From contig SNVD02007489.1 of NCBI GenBank assembly GCA_013180625.2, forward strand, positions 186,001-250,000: a stretch of DNA of 64,000 nucleotides, written 5' to 3'. Under the pieces are notes generated by a model. That model was not told the DNA's origin. It did not search any database and saw only the letters and a program-made list of their open reading frames with translations. This DNA comes from Boswellia sacra. Lineage: Eukaryota > Streptophyta > Magnoliopsida > Sapindales > Burseraceae. Each line of letters opens with the position of its first letter. Position 1 is the first letter of the stretch. Of this stretch, positions 1 to 64,000 are shown one piece after another. The translations under genes and the position numbers were made by a program.

Positions 1-566
1 TCCACTTTTGACTAGAATTACAATCAAATTCTACCAACTAAGCACCTCAATATGACTTTCTATAAAACAAATGAATGGTTTGAAAATTGGATCCCCTTCC
101 ATGCACATGTGCACACCTTTCTTTCTACAAATATACCAAAAGAATTAGTAAATCAGATAAACAGAAGAATATCACAAATACAACCTTAGTTTATCACAAT
201 AACAAGCTTATCACTTGTGATTTTGAAAAGTCTTTTGTAAATATCCCTTAAACCACCGGAATCATTAACAGCAGAAGGGTTCTAACATTCTAAAACTACA
301 GTAGTAAGTGATATTATGACAAAAAGCCTCCAGGAGTCAGCTAACATTTAGCCAAGTAGAATATTGACATCAAAGTTTCCATCCCTCAAAATCTCAAGTG
401 AAGCAACAAACAAATGTCTTCCATCATAATGCAAGTATGAATACAAATAAATTCGACCAAAGTGAATTCCCCCGAAAAATAAAAAAGTACTACAAAATTT
501 TATCTAAAATAAAAATTATGAAAACCAGTTCCACCTCCAAATACTGAATTCATAGCTGGAGATTAC
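1..566 (-). other. AGO1: AGO1 intron, partial at the window edge
   Basis: On the minus strand this follows the splice donor (GTAATC) of coding exon 10. The sequence is AT-rich, and I find no continuation of the Argonaute reading frame in any frame. The next exon should begin the part of linker 2 leading into MID and must lie beyond the left edge, making this intron at least 566 nt long. The alternative, that the gene is truncated here, cannot be excluded from this window. Confidence 0.7.
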
Positions 567-3500
567 CTTATTCATCATGTTCCATTGTCCAACTTGAGGC
601 AGGCAATCTTTTTCTCTACCAGTATCATGATACTTAAGCTACACAGGCAAATCAAATAAGCACCTAATGTTAAAATTTACTAAAACAGTAGCACAAACGT
701 TAATAAATGAGAAATGAGAATTTACCCATGGCGCAGGCAGAATGCGAGCTTCGACTGATGCAAGCCTTTCACTGATTTTAATACCAAACTCCTTTGCATA
801 AGGATCTTCATGATAAGCATTATGTTTAACAGTCTACAGAAGTCATTAAAGAAAGAACCAGTACATTAGAGGCCAGGCAAACATCATGGCTTATATAATA
901 ACAAGTGATGGTAATTATGTTAATGTGCAGAAATATGCCGTTTGGTTAACACACCTCCATAATATCACGCTCCCTTTCACTAGGGCGCTGACAAGTCACC
1001 TTTAGCAAAGCAGTAATCTGCCTCTCATTTAACCTCTTTGAATACCTTTGCCCTTCCACAATCTTGCAAACCTATTTTAGACAACAAGCTTTATATTAGC
1101 ACTCATACCTATACATTATACAAGGACTCTATGAAATCAAAACTTTACCTCCATGGGCAAATAATTTGGTCTCTGCTGATTTCCCACTTGTAGGCAGGGC
1201 CATTGAGTATGTTGAATTTCGAAACCATAAGTTTCATAAAAGTATGCAACAACAGATTTCAAAGTGCCACTTTCATCGACGGGAAATCTATGATAAACAA
1301 AACATGTCAAAAAAGTACAGCATCTCAATGCAACTGGAGACCATCATTTAACATGACCTATTGCATATAAAAACATAATAGAAGAAGAATATAGCAAACT
1401 CACGTCAGCTCTCCTGTTGCCTGTGATGTCAGACCAGATATGCGATACTTTCTACGCATATTTCCTCTATGTGTGACTTCAACCTTAACTCCTCTAAGAG
1501 CCTTCTTGATCTGTTGAGAAACAAAATAATAAGAAATGGTGCACAGATCTAATAACATTTAATTTATTAGAAGTTATTCATTCTGTAAGCCACATGCAAT
1601 AGAACAGAGGTTTTGATGATAAAGAAACAGCAATAAATACCAAAGTTACATATTGATCAAATCTAAATCATAAAATTAAAGGTAACAGAATTTATTTAAA
1701 ACAAAAATAAAACCACTTACATAAGCAAAGGACATATCCAATGGAAACCATCAAACAGACCAATTTGCTCAATGCAAAAAAAAAATGAGCAAAAAAGGGG
1801 AGGAGCCAAAAAAAAAGGGAACAAAATCTAACCTTCACACGATCAGCATCAGACAATGGTCTAGCAGAAACATCTCGATTTAGCAGCTGCTGCACAAAAT
1901 CAATCACTGGCAGTGGCTCAATAAAAGCCGTAGAGGACATATCTGCAAAACAAATTATTGTTTACCATAAGTAGAAACAACTCTAATAATATAAGCAGCA
2001 TGAATAGATATCTACTTAATAGGAGTAGATACACATAAAGTCAAAAAATTGCCTAATAATTTGAGAGCAGAAAGCTAAAAATTAAAACAAAAAAAAAAAA
2101 ATCATATTCAGCCATGAGCTTTTATGTAGCTTTAAATTTTCATGGACACAAATCACATTATATGCCACTTAAGTATCGGTACCAGAATGAAGGTCTCAAA
2201 ATCATACTTACCAATATTCAGGGACAACCCCATCTGAGTTGGACGAATACTTTGGTAGAAACCACGCCAACTTTCCAATCCCTCCCCCAAAGGCTGCCTT
2301 CTCCCCAGATCAGGGGAATAAAATGATCGACCCACAGGGCAGTACCTACAATAAATCAACGGTGACCTTATCACATGAATAACAGCAGATCAAGCAGTCA
2401 CAAAATGTCAAGGGAAGAATCAAAACCATACCGAGTAGTAGGCAATTCACGCAGAACAATGTCAAGAACCTGCAGGGCTTCCTGAGGTGCATCAGCTTGC
2501 CTCCCTTGCAAAAAGAGTTCTAAATGATGCAGGTCAGCACGAGCAGCCAGCTTTATCACAACCTTAAAATCCCTTTCTCTTCTGCATCAAAAGAAAGACA
2601 ATTAAAGCAATGCACAAAAACTTAAGTGCATAGAAAATCTGAAACTCAATTAGTACCTTGGACCGCCTTGTCCATCATCCTCATCAATGAGAACGATTTT
2701 AAACTCCTTGGACAAAAATGGAAGAGGCCCAGCAGTATATAGACTCTTTCGTCCATCATATGCGGGAAGCCGTTTTCCAAGATGCGATTCCCGGTACAAT
2801 TTCACCAGCTGTTCCATCACAGCACGGTTGACTCCACGAGAAGTTACCTCTGGTGTTATAGTAACCTATTTGTGACATAAACAGCTTAAATTATTTACTT
2901 GCACTAAACACTTCAAAAGCCAAACACAAATACAAATACACAGATAAAAATAAGAGAACTTACATCATACTGGTGTAAATCTTTATCAGGTAATTCCGCA
3001 AAAAAGTGATTAGCCTTGACTATACACTTTGTGCCGGTACTACCCTTGCCAGGCCTCAGAGGAAATCTTACAGATTTACTTGATGTTGGCGGTGGCATGG
3101 GATGAGCTACTTGGACAGGAGCACTTTCTTGTTGAATAGAAAGCTGCTGAAACTGCTGAGTTACTTGTGCTGGCTCAGGTGACCGGGATGACGAACTCGC
3201 CTCAGATGGCACAGACTGAGGGGTCACCCCAGACATGTGAAAAGCCTGGGTTGCTTGGTGCAGCTCGGGAAATTGTGAGGATCTGGATGGCCCACCAGAA
3301 GGTCCACGGCCGCCGCCGCCACCCCCCATGCCACGACCACCACCACCCATGCCACGACCACCGCCACCCATGCCACCACGACCTCCTTGTTGGGTTTGTC
3401 CGCCCCTACCTCTGCCTTGATATTCAGAGGGTCCACCATAGTGTTGTGGTGTGCCACGACCACGGCCACCACCATAAGCTCCTCGACCTCCTTGCTGAGA

Positions 3501-3674
3501 CTGAGGACCCCAACCTCTTCCACCACCTTGTTGTCCCCCACCTCCTCCCTGTTGAGGTGGAGCACTCCTCTCAGTTGGCTGCTGAGAGCCACGACCACTT
3601 GGGGCACCCATTTCATGGGACTCAGAGCTCTCACCTCCACTGGAAGGAAGCTCAGTTCTTCTCTTCCTCACCAT
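567..3674 (-). CDS. AGO1: ARGONAUTE 1 (5' half, 10 coding exons, 3' end outside the window)
   Basis: AGO1 binds miRNAs and siRNAs and slices or represses complementary RNA as the core of plant RISC. Exons on the minus strand: 3674-2964, 2865-2657, 2581-2432, 2345-2212, 1942-1833, 1510-1404, 1287-1149, 1071-955, 833-726 and 638-567. All junctions are GT-AG and the phases join into one frame of 619 codons. The start is the ATG at 3674 ([10 protein letters not shown]), the usual plant AGO1 N-terminus; an upstream in-frame ATG at 3770 lies in the leader intron. Residues 40-130 are Gly/Gln/Arg-rich with RG repeats. ArgoN covers about 215-355, linker 1 about 365-415 ([22 protein letters not shown]), PAZ about 416-550 ([12 protein letters not shown]), and linker 2 begins after that. 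The family usually has about 1,050 residues, so MID and the catalytic PIWI domain are missing only because the window ends. No frame damage is seen. Confidence 0.96.
3251..3271 (-). promoter_or_regulatory. AGO1: miR168 target site in AGO1 coding exon 1
   Basis: The plus strand here reads like miR168 itself (TTGCTTGGTGCAG followed by CTCGGGAA), so the AGO1 mRNA can pair with miR168 along all 21 nt with only about two mismatches. The site encodes residues 135-142 (FPELHQAT), where plant AGO1 genes carry their conserved miR168 site. It supports feedback control, in which AGO1 loaded with miR168 cuts its own mRNA. Homology and location are clear; cleavage is inferred. Confidence 0.93.
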
Positions 3675-3682
3675 AATGATAG

Positions 3683-4723
3683 CTGCACGCAAGGAGGATA
3701 CAATCACCAACCATGATACAATACACCAAAAGGCATCATAGAACGAACTACAAGTCAAGACCACACCCAAAATCTTATAAGAAATACAATGTTATTTTTA
3801 CTAAATGGTACCATGATTATACATGTAATTAGAAAATCATAGAGTGGCAATATCTAAACAGAAACTCAATAAGCTTAAGTTTTAGATGAAAACAGAATAA
3901 ATCGTACACTAGGGTTAGCAAGCAGAGTACAATATATTAAGAATCAAATAGACAGATTTTTCACTAAATTATTTCTCTGTTCAACTTAAAAATAAGATAA
4001 GTGTTTTCCCACTACCAGAAAACGTCAAAAATATATTCATAAAGTAAAAGTAAACAGAGTATGAACGCGTCTTTATTTTTCTTTTTTTGACCCAGATATC
4101 ACTCAACCTTTCCCTTGTTCATCAAGAACAGTATCAAACTAGTCTAAGACTAAACAATAAACAGAGTTGTGCATCATCAGCTACCTACAAAACGACCAGT
4201 TAACTAGTAAATGATTTCAGAACACAAGAGTAACTAAAAGAAAAACCCTAAAGAGAACACCCACACGTTACTAAACAAGCACAATATAAAGATTTCTCTT
4301 CAACCACAACTATACAATCACATAAAGCTTCCCAAGCAAACCACAAGCAACTATATAAACGACAACTCAGACAATATCTTCCACAGCACGCACAAACAAA
4401 ACCTACAAAACCCTAAATCAAAACCAGGACAAGTCAAAACCACCTAAAGAATCACAAAAGACCTAAATGCAGACGATCCAGCGATCTACACCAGAAGCAA
4501 GAACTCAAGCCAACAGCTAACCTGAAATGACACTAACAAGCACCGTATAGCAAATAACGCTCAAGCAAAGTAGCAGATCCGTAAGAAACTACGCACAATC
4601 ACTAAAAACTACATCGTTTAATACCTAAGAGAGCAGATCCATGGCAGATAAAAAAGGAGAAGAATCACATTAGAAATAAAAAGCGGAAGTGAGTAAATGA
4701 AACCCTAAAACAGCTAATCTTAC
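3683..4723 (-). other. AGO1: AGO1 5' leader intron
   Basis: On the minus strand a good donor (TTTTAG/GTAAGATT, exon end 4724) and an acceptor (TGCGTGCAG, exon start 3682) bracket this 1,041-nt AT-rich stretch. The acceptor lies only 8 nt upstream of the ATG. AGO1 genes of other plants also have an intron in the leader. The splice sites are read by eye from consensus and have no transcript support here. Confidence 0.7.
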
Positions 4724-4895
4724 CTAAAACCGGAGCCGGAAAACCGCTTTTGAGGATTGGAAATAAATAAAAAGGTGGAGTGAGTCCGAGTCGTACAGTC
4801 GTGGGTTGAAAGTAATGGTAGATATAGTAAGTGTTGAGAGAGAGAAAGAGAGAGAGGGGGGGGAGAGAGAGGAGAGAGAGAAAGTTATAAAAATA
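4724..4895 (-). promoter_or_regulatory. AGO1: AGO1 5' leader exon and core promoter region
   Basis: Upstream of the leader intron, the minus strand shows a TATA-like TTTTATAAC at about 4884-4894, then a long CT-rich tract, then about 110 nt ending in the donor at 4724. A TATA element followed by a pyrimidine-rich leader is common for plant housekeeping-type genes. The exact transcription start cannot be placed from sequence. Confidence 0.45.
4834..4884. repeat. GA/CT microsatellite in the AGO1 leader
   Basis: Imperfect GA repeats with an internal run of about eight G. On the coding (minus) strand this is a CT-rich stretch in or just upstream of the 5' leader. It is likely length-polymorphic. 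Confidence 0.85.
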
Positions 4896-4989
4896 AAGGG
4901 AGCAAGGACAAGTGAGACGCTCACTCTTTTGTGAAAACTCCCACAATGCCACCCGCACCATTCTTATAGAGGAGCGGTAGGTGCTTGAA

Positions 4990-6690
4990 AATGACCACTC
5001 CGTCCTTACCCTGCCCCAAGGGTTTTATTGGTGTTGTACTGCAAAAAAGGAAAAAAATTATATATCTATTTTTTTAACAAAGAAAATTTGAAATGTGAAA
5101 CTTACTATGGAAGGCTTAAGTTTATAGTACAATAATACAACTTTAGTCGTGGAATTGTATTGATTTAGAAGATTAATAGTTAAATGGAATGATTTAAACA
5201 AGAAAGAAGTTGTGTCTGCGGTTCATGCATTGCAACATAGCCATCCAGCGAAATCACCGTTTTGAAAGTTTGAGGTGGCACGCATGTGACATCTACTGGT
5301 TGGCTACGCTAAATGATTCTGATCGTTTCCTTACATGAGATTATTCAATGTAGGATAACAATCGTTCTTTCTTTTTCTTTCTACGATACTACTCGATGTA
5401 GAAATTTTTCGACATACAATTTCAATTGAATCGCCTTGAAATGGATAACTTATAATCTAGATTTTGTTTTGATATCGTTGTAAGAAGAATTATGCATATA
5501 ATCTCAAGTTTAATTTCTCAAATGAAAGTGATTTATCCGTTCTATGGATTAAAGACTTCTCTTTTAGATATTCAATGTTAAAAATTTTCATCCACTTATA
5601 GGACCTTAACCTAAAATTGGAAGTACAATTTTATCCTTGAGAAGTTTGGTACAGTCTGTACTATATATTTTACACTAAAATGCGGCTCAAATGCTGAATT
5701 GACTGCCGATGACAGCAATTGATTAGTTAATACTTTGCAATGTTGAAAATCTATCATTTTTTTATTTTCCTTTTTTTTTCTAAAAGATTGTCATTTTGTC
5801 TTCCAAAACAAAACATTAAAGGTATCATTAACTTGCTCTATATCATATCGGAAATTTTAATTACACGATCCAAAATCATTCAATTTAACTATTGTCCAAA
5901 ACATATTTTTTATCTACTATATTAAAAAAAATAAAGAAATATCAATTGCTACTGTTTAAATAAGAAGTAAAATGTAATGACATGTCATGTCAAGCATCAT
6001 TTTAGTCCAATACATATCATTTCATGTCCCCCGTACCCATCCTGCATGCCCTATACGCATCCTCCCTCCATGCCTACTCCACATTCCACCCAATTCAACC
6101 CACCATTCATGATCATCCTTTGCAGTGGGCTAGTGTCCATGCGCACATCGGGTCGAATCATCATATGGTGTCACGCTTTTACAAACACTAAGCTAGAAAA
6201 TGTATCGTTTAATATGATCCCAATCCCTAGTGCTTCCCAATAGATATAATGTCGTGTCGTCTTAAACTTACCATCCTCGTTTAATATCTTTGGACTTTGG
6301 TCTAATTCAACCCATCATCCATGCCTCGCAGTTGCCTATATGCAAGACAAGTCAGACCATATTTTGCTTATCCACAGCACCAAATCTTAATTGTGTCCAT
6401 GCCTTGACATTATTTAACATACCTTATAGTTTGTCACTCTCTGCATCGTTTTTATATAATTTTGATTATGATTAAGATAAGGAAATCTTCGGTAAATTTT
6501 TGGAAAAATATAGAAAAAACAATCAAGTTTATTTCACATTGGTTTGACGCTTGTTGTACTCAACAACAGTCTAGTAGCTATTAGGATACTGATTTGCTAG
6601 ACTAAAGGCTAGTAGATATCGATAATATTAGACACTTATCGAATTTAATTATTGGCCGTTTAGTTTGATGTACGGAGGAGAAGCGTAGAT
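4990..6690. other. Intergenic stretch with no recognised gene
   Basis: AT-rich DNA between the AGO1 promoter and the TRIM array. The open frames here are short, lack codon bias and match nothing I recognise. A pyrimidine- and CA-rich patch at about 6010-6470 contains several ATG-starting frames of 60-90 codons, but its composition looks low-complexity and not coding. Confidence 0.6.
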
Positions 6691-6696
6691 GATATG

Positions 6697-6949
6697 TGTT
6701 ACGGATCGTTTCCGCCGTACACAACAATAATTTTTCCAACAAATGGATCACCATATATGGAGCAAGTATCCAGTCTAAAAGACTAGTCTATTAGGTGGAG
6801 GAACTCCTCTCATATATAAGCCCCATGACATTCCCTTAACCAATCAATGTGGGACTTGCAATGAGGATAAGCCCCATGACCTTCCCTTAATCAATTAATG
6901 TGGGACTCCCAACGAGGATTATCCAAATGGGGATTCCACATCTACAACA
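6697..6949 (-). repeat. TRIM LTR copy 1
   Basis: The longest of the three LTRs. It contains an extra tandem duplication of about 50 bp around the motif AAGCCCCATGACC (near 6822-6920), which the other two copies lack. Confidence 0.85.
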
Positions 6950-7068
6950 ATCCCCCTCCTCAGACAAGGCCCCGACGGGTGGCGGCGCCATCGACGCCAT
7001 CCTTGTATGAACCACCAATGATCAAACGAGTTCATATATTGCTGTCTTGGGTTGGTTCTGATACCACT

Positions 7069-7270
7069 TGTTACAAATCACTTCCGTCGCGCACAACAAT
7101 AATTTTTCCAACAAATGGGCGACTATATATGAAGCAAGTATCCAGCCCAAAAGACTAATCTATTAGGTGGAGGAACTTCTCCCATATATAAGCCCCATGA
7201 CCTTCCCTTAACCAATCAATGTGGGACTCCCAATGAGGATTATCCAAATGTGAACTCCACATCTACAACA
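7069..7270 (-). repeat. TRIM LTR copy 2 (shared middle LTR)
   Basis: 202 bp, TGTTAC...CAACA. It is flanked by a primer-binding-site-like motif on one side and a polypurine-like tract on the other, so it serves both internal units. Confidence 0.85.
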
Positions 7271-7380
7271 ATCCCCCTTCTCAGATAAGGCCCCGGCGGG
7301 TGGTGACGTCATCCTTGTCTGAATCACCAATGATCAGACGAGTCCATACATTGCTGTCTTGGGTTGGCTATGATACCACT

Positions 7381-7582
7381 TGTTACGGATCGCTTCCGTC
7401 GCGCACAACAATAATTTTTCCAACAAATGGACCACCATATATGGAGCAAGTATCTAACCCAAAAGACTAGTCTATTAGGTGGATGAACTCCTCCCATATA
7501 TAAGCCCCATGACCTTCCCTTAACGAATCAATGTGAGACTCCCAATGAGGATTATCCAAATGGGGACTCCACATCTACAACA
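7381..7582 (-). repeat. TRIM LTR copy 3
   Basis: 202 bp with the same ends as copy 2. On the minus strand it is the 5' LTR of the array and is followed directly by the primer binding site at 7380-7365. Confidence 0.85.
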
Positions 7583-7626
7583 ATACGCTCGACACTTTGA
7601 TATTGAAATTGATTGTATATATGTGC

Positions 7627-7629
<3 letters not shown>

Positions 7630-7665
<36 letters not shown>
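7630..7665. repeat. TA microsatellite
   Basis: About 18 uninterrupted TA units, 45 bp to the right of the TRIM array. Confidence 0.95.
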
Positions 7666-7667
<2 letters not shown>

Positions 7668-7669
7668 CT

Positions 7670-10600
7670 TAATATGTATCTTTAAAAGTTAATACCGTGC
7701 AAATTTATTAAAATAATAATTTAATACTGTAATTAATAAATTATTTCACTTTGTACAATTTAAATTATCATAGACATAAGTTAAAATTACTCAAAAATAA
7801 ATTATAGTTGGATTAAAACTAAAATAAATATTCAAAATAATTTCTGTTAAACTTGTGGGCAATATGAGATAGTATTACTGTGTTCACTTTTGCTACCACA
7901 AATTCTCTCTGTTTGTCATGATGATGATGTGCCAGTATTCAATACTCCCAATGGCCAATGGGGAAATATGATGGCATACGGTTACGTGGCATCACCCAAC
8001 TTAGTGGAATTGGAAGGGGATCACATGATTGGCCACCGGTCCACAACCCCTCTCGATAGCACCACAATAGCCTAGCGTTTATCTCCACTCAAATAAAACT
8101 TTTCCCTCACGCGCTAACAGCACCTCCTCCCCTTCACTCTCTCCCAAAACCCGCCACGTGTGTTTCCGAAACGACGAAAATACCCTTACCAGTCTGTTGG
8201 AAGAGTAAAGGCAAGGCGAGTAGCGCCCAAACCGAACCCGTAATTAGCATTAATAAGAGGTGGCGACGTTTCGGGTCAATAGAATTAATAATTGCCAAAT
8301 AGTGTCTAATCAAAGTGATTATTGATGAAAGGACTTTTGGATTGGGAATATTTTAATTTGGTTGATGCTTTCTAGAAGTTTCTTTATTCCCCTTGGTATG
8401 GAAGTTGATGTGGTTTTGTTTTTTGAGAGAGAGAGAGAGAGGACAGTGGTGACCACTGAGCAGCCAGCCAGGCTAGAGCCCAAAACAAGGGCTCCAAAAT
8501 CTGACCGTTGGATCTGTTGCTGTCTTTCAATTGCTGCAGAGTGGTACGATCAGAATCACCGTTCGTTCATTCATTTCACTCACCAGCTACTGTTGTAGGT
8601 GGGGAACTGCAGTGGTCAATTATTTTGGTCAAAGACGTGTTTGGCAATTGGCAGCAAGGCTTTCTAGCCTTGTGTTATCAGGCACTAAAACTAGAAAGAG
8701 CTTTTCAGATAAGCACTTCAATCATTCTTTTTTTGAAACTGTTTTGTAATTATTCAAAATATGAAGAAGGAAAAAGGTTATTTATTTATTGTTATGAGAA
8801 ATTGATTATCGAAGGATTACTTCTTTAATAAGGTATGATTATTTACCTACCCACAAAATTTGACCAAGACCAAAAGATTCTAATTCTATGTATAACTAAA
8901 AAGTGATCCTTAATTTTTTTCCTATTGGGTCAATATTATTATCAATAGGGTACGTTTAGTATGATTTTTTCCTCATATTCTTAATAAGCAATTAAGATAA
9001 AATTAGGTTAATTTTAAGTAAAGAAAGAGTCTTCACATAATTGAAGAAGTAGCTAATTAATGCAAAACATTTTACTCTTAAAATAGCAAATAAAAATATA
9101 ACCCTATTTTCACTAAAGGTAGTTTTAAGGAAACCTTTATTGAAAAGACAACATGCTCATCTATAATCCAAGTTACACTAGCTTTCAGATAGAATGGTTT
9201 CTTAATGACGACTAAAACAACTTCAAATACAAGTTTTATATTTAATTATGCAGTTTTACTATTGTGTTATGACTTGGTTTATATATTTAACATAGATACA
9301 AGTCTTACAATTACACGTTACTTGATTATTTTCTACACCGAAAGTGGCATGATATTATCATTAATAGTAGGAAAATGACCTTCTTTACATTAAGAAAAAA
9401 CCACAATAACCCTTCCAAAAGAAGACAATATTGGTACAGTTTCCCTCTTTTTTTAGGAGAGGGAGCCCTAGATGGATCACCATCAATAAAGACTAGAAAC
9501 TTTGACGCTAAGGCATTGAAATCTGCACTCGTCAATTTCAAACAGAAACGTCCTCATAACTTGCGTTCAACTTTTTTTTTTTCTGGTATAAAATGAATAT
9601 CAACATTCTTCAAAAATTCATAATTTTTTCTTTATTTTTCTTAATTAATCAATTTGTTTCTTTCTAGTAACGTAATATACCGCTCCCATTATTTGGTTAG
9701 AGGCAAATGTTTATTTTTTACGTTCTTCTAAACTAAGTAATCGTATTTTTTATTAAAAAATATTTACATGAAATTCAAAATTAGAGCTGTATGTGATGGG
9801 GAAACAATTGTACTTTAAAGTTGAAGGGTAACAATATTAATTCAGTTAGGCATTGGCTAGGAATATCTTTATTTGGTGAATGTTAGCATGCTATGAAAAT
9901 GACCCAAATCAGGCATTATAAAGCAGCACACCTTCTCAATAAGCAAAACCTATACTTCTCATAGATTTCCTTTATTGTTAATTACTTGATTGTTTCGTTT
10001 ATTACCATCCAACCACAAAACAATAACAATCTTTTGTGATTTGATGCATTAATTCTTGGACATTTTTTTCTAAAGACATTATAAATTAAAAAAACGAAGC
10101 ACCTTACTTTCCAACTAGTATTCCAATAATTTAAGGGATATTGCAATAATGTCATAATTGACAAGTAATTTTCATCTTTTTGCTAATCAACTCATTAATT
10201 TGAAGCTTGATGACCATTTGATCAATCCTCTTCAGATCGTAACAAATCGGGTACTTGTCAAAGTGTCATAAGCTTTTCTGTCACGCATCTTGGCTATACT
10301 ATATTCAAAATAAATTAAAAATTTGCTAATTCAAATAGCCCTTCAATATTTTTTTCCCATATTTCTCAAAATTTAATAATAATCAATGCATTAAAGTAAA
10401 ATCATTTGAGATAAAAGAAAAAATTTAAGATAACTTTTGAAAATTTGAAAAGTCCCAACATTGATTATGAGTTCCATCCTATGAAGAAAACGAAGTTAGT
10501 TATTCATTTTGAAAAAGCAGTTTTTGTATACCTTCTTAAATAAAAAAGTTGACTTAAGGCATCATAAATCGATTGGACCGACGGTGAGAATAGTTAAAAC

Positions 10601-10832
10601 ATAAAGTAAAAAAGAGAACAAAGATAACAAGACAAAGCAGAGCCATGTGGGATGTCACTCCCATCCTATACGTATCAAGCTCCACGTCTCAGTTAGATCA
10701 TCGTAATTATTTATTGTTTACTCGAGGAGATTTTATAGATCAATTTAACTTACCATCATTTTACACGTGGAATTACCCAATGATTTACAAGTTTACCAAA
10801 CAAATTCTACATAGCAAAAGTGCCATCAATAA
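7670..10832. other. Intergenic stretch with no recognised gene
   Basis: AT-rich DNA. The part at about 8090-8600 is less AT-rich and holds a CACGTG G-box (8156 region) and a GA repeat, so it could be promoter-like, but no gene follows on either strand. Open frames of 60-106 codons near 8362-8828 overlap each other in different frames and have no recognisable domain. I see nothing else to support. Confidence 0.55.
8425..8442. repeat. GA microsatellite
   Basis: Nine uninterrupted GA units. Confidence 0.9.
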
Positions 10833-12234
10833 CTCTGAAGTATAGACCAAGTGCAATTTGTACCTCAGTATTCGAAAAGAGGTAAAATAACCCCACTTTT
10901 TTAGAATTAGCTTCAAATGACTCTCTGTTAAATCTTTTCCGTTAAAAGACACATTATGCCTTCAGTTGACTATTTTACCCTCGAGGTGAAGCTATGCTGC
11001 TATGATAATGTAAATTATTTTAGTAATAAAATAAAAAAAACCTAATTAATACCTTTTTCTTCTCCCACAACGATCAACAAAATCACAAAAACAAATTTAA
11101 CAACCATCATTTGGAACCCTTCCATCCACGCATCAGCTGAATCATCATCATATCAAAAGCGTATACAGATCCAACAAGCATCAATTGATCCTCCAAAACC
11201 TCTGCAACAAATTCACCCACAGCATCCATCTTCGCCCTATTTTGCATCACTGCCCAACTCTTCTCTGAACACCCTCCTCAAGAAAAATGGCTCAGACCTC
11301 CTCCTACCTTCACACCTACCCATCATCAACATCCGTAGCAACGCCTTGTTGAAAGATAATATCGCAGTTGGGTCAGTAGAGACTGACAGAAACAAAACTC
11401 ATGTTGTTTGAAGGAGGGATGTAGTGCTTCGATTTGGGAGATTTGTTGAGGGCTTCCATGCAGGTTCGGGATGAGTATTTGATCTGGGTTTTCTTTATTA
11501 ATTATTTTGCTTTGGGTTAGTGGGTTTTTCTTTGTTTGTTTGTTGTGAAAGCGTAGAAAAATTAAAAGGATAATTAAATAAAGTCGAAATTGGGTTTTAA
11601 TTTTTGCATAATTTGGCAATGGTGTAATGAATTAGTTGTAAGCTTCCTTATAATCTGGTGAGTCTCCCGTGAATCAAGTTCTTTGGGTCTGGGAGCTCTC
11701 GAAACGAGTTCTTCTGAACCGACTCCGATTACCTTACTTTCAAGTGATTCTCGAACTGAGATTTCTTCTCTGGCCGATCTTGCATCTTGGGTTTTCAATC
11801 CCATGAGAAACGGCGGCTTCTTCGGCTTCGGGTTCTTGAACATTACCCACTTGATTTTGAGCTAGGATTTTAGGCTCTTATCGGTGAAGATCTTGTGTGG
11901 AAAAGAAAGCAGCTGCGTTCAGAGATCATTGATTTTGAGCACCGAATGTGACGTCGATAAACTTGGGAGAATATGGATGGAGCAGCCGTGAAGAAGATGA
12001 AAGAATTAAAACAAAGAAGAACCTGAACGAAGAGAGAGAGAGAGAGAGAAAAAAAAAAAGAAGTGGAAAGAGAAAAAAAGAAAAAAGGAAATAAAAATAA
12101 ACCAGATATCTTATATGATGTTACGAATATACCCTCAAAACCATTCAACTTAACGTAATCACAAACGACAGGGTCATTTTACCCTCTTTCGAAAAGGTGG
12201 GAGATAAATTTGTATTTTGGTTATCTTTCAGGGT
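10833..12234 (-). mobile_element. Mutator-like element with gene-like cargo (candidate Pack-MULE)
   Basis: The two ends form long imperfect inverted repeats: the left end (CTCTGAAG... then TTCGAAAAGAGGTAAAAT) matches the reverse complement of the right end (CCCTGAAAG... then TTCGAAAGAGGGTAAAAT), with similarity continuing for roughly 100 bp inwards. The 9 bp outside are CATCAATAA (10824-10832) and CATCAAAAA (12235-12243), fitting a 9-bp target duplication with one mismatch. There is no transposase. On the minus strand the interior has a CT-repeat leader-like part (about 12025-12045), then a GC-richer open frame at 11843-11574, then another GC-richer patch at about 11340-11100. This resembles a captured 5' end of a host gene, but I do not recognise the gene. 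Confidence 0.6.
11574..11843 (-). pseudogene. Unrecognised gene fragment inside the Mutator-like element
   Basis: An 89-codon open frame starting MFKNPKPKKPPF, with another in-frame ATG (MGLKTQDARSA) at residue 14. It is more GC-rich and codon-like than its surroundings and is preceded on the same strand by a CT-rich leader-like sequence. It could be the first exon of a captured host gene. I recognise no domain, and the end of the frame runs into AT-rich DNA, so it is probably only a fragment. Confidence 0.3.
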
Positions 12235-12325
12235 CATCAAAAATTTTTTTCTTCTATACATATTAAATACTGTTTGAAAAACGTTTATTTAAAACGTAAA
12301 TCGAACTTTGTGTATCTCTTGTGAA

Positions 12326-12965
12326 TAGGGGTGGTAATTCGTGTTCGGGATCGTGTTTGTGTTGTATCGAGCTGTAATATGATAAATATTGATCCAACAC
12401 GAATATGACTCGTTTATTATTCGCGTCACTATGATTCAACACGAATACGACACGATTATTAAATGTGTAACACGACACGACACGCTAACACGAATAATAA
12501 ACGGGACACGAGTACGACCCGTCTAATATTATAAATACATGTTTACATTATTGATTCGACCTGATTGACATAATTATGACCCGTTAATACGATTATGACC
12601 CGTTAACACAATTATGACATATTATAAAATTAGGTTTCTAACTTTTGTTAAATGACAAAAATATCATAAGGTTTAAAATTTATTAGGTTTTTAAAATTCT
12701 ATTTTTATTTTAAAATTTGGATAGATGTAGGGACTAAAATGTCTAAAACTACAATATTAAGTTTAGTATTTTAAAATTTAATATTATTTTGTAATCGTGT
12801 CAATATTCGTGTTAATCGTGTATAATATGTATTCGTATTACTCGTGTCATAATCGTGCCGTGTCATAATCGTGTTCACGTGTTGAAGACTCTCAACCCGA
12901 ATATGACATGATTATTAAACGGGTTGACATCTCTGACACGAACACGAATATGCCAAAATTCAAAC
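12326..12965. repeat. Degenerate hAT-like non-autonomous repeat
   Basis: It begins TAGGGGTGGTAATTCGTGTT and ends in an imperfect reverse complement (ACACGAACACGAATATGCC). In between are many scattered copies of short motifs on both strands (ACACGA, GTGTCGTGT, ATGACCCGTTA). This composition is typical of old plant hAT-type miniature elements. I cannot find a clean target duplication, and the right boundary is uncertain; related motifs continue to about 13015. Confidence 0.45.
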
Positions 12966-13019
12966 TCGCGTAAACTCGTGTTGTGTCAAGTCGTGTTAAG
13001 TTGTCGTGTCGAAAAAGTA

Positions 13020-15253
13020 AGAGGATTCAAAATTACTATCTCTAGCTCAATCTGACTCTTATAATATGTTTAAAAACCACATACTTAAAAGCTTAAGTAT
13101 ATAATATTGTTTAAATTTTAATCTTTAGTCTCAATATAAGAGAATGATTTTCTTGTGGGGGGTTAAAATACCATCCTTTTTATGATATTAAAGTGAAGCA
13201 CGTTCAACCCATTACTAGTTTTTCTCTTTCGGAAAGTGAATCCACTACTAAAATCCTTCGTAATAATTATTTTTATCATTTAAAGTGTTACAAGAATAAT
13301 AACATCTTTTTTTCCATCATTAAAATTGAAATAGAAATATAAACTTTATAGAAGGGCGATGGTGGTCCAAGCAAAAAGAGCCAAAATCCAGTGGAACTTT
13401 TTTGATCAGTATATGCTTGGGATTTCATCATCGAACAAAAAAATTTTAACCTTTAAGATTATTGTTTTTACTTATCAAATTAAATTATTATACTTAACAT
13501 TGACATAAATTTCAATAGGAAACAATTCAATAACTAGTGGAATATATATAACAACAGAATAGCAAGAAAACTTTAATATATCATATATGAAAAATAATTA
13601 CAAAATTTTCTATTGTTTTGGAGGCATTTAACCCGCCTAGGACGAGTTCAAGAAGACGACCTCTAAACTCTCTGATGATCTTTAATCAATCATTGGAAAA
13701 TATTTTCCACATATTTTTTTCTCTTTTATCTTTCTTTCAAATTGATCTTCATTTTTCTATTTCTTTTTACTTATTTTTCTCATGTGTCAATTCATTTATA
13801 CTTGAAGTACATATAAGATAATCTTAACGTGTATCATTTAAAACATAAGTACTTTTATTTACAATAGCATTACATCCTAACAAAAAAAAAAGCATTTTTT
13901 AGTTATGAAAATCATTATACGTAATTATAAAAATTAATTTATTATTTTTAAAATCTTTGAATTTGGGATAACTGCTTTTTTATGATAAAATTAAATAAAT
14001 TTTTGAGATGTTAATATCGACTATAAGTAATGCGCGTGTTAAGATTATCTTTAACATATTACACAAATAATGGGCAGGTTTCTATATCTAATTTATATAA
14101 TGGAGATAATACAGGAGCATTAATGATTCATTAATGAAACCAAGCAGCTGCAAGTCCGCAACTCATGCTTTTGTGCTTGCGAGTCCATGCATCACTTTGT
14201 TCACGAATCTAACCAGATGGGTTTGGATTTGATTGGGCCTTCCCCATGCAAAAACCAATCTCCAGCTGCCGATGAACAGCTAGCTTGAATCGCTTTGCTT
14301 GCCTAGATCTAGGCTAGGTCGTGTTGCCCAACACCATCTCAGCCTTTAAATCATTCTATCGCGCACACAAATTGAAATCCCTGTAAACAGAGTTTCATGA
14401 TTCTAGTATTAGTGGCCAAGTCTTGAAGCTCCACAACTAGATCGCTTTTACGTCTGCAATTGGAGATTAGTTGACACTCTTTTATTCATTCTTCGCTTTA
14501 TTTATTCGTATCTATGAAATTAAATTTTGGAAAACTTAAAAAAAACAAGTATGGATTTTAAAAATGACTCTACTCTTAAAAATTTGCATGATGTGACTCT
14601 CTATCGAGTGTCGGATATTTATTGAATATTATTGGATGTTGTTTTGACGCATCTGTCTAATAAAATTGGATAATGTCATAACATACGAATTTTTAAGAAT
14701 ATAGTTATTTATTAAAGAAATATCTTAATTTGGGATTTTTTGTTTAATGTTTCCTAAAATTTTAAGATCGGGTGTATAAGTAGAGTTATTAATAATTAAC
14801 TTCTCATATATTCGTATTCCTTTTGGGAAGGAGCATTATGTGAACATTATTTTTTTAACATTTCATTAGTTGTTTATCATAGCCTTGCACATAAAATCTA
14901 AGAGTTGTACTTCTTTTTCTGATAAAAAATAACAAAAAATTAAGACGGTATAGGACTTGCCTTGTTTTGTTTTTATAAACTGTTCATCAACGTTATATTG
15001 TTAACCATTTTCAATATTCTCAAATTATAGAATAGACATAGATAAAAATCTTAAGAACAGTTAGCTAAAATAACTAAGCATCAAAAGACCACAAAGATGT
15101 TAATTATTGTAACAATTCAGATCACTCGTTTATAACAATAACTAAATTTCAAATGTTCAACTACCATAAAATCAGGAAAAGTAAGATTAGACATGAAATT
15201 ATTGTACCAGATTATTATTATTAAGCTAGCCTTTCAATAATTGAACATATACA
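13020..15253. other. Intergenic stretch with no recognised gene
   Basis: AT-rich DNA without a credible coding frame. A less AT-rich patch at about 14140-14460 has no long open frame and matches nothing I recognise. Confidence 0.6.
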
Positions 15254-15261
15254 ATAATGAA

Positions 15262-17387
15262 TAGGGTTGTGCATTTGCCCCGGACCCACCACCGATCCGA
15301 CCGGACCCGGTCTAACGGGGCGGGTCAAGCATTCATAGGGGCGGGTCTGGGGCAGAAAATTTCTGCCCGGTCGGGGCGGGTCCGGGTCCAGCCATTTGGA
15401 CCCGTAGACCCGCCCCGCCCTGCAAGGTTAGGAGTATATTTATAAAATTTTTAAAGTTTAGGACTGTTATGTAATTTTTTAGGTTATATTTGTTAAACTT
15501 TTCATATATATAAATTCTTAATAATTTTACAAATAATGTAAATACTTTAATAAAAGTGACATTTTAATTAATAATTAATATCTTTTAGTATATTAACATC
15601 AATTTCGTCATATTATAATGACAAAATAAAATATTTGTATTTTATAGTAATTGAATTTGTATAATATATACAATCTTGATATAGATTATTAAGTACTAAT
15701 TAAATTATTACAATATTAGCAAGATTATTTTTAAAATATATATCTATAATATAATCAGTATATTATTTTTTAAATATGTAAATAGAAATATGATAAAAAA
15801 ATCTTAAAACCTTAAATATATGATTTATTGTAATTTAAATTAATTAATTAAATTATTAATGTTTCATAAATATATAATGTTAATTATTTGGTATATGCCA
15901 ATAATATTATTGCGATTATTAGATTGAAATTAAATCAACATGTTACTAAAAATTTATTTAATTGTATTATCAACTATTTAAAAAATTATCAATTAAATAA
16001 TTTATAAGCAATAATACACTTTTAACATTATTTCTAATAAAGTATGTAACATTATTACTAATATAATTAAATGAAAATTAATGAAAATTAAATATTTATA
16101 TTTTATAGTAATTAAATTTTATAATATATACAATCTTGATATAGATTACTAAGTACTAATTAAATTATTGCAATATTAACATGATTATTTTAAAAATGTA
16201 TATATTTAATATAATCAATATATTATTTCCCAAATATGTAAATAAAAATAGGATAAAAATAATCTTATAATCTTAAATATATGATTTATCGTAAATTCTT
16301 AATTTAAATTAATTAAATTAATTATTAATGTTCCATAAATACATATAATGTTAATTAATTAGTATATACAAATTATATTATTACTATTATTAGATTGAAA
16401 TTAAATTAACATACTATTGAAAAAGTGTTAATTAACTAGTTTACAAGAATAATACATTTTTAACATTATTTCTAATAAAGCATGTAACATTATTACTAAT
16501 AAAATCAAATGGTAATTAAATATTTGTATTTTATAGTAATTAAATTTGTATAACATATACAATCTTGATATAGATTACTAAGTACTATTTAAATTATTGC
16601 AATATTAACAATATTATTTTAAAAATGTATATGTTTAATATAATCAATATATTATTTTCTAAATATGTAAATAGAAATATGATAAAAATAATCTTATAAC
16701 TTTAAATATATGATTTATCGTAATTTAAATTAGTTAATTAAATTATTAGTATTCATAAATATTAATAATATTAATTATTTGGTATATACCAATCATATTA
16801 TTACTATTATTAAATTGAAATTAAATGAACATTTCATTGAAAAATTATTTAATTGTATTATCAACTATTTAAAAATTATCAATTAACTAGTTTACAAGCA
16901 ATAATAAACTTTTAACATTATTTCTAATGGAATATGTAACATTATTACTAATAAAATCAAATGGTAATATACAACTATTTTGATTTTAGTTTGAAGATTT
17001 ATTATTTTTATGATTGTTGAAAAATGATCATAGTTATAAATGATATGATGAGAAATTGATAAGGGAGTTATTTGCAAAGATGTAAATATTACAAGGGATG
17101 AAGTTGAAAAATATATATATTATAAGGATGTGATTGTAAAAATATAAACAGTAACGGGGCGGGGCGGGACGGGTCTGGATCTACTAAAATTTTTTTTTGC
17201 CCTGCCCCGCCCCGCCCCGCAAAGGGGCAAAGGGGCGGGGCGGGGCAAAAAAAAGGGTCAACGGGGCGGGGCTGGATACTGGCCGGCGGGCAAAGGGGCG
17301 GGGCGGGGCGGGGCAAAAAAAAAGGGTCAACGGGGCGGGGCTGGATACTGGCCGCCCTGTACCCGCCTCGCCCCGGTTCCAACCCTA
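15262..17387. mobile_element. Non-autonomous hAT element with perfect 8-bp target duplication
   Basis: It begins TAGGGTTG and ends CAACCCTA (8-bp terminal inverted repeats) and is flanked on both sides by ATAATGAA (15254-15261 and 17388-17395), the 8-bp duplication expected for the hAT superfamily. Both subterminal regions (15270-15425 and 17155-17380) are very GC-rich with repeated GGGGCGGG blocks, as in plant hAT elements where the transposase binds subterminal repeats. The 1.7-kb interior is extremely AT-rich, has no transposase and consists mostly of a three-copy tandem repeat. The element must have moved with a transposase supplied elsewhere. Confidence 0.88.
15628..16968. repeat. Three-copy tandem repeat inside the hAT element
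   Basis: Units start at about 15628, 16090 and 16518 with nearly the same words (AATATTTGTATTTTATAGTA, then CAATCTTGATATAGATTA) and are about 462, 428 and 450 bp long. Each is a degenerate copy of the next, with scattered substitutions and indels. Confidence 0.85.
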
Positions 17388-17395
17388 ATAATGAA

Positions 17396-18231
17396 ACTCT
17401 AGAAACTCTAGACTTATATTTAGTATTGACACTTGTGTGAGTTCATATAAAGCAAAATGCGATTATTGCTGGTGTTTTATTGTTCATTTTATATTTTTAT
17501 CCACCTAGGGATAATGTACCACCACATTCAAGTTGTGTATATGGTTTCTGATGTGTAAAAATATTTTATATGTAGTAACATTACTGTAAGATATAATGAT
17601 AAACTCCTGTTTTAAATGATACCATATAAAAAAAATTAAATTATTTAGAAACTTAAAGCAAGCCTAATAAAATGCCAACAACAAATTAGGATTATCAACT
17701 ATGACATAAGGTTTAATTAAGTGATATTTTTTATTGAAACCATTTTTTTTAATTAATAAATCACATGTTTCAAAATTTCAATTCAATGAATCTTGCTTGC
17801 TTTTGATGCAGAATTAATTGAATATTTTCTATTAAGATTTAATTGTTAATTAAGCTGGAAAAACAAAAATCTGATACTCTTATTCTTGTAAATATTTAAT
17901 TCATTTCAAAATACTCATTGGGTTTTGATATATTTTGAGTATGATAAGAATCCTATTAAATTTTAAATTATTATTTGACTTGGTTTTAACGTATTGGTGA
18001 GATATAGATCAAGTTAGTCACTGGTTTTAAACTTAGGACGCACGAATTAATGTAATTAAGATAAGATATTAGATTAAAGTTTAAAAGTTAGATATGACCA
18101 ATTCAAATTATTATTCAATATATTGCAACATTTAAAATTTAAAGGGAAGCCATTCATATTAGGAATATTTATAATAAATCTAAATATAAAAAATCAAACA
18201 TCAATAATATTATATAAACAATAATACATAA
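17396..18231. other. Intergenic stretch with no recognised gene
   Basis: AT-rich DNA between the hAT element and the presumed Copia LTR. No coding frame or repeat is recognised. Confidence 0.5.
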
Positions 18232-19090
18232 TGTGGGTGTCAACGTGCATGTGCTATGCATATGATATTTTTGTTCAACTTGTGATAAAACAAGGATATT
18301 ATATTGTTTCTTATTTTATTGGTTCTAGAAGTATATTTTAGGAAGTATTTGATTTATAATAAATATCTTCTTATATTAGGACATTATTTAATATATCCTA
18401 GTTAAAATAGGAGAATATCTATTTGTGTCCTAATTCCTTTAGGAGTTAATTATATCACTTCCTATTATATTTATCTTTGTTCTAATGAGAGTTTGATTAG
18501 AATTTTTGTAGGAATCTAAGGAGATTTTGATTAAACTTCCCACTATATATATTGTTATGTTTACATAACATATAGTTGGTTAGTTGGGTGAGTATATGTC
18601 ATGACATTCCAAGAATTAAGGAGAGAGCTTCAACGCAGATTGGAATGCTTCATTGATTTGATTTTATGAGTGTTTTTATTCATGTATGAGAGATTGTAAT
18701 CCTACATGAATTGTTGATTAGGTTTGTCTGAGTTAGTATACACTTGAGAGAACTTGCGAGTTAAGTGTTTATGTAATTTAGTGTCAGACGTCGTGGTTAA
18801 GATTTACTTAACAGTGTGTTGTTAAGTTATCTACGACAGAGAGTGATTAGTGTCACTAGAGTTTAAGATCTTGACGAGATTTTATTTTACAAAGATTAGG
18901 TCAGTGTGTGAGAGTGAATTAACACTGTAAACGATCCTAAAGATTGTACAAATAAGAACTTAGTAAATTGTAGCTCTGTAGCTATCCGTGGATGTAGGTT
19001 TTATAACCAACCACGTAAAATCCTCCTATGTCGTTTTACATTACAGTTTACTGTTATATTATTTATAACTGCATACTTCCAAAACTTACA
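18232..19090 (+). repeat. Copia 5' LTR (left boundary tentative)
   Basis: The right end is set by CTTACA immediately before the primer binding site. A TATA-like CACTATATATAT at 18540 fits a U3 promoter. With no second LTR to compare, the left end is a guess at the nearest suitable TG (TGTGGGTGTCAACG). Confidence 0.45.
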
Positions 19091-19092
19091 AT

Positions 19093-19104
19093 TGGTATCA
19101 TAGT
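19093..19104 (+). other. Copia primer binding site (methionine tRNA)
   Basis: TGGTATCATAGT two bases after the LTR matches the start of the usual initiator-Met PBS (TGGTATCAGAGC) with a few changes. Confidence 0.7.
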
Positions 19105-19153
19105 AGATTCACTGATAGATAAGTGAAGAAGACGATCACATTGTTTTGGAAGG

Positions 19154-20858
19154 ATGAATTTTATTCGCATTGGAGGATCCAGAACACAACCACCTCTTCT
19201 TGATGATGGTAATTATCCATATTGGAAGGTAAGAATGATGATGTACATAAAATCTTTTGATGACAAGACATGGACCAATGTGCTTAAAGGATGGATACCG
19301 CCAACAAAGTTGAATACTTTTGGTGATACTGAACCCAAATCTAAGGAGAAATGGACTGATGAAGAATATAGACGTTCAAGTTGGAACTCAAAGGCTCTCA
19401 ATGCAATTTTTGCTGTAGTGGACTTAAATAATTTCGGACAGATTTCTAGGTGCAAAGTGGCCAAAGAAGCTTGGACATACTTGAGGTAAAACATGAAGGT
19501 ACCGCATCTGTTAAAAGATCTAAATTGATGAGACTGAATTTTCAATTTGAAAATTTGATGATGCATGAAGATGAGTCAATTTCTGAGTTTTACTCTAAGT
19601 TATGTCACATCACAGATTTTGCATACATGCTTGGCAAAACTTTCACTGATGCAGAAATTGTTAGCAAAATAATCAGATTTGTTCCAGATAAATTTCAACC
19701 TAAAATTTCAGCTATTGAGGAAGTTAAAAACACTGATGAGATGAGAGTTGATGAACTGATAGGCATTCTTCAAAACTTTGAAATTAATCAAGTACTAGGA
19801 AGTAAAAAGAAAAAAGCATTGCATTCAATGTTAAAACTGAAAAATCTGATGATGAAAGTAATGATGAGCTTGATGAAACTGATTCTAAAAATATTGCTTT
19901 TCTAACAAAGAATTATGTCAAATTCATGAAAAAGAATTTCAGGAAAAAGAATCAATGAAAGCCATCAAACTCAAATGAAGACAAGTTTAGGAAATTCAAC
20001 AAGGAGAATAACAAGAAGAAATTGAAGCAACCTGATAAGAAAGGACAGATTCAATGCTATGAATATTCTGGTTATGGGCATATTCAGTCTGAATATGCTA
20101 ATCTCAAGAAGAAAAACAAAGGCTTGACAACTACTTGGAGTGATGAATCAGAATCTGATTCGGATGATCAAGAATGCATGAGTAATTTTGTTGCATTTAC
20201 AGCATCTGCAGCTGATAAAGGGAAAACTGTTATGACTGACATAACAAAACACTACAGAACCAATGTTGATCGTTCAAATGAAGAAGATGGTCCAGAATAC
20301 TATGAAGAGGTGCAAGAAAATTACAATGCACTCTATAGTGAATGGCTGAGTTAAAAAGAAGAAATTAAAACCTTGAAGAAGAAGATTGAAGTGCTGAAAT
20401 TTGAAAAATCGTATGCTGAAAATCGCATCACAGAACTGGAAATTGCTTTCATAAAAAAAACAGCACATATTGAGAAAATTACAACAGAACTGATTGAGAA
20501 CAAAAGATATGTTGATCAACTCAGAATTGGGTCAGCCAAACTCGATCAGGTCTTGAGTCTTGGAAGAGACAACTCCAACAAACATGGATTGGGGTATACA
20601 GAAGGTAATATTGCATCCTCTTCAACAACAGTGTTTGTAAAAGCTTCAACATCAGGTAAAAATTATGAACCTAACTTAATAAGGTCAAGTCCTAGTGCAA
20701 AGAGCAATGAAACATTTGTTTCTCCTCTAAGCTCTTTCAAATCCAGTCCTGAAAAGGTAAGAAAATTCATTCCAATTTGTTATTTTTGTGATAAAAAAGG
20801 ACATATTAGGCCTAAATACTTTAAATTGTTAATTTTTTTGCATATAAGATCAAAATAG
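19154..20858 (+). pseudogene. Copia gag (frameshifted, with damaged zinc knuckles)
   Basis: Gag forms the cytoplasmic virus-like particle that packages the element RNA. The frame starts at 19154 (MNFIRIGGSR, then LLDDGNYPYWKVRM, typical of Copia gag). It shifts at about 19487, where an in-frame stop follows TYLR, continues as a UBN2-type gag core to 19905, and resumes at 20022-20354 and 20373-20858. The first knuckle has lost its second and last cysteines (CYEYSGYGH...EY); the second reads CYFCDKKGHIRPKY and has also lost its last cysteine. Several frameshifts and stops show it is dead. Confidence 0.82.
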
Positions 20859-20954
20859 TTCAAACAATTACTAAAGTCACAATTGTAGTGGGTTAAGAAA
20901 GAGAAACCAGTATGCAATGTTGCTCTTACTTCTCTTAAACAATCTTCTAACGAT

Positions 20955-22366
20955 TGATAGGTGTCTATTTATGTATTACTTTTATATCAATTCGTCCATG
21001 TTTCTTTGCTATATTCCTTGGTATTTTTATGTTTTTGTGTGGTTTTGATGTTTGTAGGAGTTTTTGAGCAACTTGCACAAAAATGGAGTAAAACCCTTCA
21101 TTTTCACCTCTGCTAGTCAGTGATCTTCTCGGATTTAATTGTATTGATATACAATGAACCCGATGACATGTTATATACCGTTGGAAAGCTCTCGAAGTCT
21201 ATTTTCTGGAGAAATTTACGGTTTATAAATCCATTCAGTGTACCAAAAGTTGTAATCAAAACAGTGTGAGATGTATAGAAATATAATTCCACAAGTCACT
21301 GTAGCATGTATAATACGGGGCACTGTAGCAAGTCACTGTAGCAGAGTATTTAAACACATTTTAGGGTTTTATTTTCATAACTTGAAGAGGGGAGAACGTG
21401 GTGGAGGCTGCAGCTCTGGAATTCTTTCATCTCTTGGAGTTCTTGAAGGAGAAAGGAAGCTTGGAAAGAGGAAGAACTACAATCCAAAGAGAATTACATC
21501 AAATTTGCTAAGTTTTTCCCTTCCCTTTCATTTTCTGGAATGTCTCCATGTTGTATTGTATTTACCACGTTCTTAAACATGTGTAACTGAATCTGAATTG
21601 GTTGAGGGTGATTTCAAAGCCCATGATATGGTTTTTGTAAGTTGATTGTGTAAGGAATTGTTATCCAATTCTCTAATTGAAGTTGCTTGTATTCTCCCAT
21701 ATTTAATGCTTATGATTGCTTGCTGATTGTATTTGAGTGGCCAACTGAATATAATCTGGTTGTGATTTATTGCTAGACTAGAAATCTTGATCCGTAATTG
21801 TCTTGAATTTCTAATCATTAGTAGCAAAATTGTGATCAGAGATTACAATTGGAGAATATAACCTAAGTTAAATAATCCGAGCTTGTGTGTTTATTGCTTA
21901 GATCAACCTATCTTTCTTATCATAATGCATCCATTGAATTAAACTCAGAGAGCTTGTTCTAGGTTGTTTAATGGATAGAGATTAAATAAAGAGCTTGTTT
22001 TATTTAACAACAAAGTAAGGAAAGATTGGGGTAATAGAGCTTGTTATTATCTACGGTTGATAACTTCAATGCTGTAATTAGATGACAATTCTACAATTAA
22101 TTCGCAAATCCATATCTTGTGGTAGAGAAGGATCCCTTAACCAGCTTTCTCCCATTGATTTTTCATTCAAATTTACTTTCTGTTTTGTTATTCTTTACTT
22201 GCATTCTTATTTCATTTAGTAAAGCATTCAACAAAAATCCCCCCTGTTTAGTTTATTGTTGCTGGAAATAACAAATTCAATTAGAATCAATCCTCGTGGG
22301 AACGATATCTTACTTATCACTTTATTACTTGTGCGACTAGTATACTTGCTAGTTTCGAACGCATCA
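20955..22366 (+). repeat. A1 5' LTR
   Basis: 1,412 bp, TGATAGGTG...GCATCA. The promoter part has three copies of CACTGTAGCA (21297, 21321, 21334) just before a TATA-like GTATTTAAAC at about 21346. The rest of the LTR includes tracts with short open frames that are not genes. Confidence 0.93.
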
Positions 22367-22372
22367 AGTTTT

Positions 22373-22390
22373 TGGCGCCGTTGCCGGGGA
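22373..22390 (+). other. A1 primer binding site (aspartate tRNA type)
   Basis: TGGCGCCGTTGCCGGGG a few bases after the LTR. This is the PBS characteristic of Athila and other plant Ty3/Gypsy elements primed by tRNA-Asp. Confidence 0.9.
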
Positions 22391-22479
22391 TTGATTTTCT
22401 AATCGATTTGTTATTTTGTTTTCATTGTTGATTCATATTTTCTTTGTTTTTCTTTTCTGATTGTTTGTGTTTAGACAAC

Positions 22480-23474
22480 ATGGCAGTAAACTTCTATCAA
22501 TTCAGTAGCGGATTTGAGCCACAAGTACCATGGAGAGTAAATGAGGTAAGCACTCCGAACATTGAACAACAACTTTCTGAGCTAACCTCTCTTGTGGAAA
22601 ACATGGCTGTAGGAGATATGCAAAAATCTTATGAATGTGGGATATATTCTACGATGGAGCATCCAATCGACATGTATCCAACTTTACAAGAAGAATATAT
22701 GGAACAAGCCAATGCCATGGGTGAATTTCCAGGACAAACGAGGCAATGGTATGATCCTTTCTCTAGCACTTACAATGCTGGATGGGAAGATCAACATAAT
22801 TTCAGTTACTGGAATCATCAACCAATCACTCCAAATGTGATACCAAATCGGCAACAGAGTTTCAATCAACCTAGAGTGCAGCAACCATTTCAAATGCAAC
22901 CACCACCAATGCCACATCCAGCACCGCAACCAGCTTCACAAAACTCAGGTATGTCTCTCGAAGATATTGTTAATGCACTTGCCACTAACACAATGCAATT
23001 CCAGCAGGAAACTGGGGCAAGTATCCAAAACCTGGCAAATCAAATGGGACAATTGGCTACTAGCATGAGCAAATTCGAGGGCCAAGACTCAGAAAAATTA
23101 TCTTCTCAAACGGTGATCAATCCAAGCGAGACTGCTAGTGCGATAACTTTGCAAAGTGGAGAGCACTTAGATGTCTTGCCGGGAAAATCACAAACTGATG
23201 AAGGAGATGACACCACATCCACCATGAACAAAACATTGACTTCTCAGGTAATCCTATAACTCCCATTCCTTCATATGTTACTCCTCCACTTTTTCCTAGT
23301 AGATTTGCAAAATCGAAGAAGGAGGAACAAGAACAGAAAATCCTAGAAACTTTTTGCAAAATCGAGATAAATGTACCACTTCTGGATTTTATCGAGCAAG
23401 TACCTCGTTATACAAAATGTCTCAAGGAGTTATGCACCAGCAAGAGAAAGTTAAAAGGGAATGAGAAAGTAAGT
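22480..23474 (+). pseudogene. A1 gag, N-terminally truncated
   Basis: The frame opens at 22480 (MAVNFYQFSSG) and goes almost at once into the C-terminal half of Athila-type gag: a knuckle-like segment with lost cysteines (CGIYSTMEHPIDMYP), a Pro/Gln-rich stretch and the conserved SLEDIVNALATNTMQFQQ block. Compared with copy A2, the roughly 300-residue N-terminal capsid part is missing. A one-base loss near 23245 ends the frame at 23259; homology continues to about 23474 in another frame and joins the protease. Confidence 0.8.
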
Positions 23475-23943
23475 GTGGGAGAAAATGTTTCAGCTGTACT
23501 ACAAAGAAAAATTCCTCCGAATTGCAATAATCCAGGTACGATCACCATTCCATGCACCATTGGTAAAACCAAGTTTGAAAGAGCTATGTTAGATTTAGAA
23601 GCATCTATTAATGTCATGCCATATTCTATTTATGCTTCCTTAAATCTTGGACTTTTTGCGAAAACTGGTATTACCATTCAACTTGCTCATCATTTTAATG
23701 CATATCCCAAAAGAGTTGTGGAAGATGTGCTTGTGCAGGTGAATCAATTGGGTATCCCAGCAAACTTCTATGTCCTTGAAATAGAGGATGAGACATCCCC
23801 TAATCCAACACCGATTCTTTTAGGGAGACCATTCTTGAAAACTGCTAGCACCAAGATTGATGTTCATGATGGCACTCTGACCATAGAGTTTGATGGCAAG
23901 GTGATGTGTTTTAATATTTTTGAGGAAATGAGGTACTCTAATG
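23475..23943 (+). pseudogene. A1 aspartic protease
   Basis: Retroviral-type aspartic protease that would cut the Gag-Pol polyprotein. The active-site motif normally reads DLGAS but here is DLEAS (GGA to GAA, a G-to-A change), which should abolish activity. The downstream flap and ILLGRPFLKTA motif are recognisable. The frame is broken at 23944 by the synthetic adapter. Confidence 0.82.
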
Positions 23944-23981
23944 CTGTCTCTTATACACATCTAGATGTGTATAAGAGACAG
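23944..23981. other. Nextera mate-pair junction adapter (assembly contamination)
   Basis: CTGTCTCTTATACACATCT (the 19-bp Tn5 mosaic end) is followed immediately by its exact reverse complement, 38 bp in all. This is the circularisation junction adapter of Nextera mate-pair libraries. Read as protein it gives the well-known contaminant string SYTHLDVYKRQ. It is not biological. Compared with A2, about 26 bp of element sequence are missing around it, so the join was probably made by an untrimmed read. Confidence 0.98.
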
Positions 23982-24505
23982 ACATTATTGATTATTTGCC
24001 ACAACAATGTTTTGAGTTAACTCGCAAGAATGGAGTGGATGTTGCTATTAGTGAACACATAAGGATAGAAAGTTTCAAAGAACCAAGAAAGCTGATACAA
24101 TTGTCTAAAGAAGTGGAGGAAGCTGTGACAAGCTTGGATGAGACTATAGCTATCACCACAAATAGGTATGATGTTTCGTACATTGAATTTGCCTTTATCT
24201 AATGAGAAACTTCTTCCTTCTGTGATGAAAGCCAATACCTTGGAGCTTAAGTCACTTCCAGATCATTTGAATCATGAATTCTTGGGTGAGAATGATACTT
24301 TGCGAGTTACAATGGAAATGGGCCTTTCACGAATACAAGAAGAGAAACTCGTCCGAATATTTACAGATCACAAAATAGCTATTGAGTGGACAATTGTTGA
24401 CATCCAAGGCCCATCCATATGCATTGACCGTATTTTGTTAGAAGAGGGATCCAAGCCCATTAGAGAAGCACAACGAAAATTGGATCCTCCCATGATGGAA
24501 CCAAC
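23982..24505 (+). pseudogene. A1 protease-RT linker and start of the RT region
   Basis: Homologous to the segment between protease and reverse transcriptase in A2 (SLDETIAITTNRYDVSYIE, LPSVMKANTLELKSLPDHL, ILLEEGSKPIREAQRKLDPP). A frameshift splits it at about 24190. It stops abruptly after PPMMEP, where the RT fingers should begin. All RT catalytic motifs, RNase H and integrase are missing. Confidence 0.8.
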
Positions 24506-24967
24506 GTCGGGCTGAGGACGTTAAACCAAGCGCTTATTGGGAGGCAACCCAATGTTTTTGAAAAATAAAAAAAGGAAGAAAAGAAAAATAAAATGAGGTA
24601 ATAATGATCGATTTTTGTGTCTCGAGGAGATTCCTTTCATAGGCCATCAAATTGATCAGGTTTTATCTCTCTTTGCCATCTGTCTTATCTGTTTTTATAT
24701 TTTTTTACTTGTTTTTTGACTTTGTTTGCTATTGTGTTGTTATCTCTTTTATGTGTCTTTAGTTTCGTTTATGCTCTTTTCTTTTCCTTTCTTTTGTTTA
24801 ATTTGATTACTCTGTGCTTTGAGCTCATTTGTGCAGCAGCTTGTGGAAACAATTCAAAACGGGAAGGTTAAAGCCAATGTCGAAGAGTTTTGAAAGTTGC
24901 ATATTGGAGAGAAGAACAAACGCAAATCGGCAATTATCGGTTAATATCTCTCCTTTTCTTCTCTTCA
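24506..24967 (+). other. A1 post-integrase leader of ORF X
   Basis: Begins with the conserved ACGTCGGGCTGAGGACGTTA block, also present in A2 at 31145-31093 on the other strand, followed by GGGAGGCAACCCAA, which can pair with itself (GGG...CCC). It then becomes T-rich and ends near 24835 in TTTGTGCAG, a possible splice acceptor, in front of a short region that in A2 encodes a small basic peptide. The splice sites are inferred. Confidence 0.5.
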
Positions 24968-25522
24968 ATGGATGCTGATATCTTTCTATCGAACCTTCGT
25001 AAATATTTCCCTCCACTTCCTCAAAATGCTGTGTTTAAAATTTATAAAGTACGGATGACTAGACTTTGGGCATTGATGCTCCTAAATGTGCCTGCTGATA
25101 TCCGATGGCTTATCGAAGCCAAAGTGAGATTGTCCGGGGAGCCGGACATTAATCTCGCAAAATACATGCCTGGTCTAGGAAAGAGCTACTACGCAAAGAG
25201 GCGAAGAGCGACAAGGTTACAAGTATGTTATAAATGTGCTAGATGGAATTGTAACCAGACTTGTCGTTCATTAGGTTTTGCGTCCAGGAATAGAGAAGAT
25301 TAACTTTCATTTATTAAGAATGGTTTGAGTAATGAGTCGCTGGATAATGTTTTGTTAACTCTCGAGTCACATTCTTGTGGACTTCTTCAGCGTGAATTGC
25401 TTAATCTATGGACACAATTTCGTGATGAATTGCAGTGTTATAGTCTAGGGAATCTGACTAATAACGACCCTGTTTGCCAGTTTATAAGAAAACTGGATGG
25501 GAAGCAAATCCCCGACTCATAG
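24968..25522 (+). pseudogene. ORF X of A1: basic Cys-finger protein (one internal stop)
   Basis: 184 codons from ATG 24968 to TAG 25522, interrupted by one TAA at 25301 (A2 has AAA, Lys, there). The protein has a helical-looking N-terminal part (FLSNLRKYFPPLPQ, then PADIRWLIEAKVRL), GKSYYAKRRRATRLQ, a basic patch, then CYKCARWNCNQTC (C-x2-C-x4-C-x3-C), and a C-terminal part ending NDPVCQFIRKLDGKQIPDS. It has no signal peptide or membrane segment. A basic patch directly before a small Cys finger is the plan of the cysteine-rich nucleic-acid-binding proteins of some plant RNA viruses (carla- and vitivirus type), some of which suppress silencing. That likeness is by eye only; the function is unknown. 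Confidence 0.75.
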
Positions 25523-25770
25523 AAGGCGTTTCAGCCGTTACTGGACGTAAAACCAGAGGAAGATGTGAGCCACAATCACAACTACTTGTAGATTTGAATG
25601 TGTGTTGTTGTTGTAGAATTTTTTTTTCTTGTTTCGTTTGATCTGATTATCAATGTTGTTTTTGTGTTGTTGTTGTTTGTTGATTTTGTTTGTTTTTAAT
25701 TTCAAGTTTTCTTTTTGACAAACCATATGACTACCCCATGACATAAGCACACGTGTAAGACAAGTGTTGA

Positions 25771-25944
25771 GGTTTTGTCAACCTCCGTCGAAAGTATATC
25801 TTTACTTTTCAATGCTACACGTGGTAGCAAGTGTTGGATATGTTTTGTCAACCTCCACCGAAAGTGTATTCGTCCATTTATCCATGCTTCACGTAGGAAA
25901 CCACAGTGTGTAGGTTTTGTCAACCTCGCCGAAAGCATATCTCA
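25771..25944 (+). repeat. Three-copy repeat of about 72 bp upstream of the A1 LOG copy
   Basis: GTTTTGTCAACCTCC followed by CGAAAGTATATC occurs three times, at about 25771, 25842 and 25915. The copies have diverged, and the third lacks a couple of bases. The repeat lies between ORF X and LOG and is absent from family B. It could be a promoter or enhancer array for LOG or simply a neutral tandem duplication. Confidence 0.7.
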
Positions 25945-26069
25945 TTTTCATACATTTTGGGGCCATAATATCTGTATCTATACCCCCACCGAATTTGGTC
26001 CGCTCCGTGTCAATTTGAGAGTTTCTCACGTGTGTATATATCCATTTTGCATCTTCTCAAATTGTCATT

Positions 26070-26080
26070 TTTATATAACC
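26070..26080 (+). promoter_or_regulatory. TATA-like box upstream of the A1 LOG copy
   Basis: TTTTATATAAC lies about 75 bp before the LOG ATG at 26151. Family B has TATAAAT/CATAAAT in the equivalent place. Confidence 0.45.
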
Positions 26081-26150
26081 GTCTTGCACTTGAATCGCAT
26101 AATACCTAACGTACATCATTGTCTTGCACAAGTTTAGAGCACTTTTAGAA

Positions 26151-26852
26151 ATGGAGAAAACACCAATTCGGCGATTCCAAATATATGCGTATTTTGTGGA
26201 TCGCAATTTGGTAAAGATGGAGAGTTTACAACAGCAGCTCTTGATCTTGGTAGGACATTAGCCGCGAGGGGTATTCATTTGAGTTATGGAGGGGGTAGTC
26301 TTGGGTTAATGGGGTGTGTGTCGACAGCTGCATCATTGGGAGGAAGTAAAGTTCCGGCTTATCCCTAACTTAGCTGTAACGAGATAGCGTAGGCAACACA
26401 AATCGGGAAGATTACAGTCTCTAGTATGCATGGCGTCTGCACATATGGTTGTTAATCCGATCTTCTAGCGTTGCCTGCCCGGTGGTTATGGTACATTAGA
26501 GGAGATATTTCAAATCACCTCTTGGGCACAGCTAAACATCCATCGTAAACCCTTTGGTTTGTTAAATGTTAATAATTTTTTTGATGGTTTGTTGTCCTTT
26601 CTTGATCAAGCTGTAGAAAAAAATTTCATCTCACTGTCAGCAAGGCAAATGCTGGTTACAGCTTCAACTGCAGGAGATTTAATTGACAAACTACAAGAAT
26701 TCGTCTATTCACCTGATCCAAAAATGGCTCGGATAAATTGGTTTGGAGAAGGCAACAAAAGGCGTCAACTGGATTTAACCCTCCTCTGTATCTCTATTTG
26801 TCTGTTTGCTTCGTTTTTGTTTGGCTTTTCTTTTAGTGTGTTTTTATTTTAG
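26151..26852 (+). pseudogene. LOG-like: LOG-like cytokinin phosphoribohydrolase, A1 copy (broken)
   Basis: LOG enzymes release active cytokinin bases from their riboside 5'-monophosphates. This copy is intronless. It starts at ATG 26151 (MEKTPIRR), loses frame within 30 bp through a one-base deletion, and then shows YGGGSLGLMGCVSTAA in another frame. A badly damaged middle follows (26345-26470, several stops), and then the signature PGGYGTLEE at 26478-26504, followed by SWAQLNIHRKP and LLNVNNFFDGLLSFLDQAVEKNFIS to the end. The signature here keeps the canonical Tyr and Leu of plant LOGs (the intact B2 copy reads PGGFGTFEE), which suggests it was captured from a normal LOG and diverged separately. 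Confidence 0.85.
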
Positions 26853-28755
26853 TGATTTTTCATGTCAGTCTTCTTTTGAGTTTTTTATATCAGGTTATTT
26901 TTCTTTCGTCCCAGGTAATATTTTCTAATCTCGGTTTTTAGAGTGGCGGCTTAAAAAGTTCAAGTTCTCTTGAAACGCATTATGATCTCTTCAATCCATA
27001 ATGGCTGAATAAGGAGGCTAACTTCTAAACTTTTTAGACCCATTCTAACTGACTTGTTTTTGTTTGCTGACGTGTTGGACTTTGTTATTTCATGAGTAGG
27101 TTTAATTTTATGTAATTTAGAGTTGTTATGTATTTTTGTGTATTTACCAGTTCTGACTAAAAAAAATTGTGGAAAAATCTGAGAATGGCAGAATATGGGG
27201 TTTTCTTAACTCTTGAAACGCATTCTCTCTCAATAAATCTGTAGTTTGTTTATTTCAGGTTGGTTGAAGTGTCTTGTTTCTTGTTTTGTTCTTTCATAAT
27301 AAAGGTATATAGGCTGGAAACCTTAAGTCTGCGGGCTACTGGTCCTAAGGATTGTTGAAATATACAATCTTGACTCAGGTGTAACAATGCCACGTATCTC
27401 TTCTCTTGCATTTTATGGGCCAATGATAAGGCAATGATTAAATTAAGAATAACTCTTGGAAAATGATAAATGATGCATGGATCTGTGTGCTTGAAATGTT
27501 TATTGGTTTTCGCTTTGCTTTTGATTCCTTGGCAACATTGAGCACTGAGCTATTATCACTGAGTTATTTGTTTACTTAGAGAAAGTTTATGTAATTTAAG
27601 TGTTTCTTCAGATCTCAATGAATTCTAGAACTTGTTTGATGGTCACTCGAGGCGAAATCCTAGACTGTGCAACATTAGGGAAATGATTTAGGCCATCTTT
27701 GGATCGTTTGAGCCTTAAGAGCCAACCTTGACTAAAATTGATCCCTAGTTACCCTTTGAGCCTCTGTAAACCTTTTTCTTTGTTAACTCACTAAAAGATT
27801 TCCTAATCTCAATTGAATTTGTTCCAAACAGTTTTTCCCTTACCTATGAGCATGTAAATCATTCGCAATTACATTTTGAGCTATGTTCTGGTTTTGGGAA
27901 GTTAGAGGAGGTTGGATTGTGCCATGAGCAATGCAAGTGAGTTTTATTATGTTTGTAAAAAAAAAAAAAGAGAAAAAAAATCTGGACTTATCTTCCACGT
28001 ACTTAAACATTGAGGACAATGTATTGTTTAAGTGTGGGGGAGTGGAATTGCAGTTTAAAAAAAAAAAGAAAAAAAAAGAGTTCTATACCCTTGGGCGTTC
28101 TTAAAAAGAATGAAACAACAAAGTGTGGGGGTGTAGTTTCTTTTGCTTTCTACAAAAAAAAAAGAAAAAAGAAAAAAAAGAGAAAAAAAAGAGAGTTTGA
28201 GTGTTCTGAATAAGTTTGGAGAGTCATTTGATGAATAAGAATGAATTTTTTATGTCATGGGCTTGAGCTCCACATAATATTGAATGAATTTATGTGTTTG
28301 TGGGTGATTTGAGCCTAATTATTATCCTTTATCATACCTTCACCCAAGCCAAACGTTACAAGCTTAATAAAGTCCTACTTGATCCTTGGTGTTGTGCATG
28401 TCTACATTAGTGGAGAGTGACTTGAAAAGCAGGCCTATGGAGTTCATTTATACACACCTCTTCAATATTAAATATGATTCATTTTTATGCATAAACTCAT
28501 CCGGGTTACAAGTGATTAGGTGAGAATGGCTCTACACACAACACTTGAGGAATTGAAGTGAAGCGGAACTAATCTTTGAGATAAAATTCTTGATCAAGTG
28601 CATTATTTTGAAGTTTTCCTTGGGTTATATTTAAGTACACTCTTTGAGGCCTATTTGCAAGATGAAGCATTTGTGTGTTTTAATTTTTTGTTGATTCTGT
28701 TTCGGTTTAGTTTTATTTCATATGGTCGTAGTTGCTCGAGGACTAGCAAAGTCTA
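26853..28755 (+). other. A1 3' non-coding tail
   Basis: About 1.9 kb without a coding frame. It includes a hairpin-forming ACATTGAGGACAATGT at 28007-28022 followed by GTGTGGGGGAGT, and a second GTGTGGGGG at about 28122. Both are close to long A/G-rich tracts (27957-27980, 28056-28080, 28155-28190). These G-runs look like extra polypurine tracts before the true one next to the LTR. The beginning shares words with the B2 tail (TTCAAGTTCTCTTGAAACGCATT). Confidence 0.6.
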
Positions 28756-28769
28756 AGTGTGGGGGAATT
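28756..28769 (+). other. A1 polypurine tract
   Basis: AGTGTGGGGGAATT directly before the 3' LTR, the expected primer site for plus-strand DNA synthesis. Confidence 0.85.
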
Positions 28770-30182
28770 TGATAAGTGTCTATTTATATATCATTTTTCA
28801 TATCAATTCGTCCATGTTTCTTTGCTATATTCCTTGGTATTTTTATGTTTTTGTGTGGTTTTGATGTTTGTAGGAGTTTTGGAGCAACTTGCACAAAAAT
28901 GGAGTAAAACCCTTCATTTTAACCTCTGCTAGTCAACCATCTTCTCGGATTTAATTGTATTGATATACAATGAACCCGATGACATATTATATACCGTTGG
29001 AAAGCTCTCGAAGTCTATTTTCTGGAGAATTTTACGGTTTATAAATCCATTCAGTGTACCAAAAGTTGTAATCAAAACAGTGTGAGATGTATAGAAATAT
29101 AATTCCACAAGTCACTGTAGCATGTATAATACGGGGCACTGTAGCAATTTACTGTAGCAGAGTATTTAAACACATTTTAGGGTTTTATTTTCATAACTTG
29201 AAGAGGGGAGAACGTGGTGGAGGCTTCAGCTCTGGAATTCTTTCATCTCTTAGAGTTCTTTAAGGAGAAAGGAAGCTTGGAAAGAGGAAGAACTACAATC
29301 CAAAGAGAAATACATCAAATTTGCTAAGTTTTTCCCTTCCCTTTCATTTTCTGGAATGTCTCCATGTTGTATTGTATTTACCACGTTCTTAAACATGTGT
29401 AACTGAATCTGAATTGTTTGAGGGTGATTTCAAAGCCCCTGATATGGTTTTTGTAAGTTGATTGTGTAAGGACTTGTTATCCAATTCTCTAATTAAAGTT
29501 GCTTGTATTCTCCCATATTTAATGCTTATGATTGCTTGCTGATTGTATTTGAGTGGCCAGCTGAATATAATCTGGTTGTGATTTATTGCTAGACTAGAAA
29601 TCTTGATCCGTAATTGTCTTGAATTTCTAATCATTAGTAGCAAAATTGTGATCAGAGATTACAATTGGAGAATATAACCTAAGTTAAATAATCCGAGCTT
29701 GTGTGTTTATTGCTTAGATCAACCTATCTTTCTTATCATAATGCATCCATTGAATTAAACTCAGATAGCTTGTTCTAGGTTGTTTAATGGATAGAGATTA
29801 AATAAAGAGCTTGTTTTATTTAACAACAAAGTAAGGAAAGATTGGGGTAATAGAGCTTGTTATTATCTACGGTTGATAACTTCAATGCTGTAATTAGATG
29901 ACAATTCTACAATTAATTCGCAAATCCATATCTTGTGGTAGAGAAGGATCCCTTAACCAGCTTTCTCCCATTGATTTTTCATTCAAATTTACTTTCTGTT
30001 TTGTTATTCTTTACTTGCATTCTTATTTCATTTAGTAAAATCATTCAACAAAAATCCCCCCTGTTTAGTTTATTGTTGCTGGAAATAACAAATTCAATTA
30101 GAATCAATCCTCGTGGGAACGATATCCTACTTATCACTTTATTACTTGTGCGACTAGTATACTTGCTAGTTTTGAACGCATC
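28770..30182 (+). repeat. A1 3' LTR
   Basis: About 1,413 bp, nearly the same as the 5' LTR apart from scattered substitutions and a few short indels (including the same three CACTGTAGCA motifs, one altered). The last base or two are lost: GCATC is followed by A2 ORF X sequence in the opposite orientation. Confidence 0.92.
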
Positions 30183-30189
30183 CATACAA

Positions 30190-30657
30190 CTGCAATTCAT
30201 CACGAAATTGTGTCCATAGATTAAGCAATTCACGCTGAACAAGTCCACAAGAATGTGACTCGAGAGTTACCAAAACATTATCCAGCGACTCATTACTCAA
30301 ACCATTCTTAATAAATGAAAGTTTATCTTCTCTATTCCTGGACGCAAAACCTAATGAACGACAAGTCTTGTTACAATTCCATCTAGCACATTTATAACAT
30401 ACTTGTAACCTTTTCGCTCTTCGCCTCTTGGCGTAGTAGCTCTTTCCTAGACCATGCATGTATTTTGCGAGATTAATGTCCGGCTCACCGGACAATCTCA
30501 CCTTGGCTTCGATAAGCCATCGGATATCAGCAGGCACATTTAGGAGCATCAATGCCCAAAGTCTAGTCATCCGTACTTTATAAATTTTAAACACAGCATT
30601 TTGAGGAAGTGAAGGGAAATATTTACGAAGGTTCGATAGAAAGATATTAGCATCCAT
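30190..30657 (-). pseudogene. ORF X of A2, 3'-truncated
   Basis: Starts at ATG 30657 (MDANIFLSNLRKYFPSLPQ) and is open through the basic patch (AKRRRAKRLQ), the finger CYKCARWNCNKTC and NREDKLSFIKNGL. It ends by fusion to the inverted A1 LTR after FRDELQ. It lacks the stop codon seen in A1, so it shows that the intact protein reads through that position. The last residues are LTR-derived. Confidence 0.75.
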
Positions 30658-30679
30658 TAAAGAGGAGAAAAGAAGAGAT

Positions 30680-30790
30680 ATTACCGATAATGCGATCGGG
30701 TTTGTTTTTCTCCAAGATATGCACGTTTCAAACCTTTGGCGAATGACTTCAACTTCCGTTTGAATGTTTCCATAAGCTGCGCACAAATGA
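30680..30790 (-). CDS. Possible small basic peptide or exon upstream of A2 ORF X
   Basis: After a TTTGTGCGCAG acceptor-like site, the minus strand reads METFKRKLKSFAKG and about 16 more mostly basic residues, then CG/GTAATATC, a donor-like site. Either it is a short upstream ORF or an exon of a spliced transcript. The same place in A1 is frameshifted. Evidence is limited to position and splice-like signals. Confidence 0.3.
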
Positions 30791-31084
30791 GCTCAAAGCA
30801 CAGAGTAATCAAATTAAACAAAAGAAAGGAAAAGAAAAGAGCAAAAACGAAACTAAAGACACATACAAGAGATAACAACACAATAGCAGAAGTAAAAACA
30901 CGTAAAAAATATATTATATACTATTATATCTATATATATATATATATAAAAACGAATACGAACGATGCAACGCGAGAGATTAAACCCTGTCATTTGATGG
31001 TCCTACGAAAGGAAATCTCCCTCGTGACGACTCAAATTGATCTATATTACCTATTTTATTTTTCTTTTCTTTTTTACTATTATA

Positions 31085-31164
31085 TTCAAAACCTTGGGTG
31101 CCCTCCCATACAGCGTTGGTTCAACGTCCTCAAAGCCTGACGTCTATCTGTCCCTCCCACCCCA
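31085..31164 (-). other. A2 post-integrase conserved block
   Basis: Contains the ACGTCAGGCTTTGAGGACG and GGGAGGGCACCCAAG words shared with A1 at 24506-24560. It lies directly after the integrase stop at 31165. It is probably an RNA structure or splice-related leader for the downstream genes; the role is inferred. Confidence 0.5.
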
Positions 31165-32379
31165 TCAAATAAGTTGTGGCTCATCGAGATGTACCTCATC
31201 GATGTCCTGCATCACTAAATTCTCATAGTAAGGCTTCAACCTGTGCCCATTCACCTTGAATACTTTATCCGGTTTTAAGCTCTTGATTTCCACTGCACCA
31301 TGGGGAACAACATTAGTAATAACAAAAGGTCCAACCCATCGAGATCGTAATTTACCTGGAAATAACTTGAAGCGAGAATGAAATAAAAGAACTTTCTGTC
31401 CCACTTCAAAATTCTTCCTGGAGATCATTTTATCATGAAATGCCTTAGTTTTCTCCTTGTAAATTCTGGAATTCTCATAGGCATCATTTCTAAGTTCTTC
31501 CAATTCTTGCAGTTGAAGCTTCCTGTGTTCTCCAGCAGCATCCATCTCCATGTTACAAAGCTTTACAGCCCACCATGCTTTGTGTTCGAGCTCTACTAGA
31601 AGGTGACATGGCTTACCATAGACTAACCTATACGGAGACATCCCAATAGTTGTCTTGTAAGCAGTTTGGTAGGCCCAAAGTGCATCATTCAATCGTAGGC
31701 TCCAATCTTTTCTACTCGTATTCACTGTCTTCTCGAGAATGGACTTGACTTCCCGATTTGAAACTTCAACTTGACCACTAGTTTGTGGATGATATGCAGT
31801 AGACACCTTGTGAGTGATGTTGTATTTCTTGAGCAAGGCTTCAAATGATCGTTTGCAGAAGTGTGTCCCTCTGTCGCTTATAATCTGGCTCCTGGTGTAT
31901 ACCAATCTCTGCAAAAATGTTAGATTTCACAAAATCTACAACAACTTTAGAATCATTAGTTCTCGTAGCTTTTGCTTCCACCCATTTAGAAACATACTCC
32001 ACAGCAAGTATAATGTAACACATTACCAAAGATGAAGGAAAACCAAAGGACCCTGAAATCAAATAAATAAACCAACCCCATATTAAAACACCCCATTACC
32101 TACCACCCCCCACACACATCACAATCTCAGCAACAAGGTAATATGGGTTTTTGTGGCATTTGAGTTTTTTCGCACGTAAATTACCTGTCCTTTGACAACG
32201 GTCGCAAGCTTTGCAGAAGAGATATGCATCTTTGAACAATGATGGCCAGTAGAATCCACAATCAAGAACTTTCAGGGCTGTTCTTTTTTGTCCGAAGTGA
32301 CCGCCACATGCATAAGAAATGACAGAAGGTCAAAATTGAATTAAATTCAGATTCAGAAACACACCTTCTTATCACTTGA
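31165..32379 (-). pseudogene. A2 integrase
   Basis: Integrase inserts the cDNA into host DNA. An HHCC zinc-binding region can be read at about 32345-32180 in broken frames. A stretch with odd low-complexity sequence (about 32055-32130) replaces the segment carrying the first catalytic Asp. The core resumes at 32020 ([15 protein letters not shown]), frameshifts again at about 31900, and is then open from 31914 to 31165 ([31 protein letters not shown], and a C-terminal domain with [16 protein letters not shown]). The second Asp and the Glu of the DDE triad are visible. Confidence 0.82.
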
Positions 32380-34242
32380 TCAGAACAATGCTTCCATAAG
32401 TATGGACCATCCCATAATATATAATATTGGTGGCATGTGTTGATCTTGATCTCTTTGAGCTCGAGTCAAGCATATTGGTAGCTTCTTTGTGGTAACTAAG
32501 TAATTAAACAATATCTCATACCAAGGGGCTGCTACATGTACAGACAGCAATTGTTCATCCGGAAAACTTTCTTGTAATGGCAGTACATCCTCGTCATGGA
32601 CAATGCGACTAAGATGGTCTTCAACTAAGTTTTCACTTCCCTTCTTATCTTTGATCTCCAAGTCAAATTCCTGTAAAAGGAGAATCCACCTGATAAGCCT
32701 TGGTTTTGCATCTTTCTTTGTGAGCAAGTACCTCAAAGCTGCATGATCAGAATAAACGGTTACTTTAGTACCAATCAAATAAGATCCAAACTTTTCTAAA
32801 GCAAAAATAACCGCTAGCAGCTCTTTCTCAGTGGTAGAATAATTAAGTTGAGCATCATTTAAAGTCTGAGATGTATAGTAAGTGGCATGTGGAATTTTGC
32901 CAATTCGTTGACCCAAAACGGCACCCACAGCGTAGTCACTTGCATCGCACATGATCTCGAATGGATGACTCCAATTTGGAGATTGGATTATTGGAGTTGA
33001 AGTCAAGAGTTCCTTCAGTTTCTCAAATGCCTCTTTGCATTTCTCATCAAATTCAAAGGCCACATCATTCTGTAATAATCTGCATAGGGGCAATGCTATC
33101 TTCGAGAAATCTTTGATGAATCTACGATAAAAACCTGCTGACCAAGAAACGAACGAATATCCCGCACACTTGTGGGAGGTGGTAAGGAACATATAAGATC
33201 TATCTTGGATTTATCAACCTCTATAACCTTAACAGAAATAACATGTCCCAAAACTATACCCTGATCTACCATAAAATGACATTTCTCCCAATTCAGAACA
33301 AGGTTAGTTTTTATACATCTTTTAAGTATAAGGGTAAGGTTGTCAAGGCATTTATCAAAAGAATCACCAAAAACACTAAAGTCATCCATAAATACCTCAA
33401 TAATGTTCTCAACATAATCAGAGAAAATACTTACCATACACTTTTGGAAAGTGGCAGGGGCATTGCAAAGACCGAATGGCATGCGTCGATAGGCAAATGT
33501 ACCGAATGGGCATGTGAATGTAGTTTTCTCTTGATCCTCAAGGGCAATGACAATCTGATTATATCCTGAATAGCCATTAAGAAAACAATAATGAGAATGA
33601 CCTGCTAATCTCTCCAGCATTTGATCAATGAATGGCAAAGGAAAGTGATCCTTGCGAGTTGCAGAATTGAGCTTTCGATAATCAAATACAAACTCGCCAC
33701 CCGGTTTGGATACGAGTGGGAACTAGCTCATTATTGTCATTCTTAACCACCGTAACACCAGATTTCTTCGGAACAACTTGGACTGGACTCACCCACCTGC
33801 TGTCCGAAATTGGATAAATCACACCCACATCTAACAATTTCAAGATTTCTTTCTTGACAACTTCCATCATGGGAGGATTCAACCTCCGCTGTGCTTCTCT
33901 AGTGGGCTTGGATCCCTCTTCTTACAAGATGCGGTGCATGCATACAGCTGGACTAATACCTTTGATGTCAGCGACTGTCCACCCAATAGCCGTTTTGGGA
34001 TCTCGGAGCACTCGGATGAGTTTCTCTTCTTGTAATGGTGCAAGACCCTTTGCTATTATGACTGGCAAAGTATCTTTCTCACCTTGGAATACATGCTTCA
34101 AATGATCTGGAATAGGCTTAAGCTCCAAGGCAGGTGCTTTCATCACGGAAGGTAGAAGTTTCTCATTAGATAAAGGCAATTCAATGTACGAAACATCATA
34201 CCTGTTTGTGGTTATAGCTATAGGCTCATCAAAATCTGCCAC
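32380..34242 (-). pseudogene. A2 reverse transcriptase and RNase H
   Basis: RT-RNase H copies element RNA into DNA. The RT pieces lie at 34242-33922, 33882-33682 and 33638-33096. The last carries the polymerase motif FMDD (residues 83-86 of that piece), but the first catalytic Asp has become Asn (FLNGYSGY for FLDGYSGY). RNase H follows at 33192-32380: [38 protein letters not shown] and DHLSR are all present. At least three frameshifts break the chain, so no active enzyme is possible. Confidence 0.88.
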
Positions 34243-34596
34243 AGCTTTCCTCCACTCTTTAGAACACTTGTATAACTTCCTCGATTCTCTGGAAATTTTC
34301 CTGCCCAGATGTGCTCACAATGGCTAACTTCCAATGTCATCCGTTGCGAGTTAACTCAAAAGTTTTGTTGTGCCAAGAATCATAACATCGAACTGCAAAA
34401 AACATAATCCGAAGTCACTCAGGGTACCTCATTGCCCTCAAAAATATTTGAAACGAATCACCTCACCGATCAACTCCATGGTGAAGTGCATCAATGAACA
34501 CAAATCTCGTTCGGTTGCAGTTTTCAAAATGGCCTCCCTCAAAAGAGCTTCGGTGTGGGATTGGGAAATGTCCCCTCATCCTCCATTTTCCAGAAC

Positions 34597-34845
34597 CTAG
34601 AAAGTCTGTGGAAAAACCAATTGATTTACCTCACGAATACATATTCCACAACCTCCTTTGGGATATGCAATTAGAACGTTTACCAGTTGAATTACAATAC
34701 CATTTTTCGCAAGGGGTCCAAGATTCAAAGAAGCATAAATAGAATATGGCATGACATTAATAGATGCTCCTAAATCTAACATAGCTCTTTCAAACTTGGT
34801 ATTACCAATGGTGCATGGAATGGTGAACGTACCTGATCTTTGCAT
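34597..34845 (-). pseudogene. A2 aspartic protease
   Basis: The active-site motif is intact (MLDLGASINVMPYSIYASL). The frame fails soon after (KGGCGICIRE), and the segment up to RT at 34242 is scrambled by small indels. Confidence 0.8.
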
Positions 34846-36526
34846 TCCGGAGAAATTTTTCTTTGCAATACAGCTGAAACATTTTCCCCCACACTTACCT
34901 TCTCATTTCCTTTCAACTTCCTCTTGTTGGTGCATAACTCTTTGAGAAATTTTGCATAACGAGGCACTTTCTTGATAGCATCCAGAAGTGGTATGTTTAC
35001 CTCGATCTTGCGAAAAGTTTCCAGGATTTCTTGTTCTTTTTCCTCCTTCCTTGATTTTGCAAATCTGCTAGGAAAAGGTGGAGGAGTAACATATGAAGGA
35101 ATATTGGTTTTAGGATTTACCTTAGAAGATGATGTTTTATTCATGGTGGGAGTGGTGTCATCCCCTTCATCAGTTTGTGATTTTTTTGGTGGAATCTCTA
35201 ATTGCTTCCCACTTCTCAAAGTTACAGCACTAGCATTCTCTCTTGGATTGATCACCGGCTGAGAAGGTAATTTTCCGGAGCTTTGACCCTCAAATTTGCT
35301 TATGTTAGTGGCCAATTGTCCCATTTGATTTTCCAGGTTTTGGATACTTGCCCTAGTTTCCTGCTGAAATTGCATTGTGTTAGTGGCAAGTGCTTTAACA
35401 ATATCCTGAAAGAACCATACTGATTTTTTGTTGGAAGCTGGTTTTGTGGTCTGGTTTGTGATTGTGCCTTGAAAGGGGTGCCTGCAGCCTTGGTTGATTG
35501 AAACCTGGTGGTCGATTTGGTATGGCATTTTGGTGGCAATTGGTTGATGATTCCCATACGTCTTAAATTAGGGTGATCTCTCCATCCAGCATTGTAAGTA
35601 TTGGAGAAAGGGTCATACCTTTGCCTTGGTTGTCCTGGAAATCCACCCTTGGCATTGGCTTGTTCTGTATCTCCTTCTTGCAAAGTTGGACACATGTCGG
35701 TTGGATGGTCCATGGCAGAACATACTCCACATGCATAAGATTGCTGCATATGTCCTACATCCATTTTTTTTACAAGAGAGGTAAGTTCACAAAGTTGATG
35801 TTCAATATTTGAAGTACTTACCTCGATTTACTCTTTTGTGGTAGTTGTGGCTCAAATTTGGACTGTTAATTGTTTGGGAGTTTCGCTGCCATTCAACTAA
35901 TCAAATTTCTTGCCAACGTTTCCGTTGTTTTATTAACTAGTGCTCCACCCTATCAGCATCATTGATACTACTCCCCCCCCCCCCCCTTTTTTTTTTTTTC
36001 CATTGGTAGGGAGACCCTCATAGAAATTATTGAATTAGGAGTCCATCACTAATTTGGTGGTTGACACTAGCACCTAACCTCGTTAATCTCTCCAATATTC
36101 ATGAAGTGATTCTCATTTGTGGTTGTCGATGCCACTAATTATCTTTTCTAATATTTGTAACTTTCGAGGCTGACAGTATTTCCTCCAAAAAGAGTTTACT
36201 CCATCTCATTTTCCAAGTGGTAGGTACCCTGGTGTTAGGTAGTATATACCATTCTTTTGCCGAATCCTGTATGAGAATGGGAAAGCTCTCAATTTAATTT
36301 GCTCTTCAGAAACGCCAGTTGGCTTCATACTTGAGCATACCACATGAAATTCTTTGAGGGGTTTGTTCGGATCCTCTCCTGCAAAACCAGGAAATGTAGG
36401 CAAGAGATGAATCAGTCCAGATTTAAGTTCAAAATCTATCTCAAAATTGGTGCTTATGCATAGCGGTTGTTGATCAATAATTGGAGCCGCTAACTCCTTA
36501 AGAGTCTGATCGTTTTCCATCGCCAT
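34776..36526 (-). pseudogene. A2 gag
   Basis: The N-terminus starts at ATG 36526 (MAMENDQTLKELAAPI), the Athila gag start, and includes HLLPTFPGFAGEDPNKPLKEF. It breaks at about 36206. The following part (about 36200-35815) is badly decayed and includes a C14/T13-like homopolymer (about 35970-36000). It resumes at 35764 with the Cys-rich CGVCSAMDHPTDMCP and continues in shifted frames through QFQQETRASIQNL to the protease junction near 34850. Confidence 0.8.
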
Positions 36527-36776
36527 GCTTCCGATTCAGATTTGATTGAACTGCAAGAAGATGGGAGGGAAGTGTGTCGTGCAAGGTCAAATTCTGGAGG
36601 TGGAGTTGAAATTGACTGATTTAGCCTTAAATTCGAGGATTGGAGAAATTCCTTAATTCTCTTAAGTCGCTGATCCGCTTCTCCCTCGACCTAAAAGCCT
36701 AAACACAAACCATCAGGAAATAACAATCGAGATCAGTAGTAAAAATAGAATACCAAATTGATTAGAAAATCCAATC

Positions 36777-36794
36777 GCCCCCGCAACGGCGCCA
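36777..36794 (-). other. A2 primer binding site (aspartate tRNA type)
   Basis: On the minus strand TGGCGCCGTTGCGGGGG follows the LTR end by a few bases; it is the same PBS as in A1 with one change. Confidence 0.88.
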
Positions 36795-36801
36795 AAAAAC
36801 T

Positions 36802-38215
36802 TGATGCTTCGAAACTAGCAAGTATACTAAGTCCACAAGTATAAGTGATAAGTAGATTATCTTTCCACAGGTCTGATTCTATTGAAATTTGTTATTTTTA
36901 TAGCCACAACAGAATAAATGAGGGGTTTTTTGTTGAATGATTAACTAAATGAAATAATAATGCAAATTAAGAATAACAAAACAGAAGTTAATTTGAATAA
37001 AAGATCAATGAGGGAAATCTGGTTACGGGATCCTTCTCTACCACAAGATATGGATTTGCGAATTAATCATAGAATTGTCATCCAATTACAGTATTGAAAT
37101 TATCAACCGTAGATAACAACAAGCTCTGTTATCCCAATCTTTCCTTACTTTGTTGTTAAATAAAATAGGCTCTTTACTTAATCTCTATCCATTAAACAAC
37201 CTAGAACAAGCTCTCTAAATTTAATTCATGGATGCATTATGAAAAGAAAGACAGGTTGATCTAAGCAATAAACACACAAGCTCGGATTATTTAACTTAGG
37301 TTATATTCTCCAATTGCAATCTCTGATCACATTTTTGCTACTAATGATTAGAAATTCAAGACAATTACGGATCAAGATTTCTAGTCTAGCAATAGACAAT
37401 ATCCAGATTATATTCAGTTGGCCACCCAAAATACAATCCAGCAAGCAATCATAAACATTAAACATGGGAAAATACAAGCAACTTCAATTAGAGAATTGGA
37501 TAACAATTCCTTGCACAATCAATTCACAAAAACCATATCAAGGGCTTTGAAATCACCCTCAACCAATTCAGATTCAGTTACACATGTTTAAGAACTTGGT
37601 AACGTGGTAAATACAATACAACTTGGAGACATTCCAGAAAATGAAGGGAAGGGAAAAACTTAGCAAATTTGATGTAATTCTCTTTGGATTGTAGTTCTTC
37701 CTCTTTCCAAGCTTCCTTTCTCCTTCAAGAACTCCAAGAGATGAAAGAATTCCAGAGCTTTAGCCTCCACCATGTTCTCCCCTCTCCAAGTTATGAAAAT
37801 AAAACCCTAAATGTGTTTAAATACTCTGCTACAGTGACTTGCTACAGTGCCCCGTATTATACATGCTACAGTGACTTGTGGAATTATATTTCTATACATC
37901 TCACACTTTTTGATTACAACTTTTGGTACACTGAATAGATTTATAAACCGTAAATTTCTCCAGAAAATAGACTTCGAGAGCTTTCCAACGGTATATAATA
38001 TGTTATCGGGTTCATTGTATATCAATACAATTAAATCTGAGAAGATGGTTAACTAGCAGAGGTGAAAATGAAGGGTTTTTACTCCATTTTTGTGCAAGTT
38101 GCTCCAAAACTCCTACAAACATCAAAACCACACAAAAACATAAAAATACCAAGGAATATAGCAAAGAAACATGGACGAATTGATATAAAAGTAATACATA
38201 AATAGACACCTATCA
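36802..38215 (-). repeat. A2 5' LTR
   Basis: About 1,414 bp; on the minus strand TGATAGGTG...GCATCA. It aligns along its whole length with the A1 LTRs and contains the same CACTGTAGCA repeats in the promoter part. Confidence 0.92.
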
Positions 38216-38873
38216 TAAGTCACCGACAATGATAGGTAACTGGTGACGAGTGGCCAATGGAATGTGTCATTGACGGCAATACGTCAAGGGTGACTAATGG
38301 CCACTGAATGTACCATCGACGGTGATATGTAACGGGTGGTATGTTCTATGAAATGGGTATTAAGAAACACATGTCAAGACGGTGATACATAACGGATGAC
38401 ATATTATGAATTATATTTCATGAAAGTCCTACCATGAGTGTTTGTGTCGTGTCCTTAAGTTTTGTTCCTTGAATGCGCAAAGAATGTGTTTCTCATGATT
38501 TTAAGGGCTATACACTCATGTGTTTGATATGTGCAACAATGTGTAAGACAAGCACCCTATATGTGCTTAAGATGTGCATAGAATAGGCTAGAGGGTGTAT
38601 TAATTGTGTTGGGAAATAATTTTATAGGTGAGAATTATGTAGGAAGCAAGACATCCATGTTTTGAATGATGATTTTGGGTGTGGTGATCATAGAAAATGA
38701 TCTATGAATATTGACCCAACACAAAACCAGTGTAGGAGTGCCGAATGAATCGTGCAGGAGCGCTTGTATCGGGATACATATGTCTTGAGATAGAAACTTG
38801 GCACAGTTGCCCCATGGTGTTTGCGCAAGAGTGCAAACTTTGATTCTAGGATACTGTTTGGTCAACTTGTGGG
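38216..38873. other. Spacer between A2 and A3 with no recognised gene
   Basis: About 660 bp of non-element-like DNA with recurring short words (GACGGTGATA, ATGTAACGG, GTGACGAGTGG) at 38220-38400 that look like a decayed short repeat. No coding frame can be supported. Confidence 0.5.
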
Positions 38874-39697
38874 TGATAGGTGTCTATTTATGTATTATTT
38901 TCATATCAATTCATCTATGTTACTTTGCTATATTCCTTGGTATTATTATGTTTTTGTGTGGTTTTGATGTTTGTAGGAGTTTTGGAGAAACTTGCACTAA
39001 ATTGGAGTAAAACCCTTCATTTGCACCTCTGCTAGTCAGCCAACTTCTCAGATTTAATTGTATTGATATACAATGAATCAGATGATGTGCTATATACCAT
39101 TGCAAAGTTCTAGAAGTCTATTTTCTAGAGAAATTTACGATTCGTGAATCCATTTAGTGTACCGAAAGTTATGATCAAAATGGTGTGAGAAGTGCAAAAT
39201 TGTAATTCCACAAACCACTGTAGCATGTTATTATACGGGACACTGCAGCAGGTTACTATAGCAGAGTATATAAACATATTTTAGGGTTTTATTTTTATAA
39301 TAGGAAGAAGGGGGAGAACGAGTTGGAGGCTGTCTCTCTGGATTTCTCTCATCTCTTGGAGTTCTTGAAGGAGAAAGAAGGCTTGGAAAGAGGAAGAACT
39401 ACAATCCTAAAGAGATTTGCAAAGGATTTGCTAAGTTTTTCCTTTCCCTTTCATTTTCTAGAATGTTTATATGTTGTATTGTATTTATGATGTTTTTGAA
39501 CATGTGTAACTAAATCTGTTTTGGTTGAGGGTGATTTCAAAGCCCTTGATATGGTTTTTGTGAGTTGATTGTGCAAGAAATTGTTATCCCATTCTCTAAT
39601 TGAAGTTGCTTCTATTTTTCCATATTTAATGCTTATGATTGCTTGCTGATTGTATTTGGGTTGCCAACTGAATAGAATCTGGTTGTTGTTTATTGCT
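38874..39697 (+). repeat. A3: older LTR fragment of family A
   Basis: Begins TGATAGGTGTCTATTTATG like the other family A LTRs but has many more substitutions. It stops at TTTATTGCTAG, about 820 bp into the LTR, where element C begins. The rest of this LTR is not found on the other side of C. It is probably the oldest family A piece in the window. Confidence 0.85.
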
Positions 39698-39749
39698 AGT
39701 GATACCGGATTTTCGAGATATGGCTCTGATACCAAATCTGATACCAGGC

Positions 39750-40528
39750 TGCTGGATTATAATAGATGAGGATAGGATCTTCAAGTTGATTATCAACTCA
39801 ACCAATGGCTGGAACAAATAGAATGGAACCTCACAAACACTCTTTGAAAGGATAACAAGCTCACCACCAGGGTAAACACCAATGGGATACAGAAAATTCA
39901 CCACCCAAGGATGTAAACCAAGGATACAGGGCTTAAACTAACTCACCACTCTATGGAATCTACCAAGAGATACAGAGTTAAAGATAAATCAGTATAAATA
40001 CTGAAATTTCACTCAAATTCGAATTCAAAACTTCACTGCCTTGAACACACAACTTTGGGACTTTAAATAACTTGGAACAATCCTCCAAGCATAGGTAAAA
40101 GACAATAATTAGATGTGTTCAACAATTACAGCTCAAATAATACATTGACAACTCAATTATTGACTAAGACTCATAAGTAAACACATTAGGTAATAAAAGA
40201 ACAACCAACTAAGCTAGAAATTCAAATTCCAACCAACTAAGCAATCAAATTCAAATTCTAGAGTAGACTTTAATGCACCATTAACTATGAACCAGCTGTG
40301 AAGAGATAGTCCTAGATTCCTGCAGACAACTCCAAATGACACATTGACAAATGTGTTAGAAAGCTGACTTCAAGATCTTTTATAGCCCCAAATCTTGACA
40401 TTTAATTCTCTGCACAGCAATACCAGTTCTTTTACGAAATTATCCCTCATTCTGGTTCATGTGCACTCCTGACCATTGAACAATTGCAACCCCTGGATGA
40501 GCTATCATGCATCCCATGATTGCAACCA
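39750..40528 (-). repeat. Element C LTR (left edge of element, boundaries partly tentative)
   Basis: On the minus strand it would start TGGTTGCAATC after the purine-rich GACAAGGAG and end TCCAGCA directly before TGGTATCAGA. Length is about 779 bp. The end next to the PBS is secure; the start is inferred from the TG and the purine run. Confidence 0.55.
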
Positions 40529-40682
40529 CTCCTTGTCCAGCTCCCTGGTTGAGAAAGTCTCGCCTCGAGTCTTGATTGTTTGTTTCACCAAGATAAGACT
40601 AAGGTCATAGATATCTAAATGTGTTGAACCCCATAATGCTCAGGTGCTCAACTTTGTAAGCATTCTCTCCAATGCTTGTAAA

Positions 40683-41691
40683 ACGTTGAACGGTCCATCA
40701 CCTCTAGGCTTCAACTTGGCATATTTGCCTGGAGGAAACCTTTCTTTCTAAGGTGTATCCACACTAGATCTCCTTCTTTGAACTCAGAATACTTCCGATG
40801 TTTGTTTGCTGCAGCTTTATACTTCTCATTTTGCTTCAAAATCTTCTCTCGAACTTGTTCATGTAGTTTCTTGATGTTCTTAGCTCTCTCCTCTGCATCA
40901 CTGCTAAATTGAGTTTTGGCAGGAATAGGAGCTAAATCCAAAGGACTTATTGGATTCTTGCCATAAACAACCTCAAAAGGACTATGACCAGTGGTTTGAC
41001 TTGATGATCTGTTGTAAGCAAACTCAACTTGAGGTAAAACAAGATCCCATTGTCGTAAATTCTTACCAACATAACTCCTCAGAAGATTTCCCCAGCTTCT
41101 GTTGGTAACTTCAGTTTGTCCATCTATTTGAAGATGATGAGATGAACTAAAGGTAAGTGTAGTCCCCAGCTTTTTCCAAAGTGTACGCCAAAAATGAGAT
41201 AAGAACTTTGGATCACGATCTGAGACTATGGCCTTAGGAATGCCATGCAATTTCACAATCTCCTTGAAGTACAAATCGGCCACATGGGTCGCATCATTTC
41301 TCTTGTTACAGGGGACAAAATGAGCCATTTTAGAAAATCGGTCAACCACCACCATGATTGAATCTTTGTTTCGCTGTGTTCTAGGCAATCCCACCACAAA
41401 ATCCAAGCTAATATCTTCCTATGGATCATTAGAAACAGGTAATGGAGTGTACAAACCAGTATTCTGCCCATGACTTTTTCCCACGTGACAAATTGTACAC
41501 CTCTTCACGTGCTTCATCACATCCCTTTCCATCTTCGGCCAATAGAAGTTTTTTTTCACAATAGCAATAGTTTTGTTTCTCCCAAAATGACCGCTAATGC
41601 CACTGCCATGTGCTTCATTAATGATTAATTCTCTCAAGGAACATTGAGGAATACACAATTGGTTTGCCTTGAGTAGATAACCATCTTGCAA
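40683..41691 (-). pseudogene. Element C integrase
   Basis: Pieces at 41691-41419 (HHCC zinc region: HGSGISGHFG and CTICHVGK) and 41406-40711 (core domain MDFVVGLPRTQ, SDRDPKFLSHFW, GQTEVTNR) show all three acidic DDE residues. The C-terminal domain frameshifts at about 40745, and its GPF motif (DGPFNVL) lies at about 40698-40683. No chromodomain is recognisable. The sequence type is that of plant chromoviruses (CRM/Reina-like), unlike families A and B. Confidence 0.82.
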
Positions 41692-42222
41692 AACAAATTG
41701 GTTAGATGAAAACTCATTACAATTACTCCATATTTTGCCAAAATCTGGATCATCACCTTGTAAAGCTCTTTTAAAACCTCAAACCCAACAACATTCACTT
41801 GCATAGAGGTCAGCAAAGAATGTCTTCGACTTAAGGCATCAGCCACCGCATTTTGAACTCCAGATTTGTGCTTGATGGTAAAGTTGAAAGCTTGAAGAAA
41901 CTCTACCCATCTGGTATGTCGAACATTAAGCGTTTGTTGGCTGTTGATGAACTTCAAAGCTTCATGGTCAGAATATAGAACGAATGGTTTTGGCAAGAGA
42001 TACTGACTCCAATGCTTCAAAGCTCGACAAATAGCATACAACTCATTGTCATAAGTTTAGTACTTTTTGCGAGATGCATTCAATTTTTCACTAAAGAAAG
42101 CAATTGATCTGCCTTCTTGGCTAATAACAGCATCAATACCAATATTGGAAGCATCACATTCAACTTCAAAAACCTTGCTGAGATTTGGAAGTGATAAGAT
42201 AGAAGCTTCTATCATCTTCTTT
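41634..42222 (-). pseudogene. Element C RNase H
   Basis: VFEVECDASNIGIDAVISQ (about 42180) and the later [13 protein letters not shown] and [10 protein letters not shown] motifs are recognisable as Ty3/Gypsy RNase H, with a stop at about 42056. It directly follows the deletion: the RT frame runs LLVPKKK straight into this domain, so the RT palm with its YxDD motif has been lost in frame. Confidence 0.82.
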
Positions 42223-43472
42223 TTAGGCACCAAAAGAACTGGGACAGCACAAAGACTCATACTTTCCCTCACTAACCCTTTAGTGATAAGCTCATCAACC
42301 TGCCGTTGTAATTCTTCATGTTCTGTAGGAATCATTCGATAGGCTGATTTATTTGGCAACACAGCACTTGGAACAAGATCAATACAATGTTGTATGTCTC
42401 TCATTGGAGGAAGGCCTGGTGGTATCTCATCTGGTACAACATCATGGTATTCTTCAAGAAGATACTTCATCTCTAGAGGCGGTTCGTTACTAACTTCATT
42501 TTCTTCTAACAACAAGAACACATAAATTTCACTTCCCCTCTCCAACTCTCTTCTACATTCTGTTTGGGTAAGCAAAGCATTTCCCTCCCCTTTAGTAGGT
42601 TTAGGAACACCTTCTAACTTCGAAGGACCCAAAATAACTTTGACCCCATCTTTAAAGAATGTATAAGTATTCCTATAGCCATCATGCATTACTCTCCTAT
42701 CATACTGCCATGGTCTACCAAGAAGTAAATGACAAGCATCCATAGGAACAACATCACACCATATTTCATCCTTATACTTTTTCCCAATAGAAAATGAAAC
42801 AAGGCAGCGTTTGTTTACCTTGATCTCGTTATCTTTTCGCAGCCATGAAATCTTGTAAGGTTGGGGATGCTTCTCTGTTTGAAGGCCAAGTTTATCAATC
42901 ATCTCCGTAGACACCACATTTTCAAAGCTGCCACCATCAATAATAACATTGCACACCTTACCATGAGAAGTACATCTGGTATGGAAGATATTTTTGCGAA
43001 GCCAATCATCTTCTCGTTCTTGGGCAATATTCAAACTTCTTTGAATAATAAAGAGAGAATCACCTTGATCTGCATAAGTGACTTCCTCTTCATCAGCAAA
43101 TTCTGGATTGCTGAAATTGATCAGGGCATCTGTCTTGATCTCTTCATCACTTTCTTCCTCTACTAGTGTTACAATTTTATGATTAGGACACTCGGAAGCA
43201 ATATATCCATAGACTTGGCATTTGCAACAGCGACGGGAACTAGCATTTGAAGAGCTTTGGGCTTGTTTGGAACTATTACCTTGCTCATTCTTTGAAGAAG
43301 CTTTTGGGTTTGTTTTCACACCTGTTTTAGGCTTAGGATAAGAACTATTGCCATGATTGGGAGTGCCATCGCGATTAGCAAAACGAGAGTTGCGAACGTG
43401 TGCCTCTTTAAGCTGTTTCTCCACTCTAAGAGCAAGCTTACACATATCATTGTAGGACCAGTAGGGTTGCAA
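42223..43472 (-). pseudogene. Element C gag C-terminus, protease and RT fingers
   Basis: One long frame runs from 43472. It has a zinc knuckle with its His changed (CKCQVYGYIASEC), a protease with IIDGGSFENVVS and HLLLGRPWQYDRRV, and then the RT N-terminus (SAYRMIPTEHEELQRQV, VPVLLVPKKK). The last is fused in frame to RNase H at about 42223 because of the deletion. The frame is surprisingly long and open for a defective element, suggesting a fairly recent insertion or deletion. Confidence 0.82.
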
Positions 43473-44194
43473 TTGGACACATTGCAGATTTCAGATCTCA
43501 ATCCCCCAAGAAAACGTGCTATGGTTTGTTCTTCTGGTTCGGTCAGATCGCATTTCATCATCAAATTATCAAATTCTGCCACATACTCTTCCACAGATAA
43601 CTCTTTTTGCCTGAAATTGTGAAACTTAAGGAAAACATCTTGCCTGTAATTTTCAGGCAGGAATTTCCTCTTAAGCTCTCTTTTCATTTTCTCCCATGTC
43701 AAAATTCGACCTCTGCCCTCTCTTTCTCTTTGTTTCTTCAAATTCTCCCACCATAAAGAAGCATACTTCTTTAGCTTGATTGCAGCAAGCTTGACTTTAC
43801 GAATTTCAGGCACATTTTTGCATTAAAAAATACGCTCAACCGTATTAAGCCAATCAATGAACTCATCAGGATGCATTCTTCCTTCAAATTCTGGAATGTC
43901 AACCTTCACATCAAAATCTTGGAAGAAATGATTTCGTAATTCATGAGGAAGAGGTGGAGTGCTATCACTAGATGCTTCGCTACGCTGATTGTGAAATGGA
44001 TTATCATCATCATGGACTGCATTTTCCCATTCGTCACCATTTTCACCCCTATCTTCTTGATTTTTCATTACCTCCAAACGTTGCTGGACTTGCTGGAGCT
44101 GCCGCCTGAGATCTTCAATGATCAAATCTCGTTCGTCTCTTTGAGGAGGAGGCGGTTGGCTAGTAGAAGCAACCTTGCGAGTGCGACCGGCCAT
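43316..44194 (-). pseudogene. Element C gag N-terminus
   Basis: Starts at ATG 44194 (MAGRTRKVASTSQ). A coiled-coil-like stretch (IIEDLRRQLQQVQQRLEVM) leads to an FDVKVDIPEFEGRMHPDEFIDW capsid start. A stop near 43823 interrupts VERIF; the retrotrans_gag core follows (KKYASLWWENL, RKFLPENYRQDVF, SVEEYVAEFDNLM). A frameshift near 43470 moves it into the next frame. Confidence 0.82.
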
Positions 44195-44199
44195 TGAAC

Positions 44200-44303
44200 C
44201 AAAAGCTCTGATACCAATCTGATACCGGATCTTCGATATATGGCTTTGATACCAAATCTGATACCGGATCTTTGAGATATGGCTCTGATCCCAAATCTGA
44301 TAC
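44200..44303 (-). repeat. Reiterated Met-tRNA primer binding site unit of element C
   Basis: On the minus strand GGTATCAGA...GCCATATCTC...GATCC occurs about three times in a row (unit about 37-40 bp) just before the gag ATG. One unit also follows the LTR at 39749-39698. Each unit contains a TGGTATCAGAGC-like primer site. Confidence 0.75.
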
Positions 44304-45832
44304 TGATGAACACTTAAATATGCATGTTTAATAAGAGTTTAGTTTATCATATTGCATTAATAGTGTCATTAAATTCCTCAACTTAAGCATATTTGTAGCA
44401 TTTGCATCTTTAGAATTAATTTCTCTTAATTTTGGTTTTGTTACAGGTTCGGTAAAATGGGCATAACTCTCTATTTATAGATCAGAATGGTGCAATTCTT
44501 AATGTTTTGGAAAGCTGATTTAATTGTCTACAAGATTGCATTTCAGAAGCATCATCAAATTCGGGCTCTTAGTGGACCAAAATTAGGCTTGAAGTGAACC
44601 ATCTACAGTCTCGGCCCAGTCTAACCAGGCCTCAGTATTTGGACCGTATCTCTCAAAATACGTATCCAAATTGTGCAAATCAATATGTTCTAGAAAGCTG
44701 AGAGAAATATCTACAACTTTCATGAAGACATGTGATTAAAATTCACAATATTTCGATGTCAAAATGGATGGTCAAAGTCGGTGCCTAATGATCCCAATTG
44801 TCAAAGATATTTACAACTAATATTTGACAATTATGCCCTTGTAATTTGACAAGTTTGCCCCTGGATGTATCTATAAATAGAGGTGCCTTGTGACCCATTA
44901 GGGCATCTTGGCCTTGGCTGGAACATTTTGGCTTTGGCTAGGATCTTGTATTGTGTTTTGTGTGTTTATGTTATTAATGAATTTCCTTTTCTTGCATTTT
45001 ATTTTCTTTCTATTATAATGTTCTTCTAATTTCTCTTTTGCTAAGGTGAAAAGGTGAAACCCTTGATATGAGAATAAGGACTCTCTAACCCTTAATATGT
45101 GCTTAATAATCTTAATCTTATAATGTTTATTCAATATGATTTATATTTAATTTCTTAATCAATCTTGATACCACTCGTAAAGTGGAGGTCTTGATCCATT
45201 GTCGACAATCCTTGGCACATCAAATGCTTGGATCCTTTCTAGATGATGTATGGTTCTTCCTTACCGACACGAATCTATTAGGAACCTTGATTTGTTGTAG
45301 ACATATGGTGATTGGCACATTGGATGCTTGAACCCATTTACAAGAAGTGGTATAAATATTGGTAATGAAAAAAATATAATTCATATAACTAAAATGGGTT
45401 AATTATCCTTATTTGAAATATCAAGGGCGGATCCCCTAACCTTAGCCTTCATTGTTATTGTGTGAATTCCTCTTGTATTTTAATTATTCTATTGTTTATG
45501 AACTTTTTATTTTATTTACTATGGTAGGTTCTACCACCTTATGAAATTGTTCTTTAATTTACTATGGTTGGTTATACCACCTATTCCCATGGATGGTTTT
45601 ACCTCCTCTTTGCTTTTTTGTTTTTATATTTTGAATGGTCGTAATACACCTACCATCTTACATATTTATTGATATTCTCTGTTATTTCTTGAATCATCCA
45701 TATCACATTGTTTAGCTTATAATTTTGTAACGCTTAAAATTCCCTTCCTCGTGGAGGACCACCGGTCTCACCGGGTTTTATTTACTTCGCCACGCCTAGA
45801 CTTGGGAGAACAATCTTTTCTCGATGTGGTCA
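44304..45832 (+). repeat. Family B left LTR
   Basis: About 1,529 bp, TGATGAACAC...GTGGTCA. Promoter: CTATAAATAG at 44871-44880. It is about 150 bp longer than the middle LTR because of extra sequence at about 45500-45690. Compared with the other two copies it lacks the first two bases (TG) before TGATGAAC, consistent with damage at the junction with element C. Confidence 0.9.
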
Positions 45833-45839
45833 AGTTTTT

Positions 45840-45856
45840 TGGCGCCGTTCCGGGGA
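45840..45856 (+). other. B1 primer binding site (aspartate tRNA type)
   Basis: TGGCGCCGTTCCGGGGA a few bases after the LTR; one mismatch to the A1 PBS. Confidence 0.85.
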
Positions 45857-45970
45857 AGGTAAGAAATTGGCGTGCAAAATGTAATGATTCTCTTTTCTCA
45901 TCTTAGATCTAAATTTTTTATTTTTTTTTTGTGTGTTCATCTTTTCTCTCTTTTCTTCTCTTTTTCTTAC

Positions 45971-47495
45971 ATGAAAATTTGGTCACGAACATCTAGTGGT
46001 AGACTTGTTAGAAAAACATCATCTTCCTTAGAAAACATGGCCGACAATCAAGTGGATAGGTTCACGGATGAAGGGGACAATCGTTCCCAACAAAATGATC
46101 AAAATCAACCAAGAAACCTCAGAGAGTTCATGAATCCGGTAAGAACTAGTGCACCATCTTGTTTAGTTTCTCCTCCCGATTCAATCCATTTCAACTTCAA
46201 TCCAGTTTTCTTCGACTTCTACCCACTTTTCATGGCCTTGACATGGAGACCCCCATATTCGCAAACTTGAAAACTCTTTGAAGAGGTATTAGCTCCTACA
46301 CTGACCCAAATTGTAGCATAAACACCATTAGATTAAAGCTTTTTCCTTTTTCTTTAAAAGATAAAGCTAGAACATGGCTACAAATTTGAGGTCGAATTCC
46401 ATCAGTTCATGGGATGAGATGAAACAACAATTTTTGAAAAAAATTTTTCCTACCCATAGAACAAATTCTCTTAAAAGACAAATTTCTGATTTCTCTCAAA
46501 AACAAGGAGAAAACCTTTACCAATGTTGGGATAGGTATAAGGAACTACTTAATACCTGTCCTCACCATGGGTTTGAAACGTGGAGAATAGTTGCACATTT
46601 CTATGAAGGGTTAACACCTCAAGATAGACAACTATGGAATTAATGTGTAATGGAGAATTTAAGAAAAAGACCTGATGAAGCACTTGACTTCTTCTAGATT
46701 TCTTGGCAGAAAAGCCAAACTTAGGGACACTGCTGGACATCCATACATTAGCGGTACCAGGCAAGGCCCCAACCTCGACATCCAATAGAGGCATTTACAA
46801 CATTAGGGAAGACCATGACCTTCAAGCCAAATTTGCATCCCTAGCTAGAAAAGTCGAGGCTTTAGAGATGAAAAAGAGTGGTCAAATGAAATCTATTCAA
46901 GAAAATGTCTGTAACATTTGTGATGACAATGACCATTCTACTGATGATTGCCCAACTTTGCCTGCCTTTAGGAATGTCTCCATGAAGAAGCCAATGCCTT
47001 GAACACTTTCAAAAGGCCAAATCACAATCCATATTCACAAACCTACAATCCTGGTTGGAGAAATCATCAAAATTTTAGCTGGAAAAATGATAATCATGGA
47101 CATCTTCACAAGTCCCTTTTCAAGCACAACAAAATTTTCAAAATTCTCATGATCATGCATATTCTCCTTCCTCCACCTAGAATGACCTTCAGAAACAATT
47201 GCATTCATTCATTACAAAGCAAGAGACTTTCAATAGTCAAACTGCTCAAACATTAGCAAATTTGTCAGAAACTCTTGCAAAATTTACATCTACATTTAGC
47301 ATCCAAGAGAAGGGAAAATTTCCTTCTCAAACATTGCAAAACCCCAAAGATCAATCTAACTCAAATGCGGGGAGTTCAAATAACCATTATTTTGACGAAG
47401 CCAAGTCAGTCATGACCCTTCGCAATGGTAAGGTCGTTGAAAAACACATTCCTGACCCTTGTGAGAAAGAAGAAGAATCGATCTCTAAAGGGTAG
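45971..47495 (+). pseudogene. B1 gag
   Basis: Starts at ATG 45971 (MKIWSRTSSGRLVRKTS). Frames switch at about 46230, at 46375 and after 46640. The segments include SPPDSIHFNFNP, the retrotrans_gag-like core SSWDEMKQQFLKKIFPTHR, RYKELLNTCPHHGFETWRI, and a knuckle CNICDDNDHSTDDC (C-x2-C-x4-H-x4-C). A TAG at 47493 replaces a Lys codon of B2. The encoded capsid protein is clearly non-functional in this copy. Confidence 0.82.
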
Positions 47496-47546
47496 GAAGA
47501 GGTTGCCAAACCAACACCTAGCGAAGAGGAAACCAAATCCTCATCT

Positions 47547-48326
47547 GTGCCTCCATTTCCTCAAGCATTAGCCACACAAAAAAAGCAAACTCACAATTCT
47601 GAAATCTTTGAAATTTTCAAACAGGTAAAGGTCAACATTCCCTTGCTTGATGTGATCAAACAGGTAAAGGTCAACATTCCCTTGCTTGATGTGATCAAAC
47701 AGGTACCTTCTTATGTAAAATTTTTGAAAGACTTGTGCACTGTGAAAAGAAAACTGAATGTGAAAAAGAAGGCCTTTCTAGCTGAGCAAGTAAGTGCTAT
47801 CCTTCAAAATAATAATACAGTGAAATATAAGGATCCAGGTTGTCCTACAATTTCATGTGTTATTGGAGACCATAAATTTGAACAAGCTTTACTTGATCTT
47901 GGTGCTAGTGTGAATTTGCTTCCATACTCAGTTTTTCAAAAACTCAATCTAGGTGAGTTAAAACCAACTTCTGTCACTCTTTTGCTTGCTGATAGATCAA
48001 TTAAAGTACCAAGAGGAATAGTAAAAGATGTGTTAGTTCAAGTTGATAAATTCATTTACCCAGTAGATTTTATCGCCTTGGACACACAACCAGTGGAAGT
48101 AAGCAATTCAATTCCTGTTATTTTAGGGCGTCCATTTCTAGCTACTTCTAATGCTTTGATTAATTGCAGGAATGGAGTAATGAAGCTATCATTTGGGAAC
48201 ATGACATTAGAACTTAATGTTTTTAATATGTGCAAACAACCAAATGAAGAAGAAGATGAAATTGATGAGGCCAATGTGATTGAATCTATTGTGGAAGAAT
48301 CACATCCAAAAAGGGAGTTCTTCTGA
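47547..48326 (+). pseudogene. B1 gag end and aspartic protease
   Basis: A 259-codon open frame. The first part has a 13-residue segment (KQVKVNIPLLDVI) repeated twice in tandem through a 39-bp in-frame duplication that B2 lacks. The protease follows with an intact active site (LLDLGASVNLLPYSVF) and VILGRPFLATSNALI. The protease itself looks undamaged, but the Gag-Pol frame around it is broken. Confidence 0.82.
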
Positions 48327-49637
48327 CCCTTTGGAAACTTGTTTAGTGAATTCATTAGAATCAAGTATGGAACTAGAGTCTGATCTTTCTGATATATGTT
48401 CTTTATTGGATTGTGCACAGGTGATGGAAAAAGGCTCAAAATCAAGATTTGAAGAATTGGGGCAAATGAATGAAAACAAGGAAGAGGAAGCTCCTAAGTT
48501 AGAATTGAAGCCCTTACCTGAAGGACTGAAATATGCATATCTTGGGGAGAATCAGACATATCCGGTGGTAATTTCCTCATCCCTCACATGCGAGCAACAA
48601 GGTAAGTTGATAGAAGTGCTTAAAAGGCATAAAAATGCAATTGGGTGGACTTTAAAAGATATAAAAGGCATTAACCTTTAATTTGCACACATAGAATACA
48701 TTTAGAGGAAAATGCCAAAACATCTCAACAACCTCAAAGGAGATTAAATCCACACATGAAAGAGGTCATTAGGGCTGAAGTTCTCAAACTACTTGATGTG
48801 GTAATTATCTATCCTATTTCTGATAGTAAGTGGGTAAGCCCTACACAAGTAGTACCTAAGAAATCTGGCATTACAGTAGTTAAAAATGAAAAGGGTGAAT
48901 TATTGCCAACTCGTGTCTCATCTAGTTGGAGGATGTGCATTGATTATAGAAAATTAAATGCTGTCACTAGAAAAGACCATTTTCCCTTACCCTTCCTTGA
49001 CCAAATTCTTGAAAGAGTAGCAGGAAAACCCTACTACTGCTTTCTTGATGGATACTCAGGCTACTATCAAATTTCCATTGCACTTGAAGACTAAGAAAAG
49101 ACCACATTCACGTGCCCCTTTGGCACTTTTGCATTTAGGAGAATGCCTTTTGGACTTTGTAATGCTCCAGCTACTTTTCAAAGATGCATGCTAAGCATTT
49201 TTAGTGATAAGGTCGAGCATTGTTTAGAAGTTTTCATGGATGATCTAACTGTCTTTGGAAACTCTTTTGATAATTGTCTTGGAAACTTAGAAAAAGTCCT
49301 AAAAAGGTGTGTAGAAAAAGGTCTTATCTTGAATTGGGAAAAATGTCATTATATGGTCACTTCGGGAATTGTCTTAGGCCATGTGGTGTCTTCTAAAGGA
49401 ATTGAAGTGGACAAAGCAAAAGTGGAATTAATTTCCCATTTGTCTTCACCAAAAACAGTTAAAGAGGTTCGTTCATTTTTAGGGCATGCTGGATTTTATA
49501 GGAGGTTCATAAGAAATTTTAGTGCTATATATAAACTTCTTTGTAACCTCTTAATAAAAGATACTTCATTTGAATGGACTTAAGAATGTCAAAATGCCTT
49601 TGATACATTAATTGGGCTTTTAACTACTGCTCCAATT
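48327..49637 (+). pseudogene. B1 reverse transcriptase
   Basis: RT motifs in order: PISDSKWVSPTQVVPKKSG, MCIDYRKLNAVTRKDHFPLP, FLDGYSGYYQI (first catalytic Asp present), MPFGLCNAPATFQRCM and VFMDDLTVFG (the other two). TAA stops at 49092 and 49581 replace Gln codons found in B2 (CAA to TAA), and there is a frameshift near 48680. Confidence 0.87.
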
Positions 49638-50100
49638 ATGCAATCTTCTGATTGGTCCTTGCCTTTTGAATTGATGTGTGATGCAAGCGACTATGCAGTT
49701 GGTGCTGTCTTAGGACAAAGAAAAGAAGGTAAGCCTTATGTAATATACTATGCAAGTAGGACTTTAAACGATGCACAAATGAATGACACAACAACTGAGA
49801 AAGAACTACTTGCAGTAGTATTTGCATTGGACAAATTTCGATCTTATTTAATTGGCTCTCCAACAATTGTTTACACTGACCATGCAGCTGTGAGATATTT
49901 AATGACTAAACAGGATGCAAAACCTAGATTGATACGATGGATCTTATTGCTCCAAGAATTTAACATCACAATAAAGGATAAGAAAGGAGCTGAAAATGTC
50001 GTTGCTGATCATCTTTCAAGACTAACGACAGAGACATTAATTGAAACTTCACCTATCAATGATTCTTTTCCTGATGAATTTTTATTTTCCGGTGCTACTG
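49638..50100 (+). pseudogene. B1 RNase H
   Basis: Open in frame with the start of integrase. It shows [47 protein letters not shown] and VVADHLSRL, so the D-E-D-D set is present. It is downstream of two stop codons and therefore not translated as part of Gag-Pol. Confidence 0.85.
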
Positions 50101-51354
50101 TACCTTGGTTTGCTAACATTGTAAATTTTCTTGCGACAGGGAAAATGCCACCTCATTGGAATGCTCAAGACAAAAGAAAATTTTTAACCGAGGTGAAAAA
50201 TTTTTACTGGGATGACCCATATCTGTTCAAATATTGTCCAGACCAAATAATGAGAAGATGCATACCCGACAATGAGGTAAGTAGTGTCATTAACTTTTGT
50301 CATTCTGAAGCATGTGGAGGACATTTTTCATCTAGAAAAACAGCTGCTAAGATCTTACAATGTGGATTTTATTGGCCCACCTTATTTAAAGATGCACATG
50401 CATTTTGCAAAACGTGTGAAAATTGTCAAAAATTGGGATCTATTTCAAAAAGAAACATGATGCCGTTGAATCCCATTCTTGTCGTTGAAATCTTTGACTG
50501 TTGGGGTATTGATTTTATGGACCTTTTCCACCGTCATTTGGTTTTGTGTACATCCTTGTTGCAGTGGACTATGTTTCAAAATGGGTCGAGGCAATTCCAT
50601 GTCGAAACAATGATCACAAAACAGTTGTCAAATTTTTGAAGGAGAATATCTTGAGTAGATTTGGAATTCCTCGAGCCATTATTAGTGATGGGGGTACACA
50701 TTTTTGTAACAAACCATTTGAAACTTTAATGAAGAAATATGGAATAACCTATAAAATTTCTACACCTTATCACCCACAAACAAGTGGACAAGTTGAATTA
50801 GCTAATAGGGAGATAAAACAGATCTTAGAAAAAACGGTTAACCCAAATCGTAAAGATTGGTCTTTAAGACTTAAGGATGCACTTTGGGCTTACCGAACTG
50901 CTTTCAAAACATCATTGGGAATGTCTCCTTATAGATTAGTTTATGAAAAACCTTGTCACTTGCCTGTGGAAATTGAGCATAAAGCTTATTGGGCCATTAA
51001 AACATTTAACACAAAATCTGAATGATGCTTGCAAGTTACGTAAACTCTAACTGAGTGAACTTGAAGAAATCAGGAATGAGGCTTATGAAAATTCTAAAAT
51101 CTACAAAGAAAAAAATGAAGGTTTTTCCTGACAAATTTATTGTTAGAAAATCTTTTGAACCTTCACAAAAAGTTCTTTTGTATGATTCAAGGTTGCATTT
51201 ATTTCCTGGTAAACTTCGGTCACGTTGGACTGGGCCTTTCATTGTTAAAAATGTTTTCCCTCATGGAGCAGTTGAAATTGAGAACCCAAAAAATGGTCAT
51301 GTGTTTAAAGTTAATGGACAACGGTTAAAACCATTCTTTGAAAATTTTGACTAA
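50101..51354 (+). pseudogene. B1 integrase
   Basis: The zinc region has HSEACGGHF and [11 protein letters not shown]. The first catalytic Asp is in WGIDFMD; a one-base loss after it shifts the frame at about 50525. The core resumes at 50546 ([46 protein letters not shown]). Another shift at about 51010 separates the C-terminal domain ([23 protein letters not shown]), which ends at 51354. Confidence 0.85.
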
Positions 51355-51514
51355 AATGAAGAGTCCATTACTTTAGTCGATCCTTTTTAAGGATTGATCT
51401 TTCCCGGTCAAGTGGCGGATACGGTACTCCGTGACTTTTAAAGTCGGTTTTTCAGTTCCCTAAAAACTGTTGCTCACCTTGCATTCATTTTCTTTTCTTT
51501 TCTCGCATTTTCAC
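51355..51514 (+). other. B1 post-integrase leader of ORF X
   Basis: Conserved between B1 and B2. It contains ACGGTACTCCGT, then GACTTTTAAAGTC, two short hairpin-forming palindromes in a row, then a T-rich tract ending TTTTTCAG that could be a splice acceptor. Its position matches the conserved block after integrase in family A, although the sequences differ. A role in expression of the downstream genes is inferred. Confidence 0.45.
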
Positions 51515-52063
51515 ATGGACACCATTCTCTCAAATCTGCACAAACATTTTCCCTCTCTTCCTCCAAATGATTTGCTTAAAATTTACAAAGCTCGCACAGA
51601 AAGAGTAAGGATGTTGATGTGTAAGGGTATGCCTGTCGAAGTAAGATGGTTAATTGAAGCCAAGGTTCGATTTTCTTATGAATTTTCAGATAATCTTGTT
51701 TCTCACATGCCAGGTATGGGAAAAAGCTCTTATGCCAAAAAGTGAAGAGCGAAAAGGTTACAAGTTTGTCCCAAATGTGCAAGATGGACTTGTAACCAAC
51801 GTTGCCGCTCCTTAGGATATTTGTCTAATAATCGAGAGGATAAACTACAATTCATCAAGAATGGACTGAGTAGGGAGTCTTTGGATGATATCCGAGTGAC
51901 TCTTGAGACACATTCTTGTGGACTTGTGCAGCGTGAAATTTTTAATTTGTGGACACAATTCCGAGATGAGCAGGAACGCTATAGTCTTGGGAATCTGACT
52001 CAAAACGACCCTGTTTGCCAGTTTATAAGAAAACTGGAAGGGAAGCATATCCCCAACTCATAG
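51515..52063 (+). pseudogene. ORF X of B1: basic Cys-finger protein (one internal stop)
   Basis: 182 codons from MDTILSNLHKHFPSLPP to HIPNS, interrupted by TGA at 51743 where B2 has CGA (Arg), a C-to-T change inside the basic patch. The finger CPKCARWTCNQRC (C-x2-C-x4-C-x3-C) is intact in this copy, as are LQFIKNGLSRESLDDIR, HSCGLVQREIFNLWTQFRDE and NDPVCQFIRKL. It is clearly homologous to ORF X of family A (same finger, same C-terminal half), though the N-terminal 70 residues differ more. Function unknown; nucleic-acid binding is likely from the patch and finger. Confidence 0.78.
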
Positions 52064-52323
52064 AAGGTGTTTAAGCCGTTTCTGGACGTAAAACCAGAGG
52101 AAGATGTGAGCCACAGTCACAACTACCTGTACATATGCATGCGTGCCATCATTTTTGAATTTTAATACCTCATTGCTGCCATTTTTGAATTTTTATCTTT
52201 TGTTTGACTTTTGGTGTCTTATTTCATCATCTTTTGACCTTTTCTATGCATTATTGTCATATTTTTCAAAAAGCAACCGAGCTACCTATTTAGATGTCAT
52301 CATTAGCATACCTTTTTGCACTC

Positions 52324-52330
52324 TATAAAT
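52324..52330 (+). promoter_or_regulatory. TATA box in front of B1 LOG
   Basis: TATAAAT 51 bp before the LOG ATG at 52381, in the context CACTCTATAAATACCACATC. This spacing would put a transcription start near 52355 with a leader of about 25 nt. B2 keeps the same region with CATAAAT. The element therefore appears to carry a dedicated LOG promoter. Confidence 0.55.
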
Positions 52331-52380
52331 ACCACATCTCTTGTTCTCTTCTTCACACATAGTTAGAGAGTTGCATAGAC

Positions 52381-53032
52381 ATGGAGGGAACTTCACAACG
52401 TCGAATCCAAAGGATATGTGTATTCTGCGGATCTCGACCGGGTAAAAGTGAGGAGTTTGTAGAAGTAGCAAAATATCTTGGTAGGCTACTGGCTGAAAGA
52501 AAGATTCATGTGGTTTATGGGGGAGGTAGCCTCGGGTTAATGGGTTGTGTGTCAACAGCTGCACATGTAAGAGGCACTCAAGTTTTAGGAGTTATTCCTA
52601 AAGCTTTGGCTGTAGAAAGTATTGTTGGAAAAACGGTTGGGAAAGAGTTACAGGTCTCCTCTATGCATGAACGCATGGCACATATGCTCATCAATTCAGA
52701 TGCCTTTATTGCTTTACCAGGTGGCTTTGGCACTCTTGAAGAAAATTTTTCAAATTGCCTCTTGGGCCCAACTGAATCTCCATCAAAAACCCATAGGTTT
52801 GTTGAATGTCAAAAATTTCTTTGATCCTTTGATAAGTTTGGTTGATGCAGCTGTGGAACAGAATTTTATCCCTCATTCAGCGAGAAAGATCCTTGTTTCT
52901 GCCACTTCTGCTGGTGAGTTACTTGACAAATTACAAGAAGTTGAGTATGAACTTGACCCAGCTAGTACTCAAATTAATTGGGCAGGAGGGCAAAACAAAA
53001 AGTGCAAATTGGATTTGAATCTCCGTTTTTAA
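52381..53032 (+). pseudogene. LOG-like: LOG-like cytokinin phosphoribohydrolase, B1 copy (one frameshift)
   Basis: Intronless LOG. The first part is open from MEGTSQRRIQRICVFCGS through VVYGGGSLGLMGCVS, the conserved MHERMAHM (catalytic Arg region) and the phosphoribohydrolase signature PGGFGTLEE. A single extra A in the run at about 52741-52745 then shifts the frame. The remaining C-terminal half (LLNVKNFFDPLISLVDAAVEQNF through LDLNLRF) is open in the next frame to 53032. B2 shows the intact reading. Plant LOG genes have several introns, so the absence of any here points to capture of a spliced mRNA. Confidence 0.9.
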
Positions 53033-53568
53033 TTTTTTCTTCTTGTCCTTTATTTTATTTTATTTTATTTTTAGCATGTTATTTTATGAGTCTTTCAGGT
53101 CATCTCTCTTGAATAACAGAAGCTTCAAGTAATGTCTCCTATACTTGATCTCTCTACATTTAAACATTGAGGACAATGTTTCATTTGGTTGGGGGGGAAG
53201 GATAGTAGACATAAGTGTGTCTTGAATTTCCTTTTTCTTAAAAAAAAGAAAAGAAAAGGAAAAAAATATATATATATAATGAATAAATGCCCCTTACCTA
53301 AGGTTGTTTGCCTTAACAAATATTAGAACCGATATGGCTTCTTTCTAATAAGCCCCATAGTCATGTGTTGACTAAGCACAAAAAGAAGGTTTATAGATAT
53401 CTTGACCGAATGGTACATGAGTCATATAAAAAAAATAATAATAATAGGTTGAGAGTTTGTTTATTTGGATAAAATCAAGGAGAGTGCAATAATGACCACC
53501 TTGGATGTAAAATTCTATAAATCACTTCTAAATAATAACGCTTTAATTGCTAGGGACTAGCAATAAGC
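53033..53568 (+). other. B1 3' non-coding tail
   Basis: Holds the hairpin word ACATTGAGGACAATGT at 53164-53179 followed by GTTGGGGGGGAAGG, the same arrangement as in A1 and B2. It is about 800 bp shorter than in B2: B1 lacks the region corresponding to 62230-63055. No coding frame. Confidence 0.6.
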
Positions 53569-53579
53569 TAGTTGGGGGT
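53569..53579 (+). other. B1 polypurine tract
   Basis: TAGTTGGGGGT immediately before the middle LTR. It is G-rich but less purine-pure than usual. Confidence 0.6.
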
Positions 53580-54957
53580 TGTGATGAACACTTAAATATG
53601 CATGTTTAATAAGAGTTTAGTTCATCATATTGCATTAATAGTGTCATAAAATACCTCAACTTAAGCATATTTGTAGCATTTGCATCTTTGGAATTAATTT
53701 CTCTTAATTTTGGTTTTGTTACAGGTTCGGTAAAATGGGCATAACTATCTATTTATAGATCAGAATGGTGCAATTCTTAATGTTTTGGAAAGCTGATTCA
53801 ATTTTCTACAAGATTGTATTTCCCAAACATAATCAAATTCGGGCTCTTAGTGGACCAAAATTGGGCTTGAAATGAACCCATCTACAGTCTCGGCCCAGTC
53901 TGACAAGGCCTCAGTATTTGGACCGTATCTCTCAAAATACGTATCCAAATTGTGCAAATCAATATGTTCTAGAAAGCTGAGAGAAATATCTACAACTTTA
54001 ATGAAGACATGTGATTAAAATTCTCAAAATTTCAATGTCAAAATTGATGGTCAAAGTTGGTGCCTAATGATCCCAATTGTCAAAGATATTTACAAATAAT
54101 ATTTGACAATTATGCCCTTTTAATTTGACAAGTTTGCCCCTGGATGTATCTATAAATAGAGGTGCCTTGTGACCCATTAGGGCATCTTGGCCTTGGCTGA
54201 AACATTTTGGCTTTGGCTAGGATCTTGTATTGTGTTTATGTTATTAATGAATTTCCTTTTTCTTACATTTTATTTTCTTTCTATTATAATGTTCTTCTAA
54301 TTTCTCTTTTACTAAGGTGAAAGGGTGAAACCCTTGATATGAGAATAAGGATTATCTAACGCTTAATATGTGCTTAATAATCTTAATCTTATAATGTTTA
54401 TTCAATATGATTTATATTTAATTTCTTAATCAATCTTGACACCAGTCGTAAAGTGGAGGCCTTGATCCATTGTTGACAATCCTTGGCACATCAAATGCTT
54501 GGATCCTTTCTAGATGATGTATGGTTCTTCCTTACCGACACGAATCTAGTTAGGAACCTTGATTTGTTGTAGACATATGGTGATTGGCACATTGGATGCT
54601 TGAACCCATTTACAAGAAGTGGTATAAATGTTGGTAATGAAACAAATATAATTCATATAACTAAAACGGGTTGTTTATCCTTATTTGAAATATCAAGGGC
54701 GAATCCCATAACCTTAGCTCTCATTATTATTGTGTGAATTTCTCTTGTGTTATTCTTATTTATTGTTTAAGAATTTGTTCTTTACTTATACTTGTTGATA
54801 TTATCTTGTCATCCCTTTGAATCATCCATATCATATTTGTTTACTTTATAGTTTATAGTGCTAAAATTCCCTTCCTCGTGGATCGACCCCGGTCTCATCG
54901 GGTTTTATTAATTCGACACTCCTACACTTGGGAGATAATCCTTTTTCAGATGTGTCA
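53580..54957 (+). repeat. Family B middle LTR (shared by B1 and B2)
   Basis: About 1,378 bp, TGTGATGAACAC...GTGTCA. TATA box TATAAATA at about 54151. It serves as the 3' LTR of B1 and the 5' LTR of B2. Confidence 0.9.
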
Positions 54958-54963
54958 AGTTTT

Positions 54964-54980
54964 TGGCGCCGTTACCGAGG
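54964..54980 (+). other. B2 primer binding site (aspartate tRNA type)
   Basis: TGGCGCCGTTACCGAGG after the middle LTR; slightly more degraded than in B1. Confidence 0.82.
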
Positions 54981-55098
54981 AAGGTAAAAATTGGCGTGCA
55001 AAATTGTAAGTGTTCTCTTTTCTCATCTTAGATCTAAATTTTTTATTTTTATTTTTTTTGTGTTCATCTTTTCTTCTCCTTTCTTCTCTCTTTCTTGC

Positions 55099-56640
55099 AT
55101 GAAAATTTGGTTACGAACATCTAGTGGTAGACTTGTTAGAAAAACATCATCTTCCTTAGAAAACATGGCTGACAATCATGTGGAAATATTCACGGACGAA
55201 GGGGACAATCGTTCCCAACAAAATGATCAGAACCAACGACGAACCCTCAGAGACTACATGAATCCGGTAAAGACTAGTGCACCATCTTGTGTAGTTTCTC
55301 CTCCAGATTCAATCCATTTTAATTTCAAACCAAGTTTTGTTCGACTTCTACCCACTTTTCATGGCCTTGACATGGAGAACCCATATTCGCACTTGAAACT
55401 CTTTGAAGAGGTATGTAGCTCCTACACTGACCCAAATTGTAGCATAAACACCATTAGATTAAAGCTTTTTCCTTTTTCTTTAAAAGATAAAGTTAGAACA
55501 TGGCTATAAAATTTGAGGTCGAATTCCATCAGTTCATGGGATGAGATGAAACAACAATTTTTGAAAAATTTTTTTCCTACCCATAGAACAAATTCTGTTA
55601 AAAGACAAATTTCTGATTTCTCTAAAAAACAAGGGGAAAACCTTTACCAATGTTAGGATAGGTATAAAGAACTACTTAATACCTGTCCTTACCATGGTTT
55701 TGAAACTTGGAGAATAGTTGCACACTTCTATGAAGGGTTAACACCTCAAGATAGGCAACTAGTAGAATTAATGTGTAATGGAGCATTTAAAGAAAAAGAC
55801 CCTGAGGAAGCACTTGACTTCCTAGATTCGTTGGCAGAAAAGGCACAAAATTGGGACACTGCTGGCACCTATGAGGTACCAAGCAAGACCTCAACCTTGA
55901 CATCCAGTAGAGGTATTTACAACCTTAGGGAAGACCATGACCTTCAAGCCAAATATGCATCGCTTGCTAGAAAAATCGAGGCTTTAGAAATGAAAAAGAG
56001 TGGTCAATTAAACTCTATTCAAGAAAATGTCTGTAATATTTGTGATGACAATGACCATTCTACTGATGATTGCCCAACTTTGCCTACCTTTAGGGAATGT
56101 CTCCATGAACAAGCCAATGCCTTGAACACTTTCAAAAGGCCAAATCACAATCCATACTCACAAACCTATAATCCTGATTGGAGAAATCATCCAAATCTTA
56201 GTTGGAAAAATGATAATCATGCACAATCTTCACAAGTCCCCTTTCAAACACGACAAAATTTTCAAAATTCTCATGATCATGCATATGCTCCTCCTCCAAG
56301 GAATGACTTTGAAGAAACATTGCATTCATTCATTACAAAGCAAGAGACTTTCAATAGTCAAAATGATCAAACATTAGCAAATTTGTCAGAAACTCTTGCA
56401 AAATTTGCATCTACATTTAGCATCCAAGAGAAGAGAAAATTTCCTTCTCAAACATTGTAAAACCCCAAAGATCAATCTAACTCAAATGCAGGCAGTTCAA
56501 ATAACCATTATTTTGACCAAGCTAAGTCAGTCATGACCCTTAGCAATGGTAAGGTTGTTGAAAAACATATTCCTAACCCTTGTGAGAAAGAAGAAGAATC
56601 GATCTCTAAAGGGAAGGAAGAGGTTGCCAAACCAATACCT
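55099..56640 (+). pseudogene. B2 gag
   Basis: From ATG 55099 (MKIWLRTSSGRLVRKTS) it is open to a TAA at 55507 directly after KVRTWL. A further TAG at about 55654 replaces a Trp codon of B1 (TGG to TAG). The frame is then open from 55771 to a TAA at 56458 that replaces a Gln codon. The long middle piece carries the knuckle CNICDDNDHSTDDCP and the conserved NPYSQTYNPDWRNHPNLSW block. It has fewer indels than B1 but several nonsense changes, mostly C-to-T or G-to-A. Confidence 0.83.
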
Positions 56641-57330
56641 AGCGAAGAGGAAACCAAATCCTCATATGTGCCTCCATTTCCTCAAGCATTAGCTACACAA
56701 AAGAAGCCAACTCACAATTCTGAAATCTTTGAAATTTTCAAACAGGTAAAGGTCAACATTCCCTTGCTTGATGTGATCAAACAGGTACCTTCTTACGCAA
56801 AATTTTTGAAAGACTTGTGCACTATGAAAAGAAAACTGAATGTGAAAAAGAAGGCCTTTCTAGCTGAGCAGATAAGTGCTATTCTTTAAAATAATAATAT
56901 AGTGAAATATAAGGATCCCGGTTATCCTACAATTTCATGTGTTATTGGAGACCATAAAATTGAACAAGCTTTACTTGATCTTGGTGCAAGTGTGAATTTG
57001 CTTCCATACCCGGTTTTTCAAAAACTCAATCTAGGTGAGTTAAAACCGACTTCTGTGATCTTTTTCTTGCTGATAGATCAATTAAAGTACCAAGAGGAGT
57101 AGTAGAAGATGTATTAGTTCAAGTCGATAAATTCATTTACCCGGTGGATTTTATCGTCTTGGACACAAAACCAGTAGAAGTAAGCAATTCAATTCCTGTT
57201 ATTTTAGGGCGTCCATTTCTAGCTACCTCTAATGCTTTGATTAATTACAGGAATGGAGTCATGAAACTATCATTTGGGAACATGACATTGGAACTTAATG
57301 TTTTTAATATGTGCAAATAACCAAATGAAG
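56641..57330 (+). pseudogene. B2 gag end and aspartic protease
   Basis: Open to a TAA at 56887 (a Gln codon in B1), then the protease active site LLDLGASVNLLPYPVF at about 56960-57010. A one-base change at about 57055 shifts the frame, and another stop follows at about 57317. It has only a single copy of the 13-residue segment duplicated in B1. Confidence 0.8.
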
Positions 57331-57569
57331 AAGAAGATGAAATTGACGAGGCCAATGTAATTGAATCTATTGTGGAAGATCACATCCAAAAAGGGAGTTC
57401 TTCTGACCCTTTGGAAACTTGTCTAGTAAGTTCATTAGAATCAAGTATGAAACTAGAGTCTGATCTTTCGGATATATATTCTTTATTGGATTGTGCACAG
57501 GTGATGGAAAAATGCCCAAAACCAAGATTCGAAAAATTGGGGTAAATGAATGAAAGCAAGGAAGAGGAA

Positions 57570-58500
57570 GCTCCCAAGTTAGAACTAAAGCCCTACCTGA
57601 AGGACTGAAATATGCATATCTTGGGGAGAATCAGACATATCCGGTGGTAATTTCTTCATCCCTCACATGCGAGCAACAAGGTAAGTTGATAGAAGTGCTT
57701 AAAAGGCATAAAAATGCAATTGGATGGACTTTAAAAGATATAAAAGGCATTAACCCTTTAATCTGCACACATAGAATACATTTAGAGGAAAATGTCAAAA
57801 CATCTCAACAACCTCAAAGGAGATTAAATCCACACATGAAAGAGGTCATTAGGGCTGAAGTTCTCAAACTACTTGATGTGGGAATTATCTATCTTATTTC
57901 TGATAGTAAGTGGGTAAGCCCTACACAAGTGGTACCTAAGAAATCTGGCATTACAGTAGTTAAAAATGAAAAGGGTGAATTATTGCCAACTCGTGTCTCA
58001 TCTAGTTGGAGGATGTGCATTGATTATAGAAAATTAAATGTTGTCACTAGAAAAGACCATTTTCCCTTACCTTTCCATGACCAAATTATTGAAAGAGTAG
58101 CAGGAAACTCCTACTACTGCTTTCTTGATGGATACTCAGGCTATTATCAAATTCCCATTGTACTTGAAGACCAAGAAAAGACCACATTCACGTGCCCGTT
58201 CGGCACTTTTGCATTTAAGAGAATGCCTTTTGGACTTTGTAATGCTCCAGCTACTTTTCAAAGATGCATGCTGAGCATTTTTAGTGACATGGTCGAGCAT
58301 TGTTTAGAAGTTTTCATGGATGATTTAACTGTTTTTGGAAACTTTTTTGATAATGTCATTATATGGTCACTTCGGGAATTGTCTTAGGACATGTGGTGTC
58401 TTCTAAAGGAATCGAAGTGGACAAAGCAAAAGTGGAATTAATTTCCCATTTTCCTCCACCAAAAACAGTCAAAGAGGTTCGTTCATTCTTAGGGCATGCT
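57570..58500 (+). pseudogene. B2 reverse transcriptase
   Basis: Open from about 57644 through FLDGYSGYYQI, MPFGLCNAPATFQRCM and VFMDDLTVFG, so all three catalytic Asp residues are present. It then fails at about 58353, where a deletion of roughly 82 bp relative to B1 removes the segment from NCLGNLEKVL to the conserved NWEKCHYMV; short matching bases (AATGTC-like) flank the break. Confidence 0.87.
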
Positions 58501-59038
58501 GGATTTTATAGGAGGTTCATAAGAAATTTTAGTGCTATATCTAAACCTCTTTGTAACCTCTTAATAAAAGACACCTCTTTTGAATGGACTCAAGAATGTC
58601 AAAATGCCTTTGATAAATTAATTGGACTTTTAACAACTGCTCCAATTATGCAATCTCCTGATTGGTCCTTGCCTTTTGAATTGATGTGTGATGCAAGTGA
58701 CTATGCCATTGGTGCTGTCATAGGACAAAGAAAAGAAGGTAAGCCTTATGTCATATACTATGCAAGTAGGACTTTAAATGATACGCAAATGAATTACACA
58801 ACAACTGAAAAAGAACTAAGTAGTATTTGCATTAGACAAATTTCATTCTTATTTAATTGGTTCTCCCACAATTGTTTACACTGACCATGCAGTTGTGAGA
58901 TATTTAATGTCTAAACAGGATGCAAAACCTAGATTGATAAGGTGGATCTTATTGCTCCAAGAATTTAACATCACAATAAAGGATAAGAAAGGAGCCAAAA
59001 ATGTCGTTGCAGATCATCTATCAAGACTAACGATATAG
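58501..59038 (+). pseudogene. B2 RNase H
   Basis: GFYRRFIRNFS connection, then [16 protein letters not shown] and TTEKEL. A deletion of about ten bases at 58817 breaks the frame and removes the LLAVV segment. [11 protein letters not shown] and VVADHLSRL follow in another frame, ending at a TAG at about 59036. Confidence 0.82.
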
Positions 59039-59109
59039 ACATTAATTGAAACTTCACCTATCAATGATTCTTTTCCTGATGAATTTTTATTTTCTGTTGC
59101 TACTGTACC

Positions 59110-60394
59110 TTGGTTTGCTAACATTGTAAATTTTCTTGCAACAGGAAAAATGCCACCTCATTGGAATGCTCAGGACAAAAGGAAATTTTTAACTGAGGTG
59201 AAAAATTTTTATTGGGATGACCCATATCTTTTCAAATATTGTCCGGACCAAATAATAAGAAAATGCATACCCGACAATGAGGTAAGTAGTGTCATCAACT
59301 TTTATCATTCTGAAACATGTGGAGGACATTTTTCGTCTAGAAAAATAGCTGCTAAAATCTTGCAATGTGGATTTTATTGGCCCACCTCATTTAAAGATGC
59401 ACATGCATTTTGCAAAACATGTGAAAATTGTAAAAAATTGGGATCCATTTCAAAAAGAAACATGATGCCTTTGAATCTCATTCTTGTTGTTGAAATCTTT
59501 GACTGTTAGGGCATTGATTTTATGGGACCCTTTCCACCATCATTTGGTTTTGGTAACATCCTTGTTGCAGTAGACTATGTTTCAAAATGGGTCGAGGCAA
59601 TTCCATGTCGAAACAATGATCACAAAATAGTTGTCAAATTCTTGAAGGAGAATATCTTGAGTAGATTTGGAATTCCTCGAGCCATTATTAGTGATGGGGG
59701 TACACATTTTTGTAACAAACCATTTGAAACTTTAATGAAGAAATATGGAATAACCCATAAAATTTCTTCACCTTATCACCCACAAACAAGTGGACAAGTT
59801 GAATTAGCTAATAGGGAGATAAAACAGATCTTATAAAAAATGATTAACTCAAATCGTAAAGATTGGTCTTTAAGACTTAATGATACACTTTGGGCTTACC
59901 GAACTGCTTTCAAAACATCATTGGGAATGTCTCCTTATAGATTAGTTTATGGAAAACCTTGTCACTTGCCGGTGGAAATTGAACATAAAGCTTATTGGGC
60001 CATTAAAACATTTAACACAACCTTGAATGATGCTTGCAAGTTACAAAAACTCCAACTGAGTGAACTTGAAGAAATCAGGAATGAGGCTTATGAAAATTCT
60101 AAAATCTACAAAGAAAAAATCAAGGTTTTTCATGACAAATTTATTGTTAGAAAATCTTTTGAACCTTCACAAAAAGTTCTTTTGTATGATTCAAGGTTGC
60201 ACTTATTTCCTGGTAAACTTCGGTCACGTTGGACTTGGCCTTTCATTGTTAAAAATGTTTTCCCTCATGGAGCAATTGAAATTGAGAACCCAAAGAATGG
60301 TAATGATTTTAAAGTTAATGGTCAACGGTTAAAACCATTCTTTGAAAATTTTGACCAAAATGAAAAGTCCATTGCTTTAATCGATCCTTTTTAA
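59110..60394 (+). pseudogene. B2 integrase
   Basis: The zinc region HSETCGGHF and CKTCENCKKLG are present. A TAG at 59507 replaces the Trp of WGIDFMG (TGG to TAG), and a TAA at about 59834 replaces a Glu in QILEK. Between and after the stops the core ([43 protein letters not shown]) and the C-terminal domain ([15 protein letters not shown]) are open. Only two point changes break it. Confidence 0.85.
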
Positions 60395-60521
60395 GGATTG
60401 ATTTTTCCCGGTCAAGTGGCGGATACGGTACTCCGTGGCTTTTAAAGTCGATTTTTTAGTTCCCTTAAAACTGTTGCTCACCTTGCATCCATTTTCTTTT
60501 CTTCTCTCTCATTTTCTTCAC
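60395..60521 (+). other. B2 post-integrase leader of ORF X
   Basis: Same arrangement as in B1: ACGGTACTCCGT, then a slightly altered GGCTTTTAAAGTC, then a T-rich tract before the ORF X start. One arm of the second hairpin has lost a pair. Confidence 0.45.
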
Positions 60522-61070
60522 ATGGATACCATTCTCTCAAAATTGCACAAACATTTTCCCTCTCTTCCTCAAAATGATTTGCTTAAAATTTACAAAGCTC
60601 GCACAGAAAGACTAAGGATGTTGATGCGTAAGGGTATGCCTGTTGAAGTAAGATGGTTAATTGAAGCCATGGTCCAATTTTCTAGTGAATTTTCAGATAA
60701 TCTTGTTTCTCACATGCCAGGTATGGGAAAAAGCTCTTACGCCAAAAAGCGAAGAGCGAAAAGGTTACAAGTTTGTCCCAAATGTGCAAGATGGACTGTA
60801 ACCAGCGTTGCCGCTCCTTGGGATATTTGTCTAAATAATCGAGAGGATAAACTACAGTTCATCAAGAATGGACTGAGTAAGGAGTCTTTGGATGATATCC
60901 GAACGACTCTTGAGACGCATTCTTGTGGACTTGTCTAGCATAAAATTTTTAACTTATGGACACAATTCCGAGATGAGCACGAACGCTATAGTCTTGGGAA
61001 TCTGACTCAAAACGACCCTGTTTGCCAGTTTATAAGAAAACTGGATGGGAAGCATATCCCCAACTCATAG
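60522..61070 (+). pseudogene. ORF X of B2: Cys finger destroyed by paired frameshifts
   Basis: Starts at 60522 (MDTILSKLHKHF) with the basic patch AKKRRAKRLQ intact. Inside the finger one base is lost after the Trp codon and one base is gained about 45 bp further on. The frame is restored, but the second half of the finger (TCNQRC in B1) is replaced by an unrelated stretch (TVTSVAAPWDIC). A TAG at 60936 replaces a Gln codon (CAG in B1) and ends the product early. The remaining C-terminal part to 61070 is homologous to the other copies. Confidence 0.78.
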
Positions 61071-61387
61071 AAGGTGTTTAAGCCGTTTCTGGACGTAAAA
61101 CCAGAGGAAGATGTGAGTCACAGTCACAACTACCTGTACATATGCATGCGTGCCATCATTTTTGAATTTTAATGCCTTATAGCTGTCATTTTTGAATTTG
61201 TATCTTTTGTTTGACTTATGGTGTCTTATTTCATCATCTTTTTTGAATTTCTATGCATAATTGTTGAATTTTTCAACAAACAGTCGAGCTACCTATTTGG
61301 ATGTCATCATTAGCATACCTTTTTACACTCCATAAATACCACATCTCTTGTTCTCTTCTTCACACATAGTTAGAGAGTTGCATAAAC
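61071..61387 (+). promoter_or_regulatory. Region between ORF X and LOG in B2, with LOG promoter
   Basis: The first 66 bp after the ORF X stop are conserved in all copies and keep an open frame (see findings). After a diverged T-rich stretch comes CATAAATACC at about 61333, the counterpart of the B1 TATA box, then the conserved CTTCTTCACACATAGTTAG leader and the LOG ATG at 61388. Confidence 0.5.
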
Positions 61388-62038
61388 ATGGAGGGAACTT
61401 TAAAACGTCAAATCCAAAAGATATGTGTATTCTGTGGATCTCAATCGGGTAAAAGTGAAGAGTTTGTCGAGGCAGCAAATTATCTTGGTAGACTACTGGC
61501 TGAGAGAAAGATTCATGTGGTGTATGGGGGAGGTAGCCTCGGGTTGATGGGTTGTGTGTCAAGAGCTGTACGTGTAGGAGGTAGTCAAGTTTTAGGAGTC
61601 ATTCCTAAAGCTTTGGCTATAGATAGCATTGTTGGAAAAACGGTTGGGCATGAGTTACAAGTCTCCTCTATGCATGAACGCATGGCACATATGCTCATCA
61701 ATTCAGATGCCTTTATTGCTTTACCAGGTGGCTTTGGTACTTTTGAAGAAATTTTTCAAATTGCCTCTTGGGCCCAACTTAACCTCCATAAAAAACCCAT
61801 AGATTTGTTGAATGTTAACAATTTCTTTGATCCTTTAATAAGTTTTGTTGATGCAGCTGTAGAACAAAATTTTATCCCACACTGGGCGAGACAGATCCTT
61901 GTTTCTGCCACTTCTGCTGGTGAGTTACTTGATAAATTACAAGAAGTTGAGTATGAACCTGACCCAGCTAGTACTCAAATTAATTGGATAAGAGGGCAAA
62001 ACAAAAAGTGCAAATTGGATCTGAATCTCTGTTTGTAA
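61388..62038 (+). CDS. LOG-like: LOG-like cytokinin riboside 5'-monophosphate phosphoribohydrolase (intact, retrotransposon-borne)
   Basis: 216 codons, uninterrupted, no introns; plant LOG proteins are usually about 210-225 residues. LOG cleaves cytokinin nucleotides to the active free base plus ribose 5-phosphate, probably in the cytosol. Seen: ICVFCGSQSGK at residues 12-22, YGGGSLGLMG at 46-55, MHERMAHM at 95-102 with Arg98, and the signature PGGFGTFEE at 113-121 (canonical plant form PGGYGTLEE), followed by SWAQLNLHKKP and LLNVNNFFDPLISFVDAAVEQNF. The glycines and the final Glu of the signature are kept; Tyr to Phe and Leu to Phe are the changes. It sits between ORF X and the 3' tail of a Gypsy element whose other genes are all broken. 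The start ATG is shared with the B1 and A1 copies. Whether it is expressed or enzymatically active is unknown. Confidence 0.93.
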   Translation: MEGTLKRQIQKICVFCGSQSGKSEEFVEAANYLGRLLAERKIHVVYGGGSLGLMGCVSRAVRVGGSQVLGVIPKALAIDSIVGKTVGHELQVSSMHERMAHMLINSDAFIALPGGFGTFEEIFQIASWAQLNLHKKPIDLLNVNNFFDPLISFVDAAVEQNFIPHWARQILVSATSAGELLDKLQEVEYEPDPASTQINWIRGQNKKCKLDLNLCL

Positions 62039-63340
62039 TGTTTTCTTGTGCTTCATTTTATTTTATGAGTCTTTCAGGTCATCTCTCTTGAATAACAGAA
62101 GCTTCAGGTAATGTCTCCTATTCTTTATCTCTCTACATTTAAACATTGAGGACAATGTTTCATTTAGTTGGGGGGGAAGGATAGTAGACATAAGTATATT
62201 TTGAATTTTCTTTTTCTTGAAAAAAAAAAGCGAGTAAGTAATTAGATTCAGAGTGCGGCGTAAGGAGTTCAAATCCTCTTGAGACGCATTCTGGGTCAGG
62301 AATGGCAGAGTAAGGAGGACCAGTTTGAACTCTTGAAACCCATTCTAACCAATTTGTCATTTTATTTTGATTTTGTGAACTCATTTTAGCTAACTTGATA
62401 TTATTTAGTCTTGATTTTTGAATTTTATAACAAGGAGGTCTTATTCATTTCACTTTGAATTATTCAAATCTATGAACTCTCGCAACATTATCATTTAATA
62501 AACAATGTGCTTATGTGCTCATTAAGCAAGTATTCTTGAACCTTTCTTCACACACACACATACCTTGATGCATGATTGTGGGTGGCGAAATGAAATATTG
62601 CAATATTTAAGTTCTTTTGTTTTGTTTAGGATAACAACAAAAGGAAGCGGAAAGTTTAAAAAAAATGAAAAAATGAAAAATAAAAGCATAAAAAAAAGAA
62701 AAAAAAGAAAGAGAAAGCAATTGTGGATAAGTTTGGTCTCGTAACCTCCTTAATTCGAGCAATTAAGCCCGAGAGGTGCCTCAACACCTAATACCCTAAG
62801 ACCAACTGGTTTGGGAGCTATTGGCCTAAAGCTCGCTACATGGATTAAGGAGAAAGCTTAATGGGATTGAACATTGCACTATCCACAAGTTTCTAAGCAA
62901 AAATAAAGCATCGGCAACCCGAGTCGTTAAGCTCGTAGGGGCGTCTTAACACCTAATGCCCTAAGGCCAACTGGTCTGGGAGTCATTAACCTAAGGCTCG
63001 CTATATGGGTTAAAGATGCATTCTTTCAAAACAAAAAGAGAAAAAAGAAAAAAATGTATAAAATGAATGAATACCCCCTACCTAAGGTTGTTAGCCTTAA
63101 CAAATACTAGAACTGATATGGCTTATTTCTAATAAGCCCCATAGTCATGTGTCAACTGAACACAAAAGAAGGTTTGTGGATATCTTGACTGAAGGGTACA
63201 TGAGTCATTTAAAAAAAATCAGCTGAGAGTTTGTTTATTTGGATAAAATCAAGGAGAGTGCAATAATGACCACCTTGGATGTAAAATTCTATAAATCACT
63301 TCTAATAATAACGCTTTAATTGCTAGGGACTAGCAATAAG
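62039..63340 (+). other. B2 3' non-coding tail
   Basis: Contains the hairpin ACATTGAGGACAATGT at 62143-62158 followed by GTTGGGGGGGAAGG, a stretch with A1-like words (TTCAAATCCTCTTGAGACGCATT at about 62259), A-rich tracts, and the two-copy repeat described separately. The last 300 bp match the B1 tail. No coding frame. Confidence 0.6.
62770..63015 (+). repeat. Two-copy repeat in the B2 tail
   Basis: Units at about 62770-62850 and 62935-63015 share CAACACCTAATACCCTAAG / TAACACCTAATGCCCTAAG, then CCAACTGGTTTGGGAG / CCAACTGGTCTGGGAG, then CTCGCTACATGG / CTCGCTATATGG, offset about 165 bp. Absent from B1. Confidence 0.8.
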
Positions 63341-63352
63341 CTAGTTGGGGGG
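63341..63352 (+). other. B2 polypurine tract
   Basis: CTAGTTGGGGGG directly before the right LTR. Confidence 0.6.
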
Positions 63353-64000
63353 TGTGATGAACACTTAAATATGCATGTTTACTAAGAGTTTAGTTCATTC
63401 ATATTGCATTAATAGTGTCATTAAATTCCTCAACTTAAGCATATTTGTAGTCTTTGCATCTTTGGAATTAACTTCCTCTTAATTTTGGTTTTGTTACAGG
63501 TTCGGTAAAATGGGCATACCTCTCTATTTATAGATCAGAATGGTGCAATTCTTAATGTTTTGGAAAGCTGATTCAATTGTCTACAAGATTGCATTTCACA
63601 AGCATCATCAAATTCGGGCTCTTAGTGGACCAAAATTGGGCTTGAATTGAACCCATCTACAGTCTCGGCCCAGTTTGACCAGGACTCAGTATTTGGACCG
63701 TATCTCTCAAAATACGTATCCAAATTGTGCAAATCAATATGTTCTAGAAAGCTGAGAGAAATATCTACAACTTTCATGAAGACATGTGATTAAAATTCTC
63801 AATATTTCAATGTCAAAATTGATGGTCAAATTCGGTGCCTAATGATCCCAATTATCAAAGATATTTACAACTAATATTTGACAATTATGCCCTTGTAATT
63901 GGACAAGTTTGCCCCTGGATGTATCTATAAATAGAGGTGCCTTGTGACCCATTAGGGCATCTTGGCCTTGGCTGGAACATTTTGGCTTTGGCTAGGATCT
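63353..64000 (+). repeat. Family B right LTR (cut by window edge)
   Basis: First 648 bp of the LTR, starting TGTGATGAACAC, with the TATA box at about 63925. Very similar to the left and middle copies. It may end the array or lead to a further internal unit. Confidence 0.92.

Follow-up and report, generated by a model that had tools for sequence, protein, structure and literature searches.

The window, a 64,000-nucleotide stretch of Boswellia sacra DNA, contains a gene of the LOG family that lies inside an LTR retrotransposon. The question raised by this locus is what the element does with such a gene: whether the product releases active cytokinin, as a sequence-only reading had proposed, or has been put to another use. 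To place the gene, the window was compared with itself by self-BLAST. LTR-like repeats were found to start at 44304, 53582 and 63355, with alignments that were 93-96% identical, and the order from 44304 to the window end is LTR-internal-LTR-internal-LTR, with elements 1 and 2 in tandem. The parts of these two elements, together with a third element, are as follows.

44304..45826, plus strand: 5' LTR of element 1, right end approximate (self-BLAST; PBS-like TGGCGCC at 45840)
53582..54950, plus strand: LTR common to element 1 (3' LTR) and element 2 (5' LTR), right end approximate, starting TGATGAACAC (self-BLAST against 44304-45512 and 63355-64000)
54964..54981, plus strand: PBS-like site of element 2, beginning TGGCGCCGTT (exact TGGCGCC at 54964)
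54988..60394, plus strand: gag-pol of element 2, broken (RT, RNase H, integrase H2C2 and core, in gypsy order)
63344..63354, plus strand: purine tract, G-rich, GTTGGGGGGTG, ahead of the 3' LTR of element 2 (by sequence)
63355..64000, plus strand: 3' LTR of element 2, starting TGATGAACAC and cut off at the window edge (self-BLAST)
20955..30182, plus strand: element 3 (LTRs 20955-22366 and 28770-30182, 98% identical; PBS-like site at 22373)

The gag-pol of element 2 matched PF00078, PF17919, PF17917, PF17921 and PF00665, with the integrase core (rve) at 59510-59836, and the protease Pfam match came from element 1 (47496-48326). Judged by its RT-RNase H-integrase order, LTRs, PBS-like site and purine tract, the carrier is a Ty3/Gypsy element. 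It is likely Athila, a lineage name that we presume from the PBS type and the pol sequence; the PBS-like site at 54964..54981 of element 2 is one that we take to be of the OTA/Athila type.

Element 3 lacks the RT-to-integrase part, though its cargo is present. It is young-looking, and could be a nonautonomous derivative or the product of a later deletion. No evident 5-base duplication was seen at its flanks, and the right flank abuts a broken element 4 on the minus strand. At window position 30184, element 4 ends inside its own NABP-like gene (the second cargo gene, described below) exactly at the LTR edge of element 3. Since element 4 is cut at this LTR edge and no leftover of its cargo was found within the window to the left of 20955, the arrangement is not a simple nested insertion. 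Another Gypsy-like gag-pol (40711-44338, minus strand) directly adjoins the 5' LTR of element 1, and a Copia-like gag with a zinc knuckle, recognized by eye, lies to the left of element 3 at 19127-20858.

LOG-like cargo genes are located in elements 1, 2 and 3.

61388..62038, plus strand: LOG-like cargo gene of element 2 (P0001), open, 216 aa, C-terminus KLDLNLCL (PF03641, LOG3 match)
52381..53032, plus strand: LOG-like cargo gene of element 1, with a single one-base indel near codon 122 (frameshift)
26151..26852, plus strand: LOG-like cargo gene of element 3, with several indels and a stop

The sequence-only reading had described an open 216-codon LOG-family frame at 61388-62038, and this description held. 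The translation has 216 residues and 0 internal stops, and it matched PF03641 (3.7e-36, whole profile covered) and Arabidopsis LOG3 (2a33; 3.4e-60). It contains the PGGxGTxxE motif, which a regular expression found in 111 of 121 rows, and its predicted fold was confident (pLDDT 87.9), with the Arabidopsis LOG-like structures 2a33 and 1ydh as the first PDB matches. The reported location between integrase and 3' LTR was also borne out, with rve at 59510-59836 preceding the gene and the LTR from 63355 following it, and the copies said to occupy equivalent places were found at 52381-53032 and 26151-26852, both of them broken. The open frame of element 2 is unremarkable by itself, because elsewhere in that element both gag-pol and the NABP-like frame are disrupted. 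Host LOG genes contain introns, and the intron-free frame fits the earlier suggestion that a spliced LOG mRNA was captured. In element 1, a TATAAATA box was noted at 52324, 57 bases ahead of the LOG ATG, a core-promoter-like spacing. The box is present in element 1 only; the element 2 site is one base off, and element 3 is without it.

The earlier statement that no plant retrotransposon with this cargo had been described proved wrong. Alvarado-Marchena et al. 2022 (PMC9289625, excerpts), who cite Steinbauerova et al. 2011, had already described a YgdH (LOG) domain in Ty3/Gypsy consensus elements of Citrus and Populus. The carriage of LOG by a retrotransposon thus stands, with several copies here and related elements elsewhere, while the claim to a first description does not. 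LOG was also found beside a Ty3/Gypsy pol outside the window, as a pol-LOG join in independent gene models, and the Citrus and Populus relatives found here are probably the lineage of the published YgdH elements.

Residues of the LOG pocket were compared between an element-type set and a host panel, with numbering according to CgLOG (from the excerpted part of PMC4979012). The element-type set comprised the best 120 of 7816 matches plus P0001, minus five Xanthoceras rows, which left 116 rows; "element-type" denotes a sequence class, which for the 115 database rows need not in each case mean a place inside an element. The host panel comprised the 116 new rows among the best 120 of one profile search (LOG3, LOG8 and one Xanthoceras protein). 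The catalytic residues were kept in the element-type rows, Arg99 in 112/116 and Glu122 in 114/116 (Arg98 and Glu121 in P0001). Lys100 was kept in 1/116 (Ile 42, Leu 39, Met 33; Met99 in P0001) and Glu125 likewise in 1/116 (Gln 57, His 52; Gln124 in P0001), the exceptions being P0062, with Lys, and P0101, with Glu. His97 was kept in 46/116 and lost in 70/116. In the host panel, which is without other plant LOG clades, Arg99, Glu122, Lys100, Glu125 and His97 were each present in 116/116 rows. The five Xanthoceras rows kept both Lys100 and Glu125. Alanine changes of AMP-binding residues, the equivalent Lys included, cost CgLOG almost all of its activity, as given in the same part of PMC4979012. 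The earlier term "hormone-activating" is doubtful, since the pocket Lys and Glu are replaced in P0001 and in nearly all listed relatives.

At its C-terminus, P0001 has LDLNL, an LxLxL motif. Of the 96 element-type rows of 214-222 aa, 90 had LxLxL among their last 12 residues, and all 96 had a hydrophobic-x-hydrophobic-x-hydrophobic tail with at least 2 Lys/Arg just ahead of the tail motif. Among the host rows, 0/116 had LxLxL in the last 12 residues and one had it anywhere. The tail is conserved across rosid families. TOPLESS is recruited by EAR motifs of the LDLxLxL form, and the basic LDLxLxL tail looks like such a repression motif.

When host-type LOGs were included in a tree, the element-type LOGs formed one clade apart from the 116 host-type rows. 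FastTree analysis of 234 rows placed the 116 element-type rows on one side with support 100. In a 50-row tree rooted on Pseudomonas LOG, whose bootstrap was not fully settled, the element-type clade including Xanthoceras had support of 98/96. The Xanthoceras rows, in which Lys and Glu are kept and the tail is absent, branched first, and the other 29 rows grouped at 99/98. This order would fit a single capture followed by pocket loss and tail gain.

What had been listed earlier as "ORF X" is a second, NABP-like cargo gene, whose profile matches are to nucleic-acid-binding proteins (NABPs) of the carlavirus/vitivirus type. It lies between integrase and LOG, just upstream of the latter, in 3/3 LOG-bearing elements, and element 4 contains a further copy.

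60522..61070, plus strand: NABP-like cargo gene of element 2, with a local frameshift and a single premature stop (PF01623 5.7e-07 and PF05515 1.5e-05, both above gathering; tblastn)
51515..52063, plus strand: NABP-like cargo gene of element 1, interrupted by a single premature stop (tblastn, sequence)
24968..25522, plus strand: NABP-like cargo gene of element 3, premature stop (PF01623 and PF05515 on 24872-25303)
30169..30657, minus strand: NABP-like cargo gene of element 4, open to the junction near 30184 (PF05515 6.2e-10, PF01623 1.9e-05)

PF01623 and PF05515 both scored above gathering in three of these four copies (60402-60938, 24872-25303 and, on the minus strand, 30166-30657), and the two stop-split halves of the element 1 copy gave no match to either profile. 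In the wider family, PF05515 matched 20 and PF01623 matched 19 of 24 aligned members, and PF01623 was precomputed in 62 of the 76 NABP database matches. The best window match to PF05515 covers about 100 residues, and is therefore more than a Cys cluster. Alignments of 24 and 43 rows both contained a basic stretch followed by the Cys cluster, in columns of the form KRRAKRL..CxKCAR...C...C. The structural model was poor (pLDDT 61.7), and 8 of 12 BFVD matches were named RNA silencing suppressor/nucleic-acid-binding protein, none of them significant (best E 0.27). Scans of IMG/VR found no relatives of LOG and no relatives of the NABP. Carlavirus CRPs are silencing suppressors, and CVB p12 is also a transcription factor that induces hyperplasia (excerpts of PMC12172455).

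The pairing of the two cargo genes was also found beyond the window. Gene models that join NABP and LOG accounted for 7/76 NABP matches, of which six belong to Citrus x changshan-huyou and the seventh to Diplodiscus; one of these models, P0183, was judged by eye only. In Xanthoceras, P0002 has two LOG stretches joined to a peptide closely like the gag-pol linker of the window element. Among contigs longer than 2 kb with NABP, 4/17 were equal in length to one of 23 contigs with LOG, compared to 0.08 expected under a length-jitter null in which four was never reached in 20000 draws; this count leaves out the LOG length 3522 and does not include the chromosome common to Xanthoceras P0002 and P0149. 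No report of a viral-type NABP neighbour of a retrotransposon LOG was found in the open-access literature searched, where no title or abstract combined "carlavirus" with "retrotransposons". The available portions of Vicient and Casacuberta 2020 and of Neumann 2019 yielded no mention of such a neighbour. The NABP neighbour, the pocket loss and the LxLxL tail go beyond the domain described in the excerpts of PMC9289625.

Judged by dN/dS, both cargo genes are under purifying selection. The ratio for LOG was 0.35 between elements 1 and 2 (Fisher test on sites, p = 0.0004) and 0.25 between element 1 or 2 and element 3. For NABP, five of six pairs gave 0.30, 0.17, 0.14, 0.14 and 0.11, and the pair of elements 3 and 4 gave 0.83, a value resting on 12 differences. 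Between lineages, the dN of RT and integrase was 0.22-0.25, with synonymous sites saturated, and the cargo dN was 0.25-0.30. The synonymous divergence of the cargo is lower than that of pol, so constraint on the cargo may be weaker than on pol.

Our preferred reading, to which we assign a nearly even chance, is that the two-gene cargo of NABP and altered LOG in this likely-Athila lineage would act as a nuclear host-suppression cassette and not as a cytokinin source. By family resemblance, the NABP-like protein would blunt RNA silencing. The LOG-like protein, going by its motif, would recruit a TOPLESS-type corepressor in place of producing cytokinin, and the basic stretches in both proteins suggest that both would enter the nucleus. 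The benefit to the element would be damped host gene control. Because the catalytic Arg and Glu are kept, binding of some nucleotide by the LOG domain has probably persisted, and cleavage may have too; perhaps this acts as a gate on the repressor tail. The same kept residues argue against the suppression-cassette reading, as they would be needless for a pure adaptor. Also counting against it are the shortness of the LxLxL motif, the ratio of 0.83 for the NABP pair of elements 3 and 4, the exceptional rows P0062 and P0101, and the poor NABP model. A more specific form of that reading seems to us unlikely. It would make the pair a counter-defence cassette, composed of an RNA-virus-derived silencing suppressor and a LOG rebuilt as a nucleotide-gated nuclear corepressor adaptor with a SUPERMAN-like EAR tail, which would shut down element-silencing host genes.

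The main rival, itself improbable, casts the element LOG as a phosphoribohydrolase retargeted to another nucleotide 5'-monophosphate, its tail serving only for nuclear placement. Constraint on the catalytic Arg/Glu and the phosphate loop is consistent with this, as is the limited range of the pocket swaps (Lys to Ile, Leu or Met; Glu to Gln or His), but it leaves unexplained why the LDLxLxL register is held so strictly at the extreme C-terminus. The pocket makes a cytokinin source less likely, and we consider it quite improbable that the element LOG works as an enzyme releasing active cytokinin and so favours dividing or meristematic cells, with the viral-type protein adding to proliferation. 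The whole LOG fold (2a33 and 1ydh being its first PDB matches), the near-universal retention of the PGGxGT motif and the catalytic Arg/Glu across the rows, the full pocket of the Xanthoceras rows and the hyperplasia induced by a carlavirus CRP (PMC12172455, in the excerpts noted above) all speak for such an enzyme. An ordinary cytokinin enzyme is nevertheless weakened by the pocket columns: Lys100 and Glu125 are each lost in 115/116 rows, the His97 equivalent is lost in 70/116, and the alanine changes described for CgLOG (PMC4979012) point the same way.

It is very unlikely that the two cargo genes have no function today and persist as passengers or env-like relics. Every window element copy is broken in gag-pol or cargo, and the NABP pair of elements 3 and 4 is near neutral; yet in both genes dN/dS is well below 1 between diverged element lineages, the cargo dN is close to that of RT and integrase, and the tail has been conserved across rosid families. 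We found no point in favour of host LOG genes having been joined to the element by misassembly. This explanation, which we regard as scarcely credible, was rejected on account of the same gene order in three copies, the independent gene models that join LOG to pol or to NABP, and the separation of the element-type clade from host LOGs.

To our knowledge, captured genes are rarely kept by plant LTR elements. If the suppression-cassette reading is true, the conserved pair would provide direct evidence of dedicated genes against host control in retrotransposons, as in viruses. In Populus, Melia and others, many database records labelled "LOGL10" or "cytokinin riboside phosphoribohydrolase" may belong to element genes whose active site has changed. 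P0043, P0054, P0060 and P0069, which come from Populus and Melia and have names of this kind, fall in the element-type clade and have the changed pocket, so LOGL10-type names may mislead.

The element LOG has the fold, the PGGxGT motif and the catalytic Arg/Glu in common with the plant LOGs LOG3 and LOG8, and differs from them in its replaced pocket Lys and Glu and its extra basic LxLxL tail. With EAR-motif (LxLxL) repressors it has a C-terminal LDLxLxL in common, a likeness of motif only; unlike those repressors, it joins the motif to an enzyme fold and not to a known DNA-binding domain. The element NABP resembles the cysteine-rich NABPs of carlaviruses, vitiviruses and allexiviruses (PF01623, PF05515) in its profile match and in its basic stretch followed by a Cys cluster, a likeness of profile and order. 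Unlike the viral proteins, it is encoded by a retroelement and has a long conserved N-terminal region. The Citrus and Populus YgdH elements likewise contain a LOG-family domain inside a plant Gypsy element, and the excerpts of PMC9289625 describe the domain only, with no mention of a viral-type neighbour, pocket loss or LxLxL tail. The same excerpts describe Phalaenopsis Gypsy elements with an AlkB-type m6A demethylase, which, like the window element, carry a captured enzyme with a nucleotide-related substrate; in contrast to the element LOG, that enzyme is unrelated, its demethylase activity was shown in vitro, and the elements are orchid-specific.
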